Shown here piece by piece: positions 1 to 64,000 of a DNA stretch of 64,000 nucleotides (its first letter is position 1; each line of letters opens with the position of its first letter). The stretch is from Buxus sempervirens (lineage: Eukaryota > Streptophyta > Magnoliopsida > Buxales > Buxaceae), in contig OX387183.1 of the NCBI GenBank assembly GCA_947561395.2, positions 35,886,853 to 35,950,852 of the forward strand, in the 5' to 3' direction. Under the pieces are notes generated by a model. That model made no database searches and had not been told where the DNA came from. It saw only the letters and a list, made by a program, of their open reading frames with translations. The translations under genes were made by a program, and so were the position numbers.

Positions 1-1456
1 AGACCATAAACAAAATACGGTTATGACCAGTTTGGCCAGATTTTATACTTTTTTGACTTGTTTCAAATCCCAATTAATATTTTGTAAGTGTGAAAACTCA
101 CACTCCTTTTATGAAAAATGTTTGACAAATTATGTCTTCTAATAAATCTTCAAGATGTGCAGATTAAATAATGAAAATTCAGTAAATTTAGAAAAGAAGA
201 AGAAGAAGATGCTGCCACACAGCTACCACACCCCTGGTAACCCAATGAAATGGAAGATTTTCTAAACAGAGCATTTTATTGTAAAGGCACTTGCGAAGAT
301 CAACGCCGCTGCCACCTCTCTGGCAGCGCATAAGTGAATCAGTGCTTTGAAAGAAAGGTACGTGCACTAGCGTCGTAAGGCGACGCCGACACGCCGCTGG
401 TAGCGCAGAGCGAGATTGAAGATTACATGATCAGCCGTGCACATGCCATGTTCTCTCCCGCTAGCAGCTCGCTGACAGCGCGCCCTTAACTGATTCAACC
501 TGTTCTGAGCGGGATTTGAGTTCGCTTCCAGCCGTCTACCCCGATCGTTTCACGACGCCACCAGCGCTCGACGCAATCTGAGTTTTATTCTTTAAATAGA
601 CATGCTATAATTTTCTGTAGTGACTTTTTATTTGGATCATTTTGATTTCGAATCTTGAGGTGGTTGAGATTCGATCAAATCTTCTTTAGAGAGTTGGCGA
701 TCGAGTGAGGGGGAGATCTGAGATAGATCACCTGGAATTGAAGGTAGAGGATTCTTCTTCAATTCGGAACTTCATCTGATCGTGTGATCGCCTGGACTGG
801 TGATCGGCTTTGATTGATGCGTAGGTGGATTCCTACTGCATTGGATTGTCTCAGTGGATTCTGAGGTGATTGTTGCGATCTGGATTGATCGTGTTTTGCA
901 GCTTGTGGATTCAAGCTGTGCTGCAGTTCGTGGATTCGAACTGTGGATCACTGGTGAGTGATTGTTTGCGATCTGGACTGATCGTGTTCTGCAACTTGTG
1001 AATTCAAGCTGTGTTGCAGTTCGTGGATTCGAACTGTGGATTGCTGTTGAGTGAGTCCAATTGTAAAGGTTAAGTATGTACTCCTTTGTAATTGTCTTTT
1101 CATTCAATTGTAACGCCCCGGATCCGTGTTGTTCATTAAAGATATAACACGTCTCACGGAGGTTAGGCAAGGATCGTTATTCAATTTATGATCGCTGGAT
1201 AATCATACATCTATAACCTGACAGAGTGCACATTTCCATTTATGTAAAATTATAACATTTAAACTGAACTAGAATCATATGGTTCATCCCCAATTAACTT
1301 TAATACATCTCAATTAATTCAAGTTCTCAAATTCAGAACAGATAACCTACAAGTCTAAGGAAGGTAATAGTAATCTTCCTCCCTATATGCCTCAGCAGGA
1401 TCTACCCCTGAAAACGCCTCACCACGAGTATCTGAAAAACAGAACAAACAACAGAG

Positions 1457-1474
1457 TGAGATACGAATATCTCA
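1457..1474. other. Conserved hairpin of LTR family C
   Basis: TGAGATA and TATCTCA arms of 7 bp enclose a 4-nt centre (read as TTCG on the minus strand). The same hairpin is at the equivalent place in the other family C LTRs. Confidence 0.7.
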
Positions 1475-2396
1475 GCGAGTAGCACATGCATGCAGAAATA
1501 GTTGATCACAATTTAAAACTATGCATCGACAAACACTACAATACGGTTAAACAACCAACATCAATTTCCCAAGTTCAAACCAAACAAATCACATCTCAGT
1601 TAAGTACGATAACACATCGATTGGTCAATGTCATGACTATCGTTTAGTTGATAAATTAAGCATGCCAAGCAGACACTCCACACCTCCATGTACACAGTTC
1701 CGGCCTACTCAGGGTTTCGTCATCCAATGCAGGCCTACTCCCCGGGTTTCTGCATTGACAACCAGGCCTACTCAGGGTTTCTGGCTGCTCTACACCGGTC
1801 GTGGCAACACACAAGGCCATGCAATTCCAACAACCAACAATAACATCACATTACTAAGCTTAAACATCTGGATCCAGGACAAGCTAGACCAAAACAGTAA
1901 AACATCGTATAATCTCAATTCCAATATCAAAATAAAACCATTCATTCCACATCATGTAAAACTCATCACAATTCATCACCTGTCCCTCTGGACCAAGCAG
2001 TACCTCAAGTACTTTCAGTATTTTCTCATTTCCGTAACACATGTCATTTGAAAGTAAAACTCAATTAATTCATACCAAGGAAATCTTTCCAATACATTTA
2101 AAGTTTCCAAACCAGTGAAACCAGAATAGAATAACTCCTCAATCAAAACAGTGTATAAAACAGAGGAAATGTAACTAGTAACTCTTAGTGGTTTAGTATC
2201 CGGCATAACATTCGTAAATAACCTAAACTCAACTTGAAAGCTTTTAAGTAGTCCACTAAATTTTCCTCTAATAGTTTCCTAGGCAAAATAGATTCCCAGG
2301 GTTCCCAAACAAGTGAATAGTGAAGTGGTTTAATCCTCAAGTAACCCAAATACTCTTAGTTAAATCAAATCTCCAATTCAGTAAGCAAAATAGGGT

Positions 2397-2670
2397 CTGC
2401 CGCTCACTTCCTGAGGTGGGCGCGAGGTGAGCGCCGGTCGGCGATAAGGAAATGGGGTAAAATCGACCTACCGCTCACTCGACGCTAGGTGAGCGTGAGC
2501 CGAGCGCCAGACGGGCGTGAGGTGGGCGCGAGATTCGCGCGAGATGAGCGCAGGGTTTTCTACTGAGCGCGAGCTGAGCGCCAGCCGGGCGTGAGCTCGG
2601 CGGTGGGTCGTGTTTAACGGGGCGCCTACCTCTTAGGTGAGCGCCGGTAAGCGCGAGGTGAGCGGATACC
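2397..2670. repeat. GC-rich degenerate GAGCGC tract in LTR family C
   Basis: Many variants of GTGAGCGC, GAGCGCCAG and GGGCGTGAG occur in irregular tandem order, far more GC-rich than the AT-rich surroundings. Similar tracts occur in the other family C copies and, with different exact sequence, in LTR family B and in the copia LTRs. Confidence 0.7.
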
Positions 2671-3788
2671 CCCTGTGATTTTCATTTCTCTGTTATTTCA
2701 AGATCTACATGACTGGCCGGTTTGTTTACCTCTGTAATTGTTCTACTACACTCCTAATACTCCCAGAAGACTTCCCAACCATATTTGGATTTAATCTAAA
2801 CACTTTTATTTTAAAGATAAAATTCAATCCGGAGACTCTGTTCATGTCATTTCCAGAAAACCAGAAGAAAACCAGAAACCTCATACATCACTTAAAATAC
2901 AAACCATGCATAAGAATAAGCCCACGGAAACATCAAACACAAAACCCAGTTGTAAATCAGTGCTACTCACCTGAATGCGCTTATTCCAAAATATAGCAAA
3001 CCTCGGCCGATCACCACTCCGGCCATGCACGCGAACACAGAAACTACCCAACCAATTCGTCTCGAACAGGGAGAAAGAACCCACTCAATTTCAACTCCGA
3101 AACCCTTCTCTTACCCCTCGCGATACTGGTTCTTCACGAGCACAGAACCCTAGTCGCCACACTCTCCAGCCGATTCTCCTGAGCTCCTGAGTATTAGACT
3201 AACAACAATATTTCCGTAAGTACATACGCGTATTCTCTTAAACCTAAAACCCTACTTTCCTTATTTGTACATTACCTTGTGAGATACATATGCCGCTCGA
3301 TCAACCCTTTTAACCCCTTGATCCTATGCATGCTCGCCCACCAGAAATACTACATGTTCCGCATCCATTTACGTTAATAAGCACATAACTATACTTTAAT
3401 AATAATAATGATAATAATACGATTTTTCAGAAAAATGGCTATATAACGCTTGTACATACGAGTATGGGCTAAGCCCTCAAACCACAAAATAACCTGATAA
3501 ACACAGTTTATACATCAAAATAAATAACTAAATAAATAAATAAATAAATAAATAACTCACAAAAATCCGGGTCTTACATCAATAGTGGATTTTCGAAGGG
3601 TTAGTCGCCTCATATAGACTCGAGGTTTTTCCTGGATCTGGATCCAGGTTTCCTCGTATAATTCTCTGTGTATTGTTTCCGCATTGTTAAATTCTGAATT
3701 GTTGTAGATCGTGGACCTATAGAGTAGTCCTCTACTCTTTCATATTTTCAATTATTTTCTCATTTTAGTGCAATTTGGGGTGTCTACA

Positions 3789-3812
3789 GCAGTAAAAAAT
3801 TATTTTCCTTGA
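3789..3812 (+). pseudogene. Last codons of Tat pol (integrase C-terminus)
   Basis: The reading frame ends AVKNYFP followed by TGA at 3810-3812. It matches the end of the better preserved pol at 61016 (AVKRYFP), and the sequence stays similar for some 130 bases after the stop. The rest of this pol is beyond the inverted LTR and outside the window. Confidence 0.75.
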
Positions 3813-4584
3813 TTGAATATTACTAGGAGGTGATCCGAGGCCATCTTTCTTTATTTCCTTCAAAATTTTAATCCCTAGTCTAGCTAAGTCGAGCCGGTTC
3901 ATTTCTTTGATAAACCTAAACTGGACTTACAGTCTTATGCTAGGGCAAAACAAATTGGGAAAAAAAAAAGGGAAAAGAAAAAAAAAGAGAAAGAGCAAAG
4001 AAAAGTGGCAAATGAAAGCCAAGTGCGAAAAGGGAATGAAAAGAATACAATTTGGGGAAAAGGGTCAAATTCATCATGACTGTGTAAGTCCAGTTGACCT
4101 ATTTTCACATTTGAAAATTTTTGAGCCTTCAATGCATTTTCTTTCATAAACCGAGCCTAGCCTTTGTTTCATCCTATTTCTAAGCCCTCGGTGATTTTAG
4201 TATGTTCATTCAAATTTCAGAGTAAGATTTGTGATGACGAAATGTAGAAGTCGGCCCTAGTTAAAACCGTAACTGGCGCTAGGGGCAATATTGGCAAAAG
4301 AAAAAAAACAGAAGAAAAAAAACAATCAGAGGTTGAGTTGATCATTGATATCCAAGCTTGAAATCAGCACGAGTACTGAGACTGAACAGATTGGGAATAA
4401 GGGGGTCAATTCTGGAAGAAAAGGCATTTGGGGATGACTCTAAAGGTCCTAAGATAGGCAGATCTGATCTCTCCTTATTGCTTGAATTACCCCTTTCATT
4501 ATTCAACTTGATTTCAAATTCTTTTAATTGTGTGTGATTAAGTGTTTTGGACCAAAATTCAAAAAAACAAAAAAATTTAAATTC
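3813..4584. other. Spacer between Tat pol and antisense gene
   Basis: Non-coding part of Tat copy 1. It aligns by eye with 61017-61795 of copy 3, including the CTCGGTGATTTTAGTATG and CTAGGGGCAATATTGGCAA stretches. A short purine run lies near 3958-4015. Small open frames here are lysine-rich products of that run and are not supported as genes. Confidence 0.6.
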
Positions 4585-5217
4585 TTTTTTTTTTTTTTTT
4601 GGGAAAAAACCCACTAAGGCAGGAAGAACCTTAGTAGCACTCCATCGGAGGGAGGAGGGTTGAGGCAGACCCCGACCTATATATTAATTCCAACAAACAA
4701 AATACATCTGATGGGGGGGGACATAAAACCTAACCCCTGAAAGAACAAAAATAAACCAGCTAGAGGAATAGAAACTCAAAAGAAACACAACCGAAAAGGG
4801 GGGACATACAACCTTACCCATTTCGAGAAACCAAAAAATACATCTAATATCTAATATAGAATAAACCTGATCTATCATGAAACAAGCAATTTTTAACATT
4901 TTGAGACAAATCATCAAAAGACTCAAATACAACTTTGGAAAGATGAAAACAACTTTCATTAGCCAAACCATCAGCAACTATATTAGCCTCTCTGTAAACA
5001 TGACGCACATCCCTGATTGCAATTTGTAATCTGTCTTTTATTTCTCTCCAATAAAGAAGAAACTTCCATGGGATGGAAGCAGATCCCACAAGAGAGTCCA
5101 CAATAGTTTTAGAGTCCGATTCAACATGCAAATTCTGAATTCCATAGTTATCGGCAAGACGAAGACCATCTCTCAGAGCCAAGATTTCGGCCAGAGTATT
5201 AGTGGTATGACCAATCA
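4585..5217 (-). mobile_element. 5'-truncated LINE fragment
   Basis: On the minus strand it contains the end of a LINE-type RNase H domain, a short 3' UTR and a terminal poly(A) run (seen as poly(T) at about 4585-4604). It interrupts the alignment of Tat copy 1 with copy 3, which resumes at AAATACTTTTCATAAAACC near 5218. The truncation at the 5' end and the A tail fit target-primed reverse transcription. A clean target duplication was not identified. Confidence 0.75.
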
Positions 5218-5218
5218 A
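4844..5218 (-). pseudogene. LINE RNase H (RVT_3-like) C-terminal fragment
   Basis: The 124-residue reading frame carries motifs of the plant LINE RNase H domain: TLAEILALRDGL (second catalytic acidic residue), HVESDSKTIVD (third) and YREANIVADGLAN (fourth). The first catalytic Asp strand and the whole reverse transcriptase are missing because the insertion is 5'-truncated at about 5217. The frame runs on to a stop just before the 3' UTR. It cannot be functional by itself. The family assignment is recognised from motifs, not from a search. Confidence 0.75.
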
Positions 5219-5368
5219 ATACTTTTCATAAAACCTTTGTTTTTACAAGCATCTGAGAATTCTGAGACCAATAGTATAGAAACTTATTTTGGAATAAAAT
5301 CCTTTGTCTTTCCACTATTGGAGTTTGCTTCGATACAAAGGTATGGAAAAAAAATGCAATAAAGTGAG

Positions 5369-7044
5369 CTAATCCCTATCTCCAAGCAGCTCCTCAAGCT
5401 TTCGAATCCGAGCCGCCTGAGCCGCAATAATTCCAGAAGCTCCCTATACATCCGGATTGCTCAAAAAGGAGATGACCTCATCTGAAAGTGCCTGCCTGAT
5501 CCTCATGCCTCTAAGGTTGGCTAAAGCATCCTGGTGCTTCTGCAGCAGCACTCGGACTTCAAAGTGGTGAGCCTGTCTCTGCTCCTCGAGTTGCTTTTCC
5601 ATAGCAATACAGCGGGATACCTGCTCTTCAAGTTGCCTCTCCAAGTCAAGGCCTCGTATCCTAAGCTCTTGGGCTTCTCGTACCCATATCTGCTGAAGTC
5701 GCATGTAAGATGCTCTTTTGGACTCCAAAATGTCTTCATAAGTGGGAGCCAAAACTGCAGGAGGATCTTCAAGTACTGGGGCCTGACTCTGAATCTACTC
5801 CTTAATCCAGAAGAGGTAGTCCTTCACATGGGGATTTGAGAAGACTGGGCCCCTCATGAAATGAACATAACACCTCCCTCATCAACAAGGCATTTAGCCT
5901 CATGGTGGTTGGTGAAAGTGGCCCAATGTAGTCCTCGTATCCACCTGGGATTATAATCCCCTGGGTTGCTCTGAACTGCCGAAGAACTTGCAAGGGGAGG
6001 TAGAGCATAGCATATCTCAAGCTCGCTAGAACCAAAAAGTTGCTGTCTCTGAAACTGATCACTGTCTCTGCATTAGGTTGATAAGTGTCAGGCCACCTCA
6101 CCTAATCATCCTGGAGTGTAGCCAAGAAAGTAAACCAACCCTGTTTGCCTCCTGGGATGTTAGGACACCCCCGGTTGTTCATCAAGACCGGAACTTTCAG
6201 GCTTGGAAAGAAATGCCGATTAATCTCTTCAATTTGACTCAGGTGGTCAAGTAACCAAAGCTACAGAAGGGGAGAAATATTTCAATGTATTGTAGAAAAA
6301 AAAATGAAAAAAGAAAAAAAAAACAGGGGAATTTTACCTGCAGGATAGGGGCACATGACAGGAAGCGCTTCTTCTTCCTGTGATAGCAGTCGGTCAATGC
6401 CTGGTACATCCCTGCCAAAATCATAGGGGCCAATCTCTCCTGCTCCCTAACCTGACAGACGACTAAGATAAGGGCCAAGTCAACTTCATCATCATCCTGC
6501 AGAAAAAGTAGTTGATTGACCACTATCAGGGTCAAGGCATTAAATCTAGCTTCCTTGTTTTCCCCCTCAAGAGCTTCTCAGTCAGAAAAGAATTGGATAA
6601 AGTCAAAAGTGGGTCAGAATCCCCTAAATCCTTCTTCCCTATACCCAGAAAAGTAGAAGCCTCTTTCTTGTAGCTAGGCTTGAGGGTTGGGTTCACTACT
6701 TTCTCTGCAAACCTCAAGCCGAGAATGGTTTCAACCTCTTCAATGGTTGAGGTCATCTCCTTGTCTCCAAATCGAAAAAGATTCAAGTCAGGTACCCAAT
6801 GACCAATCATAGCTTCAATGATTTCCCACTTGAAAGGAATCTTGGGGATAAGCAGGACGTGACCTAAATGGGTGGAATCCCATTTCATCTCTTCATCAAG
6901 GGTCATAGAACTAACCTACCTGGTGTAAAAAGAATCTACAAGGTTATACCTAGTGAGATTAGGGGGTTTTACTCTAAAAGGTTGTTTTGCAGGGGAAGCT
7001 TCACTTGCAGACAAAAATGGGGTAGAAGATGATCCGGAAGCCAT
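5369..7044 (-). pseudogene. Antisense DUF7745-like gene with C-terminal coiled coil (Tat copy 1)
   Basis: Minus-strand gene starting MASGSSSTPF at 7044. Exon 1 (7044-6338) holds a DUF7745-like block (HWVPDLNLFRFG, TIEEVETILGL). A GT-AG intron follows (donor CTGCAG/GTAAAA, acceptor CTTCTGTAG/CTTTGG). Exon 2 (6260-5369) has LWLLDHLSQIEEINRHFFPS, FLVLASLRYAMLYLPLQ and a coiled coil rich in E, Q and R, ending LEELLGDRD and TAG at 5369-5371. Breaks: an in-frame TAG about 43 codons in, a one-base shift near 6562, a TAG near 6110, a shift near 5870 and a TAG at 5444-5446. The intact second exon is seen in copy 3 at 61975-62868. Function unknown; DUF7745-like proteins are common in plant mobile elements. 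A TATA box and dyad array lie just upstream. Confidence 0.7.
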
Positions 7045-7155
7045 TGGGGATGATTGGAGCTTGCTAAGAATCAATGGGAGGAGGAAAGAGGTGAAATGGG
7101 GGGTTTTCTAAACTCAAAAAGTCGTAAAAATGATGCAAATCCCGAGGCCAATTAC

Positions 7156-7162
7156 TTTTATA
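7156..7162 (-). promoter_or_regulatory. TATA box of the antisense DUF7745-like gene
   Basis: TATAAAA on the minus strand, about 112 bp before the ATG at 7044 and 12 bp from the first unit of the dyad array. Spacing fits a TATA box and short leader. Confidence 0.55.
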
Positions 7163-7172
7163 GCATGTTTTA

Positions 7173-7320
7173 ATGTATCCTACATATTAGATCGGATACA
7201 AAAAGGTTCTGTTCATATCCGACGAAAAATGCCGGATACAAAAGAAATTGTTTGTATCCGACATTTCTTGTCGGATACAAAAAAATGCTACCTTATCCGA
7301 TCTGATATATCGGATACAAG
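7173..7320. repeat. Dyad array 1 (4 units, period 39-40 bp)
   Basis: Four palindromic units start at 7175, 7215, 7254 and 7293. Each is a 9-bp left arm like GTATCCGAC, a 7-nt centre, and a right arm like GTCGGATAC, 25 bp in all. Unit 4 has arms ATCCGAT and ATCGGAT, so both arms changed together. The array lies between the end of the PMD gene and the promoter of the DUF7745-like gene. Confidence 0.9.
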
Positions 7321-7928
7321 CAAAAAAGCAAAAAAAAAAAAAAAAAGAAAGAAGGAAGAAAAAGATCAAATTTTTTACCTGTATACATGTTATAAGCGCA
7401 GAAAAATGAAAAGGGAAAGAAGAAAAGAGAGCAAAACAAGAGAAAATATATGAAAAGTTTTTCTCATATATATACAAGTCTCGTTTGTACAAGGATGATA
7501 TAAATACATAAAAATCCTAATTTACTACTCCTCTGCAGGATCACCCCCACATCCTCTGCCACGTGCTCCTCTGCGGCCTCTACCTCGAGATGGTCAGCGC
7601 CTGAAGACATGTGTCAGAAGGCGCTCGGCAACGTAGCGTGGTCTCCGGCCCAGAAAGGACTGAATCTGGTACGTGAGGCAATAGGCCGAATTGTCAGGAT
7701 ATGGGCCCGTGGGAACAGAATCTGATGAGGAAGCCTCAGGCTCAGCAGGAGCCGACTCAATCGAAGGAATAGCCACCTCAGGCTCAACTGGGTCCTCAGC
7801 CATAGTAGTCTCAACTCCCGCAACTCCAGAAGTCTCGACAGCAGCGAAAGGAGGATCAAGAAAAGAAACAGCTGGATTAATGGAAATAAAGTCAAAAATC
7901 GTGGTACCAAAATGAACCAAAGGGATGA

Positions 7929-9142
7929 TGTAAGTGTGAAAACTCACACTCCTTATATGGCAAATGTTTGACAAATTATATCTTCTAATAATCTTCAAGA
8001 TGTGCAGAATCAAAATATAAGTTCTGTGAATTTAATAAAGAGGAAGGTAATGCTGCCACACAGCTACCACGCCGCTGGTAGCTCAAGGAAATGTAAGGTT
8101 TTCTAAATAAAGAACATTTCATAAAGGCACTTGCGAGGAACAACGCCGCTACCACTCCGCTGGCAGCGCATAAGTGAAACAATGCTTTGAAAGTAAAGAA
8201 CGTGCACTTGCGTCGTAAGGCGACGCCGACACGCTGCTGGTAGCGCAGAGCAAGATTGAAGAATCTAAAAATCAGCTGTGCACATGCCGCGTTCCCTCCC
8301 GCTAGCAGCGCGCCCTTAACTGAGTCTATTTGGATTTGAGCGGGACTTGAGTTCGCTTCCAGCCGTGTACCCCGATCACAAGGCGACGCCACCAGCGCTC
8401 GATGCGATCTGAGTTTTCTTCTTTAAATAGACGAGCTGTATTTTTTTTGGAATGACTTTTTCTTTTGATCAATTTGATTTGGATCTTGAGGTGTTCGAGA
8501 TTCAATCAATTCATCTTTAGAGAGTCGCTGATCGAGTGAGGGGGAGATCTGAGAGAGATCTCCTGGAATTGGAGTTTGAGGATTCTTCTTCATTTCGGAA
8601 CTTCACTTGATCGTATGATCTCCTGGATTGGTGATCAAGCTTAATGGATGCATAGGTGGATTCCTATTGCATTGGATCATCTCAGTGGACTCTGAGGTGA
8701 TTGTTACGATCTGGATTGATCGTGAATTGCAGCTTGTGGATTCAAGTTGTGTTGCAGTTCGTGGATTCGAGCTGTGGATCTGGATTGATCGTGAATTTCA
8801 GCTTGTGGATTCAAGTTGTGTTGCAGTTCGTGGATTCGAGCTGTGGATCTGGATTGATCGTGAATTGCAGCTTGTGGATTCAAGTTGTGTTACAGTTCAT
8901 GGATTCGAGCTGTGGATTGCTGTTGAGTGAGTTCAATTGTAAAGGTTAAGTGTGTTTTCCTTTGTAATTGTTTTTCATTCAATAGTGGAGATTCTAAGGG
9001 TTAGTCGCCTCATATAGACTCGAGGTTTTTCCTGGATCTGGATTCAGGTTTCCTCGTATAAATTCTGTGTGTATGTTTCCGCATTGTTAAGATCATAATT
9101 GTTGTAGATCGAGGACCTGTAGAGTAGTCTCCTACTCTTTCA
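7929..9142 (+). mobile_element. Copia solo LTR inserted in the antisense PMD gene
   Basis: TGTAAGTGTGAAAACTCACA to CTCCTACTCTTTCA, flanked by the duplication GATGA (7924-7928 and 9143-9147). It belongs to the same family as the LTRs at 83 and 27110 but is longer (1214 bp). It keeps the GGCGACGCCGACACGC stretch and carries three copies of a 69-bp repeat. It splits the last exon of the PMD gene. Confidence 0.93.
8708..8914 (+). repeat. 69-bp tandem repeat, three copies, in the copia LTR
   Basis: Units start at 8708, 8777 and 8846, each beginning GATCTGGATTGATCGTGAAT and nearly identical. Because 69 is a multiple of 3, all frames stay open and give artefactual repetitive peptides. Other LTRs of the family have two more widely spaced copies. 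Confidence 0.92.
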
Positions 9143-11663
9143 GATGAAACCGAAGTAAACTCACCAGGGACATTAGGAGCAGGAACAGGAGCCATCACTA
9201 GAGATGAGGTACCAACGGGATTCGCAGCAGCATCAGGAATAGGAGATGCAACCGGGTCAGGAACAACAGCCGAGATGTCCTCGGGATCAGCAGCCCGAAT
9301 CGGAGACAGGCCAGAAACAGGAGAGTCTGGCTCAACTGTGACATCATGATCAGGGACCGGATCCTGAAAAAGTCAAACAGTTCATATCAGAACAGCAGGG
9401 AAACATAGAAATGAAAAAAATGGAGTTGTAAAGAACTATAAACCTGTCATGTCCCGAGCTCGGCCTCCAAGTATGAAATCCGGTTGTCCCTCTCAGAGAT
9501 CTGGCTGTCCCTCTCTAGGATCAAAGCCTCTAGCTCTCTGATCCGTGCATCTCTCTGGGCCACGGTCGCATCATGCTCAACGATCATATCATTGACTGTG
9601 GCCCGCTGACTCCGGAACCGGTCCCAAAGAGCATTCAACTCCTTTACCTGCCAATAAGAATGGGATTCGAGTCATAAATACAAAATTGAAGGAAATGAGA
9701 TGAAAAATGCTGGCCGTAAACTTACAGTGTCATCATGGACCCGGATAAAAATCCCACCTATCTCAGTCACCCCGGCACGGATGGACCGGTCCATCAGATA
9801 GCCGATAGATACTTTCTGGATCCACTCATCGTAATCCCCAGCTACTGTAAGTGCCTCTGCATCCTCCCACTGATCAAACTGTGCAACATCGAATCCAGGC
9901 AGGAGGATGGTAGGACCAACAGGAGGTGGATGAACGGGAATGCGAGGGGCGCTAGCATGCTGAAAGTACAGGCACTCACCTAAGTACATGATCCCACCAA
10001 GTCTCCCAATGAAACACTGGTAGGAGTGGCGTCGCACATCTCGCTCGAAAGCATCCTGTACCATCTCCTAACGAGCAACCTCGTCATCCACATCCTGGAA
10101 GCGAGCCAGTATAAGCTGCAATCAAATAAAGAGTGTCAAATACAAGGGCAGTTTTGAGGAAAACAGAATATTGAAGGGTGAGGAAAATTTACATTAGAGC
10201 AGCGAGAGCGGTCTAAGTGCACCCAAGCAGATAGTGGCTGGCTCCTATCCGCGTCCCTCTCAAGAACAGACCACCGTATAGCTACGGGGAACTCTGCTGC
10301 ACTGGGCACAAGGGAAGGGCGGAATTATGTCATGTGTGTGTACATGAATATCTGGTAAGGAAAGAAAACAAGTTAGAAGAAGATAAAATAATTTTTAAAA
10401 GAAATTAAGCAAAAATATTCCTTACCTGTAAGATTTGCCAGAAAAATCGGCAGCTGATACCATCGCCTCTCGGAGCAGCCAGACCTCGAATAACTCAACT
10501 CAGTCCAGCTAATGTAGTCCCATATATCAACCGGCTCCATGCTAGCCGCCTGGTCTGCTGGAGATCTCTCAGGACATCAAAAAAGACAAGACTGACCGAT
10601 GTTGTATCCTCCTGGAAGAAGCAGCTACCAAGCATCAACAGAAAGACATGTCGGAATAGAGGGACGAAACTGTCATGATCCTCAGCAATAGTAGCATGCC
10701 TCCGGTCAAGGTGATCAATAATGTTGCTATGTAACTAGCTGATAGAGATCCGACCACTCCTGCCATCCCAAGCATCCTCAGGAAGAACCTCGTACCCTAA
10801 CAGGGTGTAAATATCCACAGCTGAAGGGCGCTCCATCTCTATAGTCCTCCCCGTCAAGGGAATGCTGGTAATCATCACAAAATCAGAGGGACAGATCCCA
10901 ATCTCTACATCTGGCAGATGAAAGGACTGAGTATCAGGGAAATACTGCTCCGTCATGGCATAAATGAGAAGACGATCGACTCGAAATGAAGGGATGAGTA
11001 GAAAATGATCGAAGCGACATCTGCGGAACTCTTGTCTGAGTCCGGGAGAAAGAGTCTGATATAGCTCACAGACCCAACTACCTTGTAGATGAGAGGGGGG
11101 ATACTGAAGAGAAACATCTGCTCGGACACACATCGAAGGATGATGATCCAACCCACTGAGAAGCTCAGTGTCCTGAACAGATGCTCGCAACTCCTCAGGG
11201 AAGACTAAACGGAACCCCCTGGCATCACCCCCAGGGGCTTGATCCTGAACTGCACCTCTGGCCCTACCACGTCCTTGGCCTCTGGCATGGCCTCTCTTAC
11301 CCTCATAAGTCTGATTCGGAACTCGGCCCCTACCTCGGCCTCGTCCTCTACCTCTAATGGCCTCCTCTGCCTAATCTCCATCTCGGCCTCAACCTCGGCC
11401 TCTCCCACGACCTCGAGCGAGAGCCACAACGGGTTAAAATTCAAAAGCATGAAATATGAAGGTTTGTGTAGAAAAAAATAGGAAGAGGGAAAAGAAAAAA
11501 TTGGGAAGCCTACCTCAGCAGAGCCCTCTCCAAAGCTTTCTCTAAAATCATCCAATGGATCAGAAAGGGTGGCACTCTGATCGGAATCAATCCTAGCAGG
11601 GGACGAAGAGGGCTGATCAGCTAGATCAGCCTCCTCTCGCACACGAGAGCGATCTCTAGCCAT

Positions 11664-12990
11664 CTACGGGAAACAGGGAGATTTTTCTGCTTAAGTTTTC
11701 TATCTAATTGGCTATCAAAAATTTTGAATGCCAAGATTGTCTAAATCCTGAATATCTCTACAAAAATTTAATCTTTCATAATTTGTTTTCAGGACTACCA
11801 AATAAGGAAAAAGGTACAAGGTGCACAAGGTGAAAAGATTAACATTGCAACAAGAATTGCATGCAATTAATCTCATAGTATCTCAGGTCACAAATCAAGA
11901 ATTGTAAGCATGCTTCAAAGACTACCGAGATGCCAAATTTGGGGTGGTCATGCGAAGTATAACATGGGATCTATAAAGCAAGGACTACCCAAGGGCACAA
12001 GACCCTAGCAGTCAAAGCACCACCTTCATCGAAGGCATGCTAAAATCAGATTGAGAAAAACAGATCATAGCGTGGTATTTGGAAATCTGAATTTTTTTCA
12101 CCACTGGCAATTCAAAAGCATTGGAAAAATGTGCAATTCAGTGGAAAAATCCGAAGTTCCCAGATACTGTCAATTTAAAGGCAATCAGTCTTAAAGGAAT
12201 TGCAGATCAGGAATTAGCAGGACAGAGTGGAAAGCCAAAGCAAATAGTAGAAAAAAAAATCCCAGCATGATATCAGCAATTCAGAGATACAAAGCATGAG
12301 AAGCATACAATCCAAAAAGCATGCAATCAGCAATTCAATGAATGCCACCGGCAGGCAATCCAAAGTTCTTGGATACTATCAATTCAAGGGTATCACCAAA
12401 GAAACAAGCCACTGTTATCAGGAATCATAGACCAGGAATTGGCAAGTCAAAGCAAATTGCAGAAAAAGAAAAAGAAAAAACAACATGGCATTAAGTCTGA
12501 AAATTCTATCATCAACAGTATGGGAAATGAAAATTTTGAGAATCATGCCATGAATAATTCATCCAAAATTATCAGTATGCAAGGATTTAATGGCAAGTGC
12601 AAAAATCTGAAAGTTTCAAATGTGTTCACTGACCCGGTTTGATGAAAGAACAGTGTGGAGTCAGGCGTCTAGTTGCAAGGGCGAATTCGAAGTAGCAAGG
12701 AGCAAGTTGCCGGAACCCAAAGACAGTCACTGTAGCCTGCACGATGGCGTCGGATGGGGGAGTTGTCGCTAAAGTTGAAGAGAACAAGGGATTAAACAGA
12801 ATCCGAAAATGGGCTAGGGCTTGGCAATAAGCAAATGTCGGAATCAAAGGAGGTTGCCGGAGTTTGCAAGAAGTCACCGGAAATTGCTGGAAAAGAAGGG
12901 GAGGAGTGTTCGTCGTCGGAGAAGAAGAAGATGTGTCCGCCCTTGTTAATCGGAGAAGAAGAAAAAGAAGTGAGGGTCGTGGTCTTACGC
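11664..12990 (-). other. Putative leader and first intron of the antisense PMD gene
   Basis: Upstream of the ATG at 11663 the minus strand shows an acceptor-like TTTCCCGTAG directly before ATGGC. Further up, at about 12640-12985, is a CT-rich stretch with many TTCTTCTTC and CTCCGG motifs, like a plant 5' leader, just downstream of the TATA box at 12996. The part between (11680-12640) is AT-rich with repeated GCAATTCA-like words and no coding signal. The arrangement suggests a leader exon and a large 5' UTR intron; the donor was not fixed. Confidence 0.45.
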
Positions 12991-12995
12991 GACTG

Positions 12996-13001
12996 TATAT
13001 A
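12996..13001 (-). promoter_or_regulatory. TATA box of the antisense PMD gene
   Basis: GGTTATATACAG on the minus strand, immediately downstream of dyad array 2. The same TATA-like word follows the array in copy 2 near 18656. Confidence 0.5.
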
Positions 13002-13008
13002 ACCTATT

Positions 13009-13072
13009 GTATCCGACGAATCATGTCAGATACAAATAAAAGTGTTGATATCTGACCAAATGCGTCGGATAC
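13009..13072. repeat. Dyad array 2 (2 units, period 39 bp)
   Basis: Units at 13009 (GTATCCGAC to GTCAGATAC) and 13048 (ATATCTGAC to GTCGGATAC), each 25 bp. Lies directly upstream, in minus-strand sense, of the TATA box at 12996. Confidence 0.88.
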
Positions 13073-13076
13073 AAAA

Positions 13077-13202
13077 GAAAGCAGAAAAAAAGAGAAAAAA
13101 GAGAAAAAGGAAAAGAAAAAGAGATAAAAAAGAAAAAGAGAAAAATAAAAGGAGGGAAAGAAAAAAAAAGAGAGAAAAGAAAAAATGGAAAAAGAAAAAA
13201 AA
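13077..13202 (+). repeat. Homopurine (A/G) tract
   Basis: About 125 bases almost entirely A and G. Equivalent tracts lie at 18735-18822 in copy 2 and at about 62900-63010 in copy 3. Lysine-rich open frames across it are artefacts. Confidence 0.85.
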
Positions 13203-13491
13203 TGTGTTGGTCAAAAAGGGAAATATTCAGTCAGTTTCTTTAAACATGGTTTGCTGCAAAATCTATTATTTTCAAAAAAATCCTATTTTTGGGCTTAAAA
13301 TCCACTTCATAGCCACAAGAGCTCAGTGGAATTTAAGACAACTTGGAGAAATGCCCCCTTTAAGTTAGGGCTTTTTGGCAAATCTTCACCCAAAATTATT
13401 TTACAAAGTTAAATTGAACCAAGCAAATCATGGTTAAGGAAGCACAATTTGGGTTTGTCTAATCTTTGCAGCTCATTGCTTTGCAATTCCC

Positions 13492-13506
13492 GCAAAGAGG
13501 GACAGT
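13492..13506 (+). promoter_or_regulatory. Polypurine tract of Tat copy 1
   Basis: GCAAAGAGGGACAG directly precedes the 3' LTR start TGTAGACACC. The same tract stands before the LTRs at 19125 and 63427. It would prime plus-strand DNA synthesis. Confidence 0.8.
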
Positions 13507-13617
13507 TGTAGACACCCCAAATTGCGCTAAGAAAATAATGAATAATTGGCCAAAACAGTAAAAAACAATTTGTTTTCTTGTAACCAACACTGAATTTCGG
13601 TTGAAGCACTCTTCCTT

Positions 13618-13759
13618 GTATCCGACAGAAGTCATCGGATACAAGCAAGTGTTTTTATATCCAACAGAAGTCATCGGATACAAGAAAGTATTATTGTATC
13701 CGACGACATTTGTCGGATATAAATATGTTCCCTTATATCCGACCTGAGTTGTTGGATAC
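13618..13759. repeat. Dyad array 3 in the LTR of copy 1 (4 units, period 39 bp)
   Basis: Units start at 13618, 13657, 13696 and 13735, exactly 39 bp apart. The third is nearly perfect: GTATCCGAC, 7-nt centre, GTCGGATAT. The array is 167 bp upstream of the LTR TATA box. Confidence 0.92.
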
Positions 13760-13925
13760 AAGGATTTTGCTCAAAATTAGGGTTTCCCCAAAGTTTTCAC
13801 TTTTTATTGTCTTATCCCTTATTTAAGAAGCGGAAATCTTGGAAATAACCTAAGGGTTAAGTGGGAGAATGCTAGACACTTCCTTGTGTCTACCATTAGG
13901 GTTCCCCTTAACCCTAGCCTTTGCT

Positions 13926-13933
13926 TATAAATA
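13926..13933 (+). promoter_or_regulatory. TATA box of the Tat LTR, copy 1
   Basis: TATAAATA followed by GGAGGCC, conserved at the same place in the LTRs of copy 2 (19508) and copy 3 (63837). Presumed promoter of the sense transcript. Confidence 0.7.
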
Positions 13934-14104
13934 GGAGGCCCCTACTCAAGCAAATGGCTATAAGTTGGAGATTGAAGAGCTCCAAGTGAAGAAGGGAACC
14001 GCTGCTGCATTGCTCCCAGAAACCCAGGTAAGCCTGGAACTTCTTTATTTTTCTGTTTTTACATTCTAGGGTTAGATCTTTCTTCTACCTTTCTGTAGAA
14101 TAAT

Positions 14105-14371
14105 GGCCTACTCTTTGTGCTTGAAACCCCTTTCCCTACTCAAAGTACCTCGAGACTCCCTCTAGCCGTAAAACGTGAAGGGGGATCTAGGGGAAACGAG
14201 ATTGGGAATTGATCCTTAGTCATAGAACCCTCTTGAATGGCCTATTGTTGTGTGAAAACCCCTTCTATACTCAAAGTACCTCAAGACTATCTCGAAACCG
14301 TAAAACGTGGAGAGATAACTAGGGAAAACGAGAATGGGGATGGAACCCTAGACATAGAACCCCCTTTGATT
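14105..14371 (+). repeat. 134-bp imperfect tandem duplication in the Tat LTR
   Basis: Two units, both GGCCTA..., TACTCAAAGTACCTC..., CCGTAAAACGTG..., CATAGAACCC. The same duplication is in copy 2 (units at 19688 and 19821), so it is a feature of the family. Confidence 0.8.
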
Positions 14372-15901
14372 AATGTGCTATATGTTGTGATGATTGAAGA
14401 GATGACTTTTTGCACATGCACACATCGCACTCGTTTTGTCGGAATCGGCTTGTATTTTGGATCTATCGTATTCATTGTGATAGATATGAAATAAATGGCC
14501 CCAAGCATTTCTGGGACATTTCTTAATGATTTTCAAGCAAGTTTATCTTTGATTATTGAAGACCTCATGGTCTAACCTCTCGGTTTTGGGCATCTTTGCT
14601 CCATTTTACGGTTTTTGGCATATTCTCTCCAATCGAAGAGAATGGTGAGCCAAAGTCATGCCCTATTTCCTCTTGGAGGTTTTTCAATACTTTTTCAAAT
14701 GATTTTGGTTTGGATTGCACGGATTACACACACTTGATCACTGTTTTGGGTTGATTTTACTTAAAAATGGCAAAACTTGACAACATCTGTACCCTAACTT
14801 CGGACACTCATAACTTCATCATCCAGATGAATTTTGGAGTGATTCCAAAAACATGTAAAAGATGAGACTGTCTAGTTCATGTCTGTAAAATTTCAGCCAT
14901 TTTTATCGAGCGGATTTTTGACACCATTCGATCAAAGTCGACAAGTCAGTTCAGGCCAGATTTCTGAACTTGTCACTTTGAATGAGCACCATCTGCTCGA
15001 TTTAAGTTCGATTTGAGTGATTTTGGTTTCTGTGTTTTCCTTTGGGAGTCTACTTTCAAATTCAATTGGTTTCACAATTTTTTTGATTTCATTTGTGTCT
15101 TGTGTGACTGATTTACTCAGAACTGCCCCATAGCATAATTCTGTGCTGATCTGTGATCCTCTCGGCATGTTCGTGAGGTCACACAAGTCACATCCAAATG
15201 GAGTTTGGTGTGAGGCCTATTTCATTTGAAAGATGCACTACATACTTCATTCATGCAAATTTTCACGGATTTATATGGAGCCAATCTCCCCAAATGAATT
15301 TCCAAAGTTGCCCACTGATTACTTTTATTGATTTACAACAGCAGATTTCAAATGAGCATAACTCTTAGGGTTTTAACCGGATTTAATTGAAAATTTTCCT
15401 GAGTCTTCTATTTATCATAATCTTTCAAATGGATTTGGTTTGATTTAATTTGAATTTGATTTGAATGATTTATGGTCAAATGGCTCCATCTTTTACCAAA
15501 CTTTCTGGATTTGTCTTAACTTGTTTGTGTTCAAGTTTTGCTTTGATTTCTATTTAATAGTGATGTCCTAGAAGTGATACTTACATAAAAGAGGATCTGG
15601 AATTCATTGGACTTCTCATTTGGAGATATCATACATGTGTTTGAATCTTTTTAAGCTTTTTGATTATTTTAATTAGCAAGCCTTCTTTATTTTGAACATG
15701 AACAATACTTGGCAACCACCTTGTATGGGTGAACAGGGGTGCCTAACACCTTCCCCCGTTCATAATCTAATCCCCTTACCCATCTCTAGATTTTATTTTC
15801 AAGTAGAGTTATTTTACTCTAGAATAGTGGCGACTCTCCCATTTTATGAATCCCGTGTGATGACCGGAAAGCCACTGGATTGATTTTTCCCATGTCTCAC
15901 A

Positions 15902-17649
15902 GCCCCTCTGCATCCTCCCATTGATCAAACTGGTCAATATTAAACCCAGGTAGGAGGGTGGTGGGACCAACAGGAGGAGGAGGAGGAACGGTAATGTGAG
16001 GTACGCCAGTGTGCTGATAGTACAGGCGCTCTCCTAGATACATAACCCTACCAAGCCTCCCAAGGAAGCACTGATAGGGCTGACGTTGGAGATCCCGATC
16101 AAAAGCCCCTATGAGCTCACAGGCCACCCCATCATCCACATCCTCAAAGCGGGCTGATAAAAGCTGCATAGAAGAAAAAAGAATGTCAGAAATAAACAAG
16201 GCATGAAAGAAAGAGAAAAGAAATAAAGGTTTAAGGAAGTTTACATCGGATCGTCGGGCTCGGTCCAAATGAACCAGAGCGGTACGAGGCTGACTCCTAT
16301 CGGTGTCTCTATCCAACACGGACCACCGTATGGCAACAGGAAACTCAGCAGCACCAAGCACAGGGGATGGACGGAAATAAGTCATATAGGTATACATAAA
16401 TACCTGGCAAAAGAGAAATCGGTCAAGGATAAAGAAGATAAAATTTTTGGGGATAAGAAAAAGCAGATGTATCTAGTACCTGCAGGATCTGCCAGAAGAA
16501 TCGGCAACTAACACCATCACCCCTCGAAGCGGCCAAACCTCGAACCACTCGGGATAATCCAGCCAGGATGGTCCCATATATAAGCCGACCCCATGCTAAC
16601 TGCCTGGTCTGGCGGAAATCTCTCAGGGCATCCAGAAAGAGAGGACTAACACCAGTCGTGTCCTCCTGGAAGAAGCAACTCCCAAGCATCAGCAAGAAAA
16701 CATGTCGGAAAATAGGTGCGAAAGCGGCGTCATCCCCGGTAATGGTCTCATTCCTCCTATGAAAGTGATCAGTAAGGCTCTGTCGTAGCCAACTGATAGA
16801 AAGGCGGCTGCTCCTCCTGTCTCAAGCATCATTGGGCAGGATCTCGTAACCTAGGAGAGAACTGATGTCTGCATCTGAAAGCCGGTCCATCGCTATAGAC
16901 CGCCCCACCAGAGAGATGCCGGTGATCATGACAAAGTCCGAAGGACGAATCCCCAACTCAACATATGGCAGATGGAAGGACTGTGTGTCGGGGAAGTATC
17001 GCTCCATCATGGGCAAAGATGAGAGGGCGGTCAGCTTGGAACGACGGGATACGGAGAAAATAGTCAAAGCGGCACCTACTGAACTCGCGCCTAAGTGCTA
17101 GAGAAAGCGTCTGAACTAACTCACTGAACCTCCTCCAACTGCCTTGTAGATGCGAAGGACGATATGGGAGACGAACATCAGAACGGATGCACATAAAGGG
17201 GTGGCGGTCCAAGCCACTAACGAGCTCTGTATCATGAACAGACGTTCTCAACTCCTCTGAGACCTCCAAACGGAAGTCTAAGGCAAAGCCCTCCTGACCT
17301 GAAGCTCCAACCCAACCTCGGCCCCTCTCTCTGGCTCGGCTTCAGCCCCTCTCTCCAACTCTACCTCAGCCTCTCTCTCTGCCTCTACCCCCGACCTCGA
17401 GTGGGAGCCACAACGGGCTAAAAGTCAAAAACATGAGGTGAGAAGGTTTGGTTAAGGAGAAATACGAGGAGAGAAAAGAAGAAAGGACAAGTGGCCTACT
17501 TCAGCAGAACCCTCTCCAGAGCTCTCTCTGGAATCATCCAACGGCTCAAATAGGGTGGCGCTCTGGTCAGAATCAATCCTAGCCCGCAAGGAAGAGGGCT
17601 GATCAGCTGGATCAACCTCCTCTAGCACATGAGAACGGCCTCTAGCCAT
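15902..17649 (-). pseudogene. Antisense PMD gene of Tat copy 2 (3' part lost)
   Basis: Minus-strand gene starting MARGRSHVLEE at 17649, closely matching the copy 1 product. Exon 1 ends near 17500 at SAE followed by GTAGGC. Exon 2 begins near 17420 after TTTTTGACTTTTAG, an intact acceptor where copy 1 has TTTTAA. Then come RTSVHDTELVSGLDRHPF, RYFPDTQSFHLPYVELGI and DFVMITGISLVGR (the PMD core), with a frameshift near 17020, then SCRFFWQILQ before the second intron. The fourth exon (ARFEDVDDGV..., YQCFLGRLGRVMYLGERLYYQ) is cut at 15902 by the insertion of copy 1. Non-functional, but useful for fixing exon borders. Confidence 0.75.
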
Positions 17650-18655
17650 CTACAGGCAACAGGGAAGTATTTTAAGTTTCTGTTTAAGTGTTCAATGATT
17701 TATCTGAAATTTAGATTTCAACCCCTAGGTGTTCTCACTTCCAATATTTTTCTGATTCTAAGAATCTCTATAAGATTTAATTTCTCCTAATTTGTTGTAA
17801 TTTCAGGATTATCAGATATAATCGGAAAAGCAGGAAGATATGCAATTCAAAGTCCACAACAGAAGGAAAATCAGGTCAAAGATGCATTTGATGGCATCAA
17901 TGTGCAAAACTACTTTGGCAATCATCAAAATGCAGCAATAAGGGCAAAAATTATCCAAAGGCAAATCATGGAAAAGTCTTGACAGAGGGAGCTTCACATT
18001 ACTAAAGTTAGACATATGGCGGAAAAGGGAAGAAGAACAAATTATATCATGGTATTTGGAAATCTGAAAGTAAACATTTTCCATCACTGGCAATCAAGAA
18101 GCATTTCATGCAATTCAACAAGCAAATCACCATTGGCAGGCAATACAATGTTCTTGGTTGCTCTCAATTGGAGAGCATGGTTGGCAAATAGATTTTTTAT
18201 CTAATCAAGAACCACTAAGATTCAAGCATCAAGCGAGTCTACACAGCAAGAAAAATATGGCTTACCAATACTGTCTGATGGTGATAACAATGGAGTGATG
18301 AGTGTCTGACTGCAAATGGGAAGTTAGATTGGCAAAGAGTAGTGAACGTTGCCTAGAAAAAGTCACCGGAGCTTGTGCAATGGCGTCAAACAGCAAGGAA
18401 GCCGCTTGGAGGAAAAGAAAGCAAGGGTTTGAACGAAAACCCCAAAATGCTCAGGTAGAGCTTGAGAACGATTCCTCACCGGAATTAGCAGGGAATCGCC
18501 GGAGTTAAGAGCTGTCATCGGCAGCAATGGAAATCGCCGGAGTCAATGGAAGTCGCCGGGAAATCGAGCGTCACATTCAGGAACAAAGGTTGGTGTCCGG
18601 GGGTTGCGTTCGTCGAAGAAGAAAAAGGAAGTGAAGAGTCGCGGTCGCTTGCGAC
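17650..18655 (-). other. Leader and intron region of the copy 2 PMD gene
   Basis: Corresponds to 11664-12990 of copy 1. The minus strand has an acceptor-like CCTGTAG before the ATG at 17649 and a leader rich in CGGCGATT words near 18480-18560. No independent gene is supported. Confidence 0.4.
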
Positions 18656-18663
18656 TAAATATA
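18656..18663 (-). promoter_or_regulatory. TATA box of the copy 2 antisense PMD gene
   Basis: GGTTATATTTAG on the minus strand, 8 bp from dyad array 4, at the same position as in copy 1. Confidence 0.5.
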
Positions 18664-18670
18664 ACCTAGT

Positions 18671-18734
18671 GTATCCGACAAATCATGTCGGATACAAATA
18701 GAGGTTTTGATATCTGACTAAATACGTTGGATAC
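18671..18734. repeat. Dyad array 4 (2 units, period 39 bp)
   Basis: Units at 18671 (GTATCCGAC to GTCGGATAC, a perfect dyad) and 18710 (ATATCTGAC to GTTGGATAC). Equivalent to array 2. Confidence 0.9.
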
Positions 18735-19199
18735 AAAAGAAAAACAGAAAAAAAGAGAAAAAAGAAAAAGAGAAAAAAAAAAAAAAGAAAAAAAAGGGAG
18801 AAAAGAAAAGAAAAAAGAAAAAATGTGTGTTGGTCAAAAAGGAAATATTCAGTCAAATTTTTAACATGGCTTGCTGCAAAATCAATTATTTTCAAAAGTC
18901 CTATTTTTGGGCTTAAAATCCACTTCATAGCCACGAGAGCTCAGTGGAATTTAAGACAGCTTGGAGAAATGCCCCCTTAAAGTTAGGGCTTTTTGGAAAA
19001 ACTCCACCCAAAATTATTTTGCAAAATTAAATTGAACCAAGCAAATCATGGTTAAGGAAGCACAATTTGGGTTTGTCTAATCTTTGCAGTTCATTGCTCT
19101 GCAATTCCCACAAAGAGGGGCAGCTATAGACACCCCAAATTGGGCTGAGAAAAAGATGAATAAATTGGCCAAAATCATCAAAAAATAGCTTGCCTTTTT

Positions 19200-19341
19200 G
19201 TAGCCGATACAAAACGTCGGATAAAAGGTTTTTGTTTTGTATCCGACAAAATCCATCGGATACAATAATTTTGTATTGTATCCGACGAATTCTATTGGAT
19301 ACAAGGATTATTACTTGTATCCGACCTGAGTTGTCGGATAC
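19200..19341. repeat. Dyad array 5 in the LTR of copy 2 (4 units, period 39 bp)
   Basis: Units at 19200 (degenerate), 19239, 19278 and 19317, each 39 bp apart. The last is a perfect GTATCCGAC / GTCGGATAC dyad. Confidence 0.9.
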
Positions 19342-19507
19342 AAGTATTTTGCTCAAAATTGAGGAATTCTGAAAGTTTTCACTTTTTACTGTCTTATCCT
19401 TGTTCTAAGGGTGGGAATTCCCAGAAATAACCTTAGGGTTTAAGTTGGTGGATTCTAGACATCATTTTGTGTTTAGCATTAGGGCACCACTTACCCTAGC
19501 CATTGCC

Positions 19508-19515
19508 TATAAATA
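19508..19515 (+). promoter_or_regulatory. TATA box of the Tat LTR, copy 2
   Basis: TATAAATA followed by AGAGGCC, aligned with the TATA box at 13926. Confidence 0.65.
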
Positions 19516-21565
19516 AGAGGCCTCTCCTCAAGCAAATGGCCAAGAGTTGGAGATTGAAGAGCTCCAAGTGAAGAAGGGAACCTCTGCCCCATTGCTTCCA
19601 GAACCCAGGTAAGCCCTAACCCTATTTCAATTTTCTGTTTTTAAATTCTAGGGTTAGTTCTCTTCTTCTATCTTTCTGTAGAATAATGGCCTACTGTTTG
19701 TGCTTGAAACCCCTCTCCCTACTCAAAGTACCTCGAGACTCTCTCTAGCCGTAAAACGTGAAGAGAGATCTAGGGGAAACGAGAATGGGAGTTGACCTTA
19801 GTCATAGAACCCTCTTGAATGGCCTATGATTGTGTGAAACCCCATTCCCTACTCAAAGTACCCCAAGATTATTTCTAGCCGAAAAAGGCGAAGAGAGAAC
19901 TAAGGGAAACAAGAATGGGAATGGAACCCTAGAAATAGAACCCCATTTGATTAATGTACTTTTAATGCTATATTTTGTGATGTATTGATTTAAAGAGATG
20001 ATTTTTACATATGCACACATCGCACTTGTTTTTTTTTTTGAATCGGCTTGTATTTTGGATCTATCGTATTCATTGTGATAGATCTGAAATAAATGGCGCC
20101 AAGCATTTCTGAGACATTTCTTAATGATTTTTAAAAGGATACAAGCAAGTTTATCTTTGCGTATTGAAGACCTCATGGTCTAATTTTTCTGTTTTGGGCA
20201 TTTTTGCTCCGTTTTGGGGGTTTTGGTATATTCTCTCCAATCGAAGAGAATGGTGAGCCAAATTCGTGCCCTAATTCCTCTTGGAGGTTTTTCAATACTT
20301 TTTCAAATGATTTTTGGTTTGGATTGCATGGATTACACACACTTGATCACTGTTTTGGGTTGATTTTACTTAAAAATGTCAAAACTGGACAGCATCTGTA
20401 CCCTAACTTCGGACACTCATAACTTCATCATCCGGATGAATTTTGGAGTGATTCTAAAGACATGTGAAAGATGAGACTGTCTATTTCTTGTCTGTAAAAT
20501 TTCAGCCATTTTTATGGAGTGGATTTTTTACACCATTCGATCAAAGTCGACAGGTCAGTTCAGGCCAGATTGCTGAACCTGTCACTTTGAATGAGCACCA
20601 TCTGCTCGTTTTAAGTCCGATTTGAGTGGTTTTGGTTTTTGTGTTTTCCTTTGTGAGTCTACTTTCAAATTCAGTTGGTTTCAAAAATTTTTGCTTTTAT
20701 TTGTGTCGTGGGTAACTGATTTACTCAGGACTGCTCAATAGCACAATTCTGGGCTAATCTGTGATCTTCGGGGCCTGTTCAGGAGGCCACCCAAGGCACA
20801 TCCGGATGAAGTTTTGTATGGGGCTAGTTTCCTTTGAAATATGACACTACATACTTCATTCATGTAAATTTTCAAGGATTTATATGGAGCCAATCTACCC
20901 AAATGGATTTCCAAAGTTGCCCACTTGTTACTTTTATCGATTTACAACAACAAATTTCAAATGAGCATAAATCTTAGGGTTTTAATCAGATCTACTTGAA
21001 AATTTTTGTGAGTCTTTTATTTATCATAATCTTTCAAATGGATTTGGTTTGATTCAATTTAAATTTGATTTGGATGATTTAAAGACAAATGGCTCCATCT
21101 TTTACTGAATTTTCCGGATTTGTCTGAACTTGGTTGTGTTCAAGTTTTGCTTTGATTTCCATTCAATAGTGATGTCCCAGAGGTGATACTTCCATAAAAG
21201 AAAGTCTAAAATTCATTGGACTTCTCATGTGGAGGGATCATACATGTTTTTAATCCTTTTCAAGCCTTTTTGATTATTTTAATTAGCAAGCTTTCTTTAT
21301 TTTGAGCATGAACAACACTTGGCAACCACCTTGTGTGGGTGAATGGGGGCACCTAACACCTTCCCCCGTTAATAATCTAATCCCCTTACCCATCTCTGGA
21401 TTTTTTATTTTAAAGTGGAATTCTTTTTTATCTAGTTTTGCATTTTGCTTGTTTTGATGATTTTGGTGTTCATTCACACCTAAAAAGAATGGTGGCAACT
21501 CTCCCATTTTATGAATCCCGTGTGATGATAGGAAAGTCACTGGATTGATTTTTCTATGTCTCACA

Positions 21566-23446
21566 CTCATCATACGTGGACCCTCATACTTCAACTCCAC
21601 CATATTCACCTCCACATTCTTCAATGTCCTCACCACATGTTCCCTCATCACCTCCTGCTCTTCGCAGATCCTCCAGGATAAGACAACTACCCTCCTACTT
21701 GCATGACTACCATTGCAAATTGCTCTCTTCTCCGGATCCTGCTCCTGCCACTTCCTCTCAGGTTGGTCATGGTCATCCAAGTACCTCACATCCTTTAGCT
21801 AATCATGTCTCTTACTCTAGACTATCACCCTATCATCGTACTTTCTCTTTGTGTCTTTCTACGGTCTATGAACCTCAGTTTTTCCATGAAGTAGTTGCCC
21901 ACCCTTATTGGAAACAAGCCATGGCAAATGAGATAGCTGCACTTGAGGCTAATCAAACTTGGGAAATCACTAGTTTACGTACTGGTACAGTTCCAATTGG
22001 ATGTAAATGGGTGTATAAAGTCAAGCTAAAGTCTGATGGTTCTCTTGAAAGAGATAAGGCACGGTTAGTTGCTAAAGGGTACACTCAACGAAAGGGTTTC
22101 GATTTCTATGAGACATTTTCTCCTGTTACAAAGATGGTAACAGTGCGAACTATCCTTGCATTGGCTACTATTTTCAATTGGCATCTCTCTCAACTCAATG
22201 TCAATAATGCTTTCCTTCATGGGGAATTACATGAGGAAGTCTATATGCATCTACCACCTAGATTTGCTAAACAAGGGGAGGAAAAACGTGTTTGCAGACT
22301 TCTAAAGTCTTTGTATGGCCTTAAACAGGCCTCAAGGCAATGGTTTAGCAAATTTTCCAGTACTTTAATTGCTCATGGATTCACTCAATCTACCTCGGAT
22401 TATTCACTCTTCACAAAGGTCAAAGGGCAATCTTTTATAGCTTTATCGGTATACGTAGATGATATACTGATAGCATCTAATAATCCTAGAGAAGTTTATG
22501 ATTTAAAGGTCTTCTTGGATAATAAGTTCAAGCTAAAAGACCTTGGCCCTCTCAAATATTTTTTGGGAATTGAAGTGGCAAGATCATCTAAGGGAATTAC
22601 TCTTTGTCAACGAAAATATTCCCTGGAGATATTAGAGGATAGTGGAATGTTGGGAAGTAAAGTCTCTAAGTTTCCTATGAATCAGAATGTGAAATTAAGC
22701 AACATTGATGGCACTTTAATGACAAATCCTATAGTGTACAGAAGGCTGATTGGAAGACTTATTTATCTGACAAACACTAGACCTGATATAGCTTACTTAG
22801 TACAATTACTCAGTCAATTTATGGACAAGCCCAAGGATACACATTTCAGAGCAGCTATTTGGGTATTACAATACATAAAGGGAAATCCAGGTCAAGGCAT
22901 TCTTCTGTCTGCAACTTCTGAGGTTCATTTAAAAGCCTTTTCAGATTCGGATTGGGCAGGGTGTGTACACAATAGAAGATCAGTAACTAGTTTTTGTGTT
23001 TTCTTGGCAATTCACTGGTTTCATGGAAGTCAAAGAAACAGTCCATTGTGTCTAGATCTTCAGTAGAGGCAGAGTACAGATCCATGGTTTCCATTGTGTC
23101 TGAGATAATATGGTTGAAAGGATTACTTAGAGACTTGCACATATCTCATGATAAACCTGCTTTGTTGTTTCGTGAGAATCAGGCAGCATTGCATATAGCT
23201 GCAAATCCAGTCTTTCACGAAAGAACCAAGCATATAGAGATAGATTGCCATTTTGTTAGAGAAAAATTGCAAGCTGGAGTTATTAAAACTCTACATGTAC
23301 AGTTGGCTGATGCTTTTACTAAGGCTTTAGGCCTGTATCAGTTCACCAAATTGATCAGCAAGATGGGCATTTTAAACATTTTCAATGATGCCCACCTTGA
23401 GGGGGAGTGTGAAGAAGTTAAAAGTGAAGATAGAAAAGAAGAATAA
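21566..23446 (+). pseudogene. Ty1/copia pol fragment (Ale-like): reverse transcriptase and RNase H
   Basis: The reading frame starts inside pol because Tat copy 2 inserted here. The RT domain shows WKQAMANEIAALEANQTW, GCKWVYKVKLKSDGS, KARLVAKGYTQ, NNAFLHGELHEEVYM and the active-site box SVYVDDILIASN. RNase H follows with FSDSDWAGC, then a one-base frameshift near 23007, then [20 protein letters not shown] and [18 protein letters not shown], ending at 23446. Where copia RNase H normally has a catalytic Asp in a C-D-N-Q-A context, this copy reads [13 protein letters not shown]. The style is Ale/Retrofit lineage (motif judgement). Non-functional. Confidence 0.88.
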
Positions 23447-23685
23447 GCTTCTAGAAGAGAAGAAGAGAAAGGCTGACCAAACAGATTTACTGAGCTGTAA
23501 ATTAGTTATAACAGTAGAACATTTAGAACATTCTGTTTGTTAGAGTTAGTTATAGCAATTCTAGAATATTCTTTCTGTTAGAGCAATTCTTTACAATCTT
23601 GTATATATAGGTGAGTTAATGTACAGAACACTCAAGGCATTCAATACAATTTTTCTTTTCTATCTTCACTTTTAACTTCTTCACA
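23408..23685 (+). mobile_element. 3' LTR of the Ale-like copia
   Basis: A purine tract GAGGGGGAG precedes TGTGAAGAAGTTAAAAGTGA. The LTR ends TTTTAACTTCTTCACA, which mirrors its start as an inverted terminal repeat of about 16 bp. It is 278 bp long, and the last codons of pol overlap its start. A TATATATAGG box near 23603 is the probable TATA region. The next bases ATGAG may be the target duplication, but the other side is outside the window. Confidence 0.88.
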
Positions 23686-26328
23686 ATGAGTCTTGGTCAT
23701 GGCATTTACGTTATGGTCACTTGCATTTTAATGGGCTGAAATTATTGAGTCAAAAGAAAATGGTGCATGGATTGCCTTCTATTGTTTGTGCTGATAATGT
23801 TTGTGAAGGATGTGTTTATGGAAAGCAGCATCGTGTTTCATTCCCGGTTGGAAAAGCCTGGAGAGCAAAAATGCCTCTTGAATTAGTTCATGCTAATATA
23901 TGTGGGCCGGTAAAACACACCATCACTAAACAAGAATAGATATTTCCTATTATTTATTGGCGATTTTTCTCGTATGAGTTGGGTATTTTTTTCTTGTTCA
24001 GAAATCAGAGGCATTTGAAAAATTCAAGGAATTTAAGGCTTTTGCAGAAAAGAAAGTGGCCATGTTATAAAGATTCTCCGTACTGACAGAGGAGGAGAAT
24101 TTTTATCTGATGTGTTTAGTTCATTTTGCAAGCAAAATGGCATTCATAGGCAACTCACAGTCATGAAAACACCAAAGCAAAACGGAGTTGTTGAACGAAA
24201 CAATAGAATGGTGGTGGAGATGGCTCGAAGTATGTTAAATGAGAAGCATCTTCCAAATGAATTTTGGGCTGAAGCTGTAGCTACATCAGTTTGTCTTCTC
24301 AACATCTCTCCAACAAAGGCAGTGCGCAATATGACTCCTTATGAGGCATGGTGGAACAAGAAACCCGATGTGAGTTTTTTAAGAAATTTTGGTTGCATTG
24401 CATATGCCTTGATTGATTCTGATAATCACACCAAAATGGATAAGAAAAGTGAAAAATGCATATGTGTTAGTTATAGTGATGAAACAAAGGGTTATCGTTT
24501 ATATAATCCTAAAACTAAGAAACTCATCATTCGTAGAGATGTTGTTTTTTATGAGAACAGTTATAGGGATTGGAAAAAAGAGTCAAATTAATCAGAACTT
24601 GCCATTCATGCATGATGAATCAGAAACTATCCTGGGAAATGGGAATGTGCCTTAACCTCATGCTTCTTCATCACCGACTTCACCAAGCAATTTGAGCAGC
24701 ACAAGCAGTAGCAGCATTGATTACACACTTGAAAGTGATACACCTCCAAGTAAGGTATGATCTTTGAGAGAGATTCATGAATCTATGTATGCTCTTATGG
24801 TTACAAAACCTACGTGTTATGAGGAGGTTTATGGCAAAGAAGAGTGGGAAATGCAATGAAAGAGGAGTTGACTTCCATTGAAAGAAACAATACTTCAGAG
24901 CTTGTCAATTTGCCACAAGGAAAAGATGCCATTGGTGTGAAATGGATCTACAAGGTAAAGTATAATGCTGATGGAAGTCTACAAAAATTCAAGGCAAGAT
25001 TGGTCATCAAAGGGTATGTACAAAAATATGGTGTTGATTATCTTGAAACATTTTCTCCTGTTGCTAGATTTGAGACAATTAGAATTATAATAGCTTTGGC
25101 AGCTCAGATGCATTGGAAGGTTTTCCAATTTGATATTAAATCAGCTTTCCTGAATGATACTTTAGATGAAGATGTGTATGTTGAGCAACCGTAGGGATTT
25201 ACTATCAATGGAAAAGAGGAAAAAGTGTACAAGTTGAAGAAGGCACTTTACAGTCTCAAGTAGTCTCCACGAGCATGGTACAGAAGACTTGATTTGTATC
25301 TTCACCACTGTGGCTTTCGCTGAAGTGAAAGTGACCCCACCTTGTATGTAAAGGTAAAAGGTACCGATATGTTCATTATTTGTGTTTACGTGGATGACAT
25401 TATTTATACCGGATCCTCTTATTCTCTTATTCAAGAGTTCCAGAATAGCATGATGCATGAGTTTGATATGTCTGATTTGGGTTTATTGCATTATTTTTTT
25501 GGTCTTCAAGTGAAGCAAACTGATGATGGGATTTTAATTTCTCAAGAAAATATGCATTGGATTTGCTTAAGAAGTATCACATGGAAAACTGCAAGGCATT
25601 TTCTACCCCCATGAATGCAAATGAGAAGTTGTGCTTAATTGATGGGATAGCCAAAGCTGATGGAAAATTGTTTAGAGTATTGGTTGGAAGATTGATGTAT
25701 TTGTCTCACACTCGTCCAGATATAATGTTTCCGGTTAGTTTGGTGTCAAGATTTATGCATAATCCATCAATGCATCATCTTGGAATGGCAAAACGTATTC
25801 TTCAAGCAACCAGCAACTATGGGATTTGGTACAAATCAATTCCTAATTTTAAATTGTTTGGTTTTACTGACAGTGATTGTGCTGGTTTTGTAGATGACAG
25901 AAAAAGCACAAGTGGTTATGTTTTCAATCTCAGGTCTAGTGCAGTATCCTAGTGCTAAAAAAAACAAGCTACAATAGCATTGTCATCATCTAAAGCTGAA
26001 TACATTGCTGCATCAGCTACTACTTGTCAAGCAATTTGGATGACAAGAATTATGGAGGACTTAAAGCAAGCTCAACCATATGCAACAGAGATTTTTTGTG
26101 GCAACAATGGGACGATCTCTATGACAAAAAATCTGGTGTTCCATGGAAGAACAAAGCATATTGAAATCCATCACCATTTCATACGAGATGCTGTTGCAGA
26201 CAAAGTTATTTGTTGAAATATTGTTCAACCAATGAACACTTTGCAAATGGTTTTACCAAAGCACTCCCGTACTCAGAGTTTGTGAAGTTTAGATCTTTTC
26301 TCGGTGTATGTGATTTTGCATAAGGGGA
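23686..26328 (+). pseudogene. Ty1/copia pol remnant (integrase, RT, RNase H), outermost element of the nest
   Basis: Reading frames show the gag-pre-integrase zinc motif (LRYGHLHFNG, CADNVCEGCVYGKQH), the integrase end (TPKQNGVVERNNRMVVEMA, FWAEAVATSVCLLN), RT (GVKWIYKVKYNADGS, FDIKSAFLNDTLDEDVYVEQP, ICVYVDDIIYTGSS) and RNase H ([53 protein letters not shown]). At least four stops (25192, 25261, 25321 and near 25949) and shifts near 23960, 24770 and 25545 destroy the frame. It resembles Tork-like copia. The gag and protease parts lie outside the window to the left. A purine tract GCATAAGGGGA at about 26318-26328 precedes its LTR. Confidence 0.85.
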
Positions 26329-26592
26329 TGTTAGAAGTGATGCATAATTTAGGGAAGAGTTTAGCACGTCTTGGTTTGTTTGAGGAAGTTGTGTTAGGGG
26401 GTCGATATGTAAACCAGATTTTAGGAAGCCATGTGTTTGTTGTAGGCTTGCTTATCGGGCCGGCACAACCCAACATGCCTACGTGCCAGGCCTAAGGCCG
26501 CGGCACGCCGGCACGCGTGCCGGCCTGGGTCGACCCGTTGAGAGCTAGCCGTTGCTAGTTCTCTATTCCCTCCAAAATTTTTGCCCCTTTTA

Positions 26593-26646
26593 CCCCCCCC
26601 CCCCCCCAACAGCTATATAACAGCCATATTTTGGGGGGGGGGGGGG
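26593..26646. repeat. Inverted homopolymers C15 and G14
   Basis: C15 at 26593-26607 and G14 at 26633-26646, separated by 25 bases that include GCTATATAAC. The pair can fold back on itself, or form an i-motif and G-quadruplex on opposite strands. Confidence 0.9.
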
Positions 26647-26752
26647 TGGTTATGGTTGTAATTGATTATTAAAAGACCTTTTCTACCCTTCCAACTACCA
26701 AATAACAGTCATATTGGAGGGCAGAGATGGTAAACAACCACTTTTAATTTTC

Positions 26753-26760
26753 TATAAATA
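26753..26760 (+). promoter_or_regulatory. TATA box of the hAT transposase gene
   Basis: TATAAATA followed by a CT-rich leader (CACTCCAAACCACAACTC). Now about 10.4 kb from the transposase start because of the nested Sirevirus. Confidence 0.55.
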
Positions 26761-26973
26761 GGCTTACCCTTTCCCACTCCAAACCACAACTCTTCTACAA
26801 TCTCTTACTCTCTTCTAATTGATGATCAAGAAATAGTTGCTTTGCTTAAATTGTTCAAGCATCAAAAGTGGGAAATTGGACTCTGGAGGTTGAAAGCTTC
26901 AACTGCAAAGTTCAAGCTTCATTCTAAAGAAGGTATTCCTCTATTTAATTTTCCGATTTTAAAATTAGTATAA

Positions 26974-26980
<7 letters not shown>

Positions 26981-27030
<50 letters not shown>
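26981..27030. repeat. (AT)25 microsatellite
   Basis: Uninterrupted AT dinucleotide run of 50 bases, 80 bp upstream of the Sirevirus insertion. Confidence 0.95.
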
Positions 27031-27033
<3 letters not shown>

Positions 27034-27109
27034 TAAGTCTTTCCTTCTACCTTTCTTATAAATTAGTGTATCACCAAAAATTTATTATTATATTATTTAT
27101 TAAGAATTT

Positions 27110-28146
27110 TGTAAGTGTGAAAACTCACACTCCTTTTTATGGCAAATGTTTGACAAATTATGTCTTCTAATGAAGTTTCAAGATGTGCAGATTAAACAAT
27201 GAAAATTCAGTGAATTTAGTAAAGAAGAAGAAGTTGATGCCACCACACTGCTACCACGCCGCTGCCACCCCGCTGGCAGCGCATAAGGGAATTAGTGTTT
27301 TGAAAGAAAGGTCCGTGCACATGCCGAGTACTCTCCCGCTAGCAGCTCGCTAGCAGCGCGCTTTTAACTGATTCAACTTGTTCTGAGCGGGACTTGAGTT
27401 CGCTTCCAGCCGTCTACATCGATCGCTTCACGACGCCACCAGCGCTCGTCGCGATCTGAGTTTTATTCTTTAAATAGACGTGTTGTAATTTTTAATTGAG
27501 ACTTTTTTCTTTGGATCATTTTTTATTTCGAATCTTGAGGTGTTTGAGATTCGGTCAAATCTTCTTTAGAGAGTCGGCGATCGAGTGAGGGGGAGATCTG
27601 AGATAGATTACCTGGAATTGAAGATAGAGGATTCTTCTTCAATTCGGAACTTCATCTGATCGTGTGATCGCCTGGACTGGTGATCGGCCTTGATTGATGC
27701 ATAGGTGGATTCCTACTGCATTGGATCGTCTCAGTGGATTCTGAGGTGATTGCTGCGATCTGGATTGATCGTGTTCTGCAGCTTGTGGATTCAAGCTGTG
27801 TTGCAGTTCGTGGATTCGAACTGTGGATCACTGGTGAGTGATTGTTTTGCGATCTGGACTGATCGTGTTCTGCAGCTTGTGGATTCAAGCTGTGTTGCAG
27901 TTCGTGGATTCGAACTGTGGATTGCTGTTGAGTGAGTCAAATTGTAAAGGTTAAGTATGTACTCCTTTGTAATTGTCATTTCATTCAATAGTGGATTTCG
28001 AAGGGTTAGTCGCCTCATATAGACTCGAGGTTTTTCTGGATCTGGATCCAGGTTTCCTCGTATAATTCTCTATGTATTGTTTCCGCATTGTTCAATTCTG
28101 AATTGTTATAGATCGTGGACCTATAGAGTAGTCCTCTACTCTTTCA
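27110..28146 (+). repeat. 5' LTR of the Sirevirus
   Basis: 1037 bp, TGTAAGTGTG to CTACTCTTTCA. It includes a dyad of 8-bp arms (CGCTGCCA, TGGCAGCG) near 27260, a TTTAAATAGACGTG TATA-like element near 27470, and two copies of a GATCTGGA(T/C)TGATCGTGTT block. Confidence 0.95.
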
Positions 28147-28148
28147 AG

Positions 28149-28160
28149 TGGTATCAGAGC
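28149..28160 (+). promoter_or_regulatory. Primer binding site (initiator Met tRNA)
   Basis: TGGTATCAGAGC, complementary to the 3' end of plant initiator methionine tRNA, 2 bases after the 5' LTR. It primes minus-strand synthesis. Confidence 0.95.
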
Positions 28161-28206
28161 CTACTCACTTTGAATTGCTATACAAAGTGTGATCTAGATC
28201 TATAGC

Positions 28207-30033
28207 ATGGATTTTGGAAAAGAAGGAGGATCTGCCTCTAAACCTCCATTATTTGAAGGTAACAATTATTCTTACTGGAAAGCAAGAATGAGAGCTTACC
28301 TGAAATCAATCGATGAGCGTGTCTGGCTCTCGGTTTGTAATGGTTATCATCCACCTGAGATCACAACAAAAGTAGGTGTTGTGATCCCTAAACCTCATGA
28401 TCAGTGGACTAAAACTGAATCTGATCAATGTGGATGGAACAACAAGGCAATGAATGCCTTATTTTGTGCTGTTAGTGTTGAGGAATTCAGGAGAATTTCC
28501 TCATGTGAAGTTGCTAAGGAAGCATGGGACATTCTGGAGGTCACTCATGAAGGAACCTCAGCTGTAAAGCTGTCCAGACTTCAAAGACTTACTACATCTT
28601 TCGAAACTCTATATATGAAAGATGATGAGTCTTTTGATGAGTTTTATGCTAAACTCTCAGATATTGTTAATTCTAGTTTTAATCTTGGAGAAAAAATCTC
28701 TACATCAAAGGTTATTAGAAAAATCTTAAGATCTTTGCCTGAAAAATTCAGACCTAAAGTAACTGCAATACAAGAGGCAAAAGATGTAGATAACATGAGA
28801 ATTGAAGATCTGGTAGGATCTTTACAGACTTATGAGCTAGGTCTGAATATTCCAAAAAGAAATAAAGGAATAGCTCTAAAATCTGTAAAATCTGTAAATA
28901 CTGAAGAATAAGATAATTCTGATGTTGATATGGATGAACTTGTTGTCTTAACCAAAAAGTTTAAGAAAATGTTTAAAAAGAGACAATCAAATTCTTCATC
29001 ATCCATGGACAGATCAAATAGGAGATCTGATAAGAAAATGTCTGATCCAAGAAAGGAGAAGAAATTTTCTCAGAATGATGAAGTCCAATGTTACAAATGT
29101 AGAGGATTTGGACATGTTGCATCTGATTGTCCCTCAAAGGATAAAAAGAAAAAGACTAATTATCAGGTTACTTGGGATGACAGTAACACTGATAATTCTT
29201 CACAATCTGATGAGGATATCTCTGCTAATTTTACTGCTTTCAATTCCTTTTACTCATCCTCTTCTGGTAGTTCAATCTCTGGAATTGCAGGAGATAATAA
29301 AGCGACTTTATCAGATGATGAAGAAGAACTACAAGAAGCCTACAATCAGCTCTATAAGGAATTCAATAGAGCTCAGAAGAAAGTCAAGAAACTGAGTAAA
29401 AAATTGAAGGAATCAGAAACAGAGAAAAATAAAGCTCTTGCAGAAATTGAGTCAATAAACCAGAAGTTACTTGAAAGACATGCCAAAGAAGATTCTCTGG
29501 TAACTTCTTTAACTAAAAAAACTAAAAAACTAAAAGAAAAGGAAGCTCAGATTTCTGCACTTCAAGGTAAAGTGATTGAACTTGAGAAAGGTTCAAATTC
29601 AAGTAAATCTAATGCTTCAAATTCTTCTACAGGAAATCATCAAATTAATGAGGAATCAATTTCAAAGGAAGTTCCTGAAAGCTCAAATTCTGCTGAAAAG
29701 AGAATGAGTGTAAGTAATCAAAACAAGGAATCTTCACAGAAAATTTCTGCTGGAGAAGTAAGACCAACAGGTAAATCTTCAACTTCTGAGAAATCCAAAT
29801 CTGTACAGTTTAGAAATGCTGGCAAGTCTAGAAATGTTGATTTTTCTGAACATAGGTTCATACCTGTATGCCATCACTGCAATAAAAAGGGTCATATAAG
29901 ACCAAAGTGTTATGCACTGTATGGTTTCCCTGATGGATATTTTGATAATAAGAGAAAGGTAAACCAAAGTCAGTCCCTGGACTTATACAACAGATTTGAC
30001 TCTCTGTTAAAATTGACTGAAACATTAAATTAG
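28207..30033 (+). pseudogene. Sirevirus gag, interrupted by an in-frame stop
   Basis: Starts MDFGKEGGSASKPPLFEG at 28207. The N-terminal part is copia gag (NNYSYWKARMRAYLKSIDE, VKLSRLQRLTTSFETLYM). An in-frame TAA at 28909-28911 ends the first frame; the same frame reopens and carries a CCHC knuckle (CYKCRGFGHVASDC, from 29089), a long charged coiled coil (about 29320-29600), a Ser/Asn-rich linker and a second CCHC-like motif (CHHCNKKGHIRPKC, from 29869). A second in-frame stop, TAG at 30031-30033, separates it from pol. There is no frameshift, so two substitutions account for the damage. It would form the nucleocapsid. A readthrough role for the second stop is possible but not supported here. 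Confidence 0.85.
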
Positions 30034-33000
30034 GAAGTCTCAAATCTGTCAAAGAAGCTTCCTTCAAAAACTCAAGTAGTTGATGAAGGTACTTTTCAAA
30101 AGACTCCTGAAAAACAGATTTGGGTAAGAAAAGATTCATTAGTTGCTAATGTGGTTCATGTAGCTTTAAAAGCTCATGATGTCAACATGTGGTACTTGGA
30201 CAGTGGTTGTTCAAGACACATGTGTGGTCATAAGGCTATGTTCAGTACCTTTGAAGAATATTTTGGTAGAAGTGTTACATTTGGTGATGGAAGCACTTCC
30301 CAAGTTAAAGGTAAAGGAACTATTACAGGTCCAAATGGAGTTTGCTTAAAGAATGTTCTATTTGTATCTGGTTTGAAAGCAAATCTTATCAGTATTAGCC
30401 AATTATGTGATTCCAGATTATTTGTTAATTTTACCAGAAAAGAATGCAAAATATTGGATAAATCTGGTAGAACTGTTCTTGTAGGTGAAAGAACAAGTGA
30501 TAATTGCTATGGGATTATTGGAAACAATGAGTGTTCTTTAAAATCCTCCATAGGCAATGAAATTGATTTGTGGCATAGAAGACTTGGCCACATTAACTAT
30601 AGAGATTTGTCAAAAATCTCTAAGTCTGAGTTGGTTAGAGGAATTCCCAAGTTTGGGAAAAATAAAAAGAAAGGAATGTGTGGTCCTTGCAACCAAGGAA
30701 AGCAAATCAAAGCCACACACAAGAAAACCAACATTGTAGGAACATCAAGACCATTAGAACTGATTCATATGGATTTAATGGGACCTACAAAGACTGAAAG
30801 TCTGGGAGGAAAGAAATATATATTTGTTGCTGTAGATGACTACAGCAGATATACCTGGGTAGATTTTCTAAGAGAAAAATCTGAATGTTTCAACTGTTTT
30901 AAACATCTGTGCTGTCAAATTCAAGTTGAAAAGAACTTGCAAATAGGAAATATTGTTAGAATCAGATCTGATCATGGGACAGAATTTGAGAATCAAATGT
31001 TTTCCAATTTCTGTGAAGAACAAGGAATCAAACATGAATTTTCTGCTCCTAAGACCCCACAACAAAATGGAGTTGTGGAAAGGAAGAACAGAGTGTTACA
31101 AGAAATGGCTAGAACCATGGTGATAGCCAAGAAAATTTCAAAAAAATTCTGGGCTGAAGCTATAAACACTGCCTGTTACATTAGTAACAGAGTTTATATC
31201 AGATCTGGGTGGAAACAAACTCCCTATGAACTTTGGAAAGGAAAACAGCCAAACTTGAAATATTTCAGAGTCTTTGGAAGTAAATGTTATATCTTAAGGG
31301 ACAGAGAAAATCTAGGAAAATTTGATTCTAGAAGTGATGAAGGAATTTTTCTAGGATATTCTTCTTCTAGTAGAGCATACAGAGTTTTCAATTTACAGAA
31401 ATCTGTTGTAATGGAATCTATAAATGTGCTAATAGATGATGAAGGTAATGACAGTGAATTTTTGCAGGCTGTAGATGAAGAGGATGAACTCAGAGATGCA
31501 TCCCCAAGCAATGAAGTTATTCCTCTGACTAGAACTCTCAAAGACCACCCAGCTGAGCAAATTGTTGGAAAAATGTCAGATGGAGTAAGAACAAGACATC
31601 AACTACAGAATGAGGTAAGATTTTCTTCCTACTTATCTCAATTTGAACCAAAATCTTATAAAGATGCATTGTTGGATGATTCTTGGTTGAATGCTATGCA
31701 TGAAGAACTAAATCAATTTACTAGAAACAATGTTTGGGAATTGGTTGAAAGACCTTCTGATCTGAATGTGATAGGAACCAAGTGGATTTTTAAGAACAAA
31801 TCTGATGAGAATGGGGTAGTAACCAGAAATAAGGCTAGGCTTGTTGCTCAGGGGTATACTCAAATAGAAGGAATAGATTTTGATGAAACCTTTGCTCCTG
31901 TAGCTAGGTTAGAATCTATCAGATTGCTGCTGTCTATTGCTTGTTTTTTACAGTTTAAACTATTTCAAATGGATGTTAAGAGTGCTTTCTTGAATGGATA
32001 TTTGAATGAAGAGGTCTATGTAGAGCAACCTAAAGGATTTGAAGACTCTAACTATCCTAAACATGTGTATAAACTGAACAAGGCACTGTATGGACTCAAA
32101 CAAGCTCCTAGAGCTTGGTATGAGAGACTCACCTCCTTTTTACTTGAATCTGGTTTTATTAGAGGAAATGTGGATGAAACTCTCTTTATTCAAAGAGAGT
32201 CCAAACATATTTTGATTGCTCAAATCTATGTTGATGACATAGTGTTTGGGTCCACTTCTGAAAATCATGCTCACTCCTTTACTGACTTAATGAAAAGTGA
32301 ATTTGAAATGAGTATGATGGGTGAACTGAACTTTTTCTTAGGTCTTCAGATTTATCAATCTCAACAAGGAATTTTTTTCTCTCAAGCAAAATATTCAAGA
32401 AATCTTGTTAAGAGATTCAGCTTAACTCATGCTAAACATGCTAGGACTCGTATGAGTACTAGTTTAAAACTTGGAAAAGATGAATCTGGAAAAGTTGTAG
32501 ATCCTACCCTGTACAGAGGAATGATTGGGAGTCTACTGTACTTAACAGCAAGTAGACCTGATATAAGCTTTAGTGTTGGAGTTTGTGCTAGATATCAGGC
32601 TAATCCTAAAGAATTCCATCTGAATGCTGTAAAAAGAATTATAAAATATGTTAATGGAACTGTTGATCTGGGAATCTGGTTTTCCAAAGAGACAAACCCA
32701 CATCTTACTGGATACACTGATGCTGATTGGGCTGGGTGTATGGATGACAGAAAGAGCACCTCTGGTGGTTGCTTTTACATGGGAAATAATCTCATTGCCT
32801 GGTTAAGCAAAAAGCAAAACTGTGTTTCTCTAAGTACTGCTGAAGCTGAGTATATTGCTGCAGGAAGCAGCTGTACTCAACTTATATGGATGAAACAAAT
32901 GTTATCTGATTATGGGTTAGATCAAGATCAAATGATTCTCTTCTGTGACAATCAGAGTGCCATAAATATCTCCAAGAATCCTGTTCAACACTCAAGGACC

Positions 33001-33171
33001 AAACATATATATATCAGGCTTCACTTTATAAGAGAGTTGATTGAAGACAAAACTGTTATGATTGAATATATATCTACTGAAAAACAGTTGGCTGACATTT
33101 TTACTAAACCTTTAGATCAGAATAGATTTGAAACTCTGAGGAAATCCCTAGGAGTATGCTCTCAAAACTGA
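30034..33171 (+). CDS. Sirevirus pol: protease, integrase, reverse transcriptase, RNase H
   Basis: Open for over 1000 codons in the same frame as gag, with no ATG at the beginning; it is normally made as a gag-pol fusion. Order: aspartic protease ([13 protein letters not shown]), gag-pre-integrase ([22 protein letters not shown]), integrase with its acidic triad ([33 protein letters not shown]), RT ([45 protein letters not shown]) and RNase H ([44 protein letters not shown]). All catalytic motifs I can see are kept. It ends LGVCSQN. The upstream TAG at 30031 and TAA at 28909 would block its translation from the gag start unless read through. Confidence 0.92.
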
Positions 33172-34389
33172 AAATCAGTTTCTGTTTTGAGTTAATTTTG
33201 ATGTAAAATGTCTCACATATCTGTTCAAAATGAATTTGTGTGTTCTTATTACTAAGATCTGTTTTCAGGAAGATTGAGTGTATGCATATTGACAGAAATG
33301 TCTTATTTCTAACCAGCAACTTTGTCTGAAACACCTTTACGTATTGAAGCTTATTGTGTGGTAAAGCTTGGGATCTATAGGCTATCACCTTTATGAAAAG
33401 AAAAGTTTTGGAAATGGCTGCCATAGAGATTAGAGTGAAAGCCACTGTAAATCTCAAAAAGAAAAAGAGAAAGAAGGTATATTCTTGGAATGAACTGTAA
33501 ACTCAGGTTTTTTAAGGGTCAATGCCTTCTTGAAAAAGAAAAGAAAAAAAAAGGAGATCAAAAAAGGCTACCTATCTCTGATGTGCGAAAGCCACCAAAA
33601 TGAAGTTGGGATATGTCTATACTTTTCAAGATTGTTTACACTGAAATAGCCTTCTATATGTATGAAGTGTAAAAGTAAAAAATGTTGCTCATTTCTCACA
33701 AGCATTGATTCAGTAATATGCATATGTGATCAATATCTTGAAGAAAATTTATAGTATAAGAAACCATGAAGGAAATTTTGCTCTTTGATATGAAATGTAC
33801 CACATCTGAATTAACTTTGATAGGTACTTCAAGATCAGTTTTGTGATAAGTACTTCTTAGATTGAATAAGTTGATTATCTGGATGATTTTTGGTTTAGCT
33901 AAAATCTTAGCTTTGTGTTTGGAAGTATGAGGCTATCATGAAGAATAGTTCAAACCTCTTTTATAAATTTCTGCCTTGAATTTGTGTTTTTCTTTGTGTG
34001 TGCATGTGCACCTTCTACGTCTCTAGAAGCGTGCATATAGCCTTCTCTAGTATTACTTGATCTGGCACATGCCCTTTTCTACGTCGCCAGTTGCTCGCTG
34101 GCAGTGTACTCTGTTTGCCTATATATAGGTGAAATTGCGGTCATTTTTTTACCCCTGTTCTTTTTCACCTTCTTCGATTTCCCTCGCCTCTCGCGTCGTG
34201 TCCCAGTGCTGCTGTCGCTGTCACCTTCCTCCTTCCTGCCTACTGTTCAGGTAAAAAAAATTTTTACTGTCTTCATCCTGCTTCTTCATTTTCTACTTCC
34301 TAGTTCAGTAGTTTTCTCTCATTATTCTAAGCTAGGGTTTAGTAGATTTTTCAGCCATTAGGGCTTTCTCGTTTGTTGGTTGATTCTGT
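33172..34389 (+). other. Long non-coding region after Sirevirus pol
   Basis: About 1.2 kb, AT-rich, without coding signal up to the downstream ORF. It includes an A-rich run near 33530-33560. At 34020-34130 it changes character: TCTACGTCGCCAG, TTGCTCGCTGGCAG and a TATATATA box, then a CT-rich stretch like a leader, and CAG/GTAAAA at 34250, which could be a splice donor. Confidence 0.55.
34120..34127 (+). promoter_or_regulatory. Possible internal TATA box before the Sirevirus 3' ORF
   Basis: TATATATA about 300 bp before the ATG at 34423, followed by a CT-rich leader-like stretch. Suggests, but does not prove, separate transcription of the downstream ORF. Confidence 0.4.
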
Positions 34390-34422
34390 ATGTTTTCTCT
34401 TTCTCTTCAATTTTTTTTCACC

Positions 34423-35769
34423 ATGCCTCTCAAGAGAAAGTCGAGAACTGATTCTCCTTCAACATCGTCTCCTCCTGTGAGGTCTCCTCCTGTGAGGTCT
34501 TCTCCTGTTATTTCTTCTCCTCCAGTGAGACCCCCTTCCCCTTCTCATTCTTCTGAACCGTTTGTGGGGAATGGTTTATCTGATTTCAATGAATTCTTCA
34601 AGCACAGGCCACTTCTTCTAGAAAGGGCCATCAAGCTTGAGTCATTTTCTGAATCCCCTTTCTACTCATTGTTTTCGGACAATGGTTGGAAAAAATTTGC
34701 TTTACTCGGTGGTTTTGCATATCCGGACCTGGTCCGAGAATTTTACTCTAATCTTCATCATCTCCATCTTGCCAATCAAGGCTCTGTCAAAGCCTATGTC
34801 AGGGGAATCTCTTTCGACTTCTCGAAAGAGCTTATTTCCTCTCTTCTTGAACTGCCTCTTGTTGACTCTCCCTCCTTTAACTTTCTTGAGTCACATACTG
34901 ATCCTCCTATGGAGTCCATCATTCCTTCTCTAATAGTTCAGGGTGCTCCCACTTCCATCAAGAATAAGCCCAACTATATGCCTCATGGCTCTCTTCAAGA
35001 TCTTCTCCGGATCTTGAATCTGTTTGTGTGTGCTTCTCTTGTTCCATCTGATCATCACTCAGAGATCTCTCACCCTCGGGCAAGACTTCTTCATGCCATC
35101 TGGAACAGAGAAAGTATCTGTATTCCTTCCATTATCTTCCATCAGATCCTTCAGTCTCGGAATTTAAAATCCAAGACTGCAGCTCTTCCTTTTGGCATAT
35201 TCATCACTTACCTGTGTATTCATCAGGGGGTACTCCCTGATCCGGCTGAATTGATCATTCATCCCCGTCCTCCCATTGATTCCTCCACTCTGACCCGAAG
35301 TAAACGTGCAAATCCGTTTCGGTTGGTGTCTTCTGAACCCTCCTCTTCTCAGTCCTCTCTGTCCAACTCTGATGCTGTGGCTATCATGGAAAAACTGAAT
35401 TCCATGCAAGCCTCTCAGGAGGCTTTCAATTCAGAGGTTAGGTCTCACATGCTCATGATGAGCATGTTCAAATCAGAGACCCAAGAGAAGCTGGGGCAAT
35501 TGGCAAAGGATGTTGATTTTACATGTGGTGAAGTACAAAGGGACGTTGCTGCACTCCAGATCCCAAGGACTTGGGATCCCAGCTGGAGATGGATCACAAA
35601 CTCAGTTGGCTGCACTCCAGATCCCAAGATGCATACAAGCACTACTCAAGGACTTGGGAACCCAAACCACCTTCCAGAAAGGGGGAGAAATTTGGATGAT
35701 GCTGCTGGAGTTTCTGTTTCTGTTGATGGTTTGGCTGGGCTGTTGCTGATGCTTGCTGCTGCCTGTTAA
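34423..35769 (+). CDS. Sirevirus additional 3' ORF (envelope-like / plant transposon protein domain)
   Basis: An open frame after pol in the sense strand. The ATG at 34423 in the context TTCACCATGCC is preferred over the one at 34390. The product starts MPLKRKSRTDSPSTSSPP, with Ser/Pro-rich repeats (PPVRSPPVRSSPVISSPPVR). A globular domain follows: FKHRPLLLERAIKLESF, GWKKFALLGGFAYPDLVREF, VKAYVRGISFDFSKELISSL. This resembles the plant transposon/envelope-like domain seen in other retroelement 3' ORFs (recognised by pattern). Then a helical, probably coiled-coil segment (MEKLNSMQASQEAFNSEVRS). No signal peptide or convincing membrane span is present until a weak hydrophobic end (LAGLLLMLAAAC). 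A 60-90 bp duplication near 35547-35640 probably altered the C-terminus. Function unknown. Confidence 0.7.
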   Translation: MPLKRKSRTDSPSTSSPPVRSPPVRSSPVISSPPVRPPSPSHSSEPFVGNGLSDFNEFFKHRPLLLERAIKLESFSESPFYSLFSDNGWKKFALLGGFAYPDLVREFYSNLHHLHLANQGSVKAYVRGISFDFSKELISSLLELPLVDSPSFNFLESHTDPPMESIIPSLIVQGAPTSIKNKPNYMPHGSLQDLLRILNLFVCASLVPSDHHSEISHPRARLLHAIWNRESICIPSIIFHQILQSRNLKSKTAALPFGIFITYLCIHQGVLPDPAELIIHPRPPIDSSTLTRSKRANPFRLVSSEPSSSQSSLSNSDAVAIMEKLNSMQASQEAFNSEVRSHMLMMSMFKSETQEKLGQLAKDVDFTCGEVQRDVAALQIPRTWDPSWRWITNSVGCTPDPKMHTSTTQGLGNPNHLPERGRNLDDAAGVSVSVDGLAGLLLMLAAAC

Positions 35770-36084
35770 TTTTTTTTTTTTTTTTTTTTTTGCTGTGGAT
35801 ATGATAGTTTTTGTTGTGTTCTGTTCTGGTTGTTTTCTCCTGAATATGGGTGTAAAGGGGAGTGATAATTAAGGGGGAGAAACTGTTTTTCTTTCTTGAA
35901 CATTGTATATGATTCTGATATCTGTATATCTTTTGTAAATGAATGAAATTCTGGATTCGTCAAAATCATTGTGTCTCTCTTTAACAGTGTGGTTTTAAAA
36001 TTCTTAAATGGAAATCATCATTAACTGAGGTTGATATTAAACACTGGTGTAAGGTTGTTGTCAGGCATTTGCCAAGGGGGAGAT
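35677..36084 (+). promoter_or_regulatory. Three GGGGGAGA polypurine tracts before the Sirevirus 3' LTR
   Basis: GAAAGGGGGAGAAA at 35677-35690, AAGGGGGAGAAA from 35871 and CCAAGGGGGAGAT at about 36073-36084. Only the last touches the LTR. A T23 run lies near 35769-35791. Repeated polypurine tracts are known in Sireviruses. Confidence 0.75.
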
Positions 36085-37122
36085 TGTAAGTGTAAAAACT
36101 CACACTCCTTTTTATGGCAAATGTTTGACAAATTATGTCTTCTAATGAAGTTTCAAGATGTGCAGATTAAACAATGAAAATTCAGTGAATTTAGTAAAGA
36201 AGAAGAAGTTGATGCCACCACACTACTACCACGCCGCTGCCACCCCCGCTGGCAGCGCATAAGGGAATTAGTGTTTTGAAAGAAAGGTCCGTGCACATGC
36301 CGAGTACTCTCCCGCTAGCAGCTCGCTAGCAGCGCGCTTTTAACTGATTCAACTTGTTCTGAGCGGGACTTGAGTTCGCTTCCAGCCGTCTACATCGATC
36401 GCTTCACGACGCCACCAGCGCTCGTCGCGATCTGAGTTTTATTCTTTAAATAGACGTGTTGTAATTTTTAATTGAGACTTTTTTCTTTGGATCATTTTTT
36501 ATTTCGAATCTTGAGGTGTTTGAGATTCGGTCAAATCTTCTTTAGAGAGTCGGCGATCGAGTGAGGGGGAGATCTGAGATAGATCACCTGGAATTGAAGA
36601 TAGAGGATTCTTCTTCAATTCGGAACTTCATCTGATCGTGTGATCGCCTGGACTGGTGATCGGCCTTGATTGATGCGTAGGTGGATTCCTACTGCATTGG
36701 ATCGTCTCAGTGGATTCTGAGGTGATTGCTGCGATCTGGATTGATCGTGTTCTACAGCTTGTGGATTCAAGTTGTGTTGCAGTTCGTGGATTCGAACTGT
36801 GGATCACTGGTGAGTGATTGTTTTGCGATCTGGACTGATCGTGTTCTGCAGCTTGTGGATTCAAGCTGTGTTGCAGTTCGTGGATTCGAACTGTGGATTG
36901 CTGTTGAGTGAGTCAAATTGTAAAGGTTAAGTATGTACTCCTTTGTAATTGTCATTTCATTCAATAGTGGATTTCGAAGGGTTAGTCGCCTCATATAGAC
37001 TCAAGGTTTTTCTGGATCTGGATCCAGGTTTCCTCGTATAATTCTCTGTGTATTGTTTCCACATTGTTCAATTCTGAATTGTTATAGATCGTGGACCTAT
37101 AGAGTAGTCCTCTACTCTTTCA
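36085..37122 (+). repeat. 3' LTR of the Sirevirus
   Basis: 1038 bp. By eye it differs from the 5' LTR by about nine substitutions, all transitions, and one added C in a C run. Confidence 0.95.
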
Positions 37123-37144
37123 AATTTTTTTTCCAAATTTGATA

Positions 37145-39124
37145 ATGGACCCTAGGCATCCTATGTTCTTTAACACTGAGGAAAGGGAATTTCTTAGACC
37201 TTATTCTGACCCAACTTTTTCTGATGATGTAACCCAATCCCCATATGGTGACCCTCCCATCCAAGATCATGAAGCTGAGTTGCCTTCCCAAGAGATGGGA
37301 TCATCTTCCCTACCACCTAGAAGCACCAAGAGGAGTAGAACCTCCAATGTTTGGCTCAATTTTACAATTGAAAATATAGGGAGTGAAGAGAGGGCAATCT
37401 GTAACCATTGCAAGAAAAATTTTGCTTGTAAAGGAAAAAGTGGTACAGGCCACTTGCAACGGCATTTGCAAAAATGCCTTCCAAAACATGGCCAAATAAA
37501 CCCTAGGCAAGCCCAAATTTCCAGCAGTAATGTTAATTTTGGTAATTTTGTTTTTAATCAAGAAGAAACTAGGCTTGAAATAGTAAAGTGGGTAATACAA
37601 GAAGAATTACCCTTTAGATTAATAGAATCTAAAAGATTTAACCGTCTAATAACCAAATATCTAGCACCACAATTTAAATCTTTCTCACGCCACACTTTAA
37701 GAAAGAATGCTATAAAATTATACGAAAAAATGAAAAGCTGATTAATAGAAACTTTTTCAAACAATAACTTTAAGGTAGCTTTAACCTCAGATATTTGGAC
37801 AAGTAGACAACAAATAAGTTATTTAGCTATAACTGCACATTATATATATAGATGAAAATTGGAATATGGAAAAAAGAATAATAACTTTTGAAGCACTAGA
37901 TTCTAGCCATTCTGGACTAAATATAGCAAAAAATATAAGAAAATATAAAATACAAAATAAAATAATGGCTCTAGCACTTGATAATGCAAGTGCTAATAAT
38001 GTTGCAGTAGATATATTAAAACAACACTTAAACTTAAATATAGATGGATGTTTATTTCATGTTAGGTGTGCTTGTCACATCCTAAATTTAGTTGTGTAGG
38101 ATGGCTTAAAAATTATCCAACATCATTTAACAAATATTAGAGATACAGTAAGATATTTAAAACAATCTAGCACAACCGCTAGAGAATTTAAAAATTATTG
38201 TGAGAGTTTAGGAAAACAACCTAAAACAATTATCCTAGATGTTGAACATAGGTGGAACTCTACATATTTAATGCTAGAAGCTGCACTAGCATTAAAACAA
38301 GAACTTACATTATTTTATAAAACTAACGTGCCTCAAAGTGAACTAATAGAACTTGATTGCCAAATAGCAGAAATTTTAAGAGATTTTTTAAAAGTTTTTT
38401 TATGATGCAACAAGATATTTATCAACGGTTTATTACTTAACATCCCTGAGTATTTTAACTTTTTTATATCAAATAAGTATTTACTTTCAACAATATAGAA
38501 ACATTCCGTTGCTAAGGATATTTACCCTGCAATGAAAGCAAAATTTTAAAATATGTGCAAGATATGCCTAGTTTATATTGTTTAGCTACTACAATGGACC
38601 CTAGGATTAAATTAGGAGTAGAAGACTTAATAGATGGAATAAATGAGAATATGAATTCTTCTTTTCAAATAGATATACATAAAATAAGAACCCTATTAGA
38701 AAAACTTTTTGTGAATATGATACTAACTGTAGTAGACAAGGTCAGATTCAAACCCAACAAGCACTACCAGATAATTCCCCTTGGAATTTTTTAAGTGAGA
38801 GAAGAAAGGGAAAACAACTAGCATCTAGTAGTGGGGGATCATCTGAGTTAAGGATTTATTTAGAAAACCCCCCAATACTTTTCAATACTATGGAAGAACA
38901 TAATTCTTTTAACATTTTGACATGGTGGAAGCAAAATCAGGTTAGTTATCATGTGCTTGCCGCCATGGCACGTGATCTACTAACGGTTCCGGTGTCCACA
39001 GTTGTATCGGAATCAGCTTTTAGCGTAGTTGGACGACTATAGGAGAAGATTAACGCCGGAGATGGTGCAAATATGTGTCTGTCTTATAGATTGGTTAAGG
39101 GCAAAACTGAGAGATTAGGAATAT
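37145..39124 (+). pseudogene. hAT transposase (RICESLEEPER-like), degraded
   Basis: Starts MDPRHPMFFNTEEREF at 37145. A BED-type zinc finger lies near residues 65-110 (NVWLNFT..., ICNHCKKNF, GHLQRHLQKC). Then come transposase motifs LTSDIWTSRQQISYLAITAHY (about 37770), MALALDNASANN (about 37960), CLFHVRCACHILNLVV (about 38050) and DVEHRWNSTYLMLEAALAL (about 38240). At the C-terminus the hATC dimerisation block reads NILTWWKQNQ, LAAMARDLLTVPVSTVVSESAFSV (about 38910-39030). Stops (TGA 37739, another near 37852, TAG near 38097, two near 38400) and frame changes make it inactive. Its promoter at 26753 is separated from it by the Sirevirus. Confidence 0.88.
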
Positions 39125-40567
39125 GAAGATGATCAACTTGCTGGAGACTTCAATGATTTGAATATTGATGAATTTAGTCATCCAGATTAGTCTAAGTTTT
39201 GTTATATTTTTTGTAATCAAAGTGTAGGAACTTTACTTTCTCTTTTTTTTTTCTTTTAAACTACAAATGAAAGATAGATGAGAGGGTGCCAACTTAGTTG
39301 GGATGTGCTTATACTAGTGGGTGCCAACCTAATTGTACTTGTGATAATTAATTAATTTATATTTTTTTTAGTAAAATCAATCCCAATTTGTGTAAGACAA
39401 TTTTATGAATAATAAAAATATTTTGCAGAATTTTTTTGTGATTTTTTACTTTTTTTGGATTTTTAAAAAAAAATTAATTTTTCATACCCCTGGCTCGCCG
39501 GCCTGGTGGACCTGGCCCGGCATGGCACGCCGGCTGGGGCATGCCGTACTAGGCCAGGGGTCCTGGCTAAACGGCGCAGCACTCCAGCCTGTTTAGCACT
39601 CCTAGTTTGTTGGTTATGTGTAGTTGGGGGTTGTTAAGAGTAGTGGGGTCGTGTGTCGTATTTAGAGGCCACGTAAGAGTTTGTTTTCCTTTAAATTAGT
39701 TGTTGAAAGAGTCCACATGATTGTGGAGAGTCCTAGTAAGTGACGAGTTCTTGTAGTTGTCGTGGTGTGGTGCTTTGCAGGTTACAAAACTCTCTACAAT
39801 TTATATTCTGTGATATCGGGGATAGTCCAGTTTTATTAAAATACTCTCTTCGTTTTCCAACAGCATCATCATCACAGTCGCTGCCACATTGTGCATCCAC
39901 ATAGTAATAAACGCTGCCGTGGCACATATCCCAAGTAGTAGCAGTTGTGGATTAAGTGGATTTCCACAGAACAGCAAGGTTATCTGCCATTGCAAAGATT
40001 TGCTTCAACTGAATCAATTCAGCCGTGCACATAAGCAAGCGAAGTATATAAGGTTACGGGTAAGATTCAAAAGTGAAATATTCTATAGACTTCACGTTTG
40101 TAAAGCAAGCAAATGCAATTCCTAGAAGGCTGCTGAATTTATGCTGTTCTACCATACCATATCAATAAAGATAAATACTAAAAAGCAACTATTTACACTT
40201 GCAAGTTTCAACCTCGCAAAAAGACAAAGATTACAGGTAACTATTACTGCAAGTTAATTGACCAAAAGACTACTTTCCTATTTTCGAACGAGGTTGAATA
40301 AGTACTTTGTGTTATTCCTTGTCATCCCCAGAACAAAGAAAATCAAACTTTATAATCTTTTTCCTTTTATTAATCAGACTACATACACAGCCACTAGACA
40401 AGCTCCCTTTTCTTCTTCTTTTTTTGTGTTTCTGTCCACTAGACAAGCTCGAATATAGAGATAAAATGAAATACTAGTACTGGTGATCTCTAGGAGGTTA
40501 GAAGGAAATTAATCTGAAGGTAAATATATATATAGCAACATTATTAATAAGCCCTAAACCATGCGCT

Positions 40568-40625
40568 CGGATCCTCTGTGAAGCGCATCCTCTGTGAAGC
40601 AAAAACATCGTCTGTGAAGCGCAAT
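40568..40625 (+). repeat. Short tandem repeat TCTGTGAAGCGCA
   Basis: Three near-copies of a CATCCTCTGTGAAGCGCA-like unit in tandem. Confidence 0.75.
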
Positions 40626-41184
40626 CCAACGGACCAGAATAAGCGAAGGCTGTAATAGTAATTTTGAGCGCAATACTTAAAAAAGTATTAAAATTCTACA
40701 TGGCTCTCTCCTCGGCAAGACGAAAACGCTCGAAACATTTATATTATTTAACTTATAATCTTGTCCACGTCCAAACTCTCTCTGTGTTTACTCAGACATT
40801 TATGTGTTTACTCCGACATTGGCGGGAAAGGTGCTGTCTTTACTCTCACTTCGAAGAAAAGGAAGGCAGCTACCACAGTTCCACTTCCAAGTGTTAAAGA
40901 AGAAGGGACCACCACTCACTCCACCATTATTTGTTTCTATTTAAGACTCCAACAACCAATCTAAACCAGGTACATAAACAAATTTTTGGCTTTTTCCATT
41001 AATGTCAACCCCCGAAGATGGTGGAACCTTAAATAAATTCAAATGATGGTCGGGTGAACAACGCCGCGCTACCACACATCAACAGGGTACCATATGGTAT
41101 CCTCAATGATGCACCTGGGGTACTAAAAAAAATTCAGAAGTAAAGGGAGATAATAAATTTGTAATTACGATTCAACCAATTAAG

Positions 41185-41690
41185 TAATAGGTACCTACCG
41201 AAGTAAGCCGTAGGTTGGGTGTACTTAAGTCGTAGGTAGCCCCAATTAAGCCTAAGGTACACGTTAAGCTTCAGGTACACACATATTTAGCCAGAGGTAC
41301 ACCCGAGGACAACCCTTAGGTACATGTAAAAAAAAAACCCTCCCAAATAAGCCTTGGGTAACCCCATTTAGCACTTGTTACCCACACAAAAAGGCTAGTC
41401 AAATAAGAATTCAGTACCCCTGAAATGAACAATGAAGCACCCCCAAAATAACCTTAGGTACGCCCAGAAATAAACAGCTGTCAAATAAGCCATTACCACC
41501 ACCGAACAAGCCTTAGGTACCCACAGAATAAATGTGAGGTTCACCACAATTAAGCCTTAGGTACATACCATAAGAACCTGTAGGTACCCACCAAAAAACC
41601 ACCAATAATGCCCTAGGTACCCCCAATTAATCGTTAGGTATCCCCAAAATAAGGCATAGGTACCCAAGAAATTTTCGTAGGTATCCCAAA
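41185..41690 (+). repeat. Degenerate minisatellite around AAGCCTTAGGTACCC
   Basis: About 20 degenerate units built on TAAGCC(T/G)TAGGTAC(C/A)C, spaced irregularly at 20-40 bp. A second set of GATTAATCG-type words follows at about 41703-41890. No coding capacity. Confidence 0.7.
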
Positions 41691-43419
41691 TCGCCTGGCA
41701 CCGATTAATCCTGGGATTTAATCGTGATGAAATAGAGACTTCATGTTCTTTGGAAAGTTAATCGGGAAGGTCGCGATTAATCGCAAGACCTAATCTCGAC
41801 TGGGGGATTAGTCGTGGATGCTAATCATGGAAAATCCGTGTCTTAAAATTCTAATCGTGGATCTCAAGATTAATCTGTGTGCTAATCGCGTGGACATGTT
41901 TCGTCTTTTTTTTTTTACTTTATTTTTTGCCAGTATATTCTATCTTATTTTAACCGAACCTATGGGGATGAAGAAGGTCCAAAACTTATGTACCACCTTC
42001 TTACCCTTGGCGTACCGCAAAAATAATTCGTAGGTACCATGTGTCTAGGCACTAAGAAATTATTCCGACGTAATCAAGTTTTGTAATAAGCCCTCAAAAT
42101 GCACCAACTTGGCACATGGTTGAAGAGAATGGTTACCCTGTGATGTTCATGGGTACTATATATTGTTATTAGTATGATATTCTAAGTGGAATATCTGTTT
42201 TATGTTGTAGGGACAAATGGAGCAAGTCATTTTTACAAGTGGAAGTGAGCAATTAAGTGGAGATGACGTCAGTAATGATATAGCGGATATAAATACAGTG
42301 CCTAGAGTTGTAAGAGCGCTAAGGTTCGATGACGGCGATGGGCATACTCAAAATTTTAGGCCATCCGTGGGAATGGAGTTCGCATCTACTGATGAAGCGT
42401 AAAGATTTTACAATATTGCTTATGCAGCATAGAAGGGCTTCAGTATTCGAAAGAGTACGAAATGGAAAAGTCGGGAAGATGGTAAGGAGTTGTCTAGGAA
42501 GTTTTGTTGCTATAAAGAAGGGAAGAAGGGAACAGACATACGGGATAAAGATGTGAAGAACCCTAGAAAGGAAACACGTACAGGTTGTTTGGCACACATG
42601 AGTGTGAAAGCTCAAGACAATGGCATGTATTTTGTATCGAGCTTTGAGGAGGACCATAATCATGAGGTTGTTACCCCAAGTAAGGCCCACATGCTACCTT
42701 CACAGAGGAAAGTTACAGAGGCGCAATTAGCAGAAAGCAGTGGCATACGACCAAAGCATGCTTTTGAGTTCATGGGTAGAGAAGCCGGCGGAAGAGAGAA
42801 TTTGGGCTTCCTACCTATTGACCATAAGAACCAGATGCGTGACAGACGGAGAGCAATGAAAGTAGAAGACGGATCAAGGTTATTAATTTATTTTGAAGGA
42901 CAACTGATTGACGATCCGTCTTTCTTTTATGCTATACAAGTTGATGAGAACAATGAAATAACAAACTTTTTCTAGGCTGATCGGAAGATGCAAGAAGACT
43001 ACAATAATTTTGGAGATGTCGTTTGTTTTGATACAACTTATAGGACAAACGAAGCTCAAAGGCCATTTGCACCATTGGTTGGAGTCAACCATCACAAACG
43101 AATGGTAGTGTTCGGAGCTGCAATGCTTTATGATGAGACGAAGGCATCCTTTATGTAGTTGTTTGAAACATTTATAAAGGCAATGAATGGGAAAAAGCCA
43201 GTTACCATCTTGACAGACCAAGATGCAGCTAAGTTAGCTGCAATTGCTTTTGTTTTGCCGAACACCTATCATCGGTTATGTGTACGGCATTTGCACCAAA
43301 ATTCATTGAAGCATCTCGGTCACGTATTCCAAACGAGAACCTCCTTTTCATCTGATTTCAATCAGTGTATATATGATTACGAGGAAGAGGCTGACTTCTT
43401 GGAAGCGTGGGATGCAATG

Positions 43420-46400
43420 TGTGCGCGCGTCGAAAACGCGGCACGGGAAAATTCGAAGTCGCCACCGCCTGATGGGGCGCAGGCGGACACCTGGGTACCT
43501 AATCTTGTCTATTAAGGCTTGGGTCTGCAGCTTTTGAGATTCTAAGTAGGGTCTCGGTTGTGGTCCGGGCAAGTCCGTAGACACCCCGGTCCACCCCATC
43601 GGGTGACGGGTCCCTTAGGTTTATCCTGGTTTAAGTCAGTTTACTTTAGTCTCACCCGATTCCTAATCCGATATGCAGCTAGGTTAAGTCTGGCAGGACC
43701 ACCTGAGTGGTGTGGGTCCCTTTAATTGCTTTTATCTTGATTAATTAAGTAATCTGAGTCTGGTTAGGTGGGCCCCGTTGGAAGGCCCACGGTGTCCTTG
43801 GTGGGTTTAGCCAAGCTCATGTACCCTTGTGGGCCTCAGTCTAGCCTGAGAGGCCCTTTGGGCTTTGGTTAGTTCAATTGACTTTTACTTTTGGTTTCAA
43901 ATTGGTTTTAAGTGTTTTTCATGTAAGGGTGGGCTGGATTGGTTTGTGGGCCCCTTAGGTGGGCCCACATGGTAGCCAAGTAATTTAGTGGTTTTATCTT
44001 TTTAAGTTTCCAAAAATGGGTTGGGCACTGGGCTTGGGGCCCGTAGCCCTGATTAGGGCTTGAAAGCCCAAGTTACGGGAAGTTAGGGTTTGCACCCATC
44101 CTTGGTTCGGTTGGTGGGCTTTGGCGGGCCAGGTAGGCCCTTGCCCTTGGTCTCGGCCAAACCACGCATTTCATGCATCAATTCACTAATAAGTTCGGGT
44201 GGGCCGCATTAGGTTTGGCCCGCCCGGTTTAATCAGTTAATTTTACTTATCTTGATTAAGTTACATGCATACATTTCATTGTGTTTATTGGGCTTGGTGG
44301 GCCCCGTTGGAAGGCCCACTAATGTACCAAATTGGACCGATGGGCCATGTCCCAAGTTGGGTTTCCGGGTCACCAAGAAACCCTGTTGGTTTATTTGGTT
44401 CGGTTTGGAAATGACACCTACATCCAGCAATAATCACAGAAAATATACAAAGTTGACACTTTAACAGGGAGAGATCGGCTCATTATACTGGGTCCAAGGG
44501 GAGGTACGGTAAAGGGCATTTTTGGGTTTCCAAAAAATATAGCAATTCGGCATTTTAAGAGGGTGTGCTAACCTCAGTCGCTAGGCCCGAGGTCAGCACT
44601 AACCGGCAATCAACAAAGGCCCTCGCGCGCACGCGCTAGGCGCGAGCAAGGCGTGGGTGCAAAAACGAGCCGAGCGCGAGCTCGGCGAGCGCTCGGCGGG
44701 CGCGAAAAGCGCCTCGTGCGGGCCTCGCGCGAGGTAGGCGTGAGCCTCGCGCAAGCTCGGCGGACACCCTGACGAAACCCGACTCTCTGTTTCTTGGAAA
44801 ACTCCATGACTGGCTGGGTTTTGGAGCTCTGTAACACCTCCCCGATGTTCCTCAGACTCCCAGAAGGCCTTTAAACTCACACTGAAATTAATCTAACCTG
44901 ATTCAGGGTGCGTGTGTGCTTATTGCAATCAAGGAATCGAGAAGAAAACTACAGGGTAAACCAACAGAAGCAACACATGCAAATATCATCTGCAGGTCAT
45001 AACGAAATCTGAACCCATCGTCTCTGCTTAAACTCATGAAGACTTAGAGAAAGGGAAGAGAAGGGGGCTTACAGGGGTACAATGGATCAATAATCATGAG
45101 GGAACAGGCTCCCTTTTAAAGCACCGAAAACAGGCAGGACCGTAGCCTTAAGCATGCCCGAACAGTGGGTGGGGAACCCTCTCTCTCAACCTACCTTAAG
45201 GTCATGGTGGGTTTCTCCCTCACTTAGAGACCCTCCATACGGCAAAGTGAAGCAAGTGCATATTAAACTACCATGGGAACAGACTCGTGCCCAAGGACGC
45301 AGATAAGCTTAGCAAACTCATTAGAAACTTCTCATTTCAACATATGCATATCAAGCGTGGTAGGGAATAATACCTGGGGATCCTAAGACCTGATTGGGGT
45401 GTGTGGGCTTCTCCTCGCAACGAAGCAAGAGTCGGAGCACCTTCCTTCTTGCTCCAACAGCAGCCGTCCTCTGTCTTGCTCGTAATGAAAGGGAGAAAGA
45501 AGATGAGAAAGAGGGGTTCGATGATCTTGGGGTTACGCTGGAGGGCTTAGGGGGCAAAATGGAGTCGGGGAGAGCAGGTTTCGGAAACCGAAAGTCAACC
45601 AGGGAAAAGCTTTCCCAAAAAAATTTCCAAACCCGAAAGGAGCCAACCCTTTGCAATGAAAGGTCGCGCGACTTTTATAGACGAGGAAAATAGGGTCCGC
45701 CGGGTTGGTACCCCCGCGCATTTCATGCTTTCCCCGTTCGCGTGAGCGGCAAAATGATGAAAAAATAATAAATGCGGCCGCTAATTGGTCGGAAATCCGA
45801 TTTTTTTGGATTTAGTCCCTGGATATTTTCGATTTAATCCGATATTCTTGGATTTTTACAAATTTAGTCCCTGGGATATTTCGTACATTTGGATATTCAC
45901 GGATTTGATCCCCGAGATATTTTCCTGCGCAACTCGCCACGTGTGCAGCTTTTTGCCATGTGTGCAGTTTGCCGATTTTGCTACTCGGAAACTTCGTTAG
46001 CTCATATTTTCTCCATCCGGACTCCGATCTAGGCAAAATCAGTTGAGTTAGAATCGTATCGGAGCCCTCTATCCAATGACATAAGGGTAGGCATCTGGAT
46101 CGGATTTTATCAGAAAGTCAACTTTCGGCTCCGCTCGAGTTTGACCGGCCCGCAGAACCTTCATCCGGACCCCGATTCCTGCAAACCCAGTTGTGTTGTA
46201 ACCATGTCGGAATTCTCTATTCAATGATATTGGGGTTAGCACCTGGATCGGGTTTTAGCAGAAAGTCAACTTTCGGCTCCGCTCGAGTTTGACCAACCCG
46301 TAGAACCTTCATCCGGACTCCGATTCCTGCAAACTCAGTTGCGTTGGAACCGTGTCGGGATTCTCTATCCAATGATATTAAGCGAGGTGGCCAATTTTCA

Positions 46401-46499
46401 CTTGATCAAAAAGTCAACTTTTGACCCCTTAGGGTTTGACTTTTTGTCCAGGGTTTGCATTTCCTGCTCTTCCGGGAGCACAAAAATGAGGTGCTTACA
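43420..46499 (-). mobile_element. Solo LTR, family B, inside the FAR1-like gene
   Basis: 3080 bp bounded by TGTGCGCGCGTC and GAGGTGCTTACA, flanked by the duplication CAATG (43415-43419 and 46500-46504). Minus orientation is preferred: read that way it starts TGTAAGCACC, has a TATAAAA box (45679-45673), and ends with GTGGCGACTTCG and CCCGTG, like the end of the Tat LTRs. It contains a GC-rich GAGCGC tract (about 44620-44770) and a tandem repeat near its right end. No coding capacity is credible. Confidence 0.88.
46014..46400. repeat. 148-bp tandem repeat in LTR family B
   Basis: The CATCCGGAC(T/C)CCGAT motif recurs at 46014, 46163 and 46310, with GAAAGTCAACTTTCGGCTCC and CTCGAGTTTGACC between. 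About 2.6 units. Confidence 0.85.
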
Positions 46500-47313
46500 C
46501 AATGATTCAAAAATACGATCTCCAAGACAATGAGTGGCTGAAGGGCATATTTAAGATAAAGGAGAAATGGGCCCTTGTATATGGAAGAACTACATTTTGT
46601 GCTGACATGAAGAGCACCCAACTAAGTGAAAGCTTCAACAGCCGGTTAAAGAAATACATGAAGTACAACATGGACATCTCGTGTTTTTTCCAGCACTTTT
46701 CAAGGCTTTTCGATGATATCCGTTACAAGGAATAGGAAGACAATTATAATATGAGCCAGCGTATTCCAAGAATGATGGTGGAAATCATCATATTAAAGCA
46801 TGCAAGGGAGGTATACACACCGAAGCTGTTTGAGATTTTTCAATTGGAATTTGCAAAAGCTCAAAATCCTGTTGTTAATGAGACTTCACATACTGAGACA
46901 TCCAAAATGTATAAAGTTAGCTTATTTGATAATCCTCGAGGGCATGTTGTTACAGTTAACACTGTGCGCGCGTCGGAAACGCGGCACGGGAAAATTCGGA
47001 GTCGCCACCATCTGATAGGGTGCAGGCGGACACCTGGGTGCCTAATCTTGTCTATTAAGGCTTGGGTCTGCGGCTTTTGAGATTCTAAGTAAGGTCTCGG
47101 TTGTGGTCCGGGGAAGTCCGTAGACACCCCGGTCCACCCCGTCGGGTGACGGGTCCCTTAGGTTTATCCTAGTTTGAGTCAGCTTACTTGGGTCTCACCC
47201 GATTCCTAATCCGATATGCAGTTTGGTTAAGTCTGGCGGGACCACCTGAGTGGTGTGGGTCCCTTTAATTGCTTTTATCTTGATTAATTAGGTAATCTGA
47301 GTCTGGTTGGGTG

Positions 47314-49679
47314 TGTAAAACCCCGAATTTTCCTTAAATAATAAATTAAATTATTAAATAATATTACCGAGAGTTATGATTGATAGAAACATTTTAATAT
47401 TGTAGGGGGTGATCAACTTAGCGGAGATCCAGAATTAGACGCAGATCTGACCGTCCGATCGTGAGATATCGAGGTATGTATTCAAATTGGGCAAGGTGTA
47501 TAGAAGAGTTGCATGGGAGATGCATAGGATCAGGGGGTATAAATATGTATAAAGAATTAACCTAATTCTTATACGTGTATTGTCGCTCGTATTGAAGAGC
47601 CGCAAGCGACGAACTGTTCGAGCGACCAAGGGAAGAAGAAGGAGAAGAAAAAGGAAGGGCTGGGCATGCGTTCATCGTCCAGAGGACTCCTCAGTGCAAG
47701 AGTTTCGCCATTGTGCAGAATAGAGAAGGAGGAATCAGCGTATAGAGGTAGGTGACACCGTTTTGGTTTTAAATTCGGATTTACCTCTGTTTAATCACAG
47801 TGCATGTTTCTATGATATGTAATGTTGTATTTAGTTAGCTAAGTATGTTAGAAATACATTAGAATGAGTTTAGACGAGAAAAATCACGATTTAGAACTGC
47901 TTCTGCTCGATTTGGTGAGACTGCCGACCTCGACTGTGCTAGGCGCTCATCGGCGATCCTAGGCGCTGGTTAAAAATTTGAGGACACCGTGGACCGCGGG
48001 ACGACGGACCGTGGGCGCTCGAATTTGCACTACCGCCGACTAATGACCGCCCGGAGCGATCCTGAGCGATCCCAGGCGCTCTCAGCAGAATTTCCAATTT
48101 TTCATAATTTTGAACCTAATTCAATTCTAAACTATTTTTAGACAATTTTAATGATTAATTAAGGTGCTTTAAGACCAAAATAAACTACCTAAATCCCTGT
48201 TTTACCGAAAAACAAATTAGGGAGATATTTAGGACATTAGTTGCCAAGTTTTGAAGGTAAATGAAAAATGTGATTTTGGAAAAGCCTAACTACCATTTGA
48301 CTATCTAAACACTTCTAAATGGCATTATAAATCATAAGACATTATAAAGAGAATTCAGAATCCGAATGACTGAATAATGAAGTGAATGTACAGATATAAC
48401 CATTATATGCCGCTAGGCACCAACCCTTATAGAAATATGATACTTTAGGGAATTTTGGAGTCTAGTGGGCATAGCTGGTTATGGATCCATAGTCGTAGCT
48501 AGATAGCTGAGGGATATGTCATTTGGGTTGAGTTACTCCTATATGCGACGCGCTTCCTTTGCAAGTTAGTTTGTCTGGGAAGGTCCTATGTCTGGAGGGA
48601 CACCCCGGTGAGCCGCTGGTGATTCCCTGTACATGTGGATAAGCAACCATCTCCATGTATTGATTCTGGTGCTGCATGCTGGTGGTACATGCCAACTCTG
48701 ATGGGTACGTGTGCAATAAGTCGGTGACTACGGCTCTTGTCTAAGCTGCGCTACATGGGGCTTGAGTATCATTAGTAGCATCGCTCCTAAGTCGCACGGT
48801 GGTATAGCAATTGGTTGAGAATCATCTCAAAAGGTTTATCTAACTTTGTAAGTCCTACAATGACACTAAAAACACAACACTTGATATGATTATTATTCTT
48901 ATCGTGCACGTGCGGGATGCATGTGATTGGGATATTGGTTGGATGTGACTGCTTAGTACATCCTGGCAATGCATGGATTATGCTATTGATTTGGCTATTG
49001 AGTTCTTATATTAAAACTTGCTGAAAATCATTTCTAGAACTGTTTATCAAACTATTTTGTGTTCATGAATGGTATAAATGATTATGCGAGCCTGATTTAT
49101 CGATGTTGCTTTATCGTGCATGAAATGTTACTTTGCTTATATTAACTGTTTAATCATGCATGTGTTACCTACTGAGATATTCGTATCTCACCCTACTTCT
49201 ATTCCATATTTTAGCTGATACGCGAGAGGGGGATCTCTTAGACTTCCAAGGAGAGATAGCCGAGTATTCGCCGGAGGATTATTATTATCCAGATCTCATC
49301 TGAGGTGGATTGATGTTATAGATTTAGCATTTTGATTGGTTTATTATCATTTATATGGATTGATGTATGAGAGAGATGAGAGAGAGAGATAGTGACCCAT
49401 TCATTTTACCAGACTTTGATATTACTGACTGATGGTCAAGCTTTATGCTTGTTTGAGGATTTTGATCTACACTTCCGCACATACTTGTTTCCGCAACTCT
49501 GATAGTTTAATATATGGATTGGATTTACTTTCTTTGGTCTGGTATGTTATTGATGTTGTAATGGATATGGGCCAGTAACACCTCGGATTTGGTTGTTGAA
49601 CTAAATTCGGGTTGTTACAGCAGCGAACCGGGTTCGGGTCGGGTGCCGGTTTGCACTGACCCGGGCTCGGGGCGTTACA
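47314..49679 (+). mobile_element. Solo LTR, family C, nested in the family B LTR
   Basis: 2366 bp, TGTAAAACCCCGAATTTTCC to GGGGCGTTACA, flanked by the duplication GGGTG (47309-47313 and 49680-49684). It shares with the LTR at 1109-3578 the ends, the 18-bp hairpin (49173-49190) and a GC-rich tract (about 47920-48080). It lacks the CCCTGAGTAGGCC repeats, so it is a different subfamily. A (GA)n stretch lies near 49374-49391. Confidence 0.92.
49173..49190. other. Conserved hairpin of LTR family C
   Basis: TGAGATA-TTCG-TATCTCA, identical to that at 1457-1474 read on the other strand. Confidence 0.75.
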
Positions 49680-52499
49680 GGGTGGGCCCCGTTGGAAGGC
49701 CCACGGTGTCCTTGGCGGGCTTTGGTCAAACCCATGTACCCTTGTAGGCCTCAGTCTAAGCCTGAGAGGCCCTTTGGATTTTTGGTTCAATGAGTTGATT
49801 TTATTTTGGAGTTCAAGTTGGATTATTAAGTGATTTACATGCAAAGTGGGCCGGTTCAGTTCATGGGCCCATTGGGTGGGCCGCACAGGGTGGCCAGGTA
49901 ATTTATTGGATTTATCTTACTTAAGTTTCCAAAAATGGGTGGGACACTGGGCTTGGGGCCCATAGTCCCGATTAGGGCTTGAAAGCCCAAGTTATGTGAA
50001 GTTAGGGTTTTGAACCCTTACTTGGTTGGTTCGTGGGCTTTGGCGGGCCCGATAGGCCCTTGCCCTTAGTCTCAGCCAAACCACACATTCCATACATCAA
50101 TTCACTAGGTTTGGTTCAAGTGGGCCGCTTTTGGGGTTTGGCCCGCCCGGGTTGATCAGTTAATTTACTTATCTTGGTTAAGTCACATGTATGTATTCCA
50201 TTGTGTTCGTTGGGCTTGGTGGGCCCCGTTGGAAGGACCACGGGAAATCAAATTGGACCGGGGGTCCCAGTCCCATATTGGGTTTCCGGGTGACCTGGAA
50301 ACCCTATTGGTTCATTTGGCTCGATTTAGGAATGCCACCCACATCCGTTGGAAGGCCCACGGATGCAAAAAATGCTCCGCGCGAGCTAAGCGTGAGCTCG
50401 GTGGATGCAAAAATGCTCCACGCGAGCTCAGCGGGAGCTGAGCACCAGCTGAGCGCCAGCTGAGTGCAAGCTCAGCGCAACTCGGCGCATACCCACTACG
50501 AAATCCGATCTTCTGTTTTTTGCTCAAACTCCATTTCTGACTTGTTTTTTAAGCTCTGAAACTGCTTTCTGGGGATCCTTAGACTCCCAGAAGACACCTG
50601 AACCCACTTCAAAATTAATCTAACCTAACTTTCTCCTCACAACTCAAATTTCTTTGTGAGAATCCGAGCCTCAAAACCAAACATCAACAAACTAACAGAG
50701 AAGGGAAAAGGGGGTTTATAATGGGGTACACGAGATGAAATGACCACGGGGAACATGCTTCCCTTCGAATCAAACAAGCAGTATTAGTAAACAAAATGGT
50801 AGAAGAGAAAACATCATAACATGCTATGCTTGAAATGAGCTTATATTCTGAACAACAGAGTTGTCGGGAACATTACCTGGGTGTTAAAACACCCTTCTGA
50901 ATTGAGTGGGTAGGCTCCCCCTTTGAAGCTCCAGCAGCGGCTGGAATCTCCTCCTTCGAGCTCACCCGGCAAGCTCCTCCTTCTCCTTCGGGTATCAAGA
51001 GATGAGGATGAGGATGGGAAGAAAGATCCGAGGAAGGTGGGGAAGAAGTGTTTGGTTTGTTGGGGAAGCTGGTGGTCAAGACCACCTGAACCCGATGAAG
51101 AAGAAGCCAACGAAAAAAAGAAAGCCCCAACCAGGAAGAAAGCCGAACTCAAAAACGGCCAACCAAAAAATGCCGAACCCAAAAACCACTATAAAATAAT
51201 AATGATAATAGAAATAATATATATATATATATATATATACATAAATATGGGCACCTGGATTTATTGATAGGTTTAATCAAAATTTATTTATTGCTGGAGA
51301 TTGTGGTCATTATTAGGCAAAGAAAATAAGGTAGAATAATATTACGTAATTAATTGCGAACTTAAAAATATTGTAGTAAATAGGGAATTAGCAATATAAG
51401 TAATCCGGGTAAACTCAAGTGAATGAGGGGTAGATAAGGAATCCCGAGGGTTAATTAAACACCGGAGGGGAATTAGGTTAAACTCTTGCGATGTCTATAA
51501 ATAGATAACTAATATAAAAATTTTCAGAGATTGGGAGATTGGGGAAAAAGTTGCTGCTCTATAATAAGGGCGGCGGCCGAGCAGTTTGGGTCTCGAGAGC
51601 ACTTCATCAAAAATGGCTGGAAGCTAGAAGAAGATCTCCAATACCTGTGAGTGGCACTGTTTTAAAACCTGGGTTTTGTATTACTCGTAGGTTTAATCCG
51701 AATGTTTAATCCGAATGCATGTGGTAGTGGATTGAGTTATTCATTGGTTTTTCTGGACGGAGATAGTCCGATTGTTTCTTTAGAACTGAATGGGGATAAA
51801 TAAAAAGTGTGTTAGATTAATTCCAAAACTAGTTTGAATGTGTTCTGGGGATATTAGGAGACTAAAGGAATGGTTACAGACAGAAAAAGTTCGGCCAGAG
51901 TTGGAGATCTGGATTTAATAGAGACTTGAAAAATACATGGGGTATTCTCCCACTTGGCGCTCACTTGCGCCCACTTCGGGTAGTAGGCGCAAGGTTAAAA
52001 TACACTACCCGTCGAGCTCCCGCCCACTTGGCGCTCAGCTCGCGTGCACTAAAACCCAATGCGCCCATTTCGCGCCCACTTCCCGCTCACCACGCGCTCA
52101 CTTGATATCGAGTAGGCGCATACCCAAAATTTTAGACCATCGACTATCCGCCCACCTCGCGCCTAGCGCAGGAGGTAAGCGCATGGTCCCTTTTCTTTGC
52201 CGAATGATATGTTTGACTAAAACAAGCTAGGTTTTGATGATAGGAGGTTTCAAGCACTTAACAAATTTCTTGTTTAGGACTCTAGAGACAATAGTACCTA
52301 TGAGAATATTAAAGCTAAATTCTGGAAATTCTTAGGAGCTTCCAAGGCAAATGTAAGGCTAATTGTAGGTGATGTTCTGGATACCAAACACTAGGAGATT
52401 CTATTTTAGTTCTCTTTGGTTAAACACTGTACTTGATTGAGATTTTATTAAATCCTGTTTTTTAATGGCAATTTTTGAAATGTGTTGTAAAGATTATTT

Positions 52500-52635
52500 A
52501 CTTGTGAGTTGATGTTCTGGTTGGAACACTTGTGTGAGTTGATGTTCTGGTTGGAACACTTGTGAGGAATTACTGTTCTGGTTGGAACACTTGTGAGGAA
52601 TTACTGTTCTGGTTGGAACAACTTGTGATGTGTGT
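52500..52635 (+). repeat. 30-31 bp tandem repeat, four copies
   Basis: TTCTGGTTGGAACACTTGTG recurs at about 52515, 52545, 52575 and 52606, with GAGTTGATG or AGGAATTACTG between. Private to this copy of LTR family C as far as this window shows. Confidence 0.88.
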
Positions 52636-53136
52636 GTACCGAATGCGGAGTTTTATTTGGTTATTCATCGGTTTTGGTTTAGCTTGTCCTGGATCCAGAG
52701 TCTAAGCTTAGTAATGTGATGCCTTTGTTTTATTGGGGTAATGGCATGGCCATGGAGTATTGCCACGACCGGTGTAGAGCAGCCAGATACCCTGAGTAGG
52801 CCTAGTTGTTAGTGCCGATACCCTAAGTAGGCCGGCATTGGATGACGAAACCCTGAGTAGGCCGTCATTTCAGAGTATCTGAAACCCTGAGTAGGCCGGA
52901 ACTGTGTACATGGAGGTGTGGAGGTCGCTCTAGCGTGTTAATTAACCAATCAAATAAATACATGACATTGACCATTGTGGGATTTTTGTTTATCTAGATT
53001 GGAAATATATTATTGGATTGTGGTAGCCTTGGGTTTTCCGTTGGTTCCATCGTGTTATTGCTTGCTTACTCGGGTGATTATTCGACTCATATCTTGCAAC
53101 TGGTAAATTGTATTTGTGCATGCATGTGCTGCTCGC

Positions 53137-53154
53137 TGAGATATTTGTATCTCA
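53137..53154. other. Conserved hairpin of LTR family C (segment A)
   Basis: TGAGATA-TTTG-TATCTCA; the stem is kept and the loop differs by one base. Confidence 0.7.
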
Positions 53155-54435
53155 TTCTTTTGTTTCTATTTGTTTTTCAGATACATATGGAGAGCCGATA
53201 ATTGCGGGTTGTATATTGGGCCATGTGAGTTATCACTTTGGGTTATTATAGCGCACTCTATTTCTTAATAATATTGACTTCATGTTTTCTTACTCTGGTA
53301 GAGCGATCCTACTATTTTAATAGCGCACTCTATACGCGCATCTCGCGCTCATTTCCCGCTCACTTCCCACCCACTTCGCGCTCACTTGATATCTAGTGAG
53401 CGCATAGTCGAATTTTAACCTAGAATCTATCCGCCGACCTGGCGCTCACTTCAGGAGGTGAGCGCATAGTCAAATAAACTTGCCAAAATGAAGTTTTGAT
53501 TAAACCAAGTGGTTTTTGATGAGTTGAGGGTTAAACCACTTAACCAATCACTTGTTTGGGACTTTGGAACCTACTTTACCTATTCAATTACTAGAGGAAA
53601 ATTTAGTGGAAATTCTTAAAGGCTTCCAAGGTTAAGTTTAGGTTATTTGTAAGTATTGTGCTGGATACCAAAAAACTAGGAGTTCCTAGTTAGTTTCCCC
53701 TTTGTTTTTATACACTGTTTTGATTGAGAAATTATTAAATTCTGGTTTCACTTGTTTGGAAAATTCTGAATGTATTGTAAATATTTTCCTGGTATGAATA
53801 ACTGAGTTTTATTTCCAAATGGCATGTGTTACAGAAATGAGAAAATACTGGAAGTACTTGAGGTACTGTTTGGTCCAGAGGGACAGGTGGTGAACTGTGA
53901 TGAGTTATACATGATGTGGAATGAATGGTTTTATTTTGATGTTGGAATTGAGATTATACGGATGATTTGCTGTTTTGGTTTAGCTTGTCCTGGATCCATA
54001 CTTAAGCTTAGTAATGTAATGTTATTGTTGGTTGTTGAAATTTCATGGCCTTGTGTGTTGCCACGACCGGTGTAGAGCAGCCAAAAACCCTGAGTAGGCC
54101 TGGTTGTCAATGCAGAAACCCGGGGAGTAGGCCTGCATTGGATGACGAAACCCTGAGTAGGCCGTCATTTCAGAGTTTCCGAAACCCTGAGTAGGCCAGA
54201 ACTGTGTACATGGAGGTGTGGAGTGTCTACTTGGCATGTTTAATTTATCAACTAAACAATGGTCATGACATTGACCAATCGATGTGTTGCCGTACTTAAC
54301 TGAGATGTGATTTGACTGATAAATTGGTTTTGGTTTTGAACTTGAAATTGATGTTAGTTGTTTACTCGTACGGAATGTTTATCGATGCATAGTTTGAACT
54401 GCGATTAACTATTTTTGCATGCATATGCTACTCGC

Positions 54436-54453
54436 TGAGATATTCGTATCTCA
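54436..54453. other. Conserved hairpin of LTR family C (segment B)
   Basis: TGAGATA-TTCG-TATCTCA. Confidence 0.7.
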
Positions 54454-54805
54454 CTCTGTTGTTTTTGTTTTTTTTTCAGATACTCGTGGTGAGGCGACTA
54501 TTGGGGTAGATCCGACTGAGACTTATAGGGAGGAAGACTAGTATTACCTTCCTTAGACTTGTAGGTTATCTTGTTTCGAACTTCGAGTAAATTGAATGTT
54601 TGAGGTGTATTAAAGTCTATTGGGGTGAACCATTTGATTTCTAGTTAAGTTTTAAATGTTAAATTCTTGGATTAAATGAAATTGTGCACTCTGACATGTT
54701 CTAGTTAGATGATTATCCAGCGATCATAAATGATTAAAGATCCTTACCTAACCTCCGTGAGACGTGTTATATCTTTATTGAACAACACGGATCCGGGGCG
54801 TTACA

Positions 54806-57428
54806 AGCCCAGCCAGCCCAGCAGTTGTACCAGACCTCGCACAATGTCAATTTCTCTCCCTCCGTACCTGCAAATCAGAGGAGGGCCTTTACCAAGGAAG
54901 AGAAGGATGCCTGGATGGCAACAAGGAGGAACAGAGGTTTTACTCCCCTTCCTGAGTCTCTTTCCCAACTGTTACCAACCCTGCTAAAAGGGGAGTATGT
55001 GACCCTGAAAGAGCCCAACCCAAATGCCTTGAAGGGGAGGAATTTTGATCCAGCCATCACTTTTGACTATCACATGGGTGCACCGGGGCACTCTACTGAC
55101 ACTTGCTGGATGCTAAAGCATGCAGTCCAGGACCTGTTGGACCAGAAGGCCCTGGTTTTTAATAATGCTGCGCCCGCCCCGTCGAGAAATGACATCGGGC
55201 AGAACCCTCTGCCTTACCACAATGGGGTAGGCCCGTCCAACTCTATCACTACCATATCTACCAGGAGAAGTGCCTTTGACCCATCTCAGCTTATAGCTCC
55301 CATAGGGACCTCGGTCAAGGTCCATTTTTTCCAAGGGGAAGAAGAGGAGGAGGTCAATATGGTCTCCCGGAAAAATGATAATACTGGTGAGGACATTAGC
55401 TCCTCTCTGAACCGGGTCTCCTCTCTTATGGCCCAAATAAATATTGCAAGGCCTCCTCTGGTCTTCAATTGCAGTCCACCCACTTGTTCACCATCCAAGA
55501 CATCAAAAGCTCCACTAGTCATCAACCTTGACCCTACCACCGCATCCATCACCTCTTCAGTTCCCTCAGCCACATCTGGGTCCAAACTCCAACCCATGGT
55601 TGTAAACATTCCAGCTTCCTACAGTATCCCTAAACCGGCCCATACATCCCGGTCCAAACTCCAGCAGTTGGTGGTCAATGTCCCTAGACTAGCCTACTCT
55701 GAGGCAGCTATACCATGGAATTACAGCGAGGGGGTCACGGCTACAATTCAAGTTGTCAGGAACCAGAACCAGGAGGAGGTGAACCTCATGACGAGGTCGG
55801 GAAAATGTGTGGAAGGAGTAGAGAAAGAAAAAGTGACAGAGGTGGAGAGAGAGAGAGAGAAAAGAAACAGAACAAAAAAGAAAGTTGAAGGGAAAAACAA
55901 AAGTGGGATAAGACACCCCCAGGGTGTAGAAAATGAGGCAGCAGACCTCATAAAAATAATAAAAAAAAATGAATTCAATCTTGTGGATCAGCTGAACAAG
56001 GTCCCAGCCCAGATTTCAATTCTGGGCCTTTTGCTAAATTCTGAAAAGCACAAGGACGCATTGTTAAGGGTGCTACAGAGTGCACATGTATCCCAGACCA
56101 TTGATCCAGACCAACTAGGCAAAATGGTTGGTCAAATCTTGTCACATAATGTGATAAGTTTCTCCGAAAGTGAGATAAGCCTAGGTGGGTGTTATCATGT
56201 TGACCCTTTGCACATCACAGTGCTTTGTAAGGGCAGTATGATCGCGCGGGTATTAATTGACAACGGGTCGGCGTTAAACGTTTGCCCGTTAATCACTTTT
56301 GTCAAGCTTGGTCTGAATCAGTCAAAGATCAAGCAGAATGGGAGGATAGTGAGAGCTTTTGACAGCTCTAAGACACACTCCCTAGGGGAGATTGAACTGC
56401 CGGTCACAATTGGACCGAATATCTTCAACATCACATTTGAGGTGATGGATATACCCGCAGCCTTCAATCTGCTCCTAGGGAGGTCGTGGATACACTCGGC
56501 TAGGGCAATACCATCCACGCTCCACCAAAGGGTGAAATACATAAGAGGGCAAAGGGTGATAACAGTCCTATCTGAGAATTTGGTGCCTCCCATTGTGTCA
56601 CCTGATGTACCCTTGATAAATGTGGACTTAACTGTCGACAAGATTGCGTTTCACTCATTTCAGCTTGAGACGGTTAATTTTATACCTAGGGGTTGTGAGA
56701 AAAAAGAAAAAAAACATACTACTGCTGAGAAAATGGTAAGGAAAGTGATGGAGAAATACCACTTTCATCCGGGGAAAGGCCTGGGAATAAATTTGCAGGG
56801 AAGGGTGGAGCCAATCAGGGCTAAGAAACTGGTTCCTAAAGTGGGATTGGGATTTAAACCCAGAGGATGGAGGAGAATGAAACACGAAGAAGGAGAGAAA
56901 AGAAGCAAAGGAAAAATCCCTCATTTAAGGGAGAATTTTCCAAAACCCTCTTGCATCATCCAACTGTCTCCCCCCATGGATCAATCCAAACCTCCGTACC
57001 GAAATGTCAATCTATACCAAAAGCCTTCTGTTCCGACCCTGCAGCCATACAACCCATCTCCTATGCTTGGAACATTGGGCGGGCCTGGGCCACAGCCCGA
57101 GCAGCAGGTGGATTTCTCCAAAGATGTCGATGCATTCTTCACCATGACTGAAGGCAAAAAGACAGTTGGTGACAAGGAGCTGCCTTTTATTGATTGGGCA
57201 GCAGTGAAAATTCTAGATGAGGTCATATCTGGACTGGGCCCCGTAGCAGAAAAGGGCAGTACCCACCCGGTGATGATGGCATCGGATTCTGGGCTTGAGG
57301 AGCAGGCTTGCACAATTTCCCCTACTCCTGAAAATTTTACATTGAACAATTGGGAGGAAACTCCCCTTACCTTTGAAGCAGCGTTTGTTTGGCAAACTGA
57401 CGCGGCTTCCAAAAAAAAACTCCAATAG
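54806..57428 (+). CDS. Tat gag (3' part) and aspartic protease, with G-patch
   Basis: Open from the truncation point to TAG at 57426-57428, about 870 codons without a start. The gag end has RRAFTKEEKDAWMATRRNRG and YHMGAPGHSTDTCWMLKHAVQDL, a remnant of a zinc-knuckle-like C-H-C pattern. A low-complexity, Pro/Ser/Thr-rich part follows. The protease is at about 56255-56560 with LIDNGSALNVCPL, an Asp-Asn-Gly-Ser variant of the Asp-Thr/Ser-Gly motif, and FNLLLGRSWIHSA. A G-patch-like segment (FHPGKGLGINLQGRVEPI, KVGLGFKPRG) lies at about 56760-56870. The frame ends KKKLQ after an A9 run (57411-57419); pol continues in the -1 frame from that run. Confidence 0.82.
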
Positions 57429-60400
57429 TGGAATGCCATTTCCCTGGAGGTTCTAATGAGCCTTCATCTTCAGGGGAATTATATTTAGAAGGCTCACAAA
57501 AAAACCAAAAAGATTTTTCTATTTTTACTAGAAAACTTAATTTTTTCAAAAAGATCCAAACCACTTATGAACCATATAATCAAACCGAATTGGACCAGGT
57601 TGAATATGACTTCGACTTTGAGCTTGACTTTGATCTCATGGGGATCGAAGAAGAGACCGAAGTCGAAGAAGAAGACGTTCCAAAAGAAATTGAATATCGA
57701 TTGGAACGTCATGAAAAGGGGGTCCAACCTAATATTGAGGAGACCATTTCAATAAATCTTGGGACCGAAGATGACCCAAAAATAGTGAAAATCGGGGCAT
57801 GTCTATCTAATGTGCAGCGTGGTGAAATGACACAGTTTTTGGCAGATTATAAGGATGTGTTTGCTTGGTCCTATCGGGACATACCAGGGTTGGACACTGA
57901 CATGGTGGTGCACAAGTTGCCAATTTTGCCAGGGGTTAAGCCAATCAAGCAGAAACTGAGAAGATTGAAACCTGAATGGACTCTGAAGGTCAAGGACGAA
58001 GTGGTCAACCAATTTCAAGCCGGATTTTTGGCAGTCTCCACATACCCCGAGTGGCTTGCAAACATAGTGCCAGTACCAAAGAAGGACGGGAAAGTCAGAA
58101 TGTGCGTGGACTACAGAGATCTGAATAAGGCAAGCCCAAAGGATGATTTTCCACTTCCACACATCGACATTTTGGTCGATAATATTGCGGTACATAGCCT
58201 ATTTTCATTCATGGACGGTTTCTCGGGATATAATCAGATCAAAATGGCTAAGGAAGATCAAGAGAAAACAATGTTTATCACACCTTGGGGCACCTTCCAC
58301 TATACAGTCATGCCATTTTGGCTTAAAAACGCTGGGGCAACATACCAGCGGGCCATGACCGCACTATTCCATGATATGATCCATAAGGAGATGGAGGTCT
58401 ACATGGACGATATGATTGCCAGATCATGCAAAGAAGAGGACCACTTGATCAATCTGAAGAAAGTGTTTGATCGACTCAGAAAGTACAGTCTACGGCTTAA
58501 CCCGGCTAAATGCGTCTTTGGGGCTACATCAGGGAAGTTGCTAGGATTAATAGTGAGCAGAAGAGGAATTGAAATTGACCCAGCTAAAGCCAAGGCCATT
58601 ATTGAAATGCCATCACCCAGAACAAAGAAGGAGGTTAGGGGCTTTCTTGGAAGACTTCAATATATAAGCCGGTTCATAGCACAACTCACTGCTATCTGTG
58701 AACCAATTTTCAAGCTTCTAAGGAAAGATAACCCGACGGTCTGAAATGAGGATTGCCAGCAGGCATTTGACACAATAAAGAAGTATTTGTTGAACCCACC
58801 TGTGCTAGTGCCACCAACTCCAGGAAGACCACTGATCCTGTACTTGTCAGTGTTGGAAACATCAATGGGATGAGTCTTGGGGCAGCATGATGAAACTCGT
58901 AGAAAGGAAAGGGCAATTTACTATCTGAGTAAAAAATTCACAGAATATGAAGCCAAGTACTCACCATTGGAAAAAACCTATTGTGCTCTAGTGTGGGCAA
59001 CTCAGAGGCTAAGGCATTACTTCCTTAGTCACTCCACATTATTGATATCCCGGATGGACCCTTTGAAGTATTTATTTGAGAAACCAGCACTAACTGGGAG
59101 GACGGCAAAGTGGCAGTTGTTACTTTCCGAATTTGACCTCACATACATCACTCAGAAAGCGATTAAGGGTCAAGCCATTGCTGATCACCTGGTTGCACAT
59201 CCTTTGCCAGAATACCAACCGTTGAAGACCAACTTTCCTGATGAGGCAATTCTGTTTACTGAAGAAGAGGAAAGTGAAAGTTCTTGGCAGATGTTCTTTG
59301 ATGGGGCCGCCAATATGAATGGAAATGGAATAGGGGCAGTCTTGGTCAAACCAGACGGTTCACACATCCCGATTGCAGTGAAGTTGAAATTCCAGTGCAC
59401 CAATAATATTGCAGAATATGAAGCATGTATAATTGGGTTACAAGCCACCATAGATCATGAAGTGGAGGAACTTGACGTATACGGAGATTCGAGTCTTATC
59501 ATCTTCCAAACAACTGGTGAATTGGAAAACCAAGAGTCACAAATTGATCCCCTATCACCAGTATTTGGAAGAAATAAGCACAAATTTTACTCGAATTTCC
59601 TTTAACTATATGCTAAGGGCCAAAAATCAGTTCGCGGACGTTCTAGCAACATTGGCTTCCATGGTCAGCATGCCAGAAGGGGTAGACATCAAACCACTGG
59701 AAATCGAGGTCAGAGATGAACCAGCTTATTGTCTTGTTCTAGAGGGAACACCAGAAAAAGAAGCACCATGGTTTCAAGACATCAAAAATTTCTTGAACAA
59801 TCGGAGTTTGCCAGAAAGTGCCACGTCTACTGAGAAAAGAACAATACAGAGATTAGCTGGTCAGTTCCTACTAAGTGGTGGACACTTGTACAAGAGATCA
59901 CATAATGATATTCTGCTCAGGTGTGTTGCTAAGGCTGAGTCAGAAAGGTTAATCGAGACTGTACATGGAGGAGTATGTGGACCCCATATGAATGGACACA
60001 TGCTTGCAAAGAAGATCCTGCGGTTGGGATATTACTGGTCGACGATGGAACATGATTGCTGTATACATGTCAGGAGGTGTCACCAATGTCAGATATATGC
60101 AGATAACAAGCATGCACCCCCAAGTGAGTTGCACAACATGACATCCCCATGGCCCTTTTCCATGTGGGGCATAGATGTCATTGGCATTATTTCACCTAAG
60201 GCATAGAACGGACACAGATTCATTTTGGTGGCAATTGATTATTTCACCAAGTGGGTAGAAGCAGCCTCATATGCGAATATCACAAGCAACCATGTTATTA
60301 AATTTTTGAAACACAACATTATTTGTCGCTATGGACTACCAAGTGCCATAGTATCAGACAACGCTTCAAATATTAAGAACAATGACATGAAGAAGATGTG

Positions 60401-61016
60401 TGAGCAGTTTCAGATTACCCATCACAAGTCCGCTCCATACAGGCCAAAGATGAATGGGGCAGTAGAAGCGGCAAATAAGAATATAAAGAAAATCATTCAG
60501 AAAATGGTAGTGAGTTACAAGGATTGGCATGAAATGCTACCGCTTGCTTTACATGCCTACAGAACCTCAATCCAGACTTCAACTGGGGCAACCCTGTATT
60601 CCCTAGTCTATGGGATGGAAGCAGTTCTGCCAGTGGAAGTAGAAATCCCATCACTCAGAGTACTCATGGAGGCTGAATTAGAAGAAGCTGAATAGATACT
60701 GTCAAGAAATGATCAACTCAACCTGATAGAAGAGAAGTGATTGAAAGCACTATGTCATGGCCAATTGTACAAAAGGAGAATGGCCCAGGCCTACAATAAG
60801 AAGGTGAAGCCCAGAACTTTCCAAGAAGGAAACTTGGTGCTAAAGAAAATCTTACCATTTTTGGAAGATCCTCGTGGTAAGTTCAAGCCGAATTGGGAGG
60901 GGCCATATGTCGTCAAAAAGGTCCTGTCAGGGGGAGCACTCATCTTGACAGAAATGGACAGGACAGACTTTCCTGAGCCAATTAACTCTGATGCGGTAAA
61001 AAGGTATTTTCCTTGA
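57419..61016 (+). pseudogene. Tat pol: RT, RNase H, archaeal-type RNase H, integrase
   Basis: Lies in the -1 frame relative to gag-protease, starting at the A9 run. An acidic linker is followed by RT (PVPKKDGKVRMCVDYRDLN, FMDGFSGYNQIKMA, EVYMDDMIARS at about 58394-58426). The gypsy RNase H (YLSKKFTEYEAKYSPLEKTY) is followed by a second RNase H (MFFDGAANMNGNGIGAVLV, NIAEYEACIIGLQ, DVYGDSSLII), which assigns the element to the Tat clade. Integrase has the H2C2 finger (HGGVCGPHMNGHM..., CHQCQ) and acidic triad (LVAIDYFTKWVEA, AIVSDNASN, NGAVEAANKN). It ends DAVKRYFP. Damage: TGA 58742 and 58871, a one-base indel near 59520, TAG 60204 and 60693, TGA 60738. All catalytic motifs are still readable. 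Confidence 0.9.
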
Positions 61017-61974
61017 TTGAACATTACTAGGAAATGATCCGAGGCCATCCTTCTTTACTTCCTTCAAAATTTTAATCCCTAATCTAGCCAAGTTGAGCCG
61101 GTTCATTTCTTTGATAAACCTAAACCGGACTTACAGTGGGGCAAAACAAATTGGGGCAAGGCCAATTGGGGCAAAAATAAAGAGAAAAAGAAAAAAAGCA
61201 AAGAAAAATGGCAAATGAAAGCCAAGTGTGAAAAGAGATGCAAAGAATGCAAATTGGGAAAGAAGGGTTAAATTCATCATGACTGTAAGTCCAGTCGACC
61301 TATTTCCACATTTGAAAATTTTTGAGCCTTTAATACCTTTTCTTTCATAAACCGAGCCTAGCCTTTGTTTCGTCCTATTTCTAAGCCCTCGGTGATCTTA
61401 GTATGTTTATTCAAATTTCAGAGTGAAATTAGTGATGACGGAATGCAGAAGCCGGCCCTAGTGAAAACCGTAACTTGCACTAGGGGCAATATTGGCAAGA
61501 AAAAAAAAGAATAAAAAGAAAAATCAAAGGTTAAGTTGATCACGTGATACCAGTTTGAAGAGAAATCAGCACAAGTACTGAGACTGAGCAGATTGGGTAA
61601 CACGGTTAATTCTGGAAGAAAAGGAATTTGGGGATGACTCCAAAGGTCCTAAGATGGACGGTTTTGATCCCTCATTATTGTTGGGGCTACCCTTTTCATT
61701 ATTTAACCTGGTTTTAATTCCTTTAATTATGGGTGATTAAGTATATGGACCAAATTTCAAAAAAATATAAAAAAGAAAAACTATACTTTAGCCAATGATG
61801 ATAAAACAAATACTTTTCATAAAACCGTTGTTTTTACAAGCATCTGAGCATTCTGAGGCCAATAATATAAAAAATTTATTTTTGAATTAAATCCTTTGTC
61901 TTTCCACTATTAGAGTTTGCTTTCGTACAAAGGTATGAAAAAAAAAGTAAGAAAAAAATGTGTAGGAAACAAGG
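61017..61974. other. Spacer between Tat pol and the antisense gene, copy 3
   Basis: Non-coding and collinear with 3813-5368 of copy 1 once the LINE fragment is removed. Contains short A-rich runs near 61180 and 61500. Nothing else recognised. Confidence 0.6.
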
Positions 61975-62868
61975 CTAGTCTCTGTCTCCTAGCTGCTTCT
62001 CAAGTTCCCGAATCCGAGCTGCCTGAGCTGCAATAACTCCAGAAGCCCCCTCTGCAGCGAGATCACTCAAGAAGGAAATAACCTCATCTGAAAGGGTCTG
62101 ACTGATCCTCATGCTCCTAAGGCTTGCTAAAGCATCCTGGTGCTTCTGCCTCAATGCTCGGACTTCAAAGCAGCAAGCCTGCCTCTGCTCCTCAAGTTGC
62201 TTTTCCACAGCAAGACAGCGACATACCTGCTCTACAAGTTGCCTCTCCATGTCAAGGCCTCGTATCCTAAGCTCTTGGGCCTCTCGTACCCAAATCTGCT
62301 GAAGTCGCTTGTGAGAAGCTCTCTCGGACTCCAGAATATCTTCATAGGTGGGAGCCAAAACTGCAGGAAGATCTTCAGGTACTGGAGCCTGACTCTGTAT
62401 CTGCTCCCTGATCCAGAAGAGATAGTCCTTCACATGGGACTCTGAGAAGACTGGGCCCCGCATGAAACGAACATAGGACCACTCCCTCATCAACCAAGCG
62501 TTCAGCTTCATGGTGGCTGGAGAAAGTGGCCCAAGATGGTCCTCATATCCACTTGGGATTATAATCCCCTGGGTTGCTCTGAACTGACGAAGAACCCGCA
62601 AAGGAAGGTAAAGCACAGCATATCCCAAGCCAGCTAGGACCAAAAAGTTGCAGTCTCGAAAGCTAATCACTGTCTCTGCATTGGGCTGATAAGTACCAGG
62701 CCACCTCACCTGGTCATCCTGGAGTGTAGCCAAGAAAGTAAACCAGCCCTGTTTACCTCCTGGAATGTCAGGACACCCCCGGTTGCTCATCAAGATAGGA
62801 ACCTTCAAGCTTGGGAAGAAATGTCGATTGATCTCTTCAATCTGACTCAGGTGGTCAAGTAACCAAAG
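61975..62868 (-). CDS. Second exon of the antisense DUF7745-like gene (Tat copy 3), intact frame
   Basis: Open without a break from a TTTGCAG acceptor (exon begins at 62868, LWLLDHLSQIEE) to TAG at 61975, 298 codons. The N-terminal half is globular (HFFPSLKVPILMSNRGCPDI, GWFTFLATLQDD, FLVLAGLGYAVLYLPLRVLRQ, GIIIPSGYED), in the style of the DUF7745 family C-terminal part. The C-terminal half is a coiled coil (RLQQIWVREAQELRIRGLDM, EKQLEEQRQ, LRQKHQDALASLRSMR), ending IRELEKQLGDRD. The first exon with the HW-FRFG / T-EE motif is deleted. The aligned copy 1 exon at 5369-6260 has stops and shifts, so this is the best-preserved version. Open frame despite loss of promoter and exon 1 suggests the deletion is recent. 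Confidence 0.75.
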   Translation of the reverse strand, partial: LWLLDHLSQIEEINRHFFPSLKVPILMSNRGCPDIPGGKQGWFTFLATLQDDQVRWPGTYQPNAETVISFRDCNFLVLAGLGYAVLYLPLRVLRQFRATQGIIIPSGYEDHLGPLSPATMKLNAWLMREWSYVRFMRGPVFSESHVKDYLFWIREQIQSQAPVPEDLPAVLAPTYEDILESERASHKRLQQIWVREAQELRIRGLDMERQLVEQVCRCLAVEKQLEEQRQACCFEVRALRQKHQDALASLRSMRISQTLSDEVISFLSDLAAEGASGVIAAQAARIRELEKQLGDRD

Positions 62869-63412
62869 CTGCAAAGGAGGAGGGATATTTCAGTATATTG
62901 TAAAGAAAAAAAAACAAGCAAAAGAGAAAAGAAACAGAAAAAAAAAAGAAAAAAAAGGAGAAAAAGAAAGGAAAAAAATGAAAAAAGAACAAAAGAATGA
63001 AAAAGCAAGAAAAAAATATGCTCCAAAGTATGCTATTTTCTCACAAAAAACCCTATTTTTGCCTTAAAATCCACCTCACAGCCACGAGAGCTCAGTGGAA
63101 TTTGGGACAACTTGGGAAAATGTGTTGGTCCAAAAAGGAAGATATTCACTCAATTTTTAACTTGGTCTGATAAAAAAAATCAGTTTTTTTCAAAAATCTT
63201 ATTTTTGGACTTGAAATCCACTTCATAGCCACGACAGCTCAGTGGAATTTAAGACCTCTTGGAGAGATGCCCCCCTTAAAGTTAGGGCTTTTTTTGGCAA
63301 ATCTTCACCCAAAAATTATTTTACAAAATTGAATTGAACCAAGCAAATCATGGTTAAAGGAGTGCAATTTGGGCTTGTCTAATCTTTGCAGCTCATTCCT
63401 TCACAACTCCCG
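62869..63412. other. Deletion junction and pre-LTR region of Tat copy 3
   Basis: The A-rich tract 62900-63010 joins the intron side of the DUF7745-like gene (compare 6290-6325) to the purine tract before the LTR (compare 13080-13200), about 6.7 kb of copy 1 sequence being absent. After it the stretch CCTATTTTTGCCTTAAAATCC, GCCACGAGAGCTCAGTGGAATTT (63046-63118) is repeated imperfectly at 63195-63268. Confidence 0.65.
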
Positions 63413-63426
63413 CAAAGAGGGGCAGT
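63412..63426 (+). promoter_or_regulatory. Polypurine tract of Tat copy 3
   Basis: GCAAAGAGGGGCAG immediately before the LTR start TGTAGATACCCC. Confidence 0.8.
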
Positions 63427-63528
63427 TGTAGATACCCCAAATTGCACAGTAAAAATGAAGAATAATTGGCAAAAATCATTATCTCCTCTGAAACCAGCAC
63501 AAAATTTGAGAAAACAAGCTTTTTCCTT

Positions 63529-63670
63529 GTATCCGACAACTCAGGTCGGATACAAGCATATCCCTTTGTATCCAACATAAGTTGTCGGATACAAGCAGAC
63601 CTTAATGTATCCGGCAACATATGCCGGATACGTATAGGCGCTTGTGTATCTGACCTGACATGTCGGATAC
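63529..63670. repeat. Dyad array 6 in the LTR of copy 3 (4 units, period 39 bp)
   Basis: Units at 63529, 63568, 63607 and 63646, exactly 39 bp apart. Unit 3 has arms GTATCCGGC and GCCGGATAC: both arms carry the matching change, so the dyad stays perfect. Confidence 0.92.
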
Positions 63671-63836
63671 ATGATTTTTGCTCAAAATTAGGGTTTTCCG
63701 AGAGTTTTCACTTTTTACCATCATATCCTTCATTAAATGAGTGGAAATCTCGGAAATAGCCTTAGGGTTAAGGTTGGTGGGCTCTAGACATTATGTTGTG
63801 TCTACCATCCCACCAACCCTAACCCTAGCCTTTGCC

Positions 63837-63844
63837 TATAAATA
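63837..63844 (+). promoter_or_regulatory. TATA box of the Tat LTR, copy 3
   Basis: TATAAATA followed by GGAAGCTCC, same position relative to the dyad array as in copies 1 and 2. Confidence 0.65.
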
Positions 63845-64000
63845 GGAAGCTCCTCCTTAAGCAAATGGCCATTAACTCTTGTCATTAACTCTTGCCAAGA
63901 AGTTGGAGATCAAAGAGCTCCGAGTGAAGAGGGAAACCGCTGCAGTCTTGCTTCCAGAAGCCCAGGTAAGCCTCATACCTCTCTTTATTTTTCTGTTTTT

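What the first reader, a model, noticed from the sequence alone, without database searches (positions are those of the whole stretch)
7173..13761. Tandem 25-bp dyads with a 39-bp period: an unrecognised regulatory repeat of Tat elements
Twenty units in six arrays (7173-7320, 13009-13072, 13618-13759, 18671-18734, 19200-19341, 63529-63670) share one design: 9-bp arm GTATCCGAC, 7-nt centre, inverted arm GTCGGATAC, about 14-bp linker. Unit starts are 39 bp apart almost everywhere (one gap is 40). The centres and linkers vary while arms, centre length and period hold. That points to selection on the dyad and its helical spacing (close to four helical turns) or on an RNA stem-loop array. I know of no named plant element with this design.
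Basis: partly seen in the sequence, partly recalled or inferred. Interest (0 to 1): 0.9.

Follow-up and report, generated by a model that had tools for sequence, protein, structure and literature searches.

The report
Promoter dyad arrays shared by retrotransposons
Short mirror-image DNA motifs, repeated every 39 letters, sit beside the promoters of a plant's jumping genes, both the main promoter and the backward promoter of a helper gene, and look like a shared switch for turning those elements on or off.

Summary
All 20 dyads are present. The window's own genome (676 Mb) holds 39,032 matches with up to 3 mismatches, against 120 for the reversed pattern. The arrays are promoter-linked. One set lies in the U3 of Tat-type LTRs; in the window's three LTRs it ends exactly 165 bp before the sense TATA box. 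A second set lies inside the element, 6-11 bp upstream of an antisense TATA-like box. That box precedes a gene for a plant-mobile-domain (PMD/DUF7745) protein. Nine aligned copies, eight of them picked for a TATA, share this layout and its ATG. Six of six regions not picked for a TATA hold the internal array, with a clear TATA in one, weaker ones in four, none in one. A second family carries arrays 10-12 bp from TATA. Arms are conserved while linkers drift. Helical phasing fails; RNA stems are weakly supported. Best explanation: sites for a dimeric DNA-binding factor shared by LTR and antisense accessory-gene promoters (0.7). The binder is unknown; the element's own PMD protein is an untested candidate. 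New variant of a known kind.

The parts
7175..7317 (.). internal array of element Ea, 4 dyads, just upstream of the antisense promoter
   Evidence: aligned with 8 further copies
7155..7163 (-). antisense TATA box CTATAAAAG, 11 bp from the array
   Evidence: P 0.004 for a random flank; matrix recalled
7042..7044 (-). predicted start codon of the antisense PMD/DUF7745 gene (CCCCAATGGCT)
   Evidence: an ATG stands at the aligned place in nine of nine copies
5447..7044 (-). broken antisense accessory gene of Ea (DUF7745/PMD matches in pieces 6242-6577 and 6535-6915)
   Evidence: codon-position bias
13009..13072 (.). internal array of Eb, 2 dyads
12994..13002 (-). antisense TATA-like TTATATACA, 6 bp from the array
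   Evidence: P 0.028
10738..11370 (-). antisense ORF of Eb, weak PMD match (below cut-off)
   Evidence: third-codon-position excess against Ec
13507..15827 (+). LTR (TGTAGACACCCC start; end inferred from PBS-like TGGCGACTCTCCC at 15828)
13618..13759 (.). U3 array, 4 dyads (decayed further unit at 13580)
13926..13933 (+). sense TATA box of the LTR; the 9-mer TTATAAATA begins 165 bp after the array
18671..18734 (.). internal array of Ec, 2 dyads
18656..18664 (-). antisense TATA-like TTATATTTA, 6 bp from the array
   Evidence: P 0.067, weak
19125..21492 (+). LTR of Ec (end inferred from PBS-like motif at 21493)
19200..19341 (.). U3 array, 4 dyads; in the alignment one whole unit is absent relative to Eb and E3
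19508..19515 (+). sense TATA box, same 165-bp spacing
63427..64000 (+). 3' LTR of E3, runs past the window
63529..63670 (.). U3 array, 4 dyads
63837..63844 (+). sense TATA box, same 165-bp spacing
61975..62889 (-). antisense ORF of E3 (304 aa, C-terminal part; no stretch aligning with Ea's gene start, promoter and array)
57401..60695 (+). E3 pol: RT, RNase H, second RNase H (RVT_3), integrase (Tat marker)

Best explanation
The arrays are promoter-proximal clusters of binding sites for a dimeric, sequence-specific DNA-binding factor. The same site cluster is used at two opposed promoters of one Tat-type LTR retrotransposon: the LTR promoter that makes gag-pol RNA (array ends 165 bp before TATA) and an internal promoter, pointing the other way, that drives an antisense accessory gene for a PMD/DUF7745 protein (array ends 6-11 bp before a TATA-like box). 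A second family uses it 10-12 bp before its TATA box. So expression of the accessory gene and of the genomic RNA is probably co-regulated. Shown here: position, spacing, conservation, the antisense gene and its codon-position bias. Inferred: that these are working promoters, that a protein binds, that it is a dimer. Not known: whether it activates, represses or protects from silencing, and who binds.
For: U3 arrays: TATA 165 bp away in 3 of 3 window LTRs; among 83 arrays 39 have a TATA (score 7 or more) at 150-190 bp, 36 of these at 164-166. Internal arrays: eight copies picked for a TATA plus the window copy share four dyads, a TATAAAA box, leader and an ATG at the same place. One (L092) is open for 260 codons from that ATG with DUF7745 E 8.9e-17 and PMD E 2.3e-11, both over cut-off. 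Not picked for TATA: six of six stretches upstream of 3' LTRs hold an internal array at the predicted place (L102 and L103 are near duplicates); read by eye, one has a clear TATA (L099), three CTATAT (L101, L102, L103), one a weak TTTATAA (L100), one none (L098). Arrays without an LTR TATA: 22 of 46 have an outward TATA at 10-12 bp and one more at 49; inward control 5 of 46. Arms against centres plus linkers: 43/54 v 19/49 invariant; units 1-3 arms 11.6%, linkers 30.4% divergent. Antisense ORFs: third-position excess (E3/Ea 0.208 v 0.124 and 0.077; Eb/Ec 0.511 v 0.211 and 0.200; 0.173 v 0.096 and 0.070).
Against: No expression or binding data. The TATA matrix is recalled, not taken from a call. 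Genome-wide TATAAA 6-16 bp after a perfect dyad occurs 276 times, but the inward control TTTATA occurs 297 times; in the capped list of controls most rows look like a linker running into the next unit (ATATCC..), yet the raw counts do not differ. Arms are only marginally better conserved than the U3 between array and TATA (43/54 v 108/164, P 0.063). Eb and Ec TATA boxes are weak; the L100 type scored only 2.1 where the same sequence was scored in L026, and L098 has none. E3 has no internal array. Half of the arrays without an LTR TATA (23 of 46) show no strong outward TATA. The fetched loci were chosen for a perfect dyad in the first 36 Mb of one contig, or for a TATA box, which inflates arm conservation there.
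Confidence: 0.7

Rival explanations
1. RNA structure. The array acts in RNA, either as tandem stem-loops or as one long hairpin in which unit 1 pairs with 4 and 2 with 3, for example as packaging, export or small-RNA source in the 3' end of the genomic RNA or in an antisense RNA.
For: Very stable folds, z -7.9 to -12.9 in five of five; nested partners have complementary centres (35 of 56 v 21.2; mean matches 3.83 and 4.55 of 7 for 1-4 and 2-3 against 2.2-3.3 for other pairs in 29 arrays); natural centres fold better than letter-shuffled ones in Ea and E3 (fraction as good 0.000-0.005), borderline in Eb (0.085, 0.050); covariation score reached by 8 of 500 shuffles for the nested fold and 12 of 500 for single units, 26 of 500 for the adjacent-pair control; coupled changes at the two innermost arm pairs, 37 v 10.8 and 21 v 5.5 expected, and small excesses at outer pairs (6 v 3.0; 1, 2 and 2 v 0.0-0.2).
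Against: No compensation at two mid-arm pairs (1 v 1.7, 1 v 2.3); sense A.C 61 v G.T 27, though this would favour an antisense RNA; Ec gains nothing on the sense strand (0.855) and little on the other (0.050); the 1-4 complementarity is as high between arrays (4.2) as within (3.83), so it is inherited, not array-specific; two-unit internal arrays lack nested centre pairing (3/7 and 2/7); any palindrome folds well; the fixed distance to TATA is unexplained.
Confidence: 0.15
2. Neutral tandem repeat kept alike by slippage, unit exchange and hairpin-templated correction during reverse transcription, without function.
For: One whole-unit difference (Ec); the centre of 63529 is the exact reverse complement of those of 13735 and 19317; coupled symmetric changes near the centre; Tat elements are known for tandem repeats near the 3' LTR (PMC11963269, passages and part 1 of section 11 read).
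Against: Correction or duplication would carry linkers along, yet linkers drift while arms stay; array-TATA distances are narrow at two kinds of promoter and in a second family.
Confidence: 0.1
3. Sites for a host transcription factor that several element families use, the antisense protein not being involved. This is one form of the best explanation and its odds overlap with it.
For: The same dyad occurs in a second family with another array layout. Core TATCC/GGATA recalls SHAQKYF-type MYB sites and CCGAC-N7-GTCGG recalls everted auxin-response-factor sites (both recalled, not tested).
Against: An 11-bp arm with a 7-bp centre is longer than usual plant factor sites (recalled). No motif library was at hand to test it.
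Confidence: 0.4

Closest known systems
Grande gene23 and other antisense accessory ORFs of plant Tat/Retand elements (PMC7264820, passages; PMC11963269, passages and part 1 of section 11)
   Same: antisense gene between pol and 3' LTR; for Grande a promoter upstream of gene23 and a nuclear product are reported; tandem repeats nearby in about half of Retand elements
   Different: here the product is PMD/DUF7745, not TRP28; the parts read describe no dyad array and no sharing of one array between antisense and LTR promoters
VANDAL transposons with VANC anti-silencing proteins (PMC5735166; abstract and passages)
   Same: short motif repeated in tandem in non-coding parts of the element, with an element-borne accessory gene
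   Different: the VANC21 motif has nine bases and the text has no use of 'palindrom'; binding is proven there, not here; no VANC relative found here
Foamy virus LTR plus internal promoter, both activated by Tas (PMC8670036, PMC4929722; start of abstracts in the search listing only)
   Same: two promoters of one retroelement, one of them internal, with a proposed common regulator
   Different: the internal promoter here points antisense; whether the accessory protein binds is untested; no homology is implied
PMD proteins MAIN and MAIL1 (PMC7156037; passages)
   Same: PMD family; needed for expression of genes carrying a promoter motif (DOWN motif) and for TE silencing
   Different: host genes; the DOWN motif was found by enrichment; the terms 'bind DNA' and 'DNA binding' do not occur in the main text

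Membership tests
Ty3/gypsy Tat clade | second, archaeal-type RNase H between RNase H and integrase (definition recalled) | tested here: met
   RVT_3 after RT_RNaseH and before Integrase_H2C2/rve in E3; best NCBIfam matches are haloarchaeal and other RNase HI models, far below their cut-offs
Ty3/gypsy Tat clade | long pol-3'LTR region with antisense ORF | tested here: met
   61975-62889 minus strand, codon bias in that frame
Retand lineage (as in PMC11963269) | antisense TRP28 domain PF04195 (97% of clusters) | tested here: not met
   no PF04195 in Pfam scans of the antisense pieces given; these copies are broken, L092 was read for 260 aa only; DUF7745/PMD found instead
Retand lineage (as in PMC11963269) | LTR of 315-1,194 bp | tested here: not met
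   LTRs about 2.3 kb, 13507-15827 and 19125-21492, ends inferred
VANC-like anti-silencing system | tandem target motifs in non-coding parts | tested here: met
   (repeats outside the ORFs seen; that they are targets is not tested)
VANC-like anti-silencing system | element-encoded VANC protein | tested here: not met
   antisense protein of L092 matches PMD/DUF7745 only; no direct search with a VANC sequence was made
VANC-like anti-silencing system | protein binds the motif and removes methylation | not testable with these tools
   no binding or methylation data
conserved RNA stem-loop | compensatory changes along the stem | tested here: inconclusive
   clear at two inner pairs, slight at outer pairs, absent at two mid-arm pairs; no Rfam family reaches its gathering score in the window

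The most novel reading that the evidence does not exclude
The antisense PMD protein itself is the factor: a retrotransposon-encoded dimer that binds dyad arrays in its own promoter and in the LTR, forming an autoregulatory or anti-silencing circuit. Tens of thousands of sites, and a second element family, would then answer to one TE-encoded regulator across the genome.
Probability: 0.25. Interest if true: 0.88.

Novelty: new variant of a known kind. Interest (0 to 1): 0.62.

Why it matters
The function of antisense accessory genes in plant Tat elements is open, and the origin and function of their tandem repeats are called unknown in PMC11963269. Here one defined 25-bp site links the two, at both promoters of the same element, so the question becomes a simple binding and reporter test. 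If the accessory protein binds, it would be a plant retrotransposon counterpart of viral transactivators or VANC proteins, and PMD host proteins would gain a DNA-target model. If a host factor binds, the roughly 39,000 sites are a large reservoir of ready-made promoter elements.

Tried and rejected
Helical phasing: 39 bp is 3.71 turns; rejected. Rfam: no family at gathering score in the window; weak miRNA-family and other matches in 13000-13800 are far below gathering scores, read as generic hairpin signal. Other collections: five stretches each in viral contigs and genome contigs. The five viral loci show one dyad each and no tandem array; those were not inspected further. P0001 found no relatives at E 0.001, no useful PDB match, and its model is too poor to use (mean pLDDT 45.7); no fold search was made. 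Adjacent-unit pairing was a control for nested pairing. A paper search for the literal arm sequence gave 302 papers; the titles of the 30 listed look unrelated. A search for 39-bp repeats with LTR and promoter terms gave 2 papers, unrelated by title and abstract start. I saw no paper describing this dyad in the listings; that is not proof of absence.

The genome-wide TATAAA count (276) was meant as a clean test, but its inward control gave 297, in the capped list mostly where a linker ending in TTT meets a unit starting ATATCC; I therefore rest the claim. Four questions to the genome did not complete: copies of window 7030-7330, dyads 17-27 bp before TATAAA, dyads about 165 bp before TATAAATA, and an unbiased search with the antisense protein.
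Full report
Observation. The window holds 20 dyads with arms GTATCCGAC/GTCGGATAC and a 7-nt centre in six arrays, none expected by chance. Spacing is 39 bp with one 40. The arm is effectively 11 bp, TTGTATCCGAC; TATC and GATA within it are invariant but for one base in 20 units, while its outermost and innermost bases vary. Linkers and centres differ widely between units, with a small residual likeness (centres 0.37-0.38 identity against 0.29-0.30 shuffled; linkers 0.45-0.54 against 0.31-0.32).

What carries them. The window is a nest of plant LTR retrotransposons. E3 (ORFs 54738-60695) has RT, RNase H, a second RNase H and integrase in the Tat order. LTRs start at 13507, 19125 and 63427, each preceded by a purine-rich tract; PBS-like TGGCGACTCTCCC or its variant stands at 15828 and 21493. 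Eb and Ec are stretches of 3.2-3.7 kb between LTRs; no gag-pol domain was found in the ORFs scanned there, and an antisense gene is kept. Three arrays lie in U3. Three lie inside the element, between the antisense gene and an A-rich tract before the 3' LTR.

Two promoters. In all three window LTRs the U3 array ends exactly 165 bp before the sense TATA 9-mer. On the other strand each internal array is followed at 6-11 bp by a TATA-like box: CTATAAAAG in Ea (P 0.004 for a random flank), TTATATACA in Eb (0.028), TTATATTTA in Ec (0.067) (matrix recalled; Eb and Ec are related). A pyrimidine run of 16-19 nt follows within 120 nt in all three (each found in 4-6% of random minus-strand windows). In Ea an ATG (CCCCAATGGCT) opens a frame with DUF7745 and PMD matches in the next pieces. 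These antisense frames carry the mark of purifying selection: substitutions by codon position are 0.124, 0.077, 0.208 for E3 against Ea, and 0.211, 0.200, 0.511 for Eb against Ec (for Eb/Ec the true frame is the row shifted by 2).

Whole genome. Once the genome search answered, the dyad proved abundant: 39,032 matches with up to 3 mismatches, 120 for the reversed pattern. I fetched stretches around places in the printed, capped list (all perfect dyads on the first 36 Mb of contig C1): 20 of 7 kb and 48 of 1 kb. With the window these give 83 arrays and 303 units; 184 of 220 spacings are 39 bp. Thirty-nine arrays have a TATA (score 7 or more) at 150-190 bp, 36 of them at 164-166. Of the 46 arrays without such a TATA at 160-170 bp, 23 have a strong outward TATA within 60 bp, 22 of these at 10-12 bp; inward-pointing control 5 of 46. 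Most of the 22 belong to a second family, X, with layout two units, a step of about 104 bp, two or three units, about 10 bp, TATAAAA; 17 of 25 family X arrays have the TATA at 9-13 bp. L071 and L072, 15.4 kb apart, are 96.4% identical over 1,001 bp, so these may be LTRs of X; that is not settled.

The antisense promoter in other copies. A genome search for perfect dyads 6-16 bp before TATAAA gave 134 + 142 places. The inward control gave 156 + 141, in the listed rows mostly the start of the next unit, so raw counts decide nothing. Eight places resembling Ea were fetched. All eight have four dyads at 39 bp, a C/T-TATAAAA box, the same leader and an ATG at the place of Ea's. L092 is open for 260 codons with DUF7745 E 8.9e-17 and PMD E 2.3e-11; it ends in a T-rich stretch that may be an intron. 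The other four new copies translated, and Ea, show stops within the printed 230 residues; three (L089, L091, L094) were not translated because the exact start string was absent. Against L092, codon positions diverge 0.096, 0.070, 0.173. Leaving out the unit on which copies were selected, arms of units 1-3 diverge 0.116, centres 0.156, linkers 0.304; invariant columns are 34/54 for arms and 16/42 for linkers, P 0.023.

A test not conditioned on TATA. Six stretches just upstream of 3' LTRs were chosen because their 1-kb neighbours matched that region. All six hold a two- to four-unit array in the predicted place; L102 and L103 are near duplicates. Read by eye in the antisense direction, L099 shows CTATAAATG at about 10 bp and an ATG; L101, L102 and L103 show CTATAT at about 6 bp; L100 shows TTTTTATAA; L098 has no clear TATA. 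L026 and L031, fetched earlier, show TTTTTATAA (score 2.1) and TTATATGTA (score 5.2).

Selection on the dyad. In the window's LTRs, units 2-4, invariant columns are arms 43/54, centres 11/21, linkers 8/28, flank to TATA 108/164: arms against centres plus linkers P 4e-5, arms against flank P 0.063, centres plus linkers against flank P 9e-4. In 29 distinct four-unit U3 arrays, pairwise identity is arms 0.883, centres 0.655, linkers 0.595, next 30 bp 0.795; most of these were fetched for a perfect dyad, which favours arms.

DNA or RNA. The five arrays or strands folded are all very stable as RNA, as any palindrome would be. In 340 distinct units two mid-arm pairs show no compensation (1 v 1.7 and 1 v 2.3 expected), the two innermost pairs do (37 v 10.8; 21 v 5.5), and outer pairs show small excesses (6 v 3.0; 1, 2, 2 v 0.0-0.2); shared ancestry, symmetric dimer sites or hairpin-templated repair could also give this. 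In sense orientation A.C breaks outnumber G.T wobbles 61 to 27, which speaks against a sense RNA and would favour an antisense one. Units of a four-unit array tend to be arranged so that 1 mirrors 4 and 2 mirrors 3 in their centres; the 1-4 match is as high between arrays as within, so it is an inherited layout. Natural centres help folding in Ea and E3, hardly in Eb, not in Ec's sense strand. I read this symmetry as that of a DNA site cluster or a trace of origin by inverted copying, and keep an RNA hairpin as a rival.

Mechanism. A dimeric factor would read two inverted half-sites; several dimers 39 bp apart would form a cluster upstream of TATA. The same cluster at the LTR and at the antisense promoter would tie the helper gene to genomic RNA production. 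Whether this activates, represses or protects from silencing is not shown. The antisense protein, with a PMD/DUF7745 N-terminal part and a C-terminal part that looks like coiled coil by eye (weak sub-cut-off coiled-coil matches; model too poor to use), is a candidate dimer.

Relation to what is known. Grande's antisense gene23 is reported to have a promoter upstream of it and a nuclear product (PMC7264820, passages). Retand elements have antisense TRP28 genes and tandem repeats of unknown function (PMC11963269, part 1 of section 11 and passages). VANC21 binds a tandem 9-base motif (PMC5735166, passages). Foamy viruses drive LTR and internal promoter with Tas (PMC8670036, PMC4929722, abstract starts in the listing). 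The sharing of one dyad array between an LTR promoter and an antisense accessory-gene promoter was not described in what I read.

Noticed in passing
9854-21564: Tandem stretches between shared LTRs with no gag-pol domain found but an antisense PMD-type gene with strong third-codon-position bias: perhaps a non-autonomous form that retains the accessory gene.
   Followed up: partly
27109-37123: Copia-type element with 99% identical LTRs and an extra sense ORF (34384-35769) matching Transposase_32 PF20167 after pol.
   Followed up: no
45794-45855 and 46014-46421: The window holds part of family X: 148-bp tandem repeats whose relatives lie upstream of the dyad arrays in family X loci; a stretch with period AATCCGATATTTTGGATTT lies near where an array could be expected and may be a decayed one.
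   Followed up: partly
54738-57428: 896-aa ORF before RT with a G-patch domain.
   Followed up: no
42433-42975 and 37103-37741: ORFs with a FAR1 DNA-binding domain and a BED zinc finger, perhaps from DNA transposons.
   Followed up: no
4847-5242, minus strand: RNase H-like RVT_3 ORF in the antisense region of Ea, largely in a stretch (4576-5206) that has no counterpart in E3.
   Followed up: no
63529, 13735, 19317, and L089-L096: Outer units of four-unit arrays often have mutually reverse-complementary centres (AACTCAG/CTGAGTT; ATATCAG/CTGATAT). The TATA-proximal unit has a centre beginning CTGA in 26 of 29 U3 arrays and 7 of 9 Ea-type internal arrays.
   Followed up: partly
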